Part shown: positions 1 to 41,913 of the stretch, one piece after another
How the letters are laid out: every line of letters starts with the position of its first letter
Position numbering within the stretch: position 1 is the stretch's first letter
Assembly (NCBI GenBank): GCA_029552825.1
Contig: JAKPDL010000211.1
Coordinates: 1 to 41,913, forward strand
DNA: 41,913 nucleotides
From: Bacteroidota bacterium
GTDB taxonomy: Bacteria; Bacteroidota; Bacteroidia; Bacteroidales; VadinHA17
Direction of reading: 5' to 3'
Translations under genes and position numbers: made by a program
The notes under the pieces: model-generated
What the model was told of the DNA's origin: nothing
Seen by the model: the letters and a program-made list of their open reading frames with translations, nothing else
Databases searched by the model: none

Positions 1-52
1 CTTGTATTTCTTCTGAAAAATCTTTTGTAATTTTATTCACTTTTCTTGCCAT
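1..52 (-). CDS. 5' end of a divergent gene, possibly a TetR-type regulator (partial)
   Basis: A reading frame starts with ATG at 52 on the minus strand and runs off the left edge. Only 17 codons are visible, reading MARKVNKITKDFSEEIQ. The basic, helix-forming start and the divergent position next to an RND efflux operon fit a TetR/AcrR-family repressor, which commonly sits there. There is too little sequence to prove a family, so the regulator idea is inference from context only. Confidence 0.4.
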   Translation of the reverse strand, partial: MARKVNKITKDFSEEIQ

Positions 53-148
53 GGCTGATTGTTTTAAAGTTTATCACTATTATAATTATTTTTTTCAGCC
101 GTGGCTTTTTTAATTTTACAGAAACAATGTTACATAATCTATGTCAAT

Positions 149-1204
149 ATGAAAGTCATCTTTTATTCTGCTTTACTTACGGGCATAGTTATGTTTTATT
201 CCTGCAAACAAAAACCTTCCCAGAGCTTAGAAGAAATAGCAAGAAGAGCTGCACGTCCCGAAGCTATTATAGTCAAAACGGTCAAAGCCGAACGAACTAC
301 CTTCTACAATGAACTGATCAGTAACGGCAAAATATTCTCATCAAAAAAAGCAGTAATACCTTTCAGAGTCAGCGGTATCATTAAAGAGCTCTATATCCGG
401 AACGGTCAGCGTGTAAGCGAGGGAGAACTCCTTGCAGTTATCGAGGACTTTGACTACCGCGTCCAGCTGCAACGTGCACGACAAAATCTCGAAAAAGCCG
501 AAATAAATTTCAGGGACGATATACTTACCAATTTCTCGGCAAATGATACAACCGGCCTTCCTGCATCAAAAATTAAAATATCACGTATTCGGTCAGGTCT
601 AGATGATGCCCTGACCGCACTCGCACAGGCTGAATATAACTATAACAGCACCCGTATCACGGCTCCTGTTTCAGGAGTTGTATCAGGCATGGAAGCACGC
701 CAATGGAACCCAAGCCAGAACTTTAAAAACCTTTGCACTATAGCAGATGACAGGATAATGGATGTGGAATTCCCTGTTACTGAATCGGAATATCTGATGC
801 TCAGAGTAGGTATGCCCGTAAGCATAATTCCTTTTGTTAACGACAGTTTAAAAATCAATGGAACCATAACCCAGATAAACCCTCAGGTTGACGAAAACGG
901 AATGGTAAAAGTGACAGCTTCTTTTGCCAACAAAGCCAGACTGATAGATGGAATGAATGTCAGAGTACTTATAAGAAGACCTGTCCCCGACAGGATTGTA
1001 GTGCCTAAGGAAGCCCTTGTCCGCCGCCAAGGCAGAGATGTGATATTTGTGCGGCAGGACTCATTTGCAATATGGAAATATGTGACAGTAGAAGCTGAAA
1101 ACAGTACAAGTTTGTCTATCAGTGAAGGTATTGAACCCGGCGATCTGGTAATAATAAGCGGAAACATAAACCTGGCACACGAAACTGTCGTGAGAGAACA
1201 ATGA
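149..1204 (+). CDS. RND efflux periplasmic adaptor (membrane-fusion) lipoprotein
   Basis: This is an HlyD/AcrA-type adaptor linking an inner-membrane RND pump to an outer-membrane channel. I chose the ATG at 149 because it gives a compact lipoprotein signal with a lipobox ending FYSC and the lipidated Cys at residue 19. The longer frame starting at 101 would bury this signal. The lipoyl-like half-motifs flank a short coiled coil (about residues 60–170), with a typical TAPVSGVVSG segment, then the beta-barrel and membrane-proximal domains. The length of 351 residues is normal. Its stop overlaps the start of the following permease (ATGA), so the two are translationally coupled. The transported substrate cannot be told from sequence. 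Confidence 0.9.
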   Translation: MKVIFYSALLTGIVMFYSCKQKPSQSLEEIARRAARPEAIIVKTVKAERTTFYNELISNGKIFSSKKAVIPFRVSGIIKELYIRNGQRVSEGELLAVIEDFDYRVQLQRARQNLEKAEINFRDDILTNFSANDTTGLPASKIKISRIRSGLDDALTALAQAEYNYNSTRITAPVSGVVSGMEARQWNPSQNFKNLCTIADDRIMDVEFPVTESEYLMLRVGMPVSIIPFVNDSLKINGTITQINPQVDENGMVKVTASFANKARLIDGMNVRVLIRRPVPDRIVVPKEALVRRQGRDVIFVRQDSFAIWKYVTVEAENSTSLSISEGIEPGDLVIISGNINLAHETVVREQ

Positions 1205-4200
1205 GTGCTTTCAGAATGAATATCTTTTTCGTTGTGCTTATAATAACAGGTATTGCTATTACTCCGCTTCTCTCCCTGCAGTTCAATCCTACCCGATACC
1301 TTCCTTCTTTGACTATCAGCTTCTCATGGCCAAACGTACCTGTGAGGATGGTGGAACAGGAAGTCACAACTGCAATCGAAGGAGTCCTCTCAACCGTTTC
1401 GGGAATTACCAGAATCAGGTCTGTCACCCGTGAAGGTATTGGTTCTATTACTGTCGAATTCGACCGAAGAACTGACCTCCAGGCTAAGAGGTTCGAAGTG
1501 GCTTCTCTGATGAAAGAAGCCTTCAAACGGCTCCCCGAAGGTGTTTCATACCCCTCTGTAAGAATGAATCTGCCTGCCATCGGATCGTCCGGTTCACTGA
1601 TCTTAAGCTATCAGATCACCGGAAACACAAGCCAGTCGTATATTGCTGATGTAGCTGAGGAACTCATAAAACCGGCCATCGCAACTATCGATGGTGTTTA
1701 CAGCGTTGACGTGTATGGTTCAACTCCGCGCGAATGGGAAATAACCTACGACCTGAATAAACTTTCCGTTCTCGGCCTACAACCAACTACCCTCACTGCA
1801 GCTATAAAGAATTATATGCTTGAGAGAGAACTGGGAGGAGGACATGAGCTTACAACAGAAAGATCTGTAAAAAAGACATACATAACACTTGCCGGCAACA
1901 GAACCGATACAATCAAATGGTATGATATCCCAATAACAAGCATTTCTGGCAGAATAGTCACACTTGGAGATGTTGCTACTGTAAGACTCAAAGATCGCCA
2001 GCCTGTGAGCTATTATAGAATAAATGGACTTAATACAATCAACCTCAATGTAACTGCTGCAAAAAATGTCAACAATATAAAAGTTGCAGGCGAAGTAAAA
2101 AAAACTATCGAAAAAATCAAAAAGGAACTTCCTCCGGGTTACAGCATCCGTAACTCGCTGGATAATACAGTATTCATACGTCAAGAAATATCAAAAAACC
2201 TGTTCCGTACTGTACTTTCTGTTGTGCTTCTTTTGCTTTTTATATTTGCGATAACCAGAGAATTCCATTATCTTCTGATTATAGCTATCAGCCTCTTTTC
2301 AAACATACTCATAGCATTCATTTTTTACTACCTGTTCCATCTCGAAATACATCTTTATTCCCTTGCAGGCATAACTGTATCATTTGGAATAATAATCAAT
2401 AATACCATCGTGATAGTAGATCACCTGAGGCACCGTAGAAATATGAAAGTGGGTATATCCCTTCTTGCTGCAACACTGACTACTATCGGTGCACTTTCAG
2501 TAATCTTTTTCCTCGATGAAGATATGAAACTTACCCTTTCCGACTTTGCGGCAGTGGTAATTATTAATCTATCCGTATCACTTGTAATAGCTCTCTTTTT
2601 TATTCCTGCCCTGATGGAGAAAATAAGACTTAAATCCCATCACACTTCATATGCCAACTGTAAAAAAAGAGCAGCAGTGAAATTTACACATCAATATAAG
2701 AATATAATTGACTTTATAATACAGCGCCGCACAGCTTTAATTATTATGGCTATTCTTGTTTTCGGACTCCCTGTCATTTATCTGCCCGACAGATTACCTC
2801 CCGAACAGAGTACAATTATGCAGGAAGAGCAACTAACTTGGCTCCAGAAATTATATAACAAGAGTCTCGGAAATCCGAAATATGTACAGAAATTTAAACC
2901 CGCGATAAACAAAGTACTTGGTGGTACGCTGAGGCTATTCAGCGAAAAAGTCAAGAACAGCAGGTTCTACTATTATGGTAGCTCAGGTGAAGTTCAGAGG
3001 ACTCAGATAACTGTTGACATAGGCTTGAGCGAACCTGGTCTGACTGTTGAAAATATAAACAATATATGCATGCGGCTGGAGAATATGCTTGCTGAATACG
3101 ATGAAATTGACCTGTTTACCACAACTGTTTACAGTGCTGAAGATGCAACCGTAACTGTAACTTTTAAACCAGAATATGACTTTACAGTTTTTCCGTACAT
3201 CCTGAAGTTCAAGATTGAGGATTTTATGAATTCAATCGGAAGCTATCATACAATAGTTTATGGGGTGGGGAAGGCCTTCAGTAACCAGGTTTACAGCGAT
3301 TATATCAGGGGCACATACACCATAATTATGCGAGGATACAACTACGACGAACTTTACAACTATTGTGAGGGACTGAAAGAGAGACTAATTAAAAGTGCAA
3401 GAGGAAGAATAAAGGAAGTCTTTTTTTTAGCTTCCTCTGACAGGTTTAACGTCAGGAAGAATTACCGAAACACGCTTCTGATGGACAGGTCTTATCTGGC
3501 GGCTTATGACGCCGATATTGTTTCTACCTATGCAGGAGCGTACCGTTTATCGGGAAATTCTTTAACTGCAGGCAATGTTTACACTGAAGGCTTTATTGCA
3601 CCTATATCATTGAAAACACTCCAGGCAGAGGAATTTGATTACTGGAACTTCATTAACGAGCCAATTCTTATAAGAAATGGTATGCAGATGAAACTGAAAG
3701 ATTTTGCCGGTGTTGTCTCTGAAGTTTCAGATAATACCATAAGCAGGGAGGATCAGGAATATGTAATTTACGTTACATATGATTTTATTGGCAACTATGA
3801 ACTCGGCAGGATGATCCTTGAACGTAACGTAAAGGAAACAAATTCATTACTGCCCCTCGGATATACAGCACAAATTTCAACCTATTCATTTTCATGGGGC
3901 AGTAGCAAGGCAAACTACCTGCTCATCTTTCTGGTTGTCCTTATTATATGGATTGTCTGCTCAATTCTGTTCGAGTCGCTGAAACAACCACTTATAGTCA
4001 TTAGTCTTATCCCTTTCTCGCTTATCGGAGTGTTTCTTACGTTTTTCATTTTTAACATTAATCCCGATGAAGGCGTTTTTGCTGCGATGATACTTCTCTG
4101 CGGAATCGTTGTAAACTCATCAATTTACATCCTGGGCGATTACAACAGTCTGAGGCGGGAAAAACCCGGAATGGATGAAAGAAGACTTTACCTTAAAGCT

Positions 4201-4392
4201 TTCAACGGTAAGATAATACCTGTTATTCTGACAATTTTTGCAACTATTATGGGTCTTATTCCGTTTCTGCTTACTGGTAGAGATGAACGGTTCTGGTTCA
4301 ACCTTGCTGCCGGTACCATTGGTGGACTGATATTCAGTATAGTTGGATTGCTTTTCTATCAGCCATTGATGTTGAAGAAAAAGGGTAGATAA
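1201..4392 (+). CDS. RND efflux permease subunit, divergent (first of a pair)
   Basis: This is an AcrB-type resistance-nodulation-division permease of 1063 residues, the normal family length. It has an N-terminal transmembrane helix, a first porter domain, a TM cluster around residues 335–480, a second periplasmic domain and a C-terminal TM cluster. In TM4, where AcrB-type pumps carry proton-relay aspartates (Asp407/Asp408 in E. coli AcrB), this protein reads IINNTIVIVDH, with Asn400 and Asn401 instead. That suggests it does not carry out the standard proton relay by itself and may work as a heteromer with the second permease. The start overlaps the adaptor stop. Drug, lipid or metal specificity is unknown. 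Confidence 0.9.
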   Translation: MSAFRMNIFFVVLIITGIAITPLLSLQFNPTRYLPSLTISFSWPNVPVRMVEQEVTTAIEGVLSTVSGITRIRSVTREGIGSITVEFDRRTDLQAKRFEVASLMKEAFKRLPEGVSYPSVRMNLPAIGSSGSLILSYQITGNTSQSYIADVAEELIKPAIATIDGVYSVDVYGSTPREWEITYDLNKLSVLGLQPTTLTAAIKNYMLERELGGGHELTTERSVKKTYITLAGNRTDTIKWYDIPITSISGRIVTLGDVATVRLKDRQPVSYYRINGLNTINLNVTAAKNVNNIKVAGEVKKTIEKIKKELPPGYSIRNSLDNTVFIRQEISKNLFRTVLSVVLLLLFIFAITREFHYLLIIAISLFSNILIAFIFYYLFHLEIHLYSLAGITVSFGIIINNTIVIVDHLRHRRNMKVGISLLAATLTTIGALSVIFFLDEDMKLTLSDFAAVVIINLSVSLVIALFFIPALMEKIRLKSHHTSYANCKKRAAVKFTHQYKNIIDFIIQRRTALIIMAILVFGLPVIYLPDRLPPEQSTIMQEEQLTWLQKLYNKSLGNPKYVQKFKPAINKVLGGTLRLFSEKVKNSRFYYYGSSGEVQRTQITVDIGLSEPGLTVENINNICMRLENMLAEYDEIDLFTTTVYSAEDATVTVTFKPEYDFTVFPYILKFKIEDFMNSIGSYHTIVYGVGKAFSNQVYSDYIRGTYTIIMRGYNYDELYNYCEGLKERLIKSARGRIKEVFFLASSDRFNVRKNYRNTLLMDRSYLAAYDADIVSTYAGAYRLSGNSLTAGNVYTEGFIAPISLKTLQAEEFDYWNFINEPILIRNGMQMKLKDFAGVVSEVSDNTISREDQEYVIYVTYDFIGNYELGRMILERNVKETNSLLPLGYTAQISTYSFSWGSSKANYLLIFLVVLIIWIVCSILFESLKQPLIVISLIPFSLIGVFLTFFIFNINPDEGVFAAMILLCGIVVNSSIYILGDYNSLRREKPGMDERRLYLKAFNGKIIPVILTIFATIMGLIPFLLTGRDERFWFNLAAGTIGGLIFSIVGLLFYQPLMLKKKGR

Positions 4393-4535
4393 ACTAAGGA
4401 ATTAGTAAGACTATTGCGACTTTCGGAGTTTAAAAACTTTTCAACCATAAGAAAATGCAAAGTGATGGGAAATGTAGTATGGAAAATAAGGAAATTATAT
4501 AAATGCCGGAAAATTAAATTCATATTCAGATAATT

Positions 4536-7500
4536 ATGGTAAGGTTTCTAATAACCCGCCCGGTTGCGGTACTAATGACCTTCATATCGGTTATAATGCT
4601 CGGTATCATTTCTTCCAGCAGGCTTCCGGTTTCGCTGATGCCAGATGTTGACATTCCCGAAATCACAGTGGCTGTGTCCCGGCCCGATGTCAGCGCAAGG
4701 GAGATGGAGAACACCGTAGTGAGTATCCTCAGAAGAAACCTTCTGCAGGTTCCCGGTCTGGCCGACCTGAGATCTGAATCGCACAATGGAAGTGCCCTGA
4801 TACGGTTATCGTTCAAATACGGGATAAACATCAATCTTGCTTTTATGGAGGTCAACGAGAAAATTGATGGGGCCATGAACAATCTTCCGCGCGACATCCA
4901 ACGTCCAAGTGTAATAAAAGCCAGCGCAAGCGATATACCTGTATTTATGGTTAATATCACACTTTCGGAGGGTTATGAAAGCAGTGAAAAATTCACCGAA
5001 CTAAGCAACTTTGCCGAAACGATAATAAAGAAGAGAATCGAACAGCTACCCGAAGTAGCGATGGCTGATATAACCGGACAGGTAAAGAGAGAGCTCTATA
5101 TTCTTCCCGACAGAAAAAAAATGATGAGTCTCGGAATAACTGAGCAGGATATAATAAAGGCGGTAGAGCTCAATAACCTTAATATTGGCAACATTATGGT
5201 GAGGGATGGCAAATACCTTCTGAACCTTGAATTCAATTCTTATCTCAAAGACCCTGAAGACGTTAAGAATATATATTTGAATGCAGGGAGTGCCAGGATT
5301 CTTCAGCTTAAAGATATAGCTGATGTTGGAATAAGAGAGGAAAAACCCCGTGGGCTATACTATTCAAACGGCAAAAGAGCTGTAGTATTGGCTATAATTA
5401 AAGAAGCCTCCGCGCAGATGGAAACACTGAAGTCAAAGATGGGAGAGCTGCTCACCCAGTTCAGGAAAGATTACCCTCAGATGGATTTTGAAATCTCACA
5501 GGATCAGACTCTTCTGCTCGATTATTCAATTTCAAACCTCAGACAAAGCCTCTGGGCAGGTGGATTACTGGCATTCTTTGTGATGTTCTTCTTCCTGAAA
5601 GATGCAAAATCGCCTCTAATAATTGGTTTCAGTATTCCCGCAACTCTTGTAATAAGTTTGTTGTTTTTCTATCTTACAGGTCTTACTATAAATGTTATTT
5701 CACTTGCAGGCCTTATACTTGGTATTGGCATGATGATCGACAACTCTATAGTAATAATTGAAAACATAACGCAATGGATTGATAGGGGAGAAAGCCTTCT
5801 TAATGCCTGCATCAAAGGAACGAATGAGGTGATAACACCTCTTATTTCTTCTGTACTTACAACATGTGCAGTGTTTATCCCCCTGATTTTTCTTAGCGGT
5901 ATAGCAGGTGCTCTTTTTTATGACCAGGCAATTGCAATTGTAATAGGACAGGGAGTCTCACTGATTGTGGGTATAACACTTCTACCCACACTTTATTATC
6001 TTATTTACAAAAGACGCCGGGAAGGTTTGCTTGCAGTACTGGTAAAGAAAGTTAATATAAAGGGTATAGAAAAAAGTTATGAGGGAGGGATGGACTTCTT
6101 CTTTCGGAAGCGAAAAATGATTCTGGTATCCTTTTTCTTATTTATTGCATTAATGATATGGCTTTTCATTGCAATGAAGAAGGAGAGATTTCCGGCTGTG
6201 AGACAGGATGAGTTTGTGGTGACTATCGACTGGAATGAGAATATAGATACCGGGGAAAATCTTGAAAGATGTCTTCGCATAATTAATTCCTCGTCAGACT
6301 TGATAAAGCAAACTAATTCATTCATAGGTGAACAGCAGTTCCTGTTCAATCGCGATTATGACCTTTCATATACTCAGTCGAAGATTTATATTAAAGCCAC
6401 TGGATATGATGCCATTCAGGAGATAAAAAATAATATCTCTAATTTTATTGTGTCAAATTACCCCGATGCCGTTGTTGAAACAGCCCCCCAGCAGAATATT
6501 TTCGAAAAGATTTTCTCAGCATCAAAAGTGCCTCTGGTTGCTGAAGTGACGCTTTTGAAGGAAAAAACAATCCCATCACCAGAAAAACTTGTTGAATCAG
6601 TAAACAGACTTAAGTTGTTATTGCACGATAAAGAAATATCTGTTCCTCCTTTTGAGGATAAAATAATGCTCAGGCTTGATCCTATAAGACTTATTCTCTA
6701 CAATATCGACCCTGATATTGTATACACAACCCTTCGAACCGCTCTGAACCGTAGTCACATTGGAGAATTAAGGTCCTCAGGAGAAATTTTGCCTGTTGTT
6801 CTGGCAGGAAGAGAAAGGCTGATAAATGATATAATATCATCAGAGTTTGTACCAACCAGGAATGCATCTCTGGTCCCCTTAAAAGAACTTGTGGAAATAC
6901 AGAGGATACATGATTACAAATTTATTACTGGAGGAATGCATGGAGAGTATATTCCGATAAACATTTTTGCCAACACTAGGTCACCGGGTCTTCTTATGTC
7001 AGAAATACGTTCCGTGATCACTTCAGATTCTTCGCTCGATGTACAGTTTAGTGGCGGACTACTTGAAGGGCAGAGGCTATTCAGGGAGATGGCTGTGATT
7101 CTTGTCATTTCAGTTTTGTTGCTTTATTTCATCCTTGCTGCTCAGTTTGAATCACTTTCGCAGCCTTTCATTGTAATGCTCGAGCTGCCTATCGATATAG
7201 CAGGTGCACTGTTGCTGGTTAAACTTGCCGGCGGCACAATCAATATCATTACAATGATAGGTCTCATTGTAATGTCGGGTGTGATCATCAATGACTCCAT
7301 ACTGAAGGTTGACACAATAAACAACCTTAGAAGGGAAGGGATGGGGTTGCTTGAAGCAATATATACAGGTGGGGCAAGGCGACTGAAGCCTATAATAATG
7401 GTGGCTCTTGCTGCTTTGGTATCCACATTCCCCATGCTTGTGGCCGGGGGCCTTGGTTCGGAGTTACAGCGTCCAATGGCACTTGCCCTTATAGGCGGTA

Positions 7501-7583
7501 TGTCACTAGGAACAGTTGTAAGCCTATTCTTTATACCGCTTGCTTACTGGTATATTTACAGAAATTTAGAGAGAAAATACTAA
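4536..7583 (+). CDS. RND efflux permease subunit (second of a pair)
   Basis: This is an AcrB-type permease of 1015 residues. It opens with the usual start (MVRFLITRPVAVLMTF) and has two large periplasmic regions and two TM clusters. TM4 reads GMMIDNSIVIIEN: Asp402 is kept and the neighbour is Asn403, a pattern common in HAE-1-like pumps. TM10 carries GVIINDSILKVD. It is separated from the first permease by 143 bases without a convincing gene and probably belongs to the same operon. No outer-membrane factor follows; the next item is a decayed transposase. Together with the adaptor and first permease it should form a drug or envelope-compound exporter, possibly heteromeric. Confidence 0.92.
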   Translation: MVRFLITRPVAVLMTFISVIMLGIISSSRLPVSLMPDVDIPEITVAVSRPDVSAREMENTVVSILRRNLLQVPGLADLRSESHNGSALIRLSFKYGININLAFMEVNEKIDGAMNNLPRDIQRPSVIKASASDIPVFMVNITLSEGYESSEKFTELSNFAETIIKKRIEQLPEVAMADITGQVKRELYILPDRKKMMSLGITEQDIIKAVELNNLNIGNIMVRDGKYLLNLEFNSYLKDPEDVKNIYLNAGSARILQLKDIADVGIREEKPRGLYYSNGKRAVVLAIIKEASAQMETLKSKMGELLTQFRKDYPQMDFEISQDQTLLLDYSISNLRQSLWAGGLLAFFVMFFFLKDAKSPLIIGFSIPATLVISLLFFYLTGLTINVISLAGLILGIGMMIDNSIVIIENITQWIDRGESLLNACIKGTNEVITPLISSVLTTCAVFIPLIFLSGIAGALFYDQAIAIVIGQGVSLIVGITLLPTLYYLIYKRRREGLLAVLVKKVNIKGIEKSYEGGMDFFFRKRKMILVSFFLFIALMIWLFIAMKKERFPAVRQDEFVVTIDWNENIDTGENLERCLRIINSSSDLIKQTNSFIGEQQFLFNRDYDLSYTQSKIYIKATGYDAIQEIKNNISNFIVSNYPDAVVETAPQQNIFEKIFSASKVPLVAEVTLLKEKTIPSPEKLVESVNRLKLLLHDKEISVPPFEDKIMLRLDPIRLILYNIDPDIVYTTLRTALNRSHIGELRSSGEILPVVLAGRERLINDIISSEFVPTRNASLVPLKELVEIQRIHDYKFITGGMHGEYIPINIFANTRSPGLLMSEIRSVITSDSSLDVQFSGGLLEGQRLFREMAVILVISVLLLYFILAAQFESLSQPFIVMLELPIDIAGALLLVKLAGGTINIITMIGLIVMSGVIINDSILKVDTINNLRREGMGLLEAIYTGGARRLKPIIMVALAALVSTFPMLVAGGLGSELQRPMALALIGGMSLGTVVSLFFIPLAYWYIYRNLERKY

Positions 7584-7698
7584 CAGAACGAGCCTGTTTA
7601 AATTTTTGTGTAAACTGGCAGCAGCCGGGATTAAAACATACCGACCATACAACCACATAAACCGGATCAAGTGGACTCTGTTGCCACTCTTTTATATC

Positions 7699-8070
7699 CT
7701 ATTTTATTGTATTGGTAATATTGAATATCGAACTTTCACTGACATTAATACCATAAATGTCCTTTATGGTTTCTTCAATGTCTTTTTTAGTCATGCCTCT
7801 GAAATACATCGTAACAATGGCATGCTCTATTCTGGAAGACATTCTTTGATGTTTTTGTACTACAACAACAGGTTCAAATGAAGAGTTGTGATAACGAGGT
7901 ATTTCAAGCGGAATATCCACCAGATTGGTCTTGAGCATTTTTTACTGTAACTATTACGACTGTTACCTGTGTTACAACCAGCAGAATAATTTGAAAATTG
8001 AATTTTTCTCTCTATCCAACCGGACTTTGAGTTCGTTTTTCCGGCTCCAGCCAATTCGGTGTTCCAAATG
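7699..8070 (-). pseudogene. Remnant of an IS256-family (mutator-type) transposase
   Basis: Two frames on the minus strand together read like the N-terminal part of an IS256-family transposase. One frame carries NTGNSRNSYSKK (about 7936–7972). After a shift at a run of A residues the next frame continues with LKTNLVDIPLEIPR, then QRMSSRIEHAIVTMYFRGMT and DIYGINVSESSI, and ends at a stop at 7699. Intact members are about 400 residues and have a DDE catalytic core; that core is absent here. The piece is therefore truncated and frameshifted. Terminal inverted repeats were not found. It may have removed or separated a former outer-membrane-factor gene of the efflux operon, but that is speculation. 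Confidence 0.75.
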
Positions 8071-8275
8071 CAGCTGCCAATCCATAAATACAAAATTATG
8101 AACACTACAAACAATCATAATATTTGAAAATTTTTAGTCATTATATTTAACAATCAATATAAAATACGGGTTGTGCCATTTAAAAATTGGAAAGTAAACA
8201 TTTTGCGTACATACAACTTCTCGCTCCATCATTCGACATTTCTTGTTCATAATTCATTATATTCTTTTCAGAAAG

Positions 8276-8283
8276 TATATTTG
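8276..8283 (+). promoter_or_regulatory. Candidate -7 element of a Bacteroidota promoter
   Basis: TATATTTG matches the consensus TAnnTTTG and lies 17 bases before the ATG at 8301, the same distance seen at the his and phe/tyr leaders in this window. No TTTG element was found at the usual distance upstream, so support is partial. Confidence 0.35.
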
Positions 8284-8300
8284 TATAAATCTATCCTGCA

Positions 8301-10451
8301 ATGTCCGGAAAACATAAAATTATTTCCTTCAAAATATTATTGGCCTTTAATTGCACAATTCCGGTACTTCTTTCTTCGTGTTCTCAGGAAAGACCAGCTA
8401 TCGACCGGTTTACCCTTGTTAATCGCCATAATATCGAAATCACGACCATTGACAGCCTCAACTCCCTCTCTGTCGGTAATGGCAGGTTTGCTTTTACCGT
8501 TGATATCACAGGGCTTCAGACTTTCCATGAGTATCACTCAAAGGGCATTCCGCTAGGTACAATGGCCGACTGGGGCTGGCATAGAGAAATAAATACCCGG
8601 GGCTACTCATTGCAACAGGTTTATCGCACATGGGATGTCCATGGCCGCAAAATTGACTACGTACACCGATACTCCGACCCGCGCGACTCTCTGAGATACA
8701 GGGCTTCTGAATGGCTCAGGGAAAATCCGCATAAAATACATCTCGGAATGATAGGCCTTGACTTTCCTTCTTCGGATAAACCATTTGCAGGCCTTATTGA
8801 GAACCCACACCAGAAACTGGATCTCTGGAGAGGTGAAATTGAAAGCCGGTTCATGGCTGAAGGAAAGATGGTAAGGGTAAAAACAGTCTGCCACCCTGAA
8901 CTTGATATGGTCTCGGCAGAAATTACCTCATCCCTTCTCTCTGAAAGAAAACTCAGAATAAGGATTCATTTTCCGCTCGGAGTCCCGGGTCAGACGGCGT
9001 ACGACTTCACCAGGCCCAATAAACACATAACAGAGATTCTATCCGGGACAGATACAACAGTTCTTTTCAGACGCAGGCAGGATGATGATGTTTATTATGT
9101 GAAGCTTTACAAACCTCACTCAGCGCTTGTTAGGGGAGGGGAGAGACATCTGTTTTATCTTGAAGCACATCCGGGTGATACGGTGCTTGAATTTTCGTGT
9201 CTTTTTTCAAAGACCATGCCTGTTGACTCTGCCCTGCCAGGTTTCAGTGTAACAGAGGCGGTTTCGGCTTCTTTCTGGAGAGATTTCTGGAGTACCGGCG
9301 GAGCTGTCGATTTTTCGGAATGTACCGACCCGCGCGCAGCTGAACTGGAGAGAAGAGTCATTCTTTCCCGGTATCTTACCCGCATTCAGTGTGCGGGTGG
9401 TTACCCGCCAGCCGAAACCGGACTCTCATATAACACATGGTACGGCAAGTTCCACCTCGAGATGCACTGGTGGCACGGTGTCCATTTTGCCCTGTGGCAG
9501 AAAGAAGAGATACTTGAAAACCAGATGAAGTATTATGAAAAGATATACGATAAGGCTCTTGCCACTGCGCGCCACCAGGGCTACGACGGGGCGAGGTGGC
9601 CCAAAATGACCGACCCTCAGGGAAATGAAAGCCCGAGTAACGTGGGCCCATATCTGATCTGGCAGCAACCCCATTTCATTTATTTCGCTGAACTGCTTTA
9701 CGGGAATGCAAAAAGTGAAAAGGATAAAAAAGCTGTTCTTGAAAAATACAAAGACCTTCTTTTCGCAACAGCTGATTTCATGGCATCATACGCATGGTAC
9801 GACAGCACAGGTAACAGGTATGTTCTGGGTCCGGCTCTTATCTCAGCCCAGGAGAGCTTAAGGCCAGAGACGACAATCAACCCAACGTTCGAACTTGTTT
9901 ACTGGTACTGGGGACTGAAAACTGCAGAGCAATGGCGTAAACGCATGGGTATGGAACAGAAGAAACGATACAGCGATGTTCTGAAAAAGCTTTCATCCCT
10001 GCCTGTAAAAGACGGTGTGTACCTTTGTTCGGAAGATACCCGGGATACATGGGAAAACCCACGCTATATGAGCGACCACCCCATTATTGCAGGTATCGCA
10101 GGCATGATACCTGAAACACCTCTTGTAGATAAGAAAATTCTCCGGAATACTCTCGGCACTATTCAAAAAGTGTGGAACTGGAACACTACATGGGGATGGG
10201 ACTTTCCGCTGCTTGCAATGTCGGCTGCAGCTACAGACCGGCCGGAGCAGGCTGTCGACTTTCTGCTTATGGACGCTCCAAAAAACAGATACCTTCTCAA
10301 CGGACATAACTTTCAGGATGCAACAAGGTTGATGATATACCTGCCAGGTAATGGTGGATTGCTTACAGCAGTTGCTTATATGTGCACCTCCGGCAGCTTT
10401 CCCAGGAATGGAAAATGGAAAGTCCGATGGGAAAACCTGAACTCATTATAG
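8301..10451 (+). CDS. Exported six-hairpin-type glycosidase-like lipoprotein
   Basis: This 716-residue protein begins with a lipoprotein signal ending LLSSC (Cys27), so it is probably anchored in the outer membrane or periplasm. The N-terminal half looks like a beta-sandwich, with GNGRFAFTVDITGLQTF near the start. The C-terminal half has the (alpha/alpha)6-barrel look of GH65/GH95-type enzymes, including FHLEMHWWHGVHFALW, GYDGARWPKMTDPQGNE and PHFIYFAELLY. In that clan a Glu in the GNE region often acts as general acid; assigning it here is inference. It faces two other glycosidases (GH16 and GH31) that are transcribed towards it, suggesting a small polysaccharide-use cluster. The substrate is not predictable. 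Confidence 0.7.
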   Translation: MSGKHKIISFKILLAFNCTIPVLLSSCSQERPAIDRFTLVNRHNIEITTIDSLNSLSVGNGRFAFTVDITGLQTFHEYHSKGIPLGTMADWGWHREINTRGYSLQQVYRTWDVHGRKIDYVHRYSDPRDSLRYRASEWLRENPHKIHLGMIGLDFPSSDKPFAGLIENPHQKLDLWRGEIESRFMAEGKMVRVKTVCHPELDMVSAEITSSLLSERKLRIRIHFPLGVPGQTAYDFTRPNKHITEILSGTDTTVLFRRRQDDDVYYVKLYKPHSALVRGGERHLFYLEAHPGDTVLEFSCLFSKTMPVDSALPGFSVTEAVSASFWRDFWSTGGAVDFSECTDPRAAELERRVILSRYLTRIQCAGGYPPAETGLSYNTWYGKFHLEMHWWHGVHFALWQKEEILENQMKYYEKIYDKALATARHQGYDGARWPKMTDPQGNESPSNVGPYLIWQQPHFIYFAELLYGNAKSEKDKKAVLEKYKDLLFATADFMASYAWYDSTGNRYVLGPALISAQESLRPETTINPTFELVYWYWGLKTAEQWRKRMGMEQKKRYSDVLKKLSSLPVKDGVYLCSEDTRDTWENPRYMSDHPIIAGIAGMIPETPLVDKKILRNTLGTIQKVWNWNTTWGWDFPLLAMSAAATDRPEQAVDFLLMDAPKNRYLLNGHNFQDATRLMIYLPGNGGLLTAVAYMCTSGSFPRNGKWKVRWENLNSL

Positions 10452-10532
10452 AGCTCAATAAAAATACCCTGTAAAACCTCCGGGTCTGTAATGTGTTCCT
10501 TGTGCTAAAAAAATAATTGCTACAAGGATTAA

Positions 10533-11294
10533 CTACTTCATTTTGTGCACTCTTACCCAGTCGACAAACACCGTATCGGGAAAGACCGATGTTGAATCGG
10601 GATTGCCGGGCCATGAGCCTCCGATTGCAAAGTTCAGCAGGATGTAAAAGGGCTGGTGAAACTCATGTGTGCTGTTTACACTGTCTTTTATGCTTATCCC
10701 GAAATATCTCCGTCCGTCAACAAGCCATACCAGCGAATCAGGCGTCCAGTCAACTGCATAAACATGGTATTCCCTAACGTCGCATGGAATCTGCCCTCCT
10801 GAGCTTTTATGGTTTCTGTTTTCATCTTCCCAGTGTGCTGTTCCGTGGAGGATAAGAGTACTGTTGATATGTTCCATAATATCAATCTCTCCGCATTCGG
10901 GCCATCCCACCTGCGGCCTGTTTTTCCCCATCATCCAGAAGGCAGGCCACTTTCCCTGCCCCACAGGCAGCTTCATCCTTGCCTCAATGAGACCGTACTG
11001 GAAATAATGCTTCCCTTCAGTGTTGATACTTGCCGAAGTATATTCAAAACCTTCCCACGGCTCTTTCCTTCCTATTAGCATCAGATTACCATTTTTAACT
11101 ACGGCGTTCTCCTGTCGCCTGTAGGTGTAATACTGAAGCTCCCTGTTTCTTATGTAGCCAACTTCGTATCCCCATCTGGATGAATCAGGAAGACCTGTAT
11201 AATTGAATTCATCCGACCAGATGATATCACTCTTTTCCTGTTTGCAGGAAATAAAGGCCAGAAAGAAAATTGGCAGAAAAACTGTCTTTTTCAT
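10533..11294 (-). CDS. GH16 family beta-glucanase (laminarinase-like) lipoprotein
   Basis: The start encodes a lipoprotein signal with Cys17 (FISC). The rest is a single GH16 beta-jelly-roll of about 235 residues, the usual catalytic-domain size. The family signature E-x-D-x-x-E is clear in GEIDIMEHI: Glu136 (nucleophile), Asp138 and Glu141 (acid/base). Aromatic residues lining a glucan cleft are seen in WPAFWMMG. GH16 enzymes of this type cut beta-1,3 or mixed beta-1,3/1,4-glucans, or sometimes agars. It lies 86 bases downstream of the GH31 gene on the same strand and may be cotranscribed with it. Confidence 0.9.
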   Translation of the reverse strand: MKKTVFLPIFFLAFISCKQEKSDIIWSDEFNYTGLPDSSRWGYEVGYIRNRELQYYTYRRQENAVVKNGNLMLIGRKEPWEGFEYTSASINTEGKHYFQYGLIEARMKLPVGQGKWPAFWMMGKNRPQVGWPECGEIDIMEHINSTLILHGTAHWEDENRNHKSSGGQIPCDVREYHVYAVDWTPDSLVWLVDGRRYFGISIKDSVNSTHEFHQPFYILLNFAIGGSWPGNPDSTSVFPDTVFVDWVRVHKMK

Positions 11295-11380
11295 TGTTGA
11301 TGGATTTAATCATTCCGTTTATTGTCTAAAAATAAAAAAAATTACCTGACAGATTTGATTATGAAATTATTTAAGGAAAA

Positions 11381-13576
11381 TTATTTTTTCTGCTGATTCA
11401 GGCTCATAAACCTGAAGGTCACGTTCCCGATGTTGTCGGGCTTCCATTTTTCTGCTTTTGATATTGAACCGGTCATCCTTCCGTTTTTGCCCGGTTCAAC
11501 CCTGATTTCTCTCCATGAGAAAATACCTTTTTCATAATCAAATGTCTCACCATCGTCGTCATAAAGCAGGTAGTGTCCCTCTTTTGTTCCGTAATGCCGT
11601 ATTTCGAGATCATATTTCTTACCTGCAGCCGGAGCCTTTGAATATGGTGGCATCATAGGGATGATACCGCCATCTTTTACGAAGACAGGTATTCGGTTCA
11701 GTCCGGGAGTGACAGTTATTATTTCGCCGTTACCCGCATATTCTCCGGTATAAAAATCGTACCAGTTGCCTTTCGGCAGAATAACTTTTCTTGATGTTTG
11801 TCCGGCAAACAGGGGAGCCACCAGAAGATATTCTCCAGCCATATACTGGTCTTTTATTTCTCCTCTTAATGCTTCGAGATATGGATTATCTTCCAGGTTG
11901 GCATTTTTTATTTCCTCTGTCTCCACCGGGTTAAAACCTTCCTCGAGTACCATGCTTCTGAATGGTGGCGTTCCATCGTAATGGTATTTCGCAAATTCGG
12001 TATAGAAGTATGGTATAAGTTGCATCCGCAGGTATGCGTAATATCTAACATCATCTTCAACTTCCGGGAACGACCAGGGTTTTGTACCTGAAGCCCATGC
12101 ATTGATCATAGCCATAGGAGAGAAGCAGACAGTCTGGAATCTTCTGATCCACTCTTCAGCTGTTTTCGAGCTTCTCACCTCAGGTGTCCATAAAACGCCA
12201 CAGAAGCCACTGTTGATAAGAGCAGTAATAAAATCTTCATGGCTGTAATAATCGTTGTAGATCACATAAGGAAACGATACCCCGCCGCCGTTTGATGCCC
12301 TTGTCAATCCCCATGTGCGGCGGTTTGCTTCGCGGAACATTTCCGATGTTATTCTCTGAAGCAGCAAACCATATGTTTGTCTCATCTGTTCGGCGCTGTT
12401 ACCCGAAGGAAATATGGCTACATCAGGCCATAACCACCTGTCGTAACCGTCAACTTCGTCAATCTTGTATCCTGATATGCCAATTGAGACCTGACTCTTC
12501 TTCAGCTGGCCGGTGAATATCTCCTGTGCCTCTTTTATACTGAAATCAGGAACAATACCACCCCAAACATTATGAGAGCCTGTGTAGGGTAATATTTTTT
12601 CATAAACAGGGGATTCGGGTGATACATAAGGATTTGTCCAGAGGTTAAGCCTGATACCTTTTTCAAGCATCGTTCTGACGAAACCTTCCGGGTCGGGGTA
12701 TCTTGTTTTGTCCCATTCAAAAGTGCAAGGGTAGGCTCTGCTTTGCCATCCCGGTTCCAGACCAATAAAATCTAACGGAAAGTTATGAGCATCAAACTCT
12801 TCTGCTTCCCTTATAACCTGTTGTGAAGTATAAAGTGTTGGTACTCTCTGGGTGAACCCGAGACCCCATCGGGGTGGCAAGGGCCCACCCCCGCAGAAGA
12901 GGTTGAAACGCCTTATTGCATCAAGGGCTGACGGCCCTGCAAAAATATATATCTCGCATCCTGCAGCAGGAACAAGAATGTCAACAGCATCTGAATAAGG
13001 AGCTGATGTCCACCGTTTGTCGGTGTTACGGTCACGTACTGCCGAGGGCTCCTGCCGGTCGCGATTAACCGACGTGCCAGCCCAGACCCTTATATACCTT
13101 GCACTGTTGATAAATACTCCGTATCCCCTGTCAGAAACATAAAACGGAACAGGTGCATGAGTGCGACCATTGTCGGTACCACCATAATGGTCAACATGAA
13201 GAGTGAGAATCTTTCCGCGTTGATAAATGGTTTTGAAATTCAGACCAAAACCAAATATTCTCTCCCCTCTTACAAGAGGGAATTTCAGATAAACCTGCCC
13301 GTCAAAAATTCCGGCTGTAATCAGTGCAGGATCGAGGGGAAAAGGAGCGCTGCCCATTTTTTCGAGCGCCTTTATAACAGGTTTTGCCCCTGAAGCGGTA
13401 AGGAGATTGTACCTTTCAGGTGTGCCAGCCTCCGCTTTCCATATACCCGGCGCTACAGGTTCCCATCTCAGTATTTCCTGAGCTCTGGCCTGTGAAAAGG
13501 AAAAAGAAAATAGAACGATTATTACGGTAAATTTTGAAATACAAACTGATAATGAATGGTTAACAGTTTTATCCAT
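11381..13576 (-). CDS. GH31 family alpha-glucosidase/alpha-xylosidase-like enzyme, exported
   Basis: This 731-residue protein has an N-terminal signal peptide ending near ARAQ. The GH31 layout is present: an N-terminal beta-sandwich, a TIM barrel from about residue 220 and C-terminal beta domains. The likely nucleophile is Asp373 in GYKIDEVDGYD. Asp442 in YNDYYSHED is my best guess for the acid/base. GH31 enzymes release alpha-linked glucose or xylose, or act as sulfoquinovosidases or transglucosidases; this member's substrate cannot be fixed by eye. It is upstream of the GH16 gene on the same strand. No SusC/SusD pair is nearby, so this is not a canonical polysaccharide-utilisation locus. 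Confidence 0.88.
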   Translation of the reverse strand: MDKTVNHSLSVCISKFTVIIVLFSFSFSQARAQEILRWEPVAPGIWKAEAGTPERYNLLTASGAKPVIKALEKMGSAPFPLDPALITAGIFDGQVYLKFPLVRGERIFGFGLNFKTIYQRGKILTLHVDHYGGTDNGRTHAPVPFYVSDRGYGVFINSARYIRVWAGTSVNRDRQEPSAVRDRNTDKRWTSAPYSDAVDILVPAAGCEIYIFAGPSALDAIRRFNLFCGGGPLPPRWGLGFTQRVPTLYTSQQVIREAEEFDAHNFPLDFIGLEPGWQSRAYPCTFEWDKTRYPDPEGFVRTMLEKGIRLNLWTNPYVSPESPVYEKILPYTGSHNVWGGIVPDFSIKEAQEIFTGQLKKSQVSIGISGYKIDEVDGYDRWLWPDVAIFPSGNSAEQMRQTYGLLLQRITSEMFREANRRTWGLTRASNGGGVSFPYVIYNDYYSHEDFITALINSGFCGVLWTPEVRSSKTAEEWIRRFQTVCFSPMAMINAWASGTKPWSFPEVEDDVRYYAYLRMQLIPYFYTEFAKYHYDGTPPFRSMVLEEGFNPVETEEIKNANLEDNPYLEALRGEIKDQYMAGEYLLVAPLFAGQTSRKVILPKGNWYDFYTGEYAGNGEIITVTPGLNRIPVFVKDGGIIPMMPPYSKAPAAGKKYDLEIRHYGTKEGHYLLYDDDGETFDYEKGIFSWREIRVEPGKNGRMTGSISKAEKWKPDNIGNVTFRFMSLNQQKK

Positions 13577-13885
13577 AAGAAATATGATTTAAAATATTCC
13601 TGCTGTAAGATAACTAAAATGATTTCCCATTATGCTTTTTACGAAAAAACTCAGATTTAATCCTATATAACATGCAGCGAAAAAATATTTCAACAGTCTA
13701 TTAAACATGAAAATTTTTGCCGAAAAACCTGGCTGGAAAGATTTTCATGAGGATAAGATTCTGGAAGGAGCTCCGTACATAATCTTTAAACCTTGTTTTA
13801 CCGGTAGAAAATAACAAATTACCGATAACATATTGGAGACATTAATATTATGGTATAGCTTTGAAAAATTTTAAACGTCTTGACA
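13577..13885. other. AT-rich intergenic region between divergent genes
   Basis: About 309 bases separate the GH31 gene (minus) from the DUF6263-like gene (plus). It should hold both promoters, but no consensus TAnnTTTG with a good TTTG partner was identified. The only other content is a 35-codon frame listed separately. Confidence 0.5.
13707..13814 (+). CDS. Possible 35-residue small protein
   Basis: An ATG at 13707 opens a 35-codon frame ending with TAA at 13814. It begins MKIFAEKPGWKDFHED and ends KPCFTGRK. The composition is protein-like (aromatic, charged, Pro and Gly residues) rather than the low-complexity translation expected of AT-rich spacer. I recognise no family. It could also be a remnant of a larger gene. 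Coding status is unproven. Confidence 0.25.
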   Translation: MKIFAEKPGWKDFHEDKILEGAPYIIFKPCFTGRK

Positions 13886-14833
13886 ATGAAAAAGATATTG
13901 TTGCCAGTTCTTTCCTTCGTTTTTATTTTGCCGGTTATAGCGCAGCAGAGTGTTAATCTCCGGTTGAATCCTGAGAAGAATAAGACCTACCGGTTGAGGT
14001 CTGTTTCGCACCAGACAGTTTTACAAACAGTTAGCGGTAATCAACAAACTGTTGAGTCTGATGTGATATATAGTTTTTCTCTGAAGATGCTTGATGCAAC
14101 ACCCGAATTTATGGTTGCTGAAGTTCATTTTGACACATTGATTACAAAAACAAATACCATGGGGAGAGTTGAAACAATCAGCTCTGCTGATGAGGGCGAT
14201 ATTAAATCGTCAGAGGCTTCGAAAGTTATGTCGTATATTATGAACAAACTCAGTAAAAATGCCGTATTCGTAAAACTGAATTACGCCGGACAGCCTCTTG
14301 AAATTATCAATGCAAAGATTCTTTCGGATTTAATTCTGAAAGATACTGCTTCGATAACGCTTTCTGAGCCTGCAGCCTCCGCACTGAAAACGCAGATAAT
14401 AAATACTGTAAGCGAGAATAATCTTAAAACGATGATCAAAAACTTTACGTGGCATCTGCCAGCGGCACAGGTTTCAAAAGGAACTGAATGGAAAATATAC
14501 GACCAGATTAATTCAGGAGGAATGCTGCTGATGGTAAGTTCGAAATTTCGACTCGAAGGTTTAAACGGAAATAATGCTCTTATTACGGTAGAATCGGAGA
14601 TAAAGGTACCTGAAAATGCACCTCCAATAAAGTCAGCAGGAGCCACAGTAACATATAACAGCCTTACCGGTATGGGTAAATCAAATATGGTGGTTGATAC
14701 TGAGACAGGGCTATTGGTTGAGAATAAAACCCAGACGCGCATTACAGGAAACCTCAGCATAAGCGCCCCGGGGTTCAGTATGGAGATGCCTATGGATATT
14801 AACGGAGAAACCGTTGTAAGAGCAGTTAAGTAA
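13886..14833 (+). CDS. Exported DUF6263-like protein of unknown function
   Basis: The ATG at 13886 is preferred over the TTG two codons upstream because it gives a standard signal peptide (MKKILLPVLSFVFILPVIAQ). The mature part of about 295 residues is beta-rich. It fits the DUF6263 type found in Bacteroidota, with a start like NLRLNPEKNKTYRLRSVSHQ and a later segment WHLPAAQVSKGTEWK. It lies 12 bases before the outer-membrane barrel gene on the same strand, so the two are probably cotranscribed. The biochemical role is unknown. Confidence 0.65.
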   Translation: MKKILLPVLSFVFILPVIAQQSVNLRLNPEKNKTYRLRSVSHQTVLQTVSGNQQTVESDVIYSFSLKMLDATPEFMVAEVHFDTLITKTNTMGRVETISSADEGDIKSSEASKVMSYIMNKLSKNAVFVKLNYAGQPLEIINAKILSDLILKDTASITLSEPAASALKTQIINTVSENNLKTMIKNFTWHLPAAQVSKGTEWKIYDQINSGGMLLMVSSKFRLEGLNGNNALITVESEIKVPENAPPIKSAGATVTYNSLTGMGKSNMVVDTETGLLVENKTQTRITGNLSISAPGFSMEMPMDINGETVVRAVK

Positions 14834-14845
14834 CTAATTTTAAAC

Positions 14846-17224
14846 ATGAAAAAATCATTTATCGCTTTTATTGTAGTACTGATATTTATATCTTTTGCCA
14901 CTGAAGCACAAACTCTCAAAGGGTACGTTTGCTATGAAAAGGATAAAACACCGGTACAGTTTGCTACTGTTGCCCTTTTACAATTACCGGATTCTGCAAT
15001 AGTTACAGGTGTAATTACCCTTACCGATGGAGCATACACACTTGAAAATATAAAACCAGGCAGCTACTTCGTTAGGGCGAGTTTTGTTGGGTACAGGACG
15101 GCGGGTAAGTTAGTTAATGTAGCAGGTACTGAGAAGGAAATAGTTGTTGACACCATTTACCTTGCCGAGACTACGGCAGTTCTTGATGAAATAATGGTAG
15201 TTGGAGAACGTCTGAAGGGAAAAGAAATGGTTGACCGCACTGTTTATTCAATTCCGGAAGCGGTAAGCAAATCTTCAACTAATGGATATGATCTTCTGAA
15301 AAAAATTCCTCAGGTAAATGTAGATTTCCAGAATAATATTACCCTTAATGGAAGCAGTAATTTTATTATTCAGGTTGATGGGAGGCAGCGCGACAGGGAG
15401 TACCTTGCCAGGCTACTTCCTTCCGATATTCAGAGTATTGAAATCATTAGCAATCCGGGAGGGAAATACGAAGGTAACATTGACGGTGTTATAAACATCA
15501 TCCTGAAAAAAGAAGCACGTTTTGGAATGAATGGCAACCTACTTGAAGCCCTGAAACCATTCCGTAAAGTTACCAGCGTCACTCAGGGAAGTATTGATTA
15601 TTCGATAGGCAAAATTACCTTTTATGCTACTGGCTCATATATAACGCAGGCACTTAATATCTTTCCGAAAGCCGAGAGCCACTTTGCTACAGCTGACTCA
15701 TCAACATACACCGGTGGTGGCGGAAATATTAAGGTATCAGTCGGCTCTCTGAATGCTGGTATGGATTACTATATGAACGATAAAAACAATTTTAATTTTA
15801 ATATTAGCTATAAACCTATAAGCCAGAATGTTCATTTTCCGAATACCATAACACTTTTCAAGAGCGATATTCCGCTGAACACAATTGCATCGGTTACGGA
15901 TAACAATTTAAAAAGTGACGAAACAGCATTTTCATTTTTCTATAAAAAGACATTCAAAAAACCGGTAGAAGAGTTTACCACTGAGGTGACATGGTATATG
16001 TTCAGGTCTGTTTCAGGTAATTCGTTTTCTAATGTTCGCTATCCTTACGGAAGCGAGGTTGTGCTTGATACATACTCGAGGGTTGAGGACGATTTAAACA
16101 ACCGGAGATACATATCAACAAAGCTCGATTATGTTTATCCTTTGGGTATGAACGCTAAACTCGAGGCTGGCTACCATTTTTACTTTCAGAAAATGGAATA
16201 TGATTTTAAAATAAACAATCAGCCAGAAAGCAACCTGTTTGAATATTCGGAGTTAAGAAATTCCGGTTATGCCGGATTTGCCCTGAATCTTAAAAAATTT
16301 GGGTTCCAGGCATCGCTGAGGATTGAAAACAGCCATATAGCAGCTGATTCGGTTACAAAGCCAGATTATTCATGTTTTCTGCCATCGGCAAATATTCAGT
16401 ATAAATTTTCAGCATCTCACAATCTGAAGTTTACTTACAACCGCAGAATCAATCGTCCCGGTATTTACAGTATGAACCCGTATTACAAAGTGGGGCAGTC
16501 GTACGATATTACTCAGGGTAATCCGAATCTTCGGCCTGACTATCGCGACCGCCTTCAACTGACATACACCTGGAATTTCGGAAGCAACTATTTTTCACCT
16601 TTTGTTTACTATGAATATTTTTCTGACAGGGTAAGCAACCGGTACACAATAACCCGCTCACCTATAAACGGTTCTCTTACTACCATATCAAAACCTTTTA
16701 ACCTCCTTAACGGTTATGAAACCGGTGGGGGCGTAAATGCAGTTTTATGGTATGTGAACATCAGTGCCAGGATTTACAACGGCCACTATAACAGGTATTC
16801 TGAAGGTTCATTCACAATACCATCAAAAGATTATTTTTCCTATACTATTACGTCAACAGCATACAAAACTCTTGACAAAAAGAAGACTATAACTGCATTT
16901 GCTTACCTGCAGTATAATGGTGTGAATATTGAAGCACAAACAAGGACAAGCACCCTTCCCCTGTATGGTTTTGGTGGTCAATGGCAGCTTAAATCTCATT
17001 CAATCGGGCTTTTCTGGCTGTTGCCTTTCTCGAAGATAACAGAATATCAGACTATTGAAACTACAACACCTGTTTATACCTCAATAAACAAAACCGGAAT
17101 AGATTTCGGAAGCTGGTTCCAGTTTCAGTACATGTACAGGTTCAATAAAGGCAGAAATGTAAAGAAACTCGGCCGTAAAGTAGAAATCGAAAGTGACAGC
17201 AAGGCCCAGGCAATAGGGCAATAG
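14846..17224 (+). CDS. Outer-membrane beta-barrel protein of the TonB-receptor-like family
   Basis: The protein has 792 residues, with a signal peptide ending near TEAQ. A carboxypeptidase-regulatory-like beta-sandwich follows at about residues 22–110 (VQFATVALLQ to SFVGYRTAG). A plug-like domain comes next, with SNPGGKYEGNIDGVINIILKK around residues 205–225. The rest is a long run of amphipathic strands ending in the barrel (OMP_b-brl_3 type). The family is common in Bacteroidota and is often annotated as a TonB-dependent receptor, though substrates are mostly unknown. No SusD-like partner is adjacent. It follows the DUF6263-like gene closely, suggesting a two-gene operon. Confidence 0.85.
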   Translation: MKKSFIAFIVVLIFISFATEAQTLKGYVCYEKDKTPVQFATVALLQLPDSAIVTGVITLTDGAYTLENIKPGSYFVRASFVGYRTAGKLVNVAGTEKEIVVDTIYLAETTAVLDEIMVVGERLKGKEMVDRTVYSIPEAVSKSSTNGYDLLKKIPQVNVDFQNNITLNGSSNFIIQVDGRQRDREYLARLLPSDIQSIEIISNPGGKYEGNIDGVINIILKKEARFGMNGNLLEALKPFRKVTSVTQGSIDYSIGKITFYATGSYITQALNIFPKAESHFATADSSTYTGGGGNIKVSVGSLNAGMDYYMNDKNNFNFNISYKPISQNVHFPNTITLFKSDIPLNTIASVTDNNLKSDETAFSFFYKKTFKKPVEEFTTEVTWYMFRSVSGNSFSNVRYPYGSEVVLDTYSRVEDDLNNRRYISTKLDYVYPLGMNAKLEAGYHFYFQKMEYDFKINNQPESNLFEYSELRNSGYAGFALNLKKFGFQASLRIENSHIAADSVTKPDYSCFLPSANIQYKFSASHNLKFTYNRRINRPGIYSMNPYYKVGQSYDITQGNPNLRPDYRDRLQLTYTWNFGSNYFSPFVYYEYFSDRVSNRYTITRSPINGSLTTISKPFNLLNGYETGGGVNAVLWYVNISARIYNGHYNRYSEGSFTIPSKDYFSYTITSTAYKTLDKKKTITAFAYLQYNGVNIEAQTRTSTLPLYGFGGQWQLKSHSIGLFWLLPFSKITEYQTIETTTPVYTSINKTGIDFGSWFQFQYMYRFNKGRNVKKLGRKVEIESDSKAQAIGQ

Positions 17225-17231
17225 GATTCCT

Positions 17232-18289
17232 TTACCTTCCGATTTTTCTGTAAAAGGTCAAACCGTAGCCAACGTTGATATAGAGTGGCATATCTTTTAC
17301 AGGTGGCAGAATGAATAATGTAATTTTTGATTGTGCCTTTGGAGCCAGCTTTGCAGCGTTTGAGGTGAAACTGTTGAAGTTGATGTCAAAACCAAAACCG
17401 GTTGCGTTAAACGAAACATTTGTCTCTCCCTCCTGTGGTATTGTCATTACGATGCTTGGCCTGTATGTAAGTTCGAGTGCTGCACCTTTCCATTTTGTTT
17501 CATTCTTGAATTTCCCCAGCCCTATTGTGTAACCTCCGTTAAGTGAAAGCATTACGTTCATGCTTGTTGAAGAAAATTCTGTTTCGATAGGCAACCCTGG
17601 GTCAATATTTTTAAGTTTGGTTGTTGAACTGGAGAACTGATCCATCAATGTGTAACCCAATACTGCACTGCTCCATGAACGGATACCGGGTTTGTTTTCA
17701 GGAACCTTAAATTTGAGGTAAGAAGCTGTAATCATTACCTGTCCTCCGAATCCTGTCATAGAGAACGCAGGTTTATTAAGACTCAGATAAGTGAGACCAC
17801 CGATGTACGACATACCCATAATTGTTCCTCCTTTCTCAAGCCACTGGAGCCTGATTGTGTCAGATGCAAGTGTCTGTGTCATTGTGTACGACACTGAAAG
17901 ATCCTTCTGGTTGACTTTTGTTCTGGCAGACATACCGGTTCCCGGCACTATTTTGCCGCCCGATACAAGGGTGAGATCCAGCATCCCACCGGGGAAACCA
18001 GTCTCTATGTTACATACCTTGCTGGCGTCGACTACAAAAACAATCTCTCTTTTGCTTAAACCGCTTTTTACCATAACTGAAATGGGCTGTAATGCATCAA
18101 GAGATGCTTTGTAGCTAAATGTTTCGCCATTACGCAACCGGGCCACTTCAGTCCCATTAACGTAAACCGGTAATTTCATGCCTGAATTGAAAATGATTTT
18201 TTTCCGTGTAATATTGATAGTAACTTCTTCCTGTGCCGAAAGGGCATAAAAGAAGAGAACCAGAAAAGAAAAAGAAATAGTTTTTTCAT
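17232..18289 (-). pseudogene. Exported beta-rich protein with signal peptide split off by a 1-base frameshift
   Basis: The open frame 17232–18179 (315 codons from ATG 18179) lacks a signal peptide. Upstream, the same frame stays open and reads SFSFLVLFFYALSAQEEVTI but has no start codon. An ATG at 18289 followed by six A residues (18281–18286 on the plus strand) is one base out of frame. Adding one A would give MKKTISFSFLVLFFYALSAQ joined to the full protein, a perfect signal peptide. The mature protein begins with a PEGA/DUF2846-like segment (KLPVYVNGTEVARLRNGETFSY), followed by beta-rich repeats and an AQSKITLFILPPV segment. The function is unknown. The shift may be a real mutation, a phase-variable or slippage-corrected tract, or a sequencing error in a homopolymer. 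Confidence 0.6.
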
Positions 18290-18393
18290 GATTTTGTCAA
18301 TCAAGATAATAGGTACTTTGTTGCTTATGTTAATATAACAAATAACGTTATGCGATAATTTTTATTTATTTTATTATTTTATGATTAAACATT

Positions 18394-19341
18394 TTATTCT
18401 GAAAGTTTTTTTGCAAGCCTCTCTGCAAGGTCTTCGATATCCTTTCGTCGTGCTATCTTTTTAAGCCATTTTTTAGGAATGTTGTCAATTCCGTATAAAA
18501 GCCCTGCAAGTCCGCCTGTTACAGCTCCGGTGGTATCGGTGTCCTGCCCCAGGTTAACCGCTTTCAGTACCGCATCACTGTAATTGTCTGTAGTAAGAAG
18601 ACACCACACAGATGCTTCGAGTGTGTCTATGACATAACCACCGCTATGGATTTCCTCTTCAGGCAGCTCATAAATAATTCCTTTAAGCAGGCGATCGAAT
18701 ATTGAGATTTCGTGATCATCAATCCCCTTCGAGGCAAGGAATCCGGGAATCTCAGTCTGAAGGTTCCGGTAGATGTCAAAGACGTTTTCTCCTTCGAGTA
18801 TCCCTCTGGCAAATTCAAGGTAGTAGAAACATGCTATTATCGACCTGATGTGACGGTGAGTGATTGATGAAACGAGCCGGGTTTTTTCGAATCTTTCATC
18901 AGCAGGCTTGTCAAGCAGATAGAATACAAGAGGTGAAATTCTCATCAGTGAACCGTTTCCGTTGGAATATTTATCATCGCTGCCGGCAAGATGTGGTTCA
19001 GTTCCCTTTTTTAAACGGTATATGGCTTCGTAGGTTGTTCCTCCTATGTCGAAAACACTGCCGTTGGCGCTCCAGTACCCGGCAAAGCACCACTTTACAA
19101 AATTCTCGGCAATAATTTTCAGGTCAAAGCCCTGTGTAAGTGCCTCTGCAAGGCACAATGTTAAGGAGGTATCATCCGACCATGTCCCTGGAGGCTGGTC
19201 GTAGGATCCGTAACCTCTCATGTCCGTCACAGGAGCTTCTTTAAGAGACTCTCTACTGTTGTATTCTACAGGTACACCAAGCGCATCACCTGTGGCAACC
19301 CCAAGAAGCAGGGACTTGATATTTTTTTCAAGATATTTCAT
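18394..19341 (-). CDS. ADP-ribosylglycohydrolase family protein
   Basis: This is a cytoplasmic protein of 315 residues, the usual family length. The dinuclear Mg-binding motifs are visible: GDALGVPVE near the start, TWSDDT at residues 53–58 (Ser55, Asp56 and Asp57 as likely ligands), and GQDTDTTGA in the C-terminal part. The family removes ADP-ribose from modified proteins or hydrolyses related ADP-ribosyl compounds; many bacterial members are uncharacterised. It is monocistronic here, with divergent Gfo/Idh/MocA genes upstream. Confidence 0.88.
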   Translation of the reverse strand: MKYLEKNIKSLLLGVATGDALGVPVEYNSRESLKEAPVTDMRGYGSYDQPPGTWSDDTSLTLCLAEALTQGFDLKIIAENFVKWCFAGYWSANGSVFDIGGTTYEAIYRLKKGTEPHLAGSDDKYSNGNGSLMRISPLVFYLLDKPADERFEKTRLVSSITHRHIRSIIACFYYLEFARGILEGENVFDIYRNLQTEIPGFLASKGIDDHEISIFDRLLKGIIYELPEEEIHSGGYVIDTLEASVWCLLTTDNYSDAVLKAVNLGQDTDTTGAVTGGLAGLLYGIDNIPKKWLKKIARRKDIEDLAERLAKKLSE

Positions 19342-19501
19342 TTCTGAAAATATGATAATTAGTTAAACCTGAAATGACTGCGCAATAAAAAAGCCAGTAA
19401 AATTAAATCGTTATTATTGTTGGCCTAAAATTAAGCTTTTTCAAATTTAATGTCAGTTAAAATTGAAGAAAAACATTTAAGAATTAATACTGAAAAAAAT
19501 C

Positions 19502-19519
19502 ATTGTTAACGTTAACGAT
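19502..19519. promoter_or_regulatory. Palindromic operator-like site upstream of the Gfo/Idh/MocA cluster
   Basis: ATTGTTAACGTTAACGAT contains a perfect 12-bp palindrome, GTTAACGTTAAC (19505–19516), with flanks that match except for one base pair. It lies 66 bases before the first gene of the cluster and between divergent genes. The form resembles LacI-family operators, but which regulator binds is inference; no regulator gene is adjacent. Confidence 0.45.
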
Positions 19520-19584
19520 ATTTCAATTGTTTGATTATTTTTACATTTCAGACAATGATTATTAACCTGTAAAATATTTTTGAT

Positions 19585-20916
19585 ATGACAAGTAGAAGAG
19601 AATTCATTCAGAAAGCCGCACTTGGTTCGGCTGCAATAGCATTCAGTGCAAAGAGTTATTCCCGTATTCTTGGAGCCAATGACAGGGTACGGGTTGGAGT
19701 TGTAGGTTTTTCAGATCGTTTCAGGTCATCACTCTTTCCCGCCTTTATGGCTAATGCCAAAGATCTGAATTTCGAGTTTACTGCACTCTCCGATATATGG
19801 AGACTGCGCCGTGAGGAGGCAGACAAGTTTTTTAAATCTAATGGAATCACTCTCAAGCTCTACAGGAATAATGAAGAGCTTTACAGTGCGAAGGACACCG
19901 ATGCAGTCATAATCAGCACTGCCGACTTTCAGCATGCGCTTCATTGTGCTGAAGCAGTGAGGGCGGGGCGTGACGCGTACGTCGAAAAACCTTTTGCTGA
20001 GACAATGGCCGACGCACGTGAGGCACTGAAAGCTGTCAGGGAAACCGGAAAAATCGTGCAGATAGGATCACAGCGCCGGAGTGCACCGAACTACATAGCT
20101 GCAAATGAGTATATCCGCTCGGGCAAGTTCGGTAAAATAGTGATGGTCGAAATGACATGGAATGTTAACCAGCCTGGCCGCTGGAGAAGACCTAATGTGG
20201 TACCTTTACTTAAAGAGGAAGATACCGACTGGAAACGTTACCTCATGAACAGACCCTTTGAACCATTTAATGCAAGAAAATACCTTGAGTTCCGTCTCTT
20301 CTGGCCATATTCATCGGGTATACCCGGGCAGTGGATGGCACACCAGATTGATACCGTGCACTGGTTCACAGGCCTTTCACATCCGAGAAGCGTCGCAGCC
20401 AACGGCGGCATATACCTGTGGAAAGATGGACGTACCAACTTCGATACCATGACAGCAGTGATGGATTATGGTTCAGATACCGACCCGAATCTCAGCTTCC
20501 TTGTGACATATTCATCACGCTTCACCAATTCGGCAGGGGGAACAAAAGAGCTCTATTTCTCAAACGGCGGAACACTCAACCTCGATACCAATAAGGTGAC
20601 ACCAGAGGGCGGGCTAAGAGCAAATGATGCAAAAGCAATGAACATGCAACCCAACCTGCTCGAACCATTCGACCTTCCCTCATTTACCGTTGAGACATCT
20701 GCAAATACAGGCGGCGACCCGATGACAACTGCCCATATGCGCAACTGGATGGAATGCGTCCGCGACCGCAAAAAACCCAACGCCGACGTTGTGGCAGGAT
20801 ACAACCATTCAATCGCCTGCATTATGGTTACTGCAGCACTCCGAACAGGCGAGAAAGTCACTTTCGACGAAAAAACTCAGGAAGTAATGGCCGGAGGTAA
20901 AGTGTTTCAATATTAA
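19585..20916 (+). CDS. Gfo/Idh/MocA family oxidoreductase with Tat-like signal
   Basis: The N-terminus has a twin-arginine motif (SRREFIQKA) followed by an Ala-rich hydrophobic stretch, so export by the Tat pathway with bound NAD(P) is likely. A Rossmann fold follows (VRVGVVGFSD), then the family's EKP motif at residues 134–136 (YVEKPFAE) and the C-terminal substrate domain. The protein is 443 residues. Family members oxidise or epimerise sugars and related polyols. It heads a three-gene run with a PmoA-like gene 34 bases downstream and a NIPSNAP gene after it, an arrangement pointing to catabolism of an unknown carbohydrate-like compound. Confidence 0.9.
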   Translation: MTSRREFIQKAALGSAAIAFSAKSYSRILGANDRVRVGVVGFSDRFRSSLFPAFMANAKDLNFEFTALSDIWRLRREEADKFFKSNGITLKLYRNNEELYSAKDTDAVIISTADFQHALHCAEAVRAGRDAYVEKPFAETMADAREALKAVRETGKIVQIGSQRRSAPNYIAANEYIRSGKFGKIVMVEMTWNVNQPGRWRRPNVVPLLKEEDTDWKRYLMNRPFEPFNARKYLEFRLFWPYSSGIPGQWMAHQIDTVHWFTGLSHPRSVAANGGIYLWKDGRTNFDTMTAVMDYGSDTDPNLSFLVTYSSRFTNSAGGTKELYFSNGGTLNLDTNKVTPEGGLRANDAKAMNMQPNLLEPFDLPSFTVETSANTGGDPMTTAHMRNWMECVRDRKKPNADVVAGYNHSIACIMVTAALRTGEKVTFDEKTQEVMAGGKVFQY

Positions 20917-20950
20917 TATATTACAAATCAATTATTTAAAATTATTGAAA

Positions 20951-21976
20951 ATGAGATATTTACTGATAACTTTCCTGGTACTTGTTAATATGGCTGCTTA
21001 CAGCCAGAAAGTGAAACTGGTTCACGACGAACAGAAAAGAAAGGTGGATGTATTTATTGGCGATAAACTCTTTACCTCGTACTGCTATCCTGCCAATCTC
21101 GAAAAACCTTTTCTGTTTCCGGTATATGCCCCTAACGGTGCGGTTGTGACAAGGGGTTTTCCACTAGAACCGAGGAAAGGAGAACGTGTCGACCATCCAC
21201 ACCACATTGGCCTTTGGTTTAACCACGGAAATGTGAACGGACTCGACTTCTGGAACAACTCTTCAGCCATACCGGTAAACCGTAAAGACCAATACGGCCA
21301 TATCGTGGTAAAAAAGATAGTTAAAGCTAAAGGCGGTAAAACAGGTCTGCTTGAGGTTGTTTCGGAATGGAAAGACAATAAGGAAAACACTGTTCTTACA
21401 GAAAACACACAGTATATCTTCAGAGCCTCAAAAACTGGCTGGATGGTTGACCATATTGCAACCCTTACAGCAACAAACGGCCCGGTTACTATAACCGACA
21501 ATAAGGAGGGAATGTTTGCCATCCGCGTCGACCGGGCGTTAGAGATGCCAACAAATGAACCGCTTATTTTTACTGACGAAAAAGGCAACCCCACAACCGT
21601 AAAGGTTATGGACAATACAGGCGTTACAGGAATGTATGTTTCGAGCAACGGTAACAGGGGTGATGCTGTTTGGGGAACACGCAACAAGTGGGTGATTCTC
21701 AGCGGCAAAAAGGATAACGTGCCGGTATCACTCGCGATATTTGACCATCCAAAAAACCCGGGCTTCCCGGCATATTCCCATGCCCGTGGATACGGACTCT
21801 TTTCAGTAAATAACCTCGGACAGAAATCATATGACCCCAAACAGGAAGAAGTGGTTTATAAACTCGCCCCCGGTGAGTCAATGGTACTAAGGCATAGATT
21901 CTATATTCAGTCGGGCTCCGAACTAACCCCGGAAGCAGCCGAAGCAATATTCAACGACTTCTCAAAATCTTACTGA
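20951..21976 (+). CDS. PmoA-like (DUF6807) exported protein
   Basis: I prefer the ATG at 20951 to the TTG two codons earlier; it gives the signal peptide MRYLLITFLVLVNMAAYSQ. The mature protein shows the DUF6807/PmoA-like pattern, with RVDHPHHIGLWFNHGNVNG and a later DHPKNPGFPAYSHARGYGLF. The His-rich motifs are conserved in the family, but no reaction is established for it. Despite the name it is not the methane monooxygenase subunit. It is 34 bases after the Gfo/Idh/MocA gene and these families co-occur often, so a shared pathway is likely. Confidence 0.85.
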   Translation: MRYLLITFLVLVNMAAYSQKVKLVHDEQKRKVDVFIGDKLFTSYCYPANLEKPFLFPVYAPNGAVVTRGFPLEPRKGERVDHPHHIGLWFNHGNVNGLDFWNNSSAIPVNRKDQYGHIVVKKIVKAKGGKTGLLEVVSEWKDNKENTVLTENTQYIFRASKTGWMVDHIATLTATNGPVTITDNKEGMFAIRVDRALEMPTNEPLIFTDEKGNPTTVKVMDNTGVTGMYVSSNGNRGDAVWGTRNKWVILSGKKDNVPVSLAIFDHPKNPGFPAYSHARGYGLFSVNNLGQKSYDPKQEEVVYKLAPGESMVLRHRFYIQSGSELTPEAAEAIFNDFSKSY

Positions 21977-22009
21977 TTGTATTGAATAATAATCCTCAAA
22001 AAATCCTTT

Positions 22010-22033
22010 CCCCCTCTCCATTTGGAGAGGGGG
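22010..22033. repeat. GGAGAGGGG-type palindromic repeat
   Basis: CCCCCTCTCC and GGAGAGGGGG form a 10-bp perfect inverted repeat around ATTT. Further partial copies (GGGGGAGAGG and GGAGAGGGG) follow up to about 22075. Similar C/G-rich palindromes are scattered between genes in many Bacteroidota genomes. As RNA it would form a strong hairpin between the PmoA-like and NIPSNAP genes and could weaken or stop transcription. Confidence 0.6.
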
Positions 22034-22134
22034 ACCAAGGGGGAGAGGTCGATAACCCATCTGGAGAGGGGAAGAGGCGTAAATATCTGAATTAATCAGT
22101 ATTTTTATATCAATAAAAATTAAAAATTGAAAAA

Positions 22135-22923
22135 ATGGTAAAAAATTATCTTACACTATTTTTTGGAGCTGTTTTTTTCTTTGCAGCTTTTATGGCTTCA
22201 GGTCAGGCACCCCGGAACAGGGAATATTATGAAATAAGAATTTATCATCTGAAGGACAAATCACAGGAGGAAAGGACCGATAAATTTCTTAAGGAAGCCT
22301 TTTTACCTGCACTTCATCGCGCAGGCATTAATAAAGTTGGTGTTTTTAAACCAGTGGAGTCTGATACTGCATTCGGCAAAAGGATTTATATTTTCATACC
22401 TTTCAACAATGCTATCCGTATGATAGAATTACATTCTGTTCTGGAAAATGACAGAAAATATAATCAGGATGGAAAAGATTTCCTCGATGCACCTTTCGAT
22501 AATCCACCCTTTACCAGGTATGAAAGCATATATCTTTATGCATTTAAAGATATGCCGGCATTCAGACCACCAAAGTTCAATACTCCTCCATCAGCAAGGA
22601 TTTATGAACTTCGCAGCTACGAAAGTGCAACTGAAGCAAAGGCATTGAAGAAGATCGAAATGTTCAATGAGGGAGGGGAGATGAAGCTTTTCGAAAAACT
22701 GGGATTTAATGCGGTCTTTTTCGGGCAGGTTCTGGCAGGCAGCACAAAGCCCAACCTTATGTATATGACATCATTTGCCGATCAGAAATCGAGGGAAGAT
22801 CACTGGAACGAGTTCCGGAATCATCCTGAATGGAAAACCATGTCGGGTCTGGAACAATACAAGAACACCGTTTCAAAAGCTAATGTATTCCTCCTCCACC
22901 CAACAGATTATTCCGACTTCTAA
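22135..22923 (+). CDS. NIPSNAP family protein, exported
   Basis: This 262-residue protein has a signal peptide ending near ASGQ. Two ferredoxin-like NIPSNAP repeats can be seen. The first starts at YYEIRIYHLKD (about residue 30). The second starts at IYELRSYESATEAKALKKIE (about residue 160), with the typical HWNEFRNHPEWK near the end. The family's molecular role in bacteria is unknown. It follows the Gfo/Idh/MocA and PmoA-like genes on the same strand but is separated from them by a GC-rich palindrome. Confidence 0.88.
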   Translation: MVKNYLTLFFGAVFFFAAFMASGQAPRNREYYEIRIYHLKDKSQEERTDKFLKEAFLPALHRAGINKVGVFKPVESDTAFGKRIYIFIPFNNAIRMIELHSVLENDRKYNQDGKDFLDAPFDNPPFTRYESIYLYAFKDMPAFRPPKFNTPPSARIYELRSYESATEAKALKKIEMFNEGGEMKLFEKLGFNAVFFGQVLAGSTKPNLMYMTSFADQKSREDHWNEFRNHPEWKTMSGLEQYKNTVSKANVFLLHPTDYSDF

Positions 22924-22930
22924 AATAAAG

Positions 22931-23053
22931 GGGCTGTCTCAAAAGATGTATATAGGGTAAGTTTATAAAAATAAAATCTAAAACATTGTATATTAATAAT
23001 TTCCTTTTCAGGAAATCAGGGTGAAAACAAAAAAATGACTTTTGAGACAGCCC
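22931..23053. mobile_element. MITE-like element with 15-bp terminal inverted repeats
   Basis: GGGCTGTCTCAAAAG (22931–22945) is repeated exactly inverted at 23039–23053. The 123-bp element has no coding capacity and an AT-rich centre with a small internal hairpin (TTTCC/GGAAA). GGGCTGTCTCAAAA is the kind of end seen on insertion sequences, so this may be a non-autonomous derivative. No clear target-site duplication was found. It sits between two convergent genes and may also serve as a terminator, although the loop of about 93 bases is large for that. Confidence 0.55.
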
Positions 23054-23077
23054 TTTTTAAATGTGCTTTCAGTACTT

Positions 23078-24445
23078 TTATTTTGCTTCTGGCAGGTCAT
23101 ATTGTGAAAGTATCGCTTCCACTTCTGACTGTGTTAGCTCATGGTCGGGCAGGTTGCCTTCAAAGTATTTCTCGTAAGCTGAAATATCCATGTGTCCGTG
23201 ACCGCTGAGGTTGAACAGTATCACTTTTGATACTCCTTCGAGGTCAGCTCTTCGTGCTTCGTCGAGGGCTGCAGCTATTGCGTAGTTCGATTCAGGGGCA
23301 GGGAGGATACCTTCAGTGCTTGCAAAGAGTACTCCGGCTTCAAAGCATTCTCTCTGCATTTTTGCCTTTGCTTCGATGTAACCGTCCTTCAGCAGCTGGC
23401 TCACCAGCACGCCGGCTCCGTGATAGCGCAATCCACCTGCATGTATCTTTTCAGGTATGAAGTTGTGCCCGAGTGTGTACATTGGTAAAAGCGGAGTCAT
23501 GCCGGCTGAATCGCCAAAATCGTACATAAATTTTCCTTTTGTAAGTTTCGGACAGGATGCCGGTTCAACGGTCAGCAATCTTACGTTTTTACCATTGAGC
23601 AGCCGTTCGCGCAGGAACGGGAATGCTATGCCTGAGAAGTTTGAACCACCACCGAAACAGCCTATTACAACATCAGGATAATCACCAGCTTTTTCCATCT
23701 GAAGCAATGCCTCCTGCCCGATGATTGTCTGATGCAGGATAACATGGTTTAATACACTTCCGAGGGAATATTTTGTATAAGGATCCTGCAATGCAATCTC
23801 CATGGCTTCGGATATTGCAATGCCAAGACTTCCAGGTGACTCGGGGTCCTGTTCAAGAACCTTTCTACCTGCCTCAGTCATGGTGCTTGGCGAAGGAACA
23901 ACCCTTGCACCATATGCACTCATAAGCACCTTGCGGCCTGGCTTCTGGTAATAACTCACCTTCACCATGAACACCAGCAACTCGAGTCCGAAATGGTGAC
24001 ATGCAAAACTCATGGCACTGCCCCACTGGCCTGCACCAGTTTCAGTTGTAATTCTCCTTATGCCCTCTTTTTTATTGTAATATGCCTGTGCTATAGCAGT
24101 ATTGGCTTTGTGCGAGCCTGAATAGTTGTTCCCTTCGTACTTATAATAAATTTTGCTTTTTGTACCCAGCTTCCTTTCAAGATTTATGGCTCTGTAAAGC
24201 GGGGAGGGGCGGTAGGTTTTGTAGAGGTCAAGAACTTCATCAGGTATATCGATATACCTTTCAGTAGAAACCTCCTGTTTTATGAGTTCCATGGGGAATA
24301 CAGCTGCCAGATCCTCCGGACCCAGAGGCTGACGGGTTGCAGGATGCAGTGGAGGCAAAGGCTTGTTGGGCATATCAGCAAGGATGTTATACCATTGCCT
24401 CGGCATCTCTCTTTCTGTCAGAATAATCTTTTTTGATGTTTTCAT
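23078..24445 (-). CDS. trpB: Tryptophan synthase beta chain, TrpB2 type
   Basis: This is a PLP enzyme of 455 residues. The length and the N-terminal extension mark the TrpB2 (TrpB-like) group rather than the roughly 400-residue TrpB1 partner of TrpA. The PLP lysine is Lys113 in GSHKANTA. The phosphate-binding loop is CFGGGSNFSG, and TETGAGQWGSA carries the catalytic Glu. It joins indole (or reacts a related acceptor) with serine to give tryptophan. No trpA or other trp gene is in the window; the gene stands alone behind its own promoter and a Trp-codon attenuator. That makes regulation by tryptophan supply very likely and argues for a true role in tryptophan synthesis. Confidence 0.93.
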   Translation of the reverse strand: MKTSKKIILTEREMPRQWYNILADMPNKPLPPLHPATRQPLGPEDLAAVFPMELIKQEVSTERYIDIPDEVLDLYKTYRPSPLYRAINLERKLGTKSKIYYKYEGNNYSGSHKANTAIAQAYYNKKEGIRRITTETGAGQWGSAMSFACHHFGLELLVFMVKVSYYQKPGRKVLMSAYGARVVPSPSTMTEAGRKVLEQDPESPGSLGIAISEAMEIALQDPYTKYSLGSVLNHVILHQTIIGQEALLQMEKAGDYPDVVIGCFGGGSNFSGIAFPFLRERLLNGKNVRLLTVEPASCPKLTKGKFMYDFGDSAGMTPLLPMYTLGHNFIPEKIHAGGLRYHGAGVLVSQLLKDGYIEAKAKMQRECFEAGVLFASTEGILPAPESNYAIAAALDEARRADLEGVSKVILFNLSGHGHMDISAYEKYFEGNLPDHELTQSEVEAILSQYDLPEAK

Positions 24446-24480
24446 ATTTCTGTTATTTAAGGGTTAATAATTGAGTCATT

Positions 24481-24515
24481 AAAACATAAAAGGCACGCTG
24501 TGAAAAGCGTGCCTT
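24481..24515 (-). terminator. Attenuator terminator of the trp leader
   Basis: In the transcript, AAGGCACGC (24498–24490) pairs with GCGTGCCTT (24515–24507 read on the plus strand as AAGGCACGC/GCGTGCCTT). This gives a 9-bp stem around an 8-base loop, followed by a U-rich run (UUAUGUUUU). It lies between the leader peptide stop and trpB and competes with the antiterminator described for this leader. Confidence 0.8.
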
Positions 24516-24614
24516 CAATAGTTTCTTTATTATTTAATGTCATGCAACGGCACTTTTCACAGCGATCCGGAGTTCGCTGCGCCAGCACCAGATGTATAAC
24601 GTAATTTGTTTCAT
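24490..24614 (-). promoter_or_regulatory. Trp ribosome-stalling attenuator RNA
   Basis: Three exclusive pairings are visible. Segment 1, CGCAGCGA just after the Trp codons, pairs with segment 2, TCGCTGTG (8 bp with one G·U). Segment 2, CGCTGTGAAAAG plus TGCC (24549–24564), can instead pair with segment 3, GGCACGCTTTTCACAGCG (24496–24513), through 12 + 4 bp around a 2-base bulge. Segments 3 and 4 form the terminator. A ribosome stalled at Trp9/Trp11 would cover segment 1 and favour the antiterminator; a ribosome reaching the stop would cover segment 2 and favour termination. Rfam's Bacteroid-trp leader, as I recall it, is a likely match. Confidence 0.85.
24540..24614 (-). CDS. Trp leader peptide (24 residues)
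   Basis: ATG at 24614 to TGA at 24540. The peptide starts MKQITLYIWCWRSE and has Trp at positions 9 and 11 (TGG-TGC-TGG), a strong enrichment for such a short frame. It ends inside the pairing segments of the attenuator, as a regulatory leader should. The predicted promoter is so close that the message would start almost at this ATG, so translation may be nearly leaderless. Confidence 0.82.
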   Translation of the reverse strand: MKQITLYIWCWRSELRIAVKSAVA

Positions 24615-24619
24615 CACCT

Positions 24620-24650
24620 CAAAACTATGATTAATTTTTAAAAAACCAAA
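24620..24650 (-). promoter_or_regulatory. Promoter of the trp leader–trpB unit
   Basis: On the minus strand TTTG (24650–24647) is followed after exactly 19 bases by TAGTTTTG (24627–24620), matching the Bacteroidota consensus TTTG-N19-TAnnTTTG. Only five bases separate the -7 element from the leader ATG. Confidence 0.65.
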
Positions 24651-24677
24651 ACAAATAGTTGATTTTTTTTAAAATTT

Positions 24678-25835
24678 TTACGTTTTATTGTGAAAATCTG
24701 TAAAATCCGAAGTCTCTTTTCTCTCTTCAAAATTATTGCTTTCCAGTCCGTTATTTACGATTCTTATCTGCCTGTTAATGGATTCCTGGTGGATTGCCTT
24801 GAATATCGTGTCAATAAGTTCTGCACTCAGTCCTTTTGCTTTTCCTTTTGAGATAGCTTTGCTGATCACCTCGTCCCACCGGGCGCTCTGAAGAACTGTT
24901 ATGTTGTTTCTCTTCTTGAAAAGTCCTATTTTATCGGCTATCTGCATTCTTCTTTCGAGCAGGTCAAGAAGGTGATCGTCGAATATGTCGATCTGCTGGC
25001 GGAGTTCACCCAGTTCATCGAGCAGTCGCGGGTCGGAAGGGTCGGGTGAGCGAAGAACAAGCCGGCAGAGTATCTCCTTAAGGGTATCGGGTGTTATCTG
25101 CTGGGCTGCATCACTCAGAGCTTTATCGGGGTCGATGTGGGATTCTATTATCAGACCATCAAAGTTAAGGTCCATTGCCTTCTGCGAGATCTCGAAGATA
25201 TATTTTCTGGCACCTCCAATATGGCTCGGGTCGCACAGTATGGGCAGCCCGGGTATTCTTCTTCTCAGTTCTATCGGGATCTGCCAGTTAGGCTGGTTGC
25301 GGTAGACAGTTTTTTCGAAAGCTGAAAATCCGCGGTGTATGGCTCCAATTTTCTTAATGCCTGCCCTTGCAACCCTCTCAATGGCACCTGTCCAGAGGTC
25401 AATATCAGGATTGATAGGATTTTTTACAAGGACTATTACATCCACACCGGTCAGAGCGTCGGCAATCTCCTGAACAGTAAAGGGATTAACCGAGGTGCGG
25501 GCACCTATCCAGAGAATGTCTATACCATATTTAAGTGCCTCGTAGACATGTTTTTCGTTAGCCACTTCAGTGGCCGTAAGCAAACCGGTCTCTTCCTTTA
25601 CTCTTCTTAGCCATTTCAGTGCAACATTCCCTGCCCCTTCAAAGGTGCCTGGACGTGTTCTCGGCTTCCAAATACCAGCACGGAAAGCCTTTACCTGCTT
25701 TATCTCTGATAACCTGCGCGCTGTCTCTATAACCTGCTCTTCGCTCTCTGCACTGCAGGGACCTGAGATGATAAACGGCTTGCCACCATCACTGATCCAT
25801 CTGTTGAGAGGCGTTATGTCCATCTGTAATACCAT
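24678..25835 (-). CDS. Bifunctional DAHP synthase / chorismate mutase
   Basis: The N-terminal part, about residues 1–265, is a type I-beta (KDO8P-like) DAHP synthase. It shows ISGPCSAES, the PEP-binding segment KAFRAGIWKPRTRPGTFEG and CDPSHIGGA. It condenses phosphoenolpyruvate with erythrose 4-phosphate, the first step to all aromatic amino acids. The C-terminal part, about residues 275–365, is an AroQ-type chorismate mutase (LGELRQQIDIFDDHLLDLLE), which makes prephenate. This fusion is frequent in Bacteroidota; the mutase part often gives feedback control by prephenate. It is last in the pheA–aminotransferase–tyrA operon, 7 bases after tyrA. Confidence 0.93.
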   Translation of the reverse strand: MVLQMDITPLNRWISDGGKPFIISGPCSAESEEQVIETARRLSEIKQVKAFRAGIWKPRTRPGTFEGAGNVALKWLRRVKEETGLLTATEVANEKHVYEALKYGIDILWIGARTSVNPFTVQEIADALTGVDVIVLVKNPINPDIDLWTGAIERVARAGIKKIGAIHRGFSAFEKTVYRNQPNWQIPIELRRRIPGLPILCDPSHIGGARKYIFEISQKAMDLNFDGLIIESHIDPDKALSDAAQQITPDTLKEILCRLVLRSPDPSDPRLLDELGELRQQIDIFDDHLLDLLERRMQIADKIGLFKKRNNITVLQSARWDEVISKAISKGKAKGLSAELIDTIFKAIHQESINRQIRIVNNGLESNNFEERKETSDFTDFHNKT

Positions 25836-25842
25836 AATCGTG

Positions 25843-26688
25843 CTAATTTAAAATTTTCTGTATCCTGTTAGCCTCATCCATAAGCTTTTTTAAACCTTCT
25901 GCATCCTTTTTTACAATCATCTGCCTGAAAATATGCATTTTCTCAATATAAGTATCTATAACTTCAAGGATGAATTCGGCATTTTCGATGAAAATGGGAG
26001 CCCACGTGTCGCCGCTACTTTTAGCAAGCCTCACTGTGCTTTCAAAACCTCCGGCTGCAAGTGTCAGTATGTTTTCTTCTTCCTTTTCCTTATCGAGCAC
26101 ACAGAGAGCCAGTGAAAAAGAAGTGATATGCGATATGTGCGAAACATATGCCACGTGCACATCATGACTGGCCGAATCCATGTATACTATCCTCATGTTG
26201 AGAACGTTCAGCATTTCTTTTATGGTCTCCAGAGCATCAGGGTCGCTAAGTTCCTTATCGCATATTATTGCCATTTTGTAGTCGAATAGCTTGCTGTGCG
26301 CGGCAAGAGGGCCTGAATACTCTGTACCTGCCATTGGATGGGCTGCAACAAATCTTCCTCTTGCAGGATGATCCTTTGCTGCCCTTGCTATAGAAGCTTT
26401 GGTTGAACCCATATCGGTCACAACCTTGGTGGTTCCGCCAATCATGTCGAGAATGACCGGAAGGAGCCTGCAATTAGAATCGACAGGAGTACATAAAATG
26501 ATCAGATCACTCTTCTCAACGGCATTTTCAAGTGTGTCTGTTTCATCAACAATACCGCACAACTTTGCAATGTTCTGATGCTGAATATTTGTATCAACAC
26601 CGATAACCCTGTCGGCAAATCCTCTCTTACGCAGATCTATTGCCAGAGAACCGCCTATAAGACCTATTCCTACAACACTTACAGTCAT
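25843..26688 (-). CDS. tyrA: Prephenate dehydrogenase
   Basis: The enzyme oxidatively decarboxylates prephenate to 4-hydroxyphenylpyruvate with NAD(P), on the way to tyrosine. The 281 residues contain the Rossmann signature VGIGLIGGSLA at the start, TDMGSTKASI, and the family motif HPMAGTEYSG. The helical C-terminal domain contains AAGGFESTVRLA. No chorismate mutase or ACT domain is fused here; the mutase is on the next gene. It lies between the aminotransferase and the DAHP synthase genes in the aromatic operon. Confidence 0.93.
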   Translation of the reverse strand: MTVSVVGIGLIGGSLAIDLRKRGFADRVIGVDTNIQHQNIAKLCGIVDETDTLENAVEKSDLIILCTPVDSNCRLLPVILDMIGGTTKVVTDMGSTKASIARAAKDHPARGRFVAAHPMAGTEYSGPLAAHSKLFDYKMAIICDKELSDPDALETIKEMLNVLNMRIVYMDSASHDVHVAYVSHISHITSFSLALCVLDKEKEEENILTLAAGGFESTVRLAKSSGDTWAPIFIENAEFILEVIDTYIEKMHIFRQMIVKKDAEGLKKLMDEANRIQKILN

Positions 26689-26736
26689 AATGATATTTCG
26701 TATTTATATTTACTTTTTAAAATCATATGTTGCTTC

Positions 26737-27897
26737 TTAAGCCAGGTTTTTTATTCTCTCTCTGGCTTCTTTAAGTTTTTCTTCATTGCTGCACAGCGAA
26801 ATTCTTACATATCCGTCGCCGTTTTTGCCAAAAATAAACCCGGGCGTTATAAAAACATGTGCTTTCTCGAGTACTTTATCTGAAAGTTCTTCGCCGTTTT
26901 TGTAATTTTCACTCACCTGGCCCCAGAGAAATAGGCCCGTTTGTTCCTTATCGTACCTGCAACCCAGTATATCCATTATCTCGTTTGCTATTTCCCTTCT
27001 GCGCCTGTAGATTTCGTTGTTCTTTTCAAACCAGTCGTCTCCTCTTTTGAGAGCTTCTGCAGCAGCAAGCTGCAGGGGCCGGAACATTCCTGAATCCATA
27101 TTGCTTTTGACTTTCAGTACTGTACTGATATAATCTCTGTCGCCTGCCACCAATCCAACTCTCCATCCTGCCATATTATGAGATTTGCTGAGTGAATTAA
27201 GTTCAAGTGCATATTCCTTTGCTCCGTCAACTGAAAGAATGCTGATGTGTTCACTGTTAAGGATGAAGCTGTATGGATTATCGTTACATATCAGAATTCC
27301 ATGTTTTGCAGCAAATTTTATCAGTCGTTCAAAAAGTATTGCAGATGCTTTTGTGCCTGTTGGCATATGAGGGTAGTTGACCCACATAAGTTTCACTTTA
27401 CTTAGGCTGGTGCTTTCAATCAAGTTAATATCGGGCATCCAGTTATTCTTTGCCAGCAGGTCGTATGTCCTTACAACACCACCCACAAGTCTGGTTACGG
27501 ATGTATATGAAGGGTAGCCAGGGTCGGGAACCAGCACCTCATCGCCGGGATTAACGAATGCCATCGAGATATGCATTATGCCTTCCTTGCTTCCGATGAG
27601 CGGTAGGATCTCATTTTCCGGATTTAGTGTGACCCCAAAATATTTCTGGTACCAGTCAGACATAGCTTTTCTCAGTTCTGGCAGGCCATTGTAGCTCTGG
27701 TACCCGTGTACTCCGGGAAGGGCTGCCTCTTCAGAAAGCTTTTTAATAGCTTCAGGAGGAGGAGGGAGGTCAGGGCTTCCGATGCCGAGGTTAATTACAT
27801 CAATGCCTGCCCGGCGCATCTGGTCAATCTGCCTGAGCTTGGCGGAGAAATAGTATTCTCCCACACTGTTTGTCCGTTCTGCCGGTTTAACTTTCAT
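26737..27897 (-). CDS. Class I/II aminotransferase, probably aromatic
   Basis: This is a fold-type I PLP aminotransferase of 386 residues. The Schiff-base lysine is Lys238 in SLSKSHNMAGWRVG, and the NYPHMPTGT segment matches the conserved NxPxxPTG region. It overlaps pheA by 11 bases and precedes tyrA, so it most likely transaminates phenylpyruvate and 4-hydroxyphenylpyruvate to Phe and Tyr, or forms arogenate. By sequence alone it also resembles LL-diaminopimelate or aspartate aminotransferases. Confidence 0.88.
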   Translation of the reverse strand: MKVKPAERTNSVGEYYFSAKLRQIDQMRRAGIDVINLGIGSPDLPPPPEAIKKLSEEAALPGVHGYQSYNGLPELRKAMSDWYQKYFGVTLNPENEILPLIGSKEGIMHISMAFVNPGDEVLVPDPGYPSYTSVTRLVGGVVRTYDLLAKNNWMPDINLIESTSLSKVKLMWVNYPHMPTGTKASAILFERLIKFAAKHGILICNDNPYSFILNSEHISILSVDGAKEYALELNSLSKSHNMAGWRVGLVAGDRDYISTVLKVKSNMDSGMFRPLQLAAAEALKRGDDWFEKNNEIYRRRREIANEIMDILGCRYDKEQTGLFLWGQVSENYKNGEELSDKVLEKAHVFITPGFIFGKNGDGYVRISLCSNEEKLKEARERIKNLA

Positions 27898-28741
27898 ATA
27901 TTTTGTCGTCTTTCAGATATATTCCGAGTATCTCCATATCATGAGTGTCTTCTTCAAGAAGGCTGTAAATCAGTTCCATAGTAGTATCTTCAGGAATCTC
28001 CAGGTCTAAGTAAAACATATATTCCCATCCTTTACCGTTAAGCCGTGGTACCGATTGTATTTTTGTAAGGTTAATATTTAACTCTGCAAGCTTTATAAGT
28101 ACATTTGCCAGGCTTCCAGGCCGATGGTTCAACGAAAAACATATTGAAGCTTTATTACCCGTTCTCAATCCCTTGCTTCGACTCCCTATAATAAGAAAAC
28201 GTGTGTAATTCTCGCGATAGGTCTCTATTCCCTCGGCTAATATTTCCAGACCATACATCTCAGCTGCTACTGACGAGGCTATTGCTGCTATTCCCATGAG
28301 CCTCTTTTCGCTTATTATTCTTGCACTGCCGGCTGTGTCTTCGGTTTCTACAAGGGTTATTTCAGGATGCTGGTTAAGGAAAGTCATGCACTGTGAGAAA
28401 GCTATGGGATGAGACCTTATTTCCTTTATGTCGGCCAGGGTTTGCCCGGGTAGTGCCATAAGGTTTTGTTTTATCCTCAGATTATGTTCACCGAGTATTT
28501 TCAACCCCGACTCCCTGATAAGTGTATAGTTATAAAGTATGCTCCCGGCTCTAGCATTTTCGATAGCCATTACTGCAAAATCAGCTCGTCCGGTTTTTAC
28601 TTCTGCAAGAGTCTGATCGAAAGTGGCACAGGGAACAATTTCGATATTGTTGCCACCGAAGTATTGTTTTGCAGCTACTTCATGAAAACTTCCTGTTTCT
28701 CCCTGGATAGATACTCTAATATGTCCGTTCATCTTTATCAT
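27887..28741 (-). CDS. pheA: Prephenate dehydratase with ACT domain
   Basis: This enzyme dehydrates and decarboxylates prephenate to phenylpyruvate. The 284 residues hold a two-lobed PDT domain (about 8–190), with MAIENARAGSI and the catalytic NYTRFLII motif. A C-terminal ACT domain (about 205–280; RPGSLANVLIKLAE) usually binds Phe for feedback inhibition. The family's ESRP motif is replaced by QSVP. The ATG at 28741 and the in-frame ATG at 28732 are both possible starts. It is first in the aromatic operon, directly after a Phe/Tyr attenuator. Confidence 0.93.
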   Translation of the reverse strand: MIKMNGHIRVSIQGETGSFHEVAAKQYFGGNNIEIVPCATFDQTLAEVKTGRADFAVMAIENARAGSILYNYTLIRESGLKILGEHNLRIKQNLMALPGQTLADIKEIRSHPIAFSQCMTFLNQHPEITLVETEDTAGSARIISEKRLMGIAAIASSVAAEMYGLEILAEGIETYRENYTRFLIIGSRSKGLRTGNKASICFSLNHRPGSLANVLIKLAELNINLTKIQSVPRLNGKGWEYMFYLDLEIPEDTTMELIYSLLEEDTHDMEILGIYLKDDKIYES

Positions 28742-28754
28742 ACCCTGTTAAACT

Positions 28755-28785
28755 CGCAAGGGCCCCTGTTTGAGGGACCCTTGCG
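28755..28785 (-). terminator. Attenuator hairpin of the Phe/Tyr leader
   Basis: In the RNA, CGCAAGGGTCCCT and AGGGGCCCTTGCG form a 13-bp stem (one G·U) around CAAAC. The tail AGUUUAACAGGG is poor in U for a classical terminator. The stem ends 13 bases before the pheA ATG, so it might also block translation start. It is mutually exclusive with a 15-bp antiterminator using the same 5' arm. Confidence 0.7.
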
Positions 28786-28828
28786 CCTTTATCTTTATTA
28801 TGTAAGCTACACACAAAAATCCCTCATT

Positions 28829-28897
28829 CTATTCCTTACCAAAAAAGAAATAGAAATAGAAGAAGGAAAAGAAATAATATTTATGTATAGCGTTCAT
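28829..28897 (-). CDS. Phe/Tyr leader peptide (22 residues)
   Basis: ATG at 28897 to TAG at 28829. Residues 7–19 read YYFFSFFYFYFFF: eight Phe and four Tyr among 13 positions. The peptide starts MNAIHK and ends GKE. Such density cannot reasonably be chance next to pheA and tyrA. Both amino acids made by the downstream operon are represented, so either shortage should stall the ribosome. Confidence 0.9.
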   Translation of the reverse strand: MNAIHKYYFFSFFYFYFFFGKE

Positions 28898-28914
28898 TCT
28901 CTTAAAAACGTCTA

Positions 28915-28945
28915 CAAAAATAGTTTTTAAATTTAAAAAAACAAA
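28915..28945 (-). promoter_or_regulatory. Promoter of the aromatic amino acid operon
   Basis: On the minus strand TTTG (28945–28942) and TATTTTTG (28922–28915) are 19 bases apart, fitting TTTG-N19-TAnnTTTG. The -7 element is 17 bases before the leader ATG, the same distance as at the his leader. Confidence 0.7.
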
Positions 28946-29041
28946 CATCGGGAAAAAATTATTTTATTTCATATCCGCCGCTAGGTTCCCGGCATCTGGC
29001 AGCGAAGGGTAGAAGCCGGTTACAATGGGGAAGGCACCAGT

Positions 29042-29644
29042 TCATTTATTCCTGTGTCTTTTCATCAGCACTTCCTCTATATCTTCGAGTTTATATCCTT
29101 TTGCCCTGAGCAGAACCAGGAAGTGGTACATCAGGTCGGCAGCTTCGTTGCAGAATGACTCATGAGAATCTTCTTTTGTTGCCTCTATTACCAGTTCAAC
29201 AGCTTCCTCGCCAGTTTTCTGTGCAATTTTGTTGATGCCTTCCCTGTAGAGTTTATTTGTGTATGAGTTTTCTGCGTTTTCGTAAATCCTCTGGTTGATT
29301 ATCTCCTCAAGCCTGTACATAAATCCCTTTGCCGGTGCATTTCCAAAGCACGATGTAGTGCCCAGATGACATACTGGTCCGGCAGGTTTTACCTTTATCA
29401 GCAGTGCATCATTGTCACAATCGGGTATAATTTCCTCAACATAAAGAAAATTGCCCGATGTCTCACCCTTTGTCCACTGCGCTTTCCTGGTACGGCTGTA
29501 AAAACTAACACGTCCTTCATTAATTGTTCTGTTGAGGGCTTCCTCATCCATGAATCCAACCATCAGAACCTGAAGGGTCTGTTTGTCCTGAATGACTGCA
29601 GGCACAAGGCCTGACATTTTGCTGAAATCGATTTTGTTCATCAT
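29042..29644 (-). CDS. hisIE: Phosphoribosyl-AMP cyclohydrolase / phosphoribosyl-ATP pyrophosphatase
   Basis: This bifunctional enzyme performs the second and third steps of histidine synthesis. The N-terminal HisI domain (about 1–105) has [15 protein letters not shown], the metal-binding region DCDNDALL and [14 protein letters not shown]. The C-terminal HisE domain (about 110–200) has [17 protein letters not shown] and [12 protein letters not shown]. The length of 200 residues is standard. It is last in the his operon and overlaps hisF by four bases. Confidence 0.95.
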
Positions 29645-30393
29645 CTTACCGGAATATTAAATTGTGAAAGATATTTTTTCAGTTCGTAGATTTTTATTTC
29701 TCCGTAATGGAATATGCTGGCGGCAAGGGCTGCGCTGCAGCCTGTGTGAAGAAAGACATCTCTTATATCTTCTTTACTGCCTGCACCGCCCGATGCAATT
29801 ACAGGTATGTTGACACTTTCGACTATCTTTTTAGTTATACCGATCGAAAAGCCCGACCTTGTCCCGTCAGCAGTCATTGATGTGAGAAGTATCTCACCAG
29901 CACCTGCATCTTCAGCTCTCTTTGCCCATTCAACCGTATCAATACTTGTTGGAGTACGTCCGCCATTGATAAATACCTTCCATGTGTTTTCTGCAAAGCC
30001 TGTGTCAATTGCTACCACCACACACTGACTACCAAAACGGTTTGCTATCTCAGTGATTAGGCCAGGGTTTTTTACTGCTGCCGTATTGATACTTATCTTA
30101 TCGGCTCCTGCATTTATAATAGCTTCCACATCTTTAAGCGAATTGATGCCACCGCCCACAGTGAATGGGATGTTTATTGCCCTGGCAACATTTTCAACCA
30201 GCGAAACAAGCGTTTTACGCCTTTCAATTGTGGCTGTTATGTCGAGAAAAACAAGCTCATCGGCTCCTTCTGCAACATACCTGCTGGCAAGCTCCACAGC
30301 GTCACCCGCATCCTTTATATTGACAAAATTTACTCCCTTAACCGTCCTTCCATCCTTTACGTCGAGGCATGGTATAATTCTTTTTTTCAGCAT
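29641..30393 (-). CDS. hisF: Imidazole glycerol phosphate synthase cyclase subunit
   Basis: This 250-residue (beta/alpha)8 barrel uses ammonia from HisH to turn PRFAR into imidazole glycerol phosphate and AICAR. The N-terminal [14 protein letters not shown] carries the catalytic Asp11, and the opposite Asp is in VVAIDTGF. The phosphate-binding loops are GGGIN and ASGGAGS. It overlaps hisA by seven bases and hisIE by four bases. Confidence 0.96.
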
Positions 30394-31100
30394 AACTCCG
30401 CGAGATCTTTTAGTTGTATGTAACCCTCATATATTGCTTTACCCAGTATTGCACCTTCACAACCGGTTTCTGATAACCTGTAAAGGTCGTTAACCGACCT
30501 GATTCCTCCACTTGCAATTAGGTTGATTTTACATTTTGACAAAATATCTTTATATAGCTCTATTGCAGGACCTTCAAGCATGCCGTCCCTTTCAATGTCG
30601 GTGCATACCACGTATGAAACGCCTTCGAGACTGTATCTGCTGATAAAATCAATGATATCCTCATCTTTTTCAGATGTCCAGCCTTCCACACATACTTTAC
30701 GGTTGCGTGTGTCGGCGCTTAGAATTATCCGCTCAGTACCGTGTTTTTTCAGCCATTCCAGAAACATTTCTCGGTTCAAAACAGCTAAACTTCCGCAGTT
30801 AACCTGCGAAGCACCACACTCAAAGGCTATTCTGACATCATCATCCGTTCTTATGCCTCCTCCAAAATCGATGATGAGCGATGTGGTCACAGCAATCTTT
30901 TCAAGTACCCTGTAATTTACTACCCTGCCTTCCCGGGCACCGTCAAGATCGACAAAATGAAGATACTCCAGTCCGGCATCCTCAAACATTTTTGCAGTGT
31001 CAACAGGGTCGCCGCGGTACTCTTTCTTTGAAGAGAAATCGCCGCGCGTCAGCCTTACACACTTTCCTCCTATGATGTCCATTGCAGGTATTATTCTCAT
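30387..31100 (-). CDS. hisA: ProFAR isomerase
   Basis: This 237-residue (beta/alpha)8 barrel isomerises ProFAR to PRFAR, the fourth histidine step. The start [19 protein letters not shown] has the catalytic Asp, with the second acid in [11 protein letters not shown]. Phosphate loops are GGGIRT and ASGGIRS. It is a paralogue of the next gene, hisF. It overlaps hisH by four bases. Confidence 0.95.
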
Positions 31101-31675
31101 AACGAAAGAAAATTTCTTAATACTTTTTCTCCTTTATCTCCCGACTTTTCGGGATGAAACTGCGTTGCATAAAAATTATCCTTCTGCATTGCTGCACTGA
31201 AGGGAAGAATATATTCACATACCGCAACAGTTGACTCTCCTGTTTCAGCATAATAACTATGAACATAGTACATGTCGTCAGATTCTTTCAGTCCATCGAA
31301 AAGTTTTCCGTAAATACTTATGAAATTATTCCATCCCATATGCGGTACCACCTGCAGAGGAGGAAATTTCCTGACCTTCGAGTTAAATATTCCCAGACAT
31401 TCAGTGTTATCTTCTTCCGAAGAGATGCACATCAGTTGTAGTCCGAGACATATGCCAAGTACAGGTTGTTTCAGAGAAAGTATAACCCTGTCGAGTCCTC
31501 GCTCTTTCAGGTATTTCATTGCCTGGCCGGCATGACCAACACCGGGTATAATCACTTTATCAGCTCTGACGAGCTCTTCTTTACTGTCGGTGATAATTGC
31601 TTCATGTCCGGCTCTCGCCAGGGCATTAATCACCGATTTTATGTTTCCAGCGTTATATTTCAGTATTGCAATCAT
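31097..31675 (-). CDS. hisH: Imidazole glycerol phosphate synthase glutaminase subunit
   Basis: This class I glutamine amidotransferase of 192 residues supplies ammonia to HisF. The nucleophile is Cys76 in LGICLGLQ. The His–Glu pair is in TQFHPEKSG near the C-terminus, and PGVGHAG is the oxyanion-side loop. It overlaps both hisB and hisA by four bases, consistent with coupled translation of the complex subunits. Confidence 0.95.
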   Translation of the reverse strand: MIAILKYNAGNIKSVINALARAGHEAIITDSKEELVRADKVIIPGVGHAGQAMKYLKERGLDRVILSLKQPVLGICLGLQLMCISSEEDNTECLGIFNSKVRKFPPLQVVPHMGWNNFISIYGKLFDGLKESDDMYYVHSYYAETGESTVAVCEYILPFSAAMQKDNFYATQFHPEKSGDKGEKVLRNFLSL

Positions 31676-32760
31676 AGTTTTCCTTTTGTGCTCGGTATAT
31701 CGCCTCTTCCTGTTTTATTTACTGCCATGCCAAGTGCTTTTCCAAAGGCTTTGAAGATGGCTTCAGCCTTATGGTGTTCATTGCTGCCCTCAGCCTTCAC
31801 ATTGATGTTGCAACCGGCATTGTCGGCAAAGGTTTTGAAAAAATGAAAAACCATTTCTGACGGCATGTCACCTATTTTCTCCCTTGTGAATGTGACATCC
31901 CATACCAGCCATGGCCTGCCGCTCAGGTCAATTGCAACATTCGCAAGCGAATCATCCATCGGCACTGTAAAACCAAACCTTTCAATACCCTTTCTGCTAG
32001 CCAGTGCCCTCGCAACAGCTCTGCCCAGCGCAATGGCACTGTCTTCAATTGTATGATGCTCATCAACATCGAGGTCTCCTTCAGCCTTAAGCTTAATGTC
32101 GATATTGCCGTGTCTCGCAATCTGGCTGAGCATGTGATTGAAAAATCCGATTCCTGTGTCAGCTTCAATTTTACCTGTTCCGTCGAGGTTAACTTCAGCC
32201 GTTATCTTCGTTTCACCTGTTATGTATTCTTCAATTGCCTTTCGATTAAGACCTGTGATATACCGGAATATTTCATCCCAGTCGGATGTGCATAGTGATG
32301 CATAATCCGACTTTCTGCCTCCGAAAAGTATGGCTTTGCAGCCAAGGTTTTTTGCCAGCTCTACATCTGTCAGCCTGTCGCCAATTACATACGACGACTT
32401 CAAATCTATTCCCTGTGATAGATATTTTGTAAGCAGTGCAGTTCCAGGTTTTCTGGTGGGTGCCTTCTCTTCAGGCAGGCTTCTGTCGATAAATATTTCA
32501 CTGAACCGGATTCCTTCACCTTCAAGAATCTTGAGCATCTTATTGTGTGCTGGCCAGAATGTCTCTTCAGGAAAAAGCTCAGTACCAAGCCCATCCTGAT
32601 TTGTCACCATAACAAGTTCATAATCTGTTTGTGTTGCAATTTTTGCAAGAGCAGTAATTACCCCGGGAACAAATTCAAGTTTTTCAAGTGAGTCGACCTG
32701 TTCATCAGGAGGCTCTTTTACGATGGTTCCGTCGCGGTCGATGAAAAGAGTTCTCTTCAT
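31672..32760 (-). CDS. hisB: Histidinol-phosphatase / imidazole glycerol phosphate dehydratase
   Basis: This fused enzyme has 362 residues. The N-terminal HAD phosphatase (about 1–165) has FIDRDGT with Asp8 and Asp10 as nucleophile and acid/base. The C-terminal IGP dehydratase (about 170–362) has metal-binding His motifs DEHHTIEDSAIALG and EHHKAEAIFKAFG. It removes water from imidazole glycerol phosphate and later dephosphorylates histidinol phosphate. The fusion, known from enterobacteria, is also frequent in Bacteroidota. Confidence 0.96.
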   Translation of the reverse strand: MKRTLFIDRDGTIVKEPPDEQVDSLEKLEFVPGVITALAKIATQTDYELVMVTNQDGLGTELFPEETFWPAHNKMLKILEGEGIRFSEIFIDRSLPEEKAPTRKPGTALLTKYLSQGIDLKSSYVIGDRLTDVELAKNLGCKAILFGGRKSDYASLCTSDWDEIFRYITGLNRKAIEEYITGETKITAEVNLDGTGKIEADTGIGFFNHMLSQIARHGNIDIKLKAEGDLDVDEHHTIEDSAIALGRAVARALASRKGIERFGFTVPMDDSLANVAIDLSGRPWLVWDVTFTREKIGDMPSEMVFHFFKTFADNAGCNINVKAEGSNEHHKAEAIFKAFGKALGMAVNKTGRGDIPSTKGKL

Positions 32761-33788
32761 ACCTGAATATTTTTAAGTGCTTCGAGCAACAGGTCATTTT
32801 CATAAGGCTTGCCAATGGTTATCCTCAGGCAGTTTTCAACCACCGACGACCTGTTCCTTACAATTATATCATTACTGATGAGTTTCCTGTAAACCATATC
32901 AGCATCGGTAACTTTTACAAGAAGAAAATTTGCATCTGAAGGAAATACCTTTATTGTAACAGGAAGCTTCCTGATTTCTGCAGCAACTCTTTCCCGTTCA
33001 CGGATGATTTCCTTTACCTGACTACGGTAATTCAAACCTTCCGATAGCTTTTCAATAGCTGCCATCTGATTAATTGTACTCACATTATAGGGAGGTTTAA
33101 TCTTGTTGTAATAGGTAATTATTTCAGGGTTGGCGAAGGCCATGCCAATTCTGATTGCGGCAAGGCCCAGCGCCTTGCTGAAGGTCTGCATTACAATAAG
33201 ATTGGGATATTTTTCCGTTTTTCTTAGAAATGAGGGTTTATCACTGAAGTCAGAATATGCCTCATCGAGAAGTACAATTCCTTCAAACCTGCTTATGATA
33301 TACTCAACACTTTCAGAGTGCATGCAATTTCCTGTAGGATTATTCGGAGAGCAGATGAAAATAATTTTAAGATTTTTATCGTCCAGATATTGTTCAGCTT
33401 TGTTAACATCTATCTGAAAATTTTCATTTAGAGGCACTTTAATAATTTCCAGGTCGTTAATGGCAGCTGATACTTCGTACATTCCATAGGTAGGAGGGAA
33501 GATCATTACTTTGTCCTTACCCGGGTTACCGAATATTCTGAGTGTAAGATCTATAATCTCATCGCTTCCGTTACCAATAAAAATATATTCCTTGTTTATT
33601 CCTTTAAGCCTCGAGACAGCTGATTTCAGGTTTTGCTGGTAAGGATCGGGATATCGGTTTAGAGTACCGTAGGGATTTTCGTTTGCATCGAGGAAAACTC
33701 CAGGCTTACCGTTGTATTCATCTCTTGCCGAGGAATAGGGTACTAACCTTTTTATATTTTCTCTTACCAGTTTGTTAATATCAGGCAT
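32757..33788 (-). CDS. hisC: Histidinol-phosphate aminotransferase
   Basis: This PLP enzyme of 343 residues transfers an amino group from glutamate to imidazole acetol phosphate. Conserved segments include LDANENPYG, SPNNPTGN and the lysine region MQTFSKALGLAAIRIG. It lies 11 bases after hisD and overlaps hisB by four bases. Confidence 0.95.
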   Translation of the reverse strand: MPDINKLVRENIKRLVPYSSARDEYNGKPGVFLDANENPYGTLNRYPDPYQQNLKSAVSRLKGINKEYIFIGNGSDEIIDLTLRIFGNPGKDKVMIFPPTYGMYEVSAAINDLEIIKVPLNENFQIDVNKAEQYLDDKNLKIIFICSPNNPTGNCMHSESVEYIISRFEGIVLLDEAYSDFSDKPSFLRKTEKYPNLIVMQTFSKALGLAAIRIGMAFANPEIITYYNKIKPPYNVSTINQMAAIEKLSEGLNYRSQVKEIIRERERVAAEIRKLPVTIKVFPSDANFLLVKVTDADMVYRKLISNDIIVRNRSSVVENCLRITIGKPYENDLLLEALKNIQV

Positions 33789-33799
33789 ATATTTAGTCT

Positions 33800-35077
33800 T
33801 TAAAGTCTGATTTTTACTGCATTGCTGTGGGCGTTAAGCTGTTCGGCTTCAGCCATCTCTATTACAGCAGGACCAACAGTTGCCAGTCCGTCTCTTGTAA
33901 CTTCCTGAAAGAAAATTTGTTTTAGAAAGTTGTCCACCGACAGCCCGCTGAAACTGCGAGCATATCCGTTTGTAGGAAGTGTATGGTTGGGGCCTGAGGC
34001 ATAGTCGCCCATGCTTTCACAACTGAATTCTCCGATGAAGACTGAACCTGCAGAGGAGACTTTCTCAGCGAGTCTGTGGCAGTCGGGTGTGTTAATAATC
34101 AGATGTTCAGGTGCATATACGTTACTGAACCTGATGCAGTCGTCGAGTGAATTTAACAGCACTGCCATACTGTTGCTCATAGCTTTCTCTGCTATTTTCT
34201 TTCTGGGCAGGAGATTAAGCTGTTTTTGAATCTCCGATTCTACAGCGTCAATAAGATCTGCTGAGTCGGTGACCAGGATAGTCTGGCTGTCTGGTCCATG
34301 TTCTGCCTGGGAAAGCAGGTCGGCTGCTATATAATCAGCTCTGGCTTCTTTTCCTGCAATCACCAGCACTTCGCTCGGACCGGCAGGCATGTCAATTGCT
34401 ACGCCATACTCCTGTACTATCTCCTTGGCTTTTGTTACATACCGGTTGCCTGGTCCAAATATTTTATAAACCCCTGGAATCGTTTCAGTTCCGAAAGCCA
34501 TTGCAGCAATTGCCTGAGCTCCTCCGATCCTGTATATGTTCCTGATGTCAAGTAACCTGGCTGTGTAAAGAATCAGGGGGTTGATATTGCCCTCTTTGTC
34601 GGGAGGGGAGCAGAGAATTATTTCCCTGCAGCCTGCCAGACGGGCAGGAATACCGAGCATAAGAACGGTAGAAAAGAGAGGTGCACTGCCACCGGGTATA
34701 TACAAGCCCACCTTCTCAATGGGAACACATCTCCTCCAGCATTTAATACCGATGGAAGTAATTACGGATGAGTCGGAATGAATCAGGGCTGCATGGAATT
34801 TTTCAATATTACGTTTTGCAATATCTATTGATTTTTTCAAGGAGGAGGGCACAGCTTCAGACGACCTTTCTATTTCTTCATCGGATACTTTGAGAGAGGT
34901 AAGCTTTATACCATCAAACCTCATGGAATATTCTTCCAGAGCAGAATCGCCTTTGCGCTTTACATTTTCAATAATATCAGCTACAATTCCGCGAATCTCT
35001 TCATCATCTCCCGCAGAAGGCCTTTCACATAATGCTTCCCATGTTTCCCTTGCAGGATAGTAATATTTTTTCATCAC
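33800..35077 (-). CDS. hisD: Histidinol dehydrogenase
   Basis: This zinc enzyme of 425 residues performs the last two oxidations to histidine with NAD. Visible landmarks are VGLYIPGGSAPLFSTVLM, AGPSEVLVIAG, AEHGPDSQTILVT and YASGPNHTLPTNGYAR. It overlaps hisG by four bases. Confidence 0.96.
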   Translation of the reverse strand: MMKKYYYPARETWEALCERPSAGDDEEIRGIVADIIENVKRKGDSALEEYSMRFDGIKLTSLKVSDEEIERSSEAVPSSLKKSIDIAKRNIEKFHAALIHSDSSVITSIGIKCWRRCVPIEKVGLYIPGGSAPLFSTVLMLGIPARLAGCREIILCSPPDKEGNINPLILYTARLLDIRNIYRIGGAQAIAAMAFGTETIPGVYKIFGPGNRYVTKAKEIVQEYGVAIDMPAGPSEVLVIAGKEARADYIAADLLSQAEHGPDSQTILVTDSADLIDAVESEIQKQLNLLPRKKIAEKAMSNSMAVLLNSLDDCIRFSNVYAPEHLIINTPDCHRLAEKVSSAGSVFIGEFSCESMGDYASGPNHTLPTNGYARSFSGLSVDNFLKQIFFQEVTRDGLATVGPAVIEMAEAEQLNAHSNAVKIRL

Positions 35078-35931
35078 TTAATCATTTTTTCTATTGGTAT
35101 AACAAGAATTCCTTCTGCGCCTGCTTCTTTCAGCATATTAATGCTTTCCCAGAAATCGTCTTCTCTAACAACAGAATGGAGACTCACCCAGCCTTTTTCC
35201 ACCAGAGGCAGTATGGTCGGACTCTTCATTCCCGGAAGTATTTCAGCAATTCTGGCAACAGCTGACTCAGGCGCATTGAGAAGTATATATTTGTTTTCAC
35301 CAGCATTCTTTACTGCCCTGATCCTGAAAAGCAATTTGTCCAGTATCTCAGACTTCTTCCCGCTTAGCTTTTTGTTTACTACAAGCACGGCCTGGCTTGT
35401 AAGTATTGTTACTACTTCTTTAAGTCCGTTGGTCATGAGTGTACTACCCGAGCTGACTATATCGCACACAGCATCAGCAAGCCCTATCCCGGGAGCTATT
35501 TCAACACTTCCGCTAATCTCCTCTATCGCTGCTTTTATATTATTTTTTCTGAGATAATCAGAAAGTATGTTCGGATAACTGGTTGCTATTTTTTTGCCGT
35601 TGAAAAATTCCGGACCAGTATACTCTTCTTCTCTCGGTATTGCAAGACTTAATCTGCACCGTGCGAATCCCAACCTCTCAACAATTCTTATATCCTTGCT
35701 CTTTTCGGCAACCATGTTTTCTCCTATAATTCCTGCATCGGCAACCCCCTGTTCGACATATTGAGGAATGTCGTCGTCGCGCAGATAAAGTATTTCGGCT
35801 GGAAAATTTGTTACAACCGATTTTAGCATACCTGTTCCATTGGAAAATTTCAAACCACACTCAACAAGCAGTTTCTTTGAGCTGTCACTAAGCCTTCCGT
35901 CTTTCTGAATAGCTATTTTAAGCTTGTTCAT
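35074..35931 (-). CDS. hisG: ATP phosphoribosyltransferase, long form
   Basis: This is the first committed and usually His-inhibited step of the pathway, joining ATP and PRPP. The 285 residues show the long form, with catalytic domains about 1–210 (start KIAIQKDGRLSD; DAVCDIVSSGSTLMTNGL near the PRPP site) and a C-terminal ACT-like regulatory domain about 215–285. No separate HisZ is therefore needed. It opens the his operon, directly after a four-His attenuator. Confidence 0.96.
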   Translation of the reverse strand: MNKLKIAIQKDGRLSDSSKKLLVECGLKFSNGTGMLKSVVTNFPAEILYLRDDDIPQYVEQGVADAGIIGENMVAEKSKDIRIVERLGFARCRLSLAIPREEEYTGPEFFNGKKIATSYPNILSDYLRKNNIKAAIEEISGSVEIAPGIGLADAVCDIVSSGSTLMTNGLKEVVTILTSQAVLVVNKKLSGKKSEILDKLLFRIRAVKNAGENKYILLNAPESAVARIAEILPGMKSPTILPLVEKGWVSLHSVVREDDFWESINMLKEAGAEGILVIPIEKMIK

Positions 35932-35975
35932 ATTTGTGTATTATTAGTTATTATAAGTCATGTTAACCGTATAAA

Positions 35976-36012
35976 ATCAAAAAAACCCGCCGGAACATCC
36001 TCAGACGGGTTT
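35976..36012 (-). terminator. Attenuator terminator of the his leader
   Basis: In the RNA, AAACCCGTC and GGCGGGTTT make a 9-bp stem (one U·G) followed by a U-run, a classical intrinsic terminator 45 bases before hisG. Part of its 5' arm can instead pair with the antiterminator segment inside the leader ORF. Confidence 0.85.
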
Positions 36013-36039
36013 ATGATATTTTCTGCATCAGCAACAACA

Positions 36040-36099
36040 TCACTGCCTCGCCTGAGGTGAGCTATGATGATGATGCTGATATGTACGAAACCAAGCCAT
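36040..36099 (-). CDS. His leader peptide (19 residues)
   Basis: ATG at 36099 to TGA at 36040, reading MAWFRTYQHHHHSSPQARQ. Four consecutive CAT codons sit where a stalled ribosome would control the following hairpins. The single Trp, Tyr and Phe residues are probably incidental. Confidence 0.9.
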   Translation of the reverse strand: MAWFRTYQHHHHSSPQARQ

Positions 36100-36116
36100 T
36101 TTTATTTTTCAGAGTT

Positions 36117-36148
36117 CAAAAATATATAATTTTTAAAAAAAATACAAA
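36117..36148 (-). promoter_or_regulatory. Promoter of the his operon
   Basis: On the minus strand TTTG (36148–36145) and TATTTTTG (36124–36117) lie 20 bases apart, matching the Bacteroidota consensus. The -7 element is 17 bases from the leader ATG. The promoter begins only about 40 bases after the leuB stop, with no hairpin terminator between. Confidence 0.65.
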
Positions 36149-36186
36149 AATAATTAAAATTTATCAGTAAAACTTTCTGTTTATTT

Positions 36187-37248
36187 TTATACTCTTTCTG
36201 CAACAAGGTCACCCACTTCAGTAGTTGAATATCCCATCTTTCCGGCTGCGAGGTCTTTTAATTTGTTGGCTGTGACATCCATTATAGCATTCTCGATGGC
36301 TTTTGCAGCTTTCTCTTCCCCAAGATGTTCGAGCATCATTGCTCCACACGAAATGGCTGCAAGAGGGTTGATTACGTTTTTGCCTGTGTATTTTGGTGCC
36401 GAGCCTCCTATAGGTTCGAACATCGAAACTCCTTCAGGGTTGATGTTGCCTCCAGCTGCAATGCCCATACCACCCTGCGTAATTGCCCCAAGGTCGGTAA
36501 TGATGTCACCAAACATGTTTGTGGTGACTATCACATCAAACCATTCAGGATTCTTAACCATCCACATGCAGGTGGCATCAACATGGTAATACTCTCTTTT
36601 TATATCAGGAAAGTGTTTCTCGCCCATCTCATGAAATGCCCTTTCCCACAGATCAAAAACGTAGGTGAGAACATTCGTTTTTCCACATAAGGCAAGGGTC
36701 TTCTTTTTATTCCTTTTGCGGGTATACTCGAAAGCATATTTCAGACAGCGGTCAACCTGCATACGTGTATAAACCATGTTCTGTATTGCAACCTCATGTG
36801 GTGTGCCTTTCATGGTGACTCCGCCAGAACCGGTATAAACATCCCCTGTATTTTCCCTTACAACAACATAATCAATATGTTCCGGACCTTTATCTTTCAG
36901 AGGTGTATTTACACCGGGATAAAGTTTAACCGGACGAAGATTTATATACTGATCGAGTTCGAAGCGGAGCCTCAACAGAATCCCTTTTTCAAGAATGCCA
37001 GGTTTGACATCCGGATGACCAATTGCTCCCAGTAAAATGGCATCGAATTTTTTCAGCTCATCAATTGCAGAGTCGGGTAGAGTCTCTCCTGTTCTCAGGT
37101 AACGCTCCCCGCCGAAATCGTATTCGTGAAAGTTTAGACCAAATCCATACTTGCCTGAAGCAGCTTTCAGAACTTTTACACTTTCCCTGGTAACTTCAGG
37201 TCCGGTGCCGTCACCAGGTATAACAGCAATATTGTAAGTTTTCTTCAT
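36187..37248 (-). CDS. leuB: 3-Isopropylmalate dehydrogenase
   Basis: This NAD-dependent enzyme of 353 residues oxidises and decarboxylates 3-isopropylmalate to 2-oxoisocaproate for leucine. Landmarks are [11 protein letters not shown] at the start, [46 protein letters not shown] and [19 protein letters not shown]. It is last in the leu operon, 27 bases after the citramalate/isopropylmalate synthase-like gene. Confidence 0.94.
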
Positions 37249-37275
37249 AAATGTAAAAAATTGCAGATCAGATTA

Positions 37276-38841
37276 TTATAAATTATTGTTTGTCAGCGGA
37301 TAAGATATTTCCATTTTTTGTCCCGAGCTGGAGTTTTCAATGATATTCAGCATTCTTTCAGTAGCCTTGATTGCCGATTCAGTCTGATCGGCATCCAGGC
37401 CTTTAGTTCTGAACTCCATACCTTTATAATTCCATGAAATAACAGTTTCCACAAGGGCATCTGTTTTTCCGCCGGGAGGTATCGACACTTTGTAGTCGGT
37501 AAGAACAGGCAGTTCTTTGCCGAGGTGGTCGTAAATTTTTCTCAGAGCTTTCATGAATGCATCATACTGGCCGTCGCCTGAAGAGGTCTCTTCATATACC
37601 TGGCCGTCAATTTCAACCAGTATGCTTGCCACAGGTCTCATGCCATAAGATAGGGCAAGGGAGTAGTTTTTTATGAAAACGCGGTAAGGTATCTTTTCAG
37701 CACCAAGTACGTCGGAGATAATAAACGGCAGATCTTCTGTTGTGACGCACTCTTTTTTGTCGCCCAGCTCAATTACTCTTTGTGTAACCCTTTCAATGGA
37801 CTCAGGAGAGAGATTGAGTCCGAATTCCTCAAGGTTCTTTTTTATTGTGGCTTTCCCCGAAAGCTTCCCAAGGGCGTATTTTCTTTTTCTTCCAAAACGT
37901 TCAGGAAGCAGGTTGTTGAAATACAGGTTTGCTTTGCTATCGCCATCGGCATGGATCCCAGAAGTCTGAGTAAAGACGTTTTCTCCGATAACCGGCTGGT
38001 TTACGGCAATCCTTATCCCGCTGTAGGATTCGACAACCTGGCTTATTTTTGTTATCTGCGACTCATCAATGCCGGTCTTGTATCCGAGATGGTCGTGTAA
38101 CACTGCCACAACGCTCGATAATGGAACATTTCCAGCACGTTCACCCAGTCCGTTAACTGTGGTATGTATACCTTTGATGCCTGCCTTTACTGCCGAAAAT
38201 ACATTTGCTACGGCAAAGTCATAATCGTTGTGTGCATGAAAATCAAAATGTACATCCTGATATTTTTCTGTCATCACCGAGCAGAACTGATATGTCTGCT
38301 CAGGGTTTAGAATGCCAAGAGTATCAGGCAGCATGAATCTTTTGACAGGTTCTTCTTTGAGCGATTCCATCATAAAATGAACATAATCCTGTGAATGGAT
38401 CATCCCGTTCGACCAGTCTTCGAAGTAGATGTTTACATCAATGCCTGTTTCACTGGCTTTATGGATAACATATTTTATATCAGACACATGCTGTTCAGGG
38501 GTTTTTCTTAATTGTTTTTCCAGATGGCGAAGTGAACCTTTGCACAGCAGGTTGATTACTTTGAGGCCTGCCTTTCTGATCCATTCCAGCGAAACGTCAC
38601 CATCGACAAAACCAAGAACTTCAACCCTGTCGAGAAACCCGTTCTTTCCAGCCCACTCGGAGATTTTGCATGCAGCTTCGAATTCTCCTTTCGAAACCCG
38701 TGCTGAGGCAATCTCAATGCGGTCGACCTTTACTTCTTTCAGAAGAAGTGTAGCTATATGCAGCTTCTCCAGCGGAGAATATGATACACCCTGCATCTGT
38801 TCACCATCGCGGAGGGTCGTATCCATTATTTCTACTCTCAT
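37276..38841 (-). CDS. Citramalate/2-isopropylmalate synthase-like enzyme
   Basis: The 521 residues have a DRE-TIM barrel (DTTLRDGEQMQGV at residues 7–19, metal-binding HAHNDYDFA) and a C-terminal LeuA regulatory domain. It is a second condensing enzyme in addition to leuA further upstream. Sequence features such as FEDWSNGM and TLGILNPEQ, with its place between leuD and leuB, suggest (R)-citramalate synthase. That would make the isoleucine precursor from pyruvate and acetyl-CoA and share LeuCD and LeuB for the next steps. An isopropylmalate or homocitrate-type synthase cannot be excluded by eye. It overlaps leuD by four bases. Confidence 0.75.
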   Translation of the reverse strand: MRVEIMDTTLRDGEQMQGVSYSPLEKLHIATLLLKEVKVDRIEIASARVSKGEFEAACKISEWAGKNGFLDRVEVLGFVDGDVSLEWIRKAGLKVINLLCKGSLRHLEKQLRKTPEQHVSDIKYVIHKASETGIDVNIYFEDWSNGMIHSQDYVHFMMESLKEEPVKRFMLPDTLGILNPEQTYQFCSVMTEKYQDVHFDFHAHNDYDFAVANVFSAVKAGIKGIHTTVNGLGERAGNVPLSSVVAVLHDHLGYKTGIDESQITKISQVVESYSGIRIAVNQPVIGENVFTQTSGIHADGDSKANLYFNNLLPERFGRKRKYALGKLSGKATIKKNLEEFGLNLSPESIERVTQRVIELGDKKECVTTEDLPFIISDVLGAEKIPYRVFIKNYSLALSYGMRPVASILVEIDGQVYEETSSGDGQYDAFMKALRKIYDHLGKELPVLTDYKVSIPPGGKTDALVETVISWNYKGMEFRTKGLDADQTESAIKATERMLNIIENSSSGQKMEISYPLTNNNL

Positions 38842-39437
38842 GGGATTATATGTTTTTTTTCAAATTCTTCTATTTTTTCTTTCATAGTAAGCAGATAATC
38901 AATATCGTCCATTCCATTAAGAAGGCATTCCTTTTTCCAAGGATTGATATCGAACCTTATTGCCTTACCTGTTTTTGGTATTTCAAGCAACTGGTGCCCG
39001 AGATCTATTATTACCTTCATATCAGGATGCTGCTGTATCAGCATAAAGAGATTCCTCAGATTTTCTTCAGGAATCATTACAGGCAGTAGTCCGTTATTCA
39101 GGGCATTGTTTTTAAAGATATCTGCAAAAAAGCTAGATATTACCGCCCTGAATCCGTAATCGTAAAGAGCCCATACGGCGTGTTCCCTGCTCGAGCCGCA
39201 ACCGAAGTTTTTGCCTGCTACAAGTATTGAACCTGAATAAACAGGATTATTCAGTACAAACTCTTTCACCGGTTCCCCGTTTTTATCATATCTCCAGTCG
39301 TGAAAAAGATGTTTTCCGAGTCCCTTGCGGGATGTTGTTGTAAGATATCTTGCAGGAATTATCTGGTCAGTGTCGATATTTTCGACAGGCAATGGTACAC
39401 ATCTCGACTCGAGTACTGTGAATTTTACCCCTGGCAT
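38838..39437 (-). CDS. leuD: 3-Isopropylmalate dehydratase small subunit
   Basis: This 199-residue swivel domain of the isopropylmalate isomerase works with LeuC. The motifs VENIDTDQIIPARYL near the N-terminus and KNFGCGSSREHAVWAL are diagnostic. It lies 16 bases after leuC and overlaps the synthase-like gene by four bases. Confidence 0.95.
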   Translation of the reverse strand: MPGVKFTVLESRCVPLPVENIDTDQIIPARYLTTTSRKGLGKHLFHDWRYDKNGEPVKEFVLNNPVYSGSILVAGKNFGCGSSREHAVWALYDYGFRAVISSFFADIFKNNALNNGLLPVMIPEENLRNLFMLIQQHPDMKVIIDLGHQLLEIPKTGKAIRFDINPWKKECLLNGMDDIDYLLTMKEKIEEFEKKHIIP

Positions 39438-39453
39438 ATAATTAAATATTTAG

Positions 39454-40848
39454 TTATAAGAACTCTTCTGGATTTGTAATTTTTCCGGTTATTGCACATG
39501 CTGCTGCAGTAAGAGGGCTTGCAAGGATTGTCCGGGATCCTGGTCCCTGCCGGCCTTCGAAGTTTCTGTTTGACGTAGAAACGGCATACTTCCCTGCAGG
39601 GATTTTGTCTTCATTCATGGCAAGGCACGATGAACATCCCGGCTGGCGGATCTCGAAACCGGCTTCAGTGAATATACTGTCGAGGCCTTCATCATATATT
39701 TGTTTTTCCACTCTCTTTGAGCCCGGTACTATCAGAGCAGTGACTTCCGGAGATTTCTTCCTTCCTTTTATTACCGATGCAAATGCTCTGAAGTCCTCGA
39801 TACGTCCGTTGGTACAGCTTCCCAGAAAGACGTAGTCAATTTTATGTCCTTCAAGCTTCATACCTGGTTTGAAGCCCATATAACTCAGGGACTTCATGTA
39901 TGAATCCCTGTTTCCGTCATTACCGGGTTCCGGAATAGTTCCGTCTACCGGCATTGCCATTCCAGGATTGGTGCCATAAGTAATCATGGGCCTGATATCA
40001 GCTGCATCAAATTTCACCTCCCTGTCAAACCTGGCACCTGTATCGGTATGCAATGTTTTCCAGAATTCTCTTTCAGCTGTTGTAATTTTTCTTCCACCAG
40101 ATTTTTCTATATCTTCGAGATATCTGAATGTCACATCATCGGGGGCAATAAGTCCACCGCGGGCACCCATTTCTATGCTCATATTGCATATCGTCATTCT
40201 CCCTTCCATGCTCAGGTTTTCGATTGCTTCACCGGCGTATTCTACAAAATAACCCGTTGCGCCTCCCGAAGAAAGCCGCGATATGATATAGAGTATAATA
40301 TCCTTTGCTGTAACGGCTTTTCCTGTTTTTCCGTTTACGGTTATTCTCATCCGGCGGGGGCGGTATTGAAGAATGCACTGGGAAGCAAGTACCATCTCAA
40401 CTTCCGAAGTGCCAATACCGAAGGCTATCGCACCAAAGGCACCATGGGTAGAGGTATGGCTATCACCGCATACTATTGTCATCCCCGGGCGGGTATATCC
40501 GAGCTCCGGTCCGATAATATGCACTATACCATTGTTCGGATGCTGCATACCGAAGAACTCGATACCAAAAGCACGACAGTTTTCTGCCAGTGTATCGACC
40601 TGCTTCCTTGAGGTCTGATCCTTTATCGGTAGATGCTGATCCTTTGTGGGTATGTTGTGATCGGCGGTGGCAAGAGTTCTTTCAGGTCTGAAAACACCAA
40701 TCCCTCTTTCCCTCAAACTATTGAATGCCTGAGGACTCGTGACTTCATGAATATAATGCATATCGATATAGAGAACGTCTGGTCCTCCGTCAATCGACTG
40801 CACAAGATGTGCATCCCATATTTTGTCAAAAAGAGTCTTTTTTACCAC
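39454..40848 (-). CDS. leuC: 3-Isopropylmalate dehydratase large subunit
   Basis: This aconitase-family iron–sulfur protein has 464 residues. The cluster cysteines are in FLGSCTNGR and [10 protein letters not shown]; substrate-side motifs include [15 protein letters not shown] and the C-terminal [10 protein letters not shown]. With LeuD it isomerises 2- to 3-isopropylmalate, and probably citramalate if the neighbouring synthase makes it. It begins three bases after leuA. Confidence 0.96.
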
Positions 40849-40851
40849 TGC

Positions 40852-41913
40852 TTATTTAATTTTTGCAATTGCATCAACGAATGCCTCAACTGAAGCAGTA
40901 ACTATATCGGTGTTAGCTGAGAATCCGTAATATATTTTACCTTCATGTTCAATCTGTATATGCACCTTTCCGATATCATCGCTTCCCCGTGTGATAGCCT
41001 GAATGAGAAACTCCTCGAGATGCACAGTTTTGTTAATAAGTTGCTTGACAGCGGTGAAAGCAGCATCAATAGGGCCATTGCCTGTTGCTGTTGAAGTGTG
41101 AACCTCGTTGTTTATCTTCAGTCCTACTGTGGCAACCGGTATGGTCGATTTACCGCATGTAACCTGCAATACCTCGAGTTTCAGAGGCTTTTCTCCCTGG
41201 AATACTTCACCTGTGAGGATCTTTATATCCTCATCGTTGATAACTTTTTTCTTATCGGCAAGTTTCAGGAAGCGGTAATAAATTTCGTCGAGTTCTTCTT
41301 TTTCGAATTTATATCCGAGTTGCTGGAGCTTATGGTTAAGCGCTGCCCTGCCGCTGCGGGCTGTAAGAATGATCGATGATTCCCTTACTCCAACTTCTAC
41401 CGGGTTTATGATCTCGTAGTTTTCTCTTTTCTTCAGAACGCCGTCCTGATGTATGCCCGATGAATGGGCAAAAGCATTTCTGCCCACTATTGCCTTGTTT
41501 GGCTGAACGGGCATGTTCATAAGGGTTGAGACCAGACGGCTGGTTTTGTAAATCAGCTGTGTGTTGACATCTGTGTAAAGGTTGAGGTGTTTATGACATT
41601 TGAGTATCATAACCACTTCTTCCAGGGAAGTGTTGCCTGCTCTTTCACCCACACCATTCATTGTCACTTCTACCTGGCGGGCACCGTTGAGTACTCCCAT
41701 AATTGTGTTGGCAGTTGCCATGCCAAGGTCGTTATGGCAGTGTGTTGAAATAATCACTTTATCAATGTTTGGTACATTGTTTTTCAGGTATCTGATCTTT
41801 TCCCCGTACTCTTCAGGCAGGCAATAGCCTGTGGTATCAGGTATGTTAACAACAGTGGCACCTGCTTCTATTACTGCTTCGATAACTTTTGCAAGATATT
41901 CGTTATCGGCTCT
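40852..41913 (-). CDS. leuA: 2-Isopropylmalate synthase (N-terminus beyond window)
   Basis: The frame is open to the right edge, and 353 codons plus the stop are visible. The visible part begins inside the TIM barrel ([19 protein letters not shown], then the metal-binding [11 protein letters not shown]) and includes [17 protein letters not shown] and [14 protein letters not shown]. The C-terminal LeuA regulatory domain follows, ending in [17 protein letters not shown] and later segments. It condenses 2-oxoisovalerate and acetyl-CoA, the first leucine step, usually Leu-inhibited. The true start, any leucine leader and the operon's beginning lie outside. Confidence 0.93.

Follow-up and report, generated by a model that had tools for sequence, protein, structure and literature searches.

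The aromatic amino acid operon of the Bacteroidota bacterium studied here is very probably controlled by a ribosome-mediated transcription attenuator that would sense charged tRNA-Phe and probably also charged tRNA-Tyr. The operon is located in a DNA stretch of 41,913 nucleotides (the window) and comprises pheA and the genes for an aminotransferase, TyrA, and a fused DAHP synthase/chorismate mutase. Three features typical of attenuators were found 5' of pheA, namely, (i) a short open reading frame (ORF) rich in Phe and Tyr codons, (ii) a terminator and an antiterminator that share one arm and exclude each other, and (iii) a 1:2 protector pairing. The ORF, the promoter match, the three exclusive helices, their conservation, and their covariation can be read from the DNA itself. 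An attenuator at this position had been proposed in a previous sequence-only reading, and strong support for the proposal now comes from its conservation and covariation, from the terminators that relatives possess, and from its linkage to the operon.

The leader ORF is located on the minus strand, 5' of pheA, and contains 22 codons followed by the stop codon TAG (28897-28829), with MNAIHKYYFFSFFYFYFFFGKE as its product; it is present in the list of ORFs and their translations and is kept in relatives. Its codons 7 to 19 (28841 to 28879) form the Phe/Tyr control region, as supported by translation and by parsimony on relatives, and 12 of these 13 consecutive codons specify Phe or Tyr, exactly as the sequence-only reading had counted. 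The ORF list also contains a longer version of 39 codons with an ATG at 28948. Since this ATG sits 5' of the promoter boxes, the 22-codon version is likely the reading that is transcribed. When the 500 bases 5' of pheA were shuffled 100 times, the Phe/Tyr density of the window leader was never reached. A promoter of the Bacteroidota type precedes the ORF and consists of a -33-type element, TTTG (28945-28942), a spacer of 19 nt, and the -7-type box TATTTTTG (28922-28915), which fits the consensus TAnnTTTG given in PMC9723704. All 28 aligned sequences of the close set described below, including that of the window, contain TTTG or TTG at a spacing of 17 to 22 nt as well as the -7 box, for which shuffles predict 2.6 occurrences, and the box was also found in 59 of 81 more distant leaders (8.1 expected). 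A scan for sigma-70 promoters identified no site on the minus strand of the window; the promoter previously noted before the ORF is borne out as one of the Bacteroidota type.

Profile matches agree with the genes that had been named downstream, all of which are on the minus strand. The first is pheA, encoding prephenate dehydratase (27887 to 28741; PF00800, E value of 1.2e-58; an ACT match is just below the Pfam cutoff), followed by the genes for a class I/II aminotransferase (26737 to 27897), the prephenate dehydrogenase TyrA (25843 to 26688), and DAHP synthase fused to chorismate mutase (24678 to 25835), each with domain or profile matches. After the operon, on the same strand, there is a gene for a TrpB-like pyridoxal phosphate enzyme (23078-24445; NF009057).

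The leader RNA is predicted to fold with a z-score of -7.15, and none of 200 shuffles folded equally well. Three helices were identified. (i) The antiterminator strand, GAGGGATTTTTGTGT (28825-28811), begins 3 bases after the leader stop codon, and the genome contains a single copy of its core pattern. As computed, it pairs with region 3 (28786-28772), which includes the 5' arm of the terminator, in a helix of 15 pairs (-23.8 kcal/mol). An additional T-A pair at 28826, visible in the sequence, extends this helix, and the spacing of two bases after the stop given in the sequence-only reading is therefore correct. (ii) The terminator hairpin, supported by pairing computation and alignment, is formed by its 5' arm (28785-28773) and region 4 (28767-28755), with 13 bp, a loop of 5 nt, and an energy of -24.6 kcal/mol; it is followed by a weak U-tract. 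Antiterminator and terminator hairpin share one arm and are mutually exclusive, so that the competition for the 5' arm of a 13-bp hairpin stands as originally described. (iii) A third helix, absent from that description, is part of the minimum-energy fold and joins region 1 (28891-28880; codons 3 to 6, right before the Phe/Tyr run) with region 2 (28817-28806), part of which also belongs to the antiterminator strand. Supported by fold and covariation, this helix corresponds to the 1:2 protector pairing of classical attenuators and encloses the whole Phe/Tyr run.

From these features we infer translation of the leader, ribosome stalling, termination, and a response to each amino acid, as follows. 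Judging from the -7 box, transcription would start ~10 to 15 nt before the leader ORF. With charged tRNA-Phe and tRNA-Tyr plentiful, the ribosome would reach the stop codon and cover the first bases of the antiterminator; once it is released, region 1, before the Phe/Tyr run, would pair with region 2, after the stop. Since the antiterminator could form neither under the ribosome nor in the presence of the 1:2 helix, the 3:4 hairpin would fold, and transcription would stop before pheA. With charged tRNA-Phe, and probably charged tRNA-Tyr, in short supply, the ribosome would stall within the Phe/Tyr run and cover region 1, leaving region 2 free; by capturing the terminator's 5' arm, region 2 would let transcription proceed.

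The PheA protein was used to scan for relatives; 376 were found, and the 80 best loci were retained. Two loci (L025 and L039) were left out because upstream DNA was absent or too short. The close set consists of 27 of the 28 closest loci (L001 to L028, L025 being without upstream DNA) and the window, amounting to 28 aligned sequences. The Phe/Tyr ORF, the core GGGATT(A/T)TTGT after the ORF, the antiterminator pairing, and the hairpin were each present in all 28, so that the conservation of leader ORF, Phe/Tyr codons, and pairings that had been proposed as a check was found throughout. In 27 of the 28 sequences, the stop codon starts 3 to 8 bases before the core. The exception is L019, in which the leader stop codon is changed and the ORF runs on through the antiterminator core; this change may be genuine or may stem from a sequencing error.

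The protector helix covaries across the 28 aligned sequences, in which 85.2% of its cells are paired and 19 cells have changed on both sides, compared to 4.9 in shuffles (reached in 0 of 500). When the partner was shifted by one column, only 31 to 35% of cells were paired. Larger slides gave 70% pairing at -2 and 53% at +2, where double changes were counted at 8 pairs and in 16 cells. Other measures of this helix were reached more readily by shuffles, such as 6 pairs with double changes (61 of 500) and 15 pair types (218 of 500). When arms were exchanged among the 24 distinct arm pairs, the total energy of the cognate combinations was reached in 0 of 20,000 permutations; for single sequences, noncognate arms often performed equally well (34 of 54 in L011, 34 of 54 in L015, and 33 of 40 in L027), and the helix is weak in L009, L011, and L027 (-4.2 to -6.3 kcal/mol). 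The same exchange gave 0 of 20,000 permutations for the terminator and 9 of 20,000 for the antiterminator; in all of these permutations, as in the shuffles, shared ancestry is left in. Counted on the alignment of the close set, the latter two helices show little variation; their double-change pairs were reached by 62 (antiterminator) and 98 (terminator) of 500 shuffles and their covariation scores by 28 and 32, respectively. The clearest antiterminator pair is A-U in 11, G-C in 6, and G-U in 5 of 27 sequences and unpaired in 5. These permutations and counts address the covariation of both hairpins, which the sequence-only reading had proposed to look for in relatives.

A hairpin with a T-rich tail between the leader stop codon and pheA was found at 82 of the 109 loci with a leader (see below), whereas shuffles predict 1.85. 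Of the distant leaders with a terminator, 60 distinct ones were examined; 43 possess a strand near the stop codon that pairs with the 5' arm of the terminator (P < 0.05), and no significant antiterminator was found in the other 17. The pairing sequences of the antiterminator differ widely among lineages. Together, these pairings and terminators are good evidence for a switch of this kind across the class. In the window itself, the best 8 bases of the hairpin tail include only 3 T, and there is no real U-tract (28754-28742), about which the earlier description was silent, and its hairpin was detected by neither of two terminator scans. By the same count, 24 of the 28 close sequences reach 5 T or more, low values being those of the window, L003, L005, and L019; a stricter scan for the T-tail was failed by 10 of the 28, including the window, and found a tail in L019. 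A poor tail may suffice for termination in the window, or else the hairpin has another mode of action. Accordingly, one could argue that the switch, in this species, acts on the translation of pheA or on RNA stability instead of transcription, given the missing U-tract and the fact that the hairpin ends only 13 nt before the pheA start codon and would therefore hinder initiation. We consider this unlikely, because U-tracts do follow the corresponding hairpin in relatives, with 8 T in 8 bases in L017, L020, L022, and L023 and with a T-rich tail at the 82 loci mentioned overall. The presence of these U-tracts indicates that the ancestral mode was probably termination.

Proteins matching PheA were found in 138 of the 158 genomes of the phylum searched. 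A leader was scored when at least 6 Phe or Tyr were present in 10 residues within 500 bases before pheA. By this measure, 30 of 34 genomes of the same class with PheA, the window's own genome excluded, contain a leader. From the 103 matching genomes of other classes, 35 were picked by hand for best scores and spread (the second PheA match of G030 was left out); a leader was found in 4 of them (L083, L092, L101, and L103) and was absent in 31. The PheA proteins of these 4 are closer to that of the window than is usual for their families, and the leader may therefore have traveled with the operon. Upstream DNA was available for 51 named loci of greater distance, and 48 of these have a leader, the exceptions being L035, L038, and L074. 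The scan for leaders and terminators covered 148 loci, 109 of which have a leader and 39 of which lack an ATG-started one; as the scan requires an ATG, L100, which has a GTG start, was scored negative. The 109 loci include that of the window and were not deduplicated; the number of distinct peptides among them is 72 for the distant and 25 for the close loci. At L044, two Phe/Tyr-rich ORFs are arranged in tandem 315 to 243 and 160 to 76 bases before a single pheA, possibly forming a double attenuator.

The T-rich nature of this DNA makes Phe codons cheap, with shuffles yielding about two thirds of the observed Phe, and in a few AT-rich relatives the run score was attained by shuffles, although at most 6 times in 100 (L086). 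An AT-rich spacer that by chance reads as Phe/Tyr codons and folds has nevertheless a negligible probability, given that the run density of the window was matched by none of 100 shuffles and that the leader is kept in all 28 aligned sequences and in 30 of the 34 other genomes of the class. This conservation, along with the covariation of the helices, in effect refutes chance.

The presence of the leader is linked to the operon. In most operons with a leader, the gene for DAHP synthase/chorismate mutase follows pheA, and tyrA need not be near. Four loci with a lone pheA were examined, and none has a leader; these are L035 and L074, with no operon partner in ~2.5 kb downstream, and G012 and G095, with a divergent pheA and no partner in the stretch. 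L038, which also lacks a leader, ends 75 bases past the PheA match. In three genomes (G076, G111, and G148) the leader is absent although pheA is beside tyrA. Two of these (G076 and G111) have the order pheA-aminotransferase-tyrA, and the gene before pheA ends within it (6027-7286 in L157 and 6015-7238 in L158, minus strand; EPSP synthase in G076), so that pheA is not the first gene of its transcript. G148 (L145) belongs to another class; its tyrA shares the strand of pheA at a distance of ~1 kb, with no Phe/Tyr leader.

The codons of the leaders were aligned, and their changes were counted by parsimony on the PheA tree, with the core defined as the seven columns with at least 90% Phe or Tyr. 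The core columns showed 19 synonymous changes, 20 exchanges between Phe and Tyr, and 2 changes from Phe or Tyr to another residue, whereas 42 synonymous changes, 3 Phe-Tyr exchanges, and 77 other replacements were counted in the columns outside the core. The probability of observing at least 20 Phe-Tyr exchanges in 22 replacements is ~2e-15 if such exchanges account for 1/7 of replacements and ~1e-10 if they account for 1/4. These counts indicate that the identity as Phe or Tyr is constrained and that the choice between the two is much less so. Relative to shuffled leaders, Tyr was enriched 3.4- to 3.7-fold and Phe ~1.5-fold, and Leu, a one-step neighbor of Phe, was depleted to 0.06 and 0.23 times the shuffles. 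Phe and Tyr occur together in 108 of the 109 leaders. The sole leader without Tyr (L029) looks like related leaders, for instance that of L049, read in their alternative frame, and a frameshift or error is therefore possible. Trp as a third sensed residue is not supported, since it is present in 22 of the 72 distinct distant leaders (19.1 expected from shuffles) and in none of the 25 distinct close ones.

The interchange of the two residues bears on two further readings of the leader. Arrest peptides of the TnaC type conserve specific residues at fixed places of the nascent chain. A peptide of this type, which would bind free Phe or Tyr in the ribosome instead of reporting tRNA charging, would be in line with a short aromatic-rich ORF and with the nearly constant distance between stop codon and switch in the close set. 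Fixed conserved residues were sought in the leaders and were not found; within the class, leaders differ greatly in the length and order of the run and in the residues beside it, and Phe and Tyr are freely exchanged, which makes such arrest very improbable. A less remote alternative, which remains behind dual sensing in our estimation, is that the leader senses Phe only. The Tyr codons would then be tolerated in the run because TAT and TAC are near neighbors of TTT and TTC, and a shortage of Tyr would be without effect, as was reported for the AroR leader (Phe-Tyr-Phe), which responds to Phe and not to Tyr (PMC11802643). Leaders in five genomes of family f2 (L151 to L155) also retain Tyr with no tyrA seen downstream. 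Tolerance is opposed by the 20 exchanges between Phe and Tyr against 2 to any other residue, by the depletion of Leu at the same time as the enrichment of Tyr, and by the near-universal presence of both residues.

In the same five f2 genomes, the gene for DAHP synthase/chorismate mutase follows pheA, no tyrA was seen in the fetched stretch, and the leaders have at least as many Tyr as Phe; in G057, one further genome whose stretch shows no tyrA, Phe outnumbers Tyr in the leader. An explanation of the Tyr codons by tyrA in the operon is thus not general. The sequence-only reading had matched the Phe and Tyr content to the two products of the operon, which is only partly right in view of these f2 leaders; the Tyr codons can be explained by the common pathway no less well than by tyrA itself. 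The dual Phe and Tyr sensor that it had also suggested is favored by the interchange of the two residues and by the enrichment of Tyr, from which we infer it, and is opposed by the reported indifference of AroR to Tyr; on balance, dual sensing is the more probable reading. Within the attenuator model, a shortage of Tyr alone would probably induce the operon. With slightly less confidence, we favor a sensor of the OR type throughout the Bacteroidia, in which Phe and Tyr codons are interchangeable and a shortage of either charged tRNA would open the operon.

A second leader peptide is encoded in the window. The minus-strand regions 29042-35931 and 36187-41913 contain his genes and a leu-like cluster, whose leu names we take from a reading of the sequences, and the aromatic operon comes directly after; of the 28 closest loci, 25 likewise have hisIE before pheA, and in the remaining three the upstream DNA is too short. 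Between the two regions, before hisG, the peptide MAWFRTYQHHHHSSPQARQ is encoded (36099-36040, minus strand), followed by an apparent hairpin with a T-run. Among 40 genomes of the family that were searched, 24 have hisG, and at least 4 His in 8 residues precede it in 18 of them, including that of the window. Attenuation by a leader peptide therefore seems to govern his in this lineage, too. The two leaders of the window would represent the same type of switch in the same genome, but that of hisG has His codons and an unrelated sequence.

No Rfam family matched the window at the gathering threshold. Lax thresholds gave nine matches, all at chance level, among which Phe_leader (RF01859) had the lowest E value (1.8); positions 1 to 125 of its 125-position model align to the leader with 17.7 bits, compared to a gathering threshold of 55. 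The element could thus become a new Rfam family. A comparative survey of attenuation by Lopatovskaya et al. (2010) may include Bacteroidetes and might predict a leader of this type; in the full-text literature, the matches listed contain no article besides PMC9723704 that concerns such a leader in Bacteroidota. This article (2021) reports a structured 5' element at pheA of Flavobacterium psychrophilum that is conserved in Flavobacteriaceae, strong clues for leader-peptide attenuation before amino acid operons of this species, no Rfam match for elements among which are the ones at pheA and hisG, and the lack of Shine-Dalgarno sequences in Flavobacterium. Phylum and gene are those of the leader described here, and the element is probably the same system; our guess is that family f5 of our sample corresponds to Flavobacteriaceae. 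The sections of PMC9723704 considered here give neither codon content nor a model with antiterminator and protector, and no reach beyond Flavobacteriaceae. Short ORFs that resemble attenuation leaders have also been reported in 5' untranslated regions of Bacteroides thetaiotaomicron (PMC7366714). From these two reports, the kind of system is already known and prior art is partial, and the previous statement that a dual sensor in Bacteroidota is "not well described" is fair but not absolute. The absence from the matches listed is weak evidence that the Bacteroidia-wide Phe/Tyr leader, the three-helix model, and the Phe-Tyr interchange are unpublished. The model is concrete and testable, and it concerns aromatic amino acid regulation in a large class in which leader-peptide control is little described in the articles considered here.

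Two further similar systems are from other phyla. The leader pheL of Escherichia coli contains Phe codons and is not known to contain Tyr codons. Like the window leader, enterobacterial pheL precedes pheA and is controlled by Phe-charged tRNA, but the enterobacterial pheA encodes a fused chorismate mutase-prephenate dehydratase (PMC11802643), whereas in the window the dehydratase is without fusion and is followed by TyrA and DAHP synthase/chorismate mutase. Control in E. coli is reported to be split between the pheL attenuator and the repressors TyrR and TrpR of DAHP synthase genes (PMC11802643). If the OR sensor is true, one RNA would do the job that E. coli divides among pheL, TyrR, and TrpR, and it would control, in the operon from pheA to DAHP synthase/chorismate mutase, the entry to all aromatic amino acids. 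The only experimentally studied mixed Phe/Tyr leader found in the literature search is AroR of Corynebacterium glutamicum, which resembles the window leader in its Phe and Tyr codons, its position in a DAHP synthase operon (aroF), and the stalling of the ribosome (PMC11802643). It differs in belonging to the Actinobacteria, in having Phe-Tyr-Phe in place of 12 control codons, and in its reported response to Phe and not to Tyr (PMC11802643). The leaders described here offer a natural test of whether mixed Phe/Tyr leaders sense one or two amino acids.
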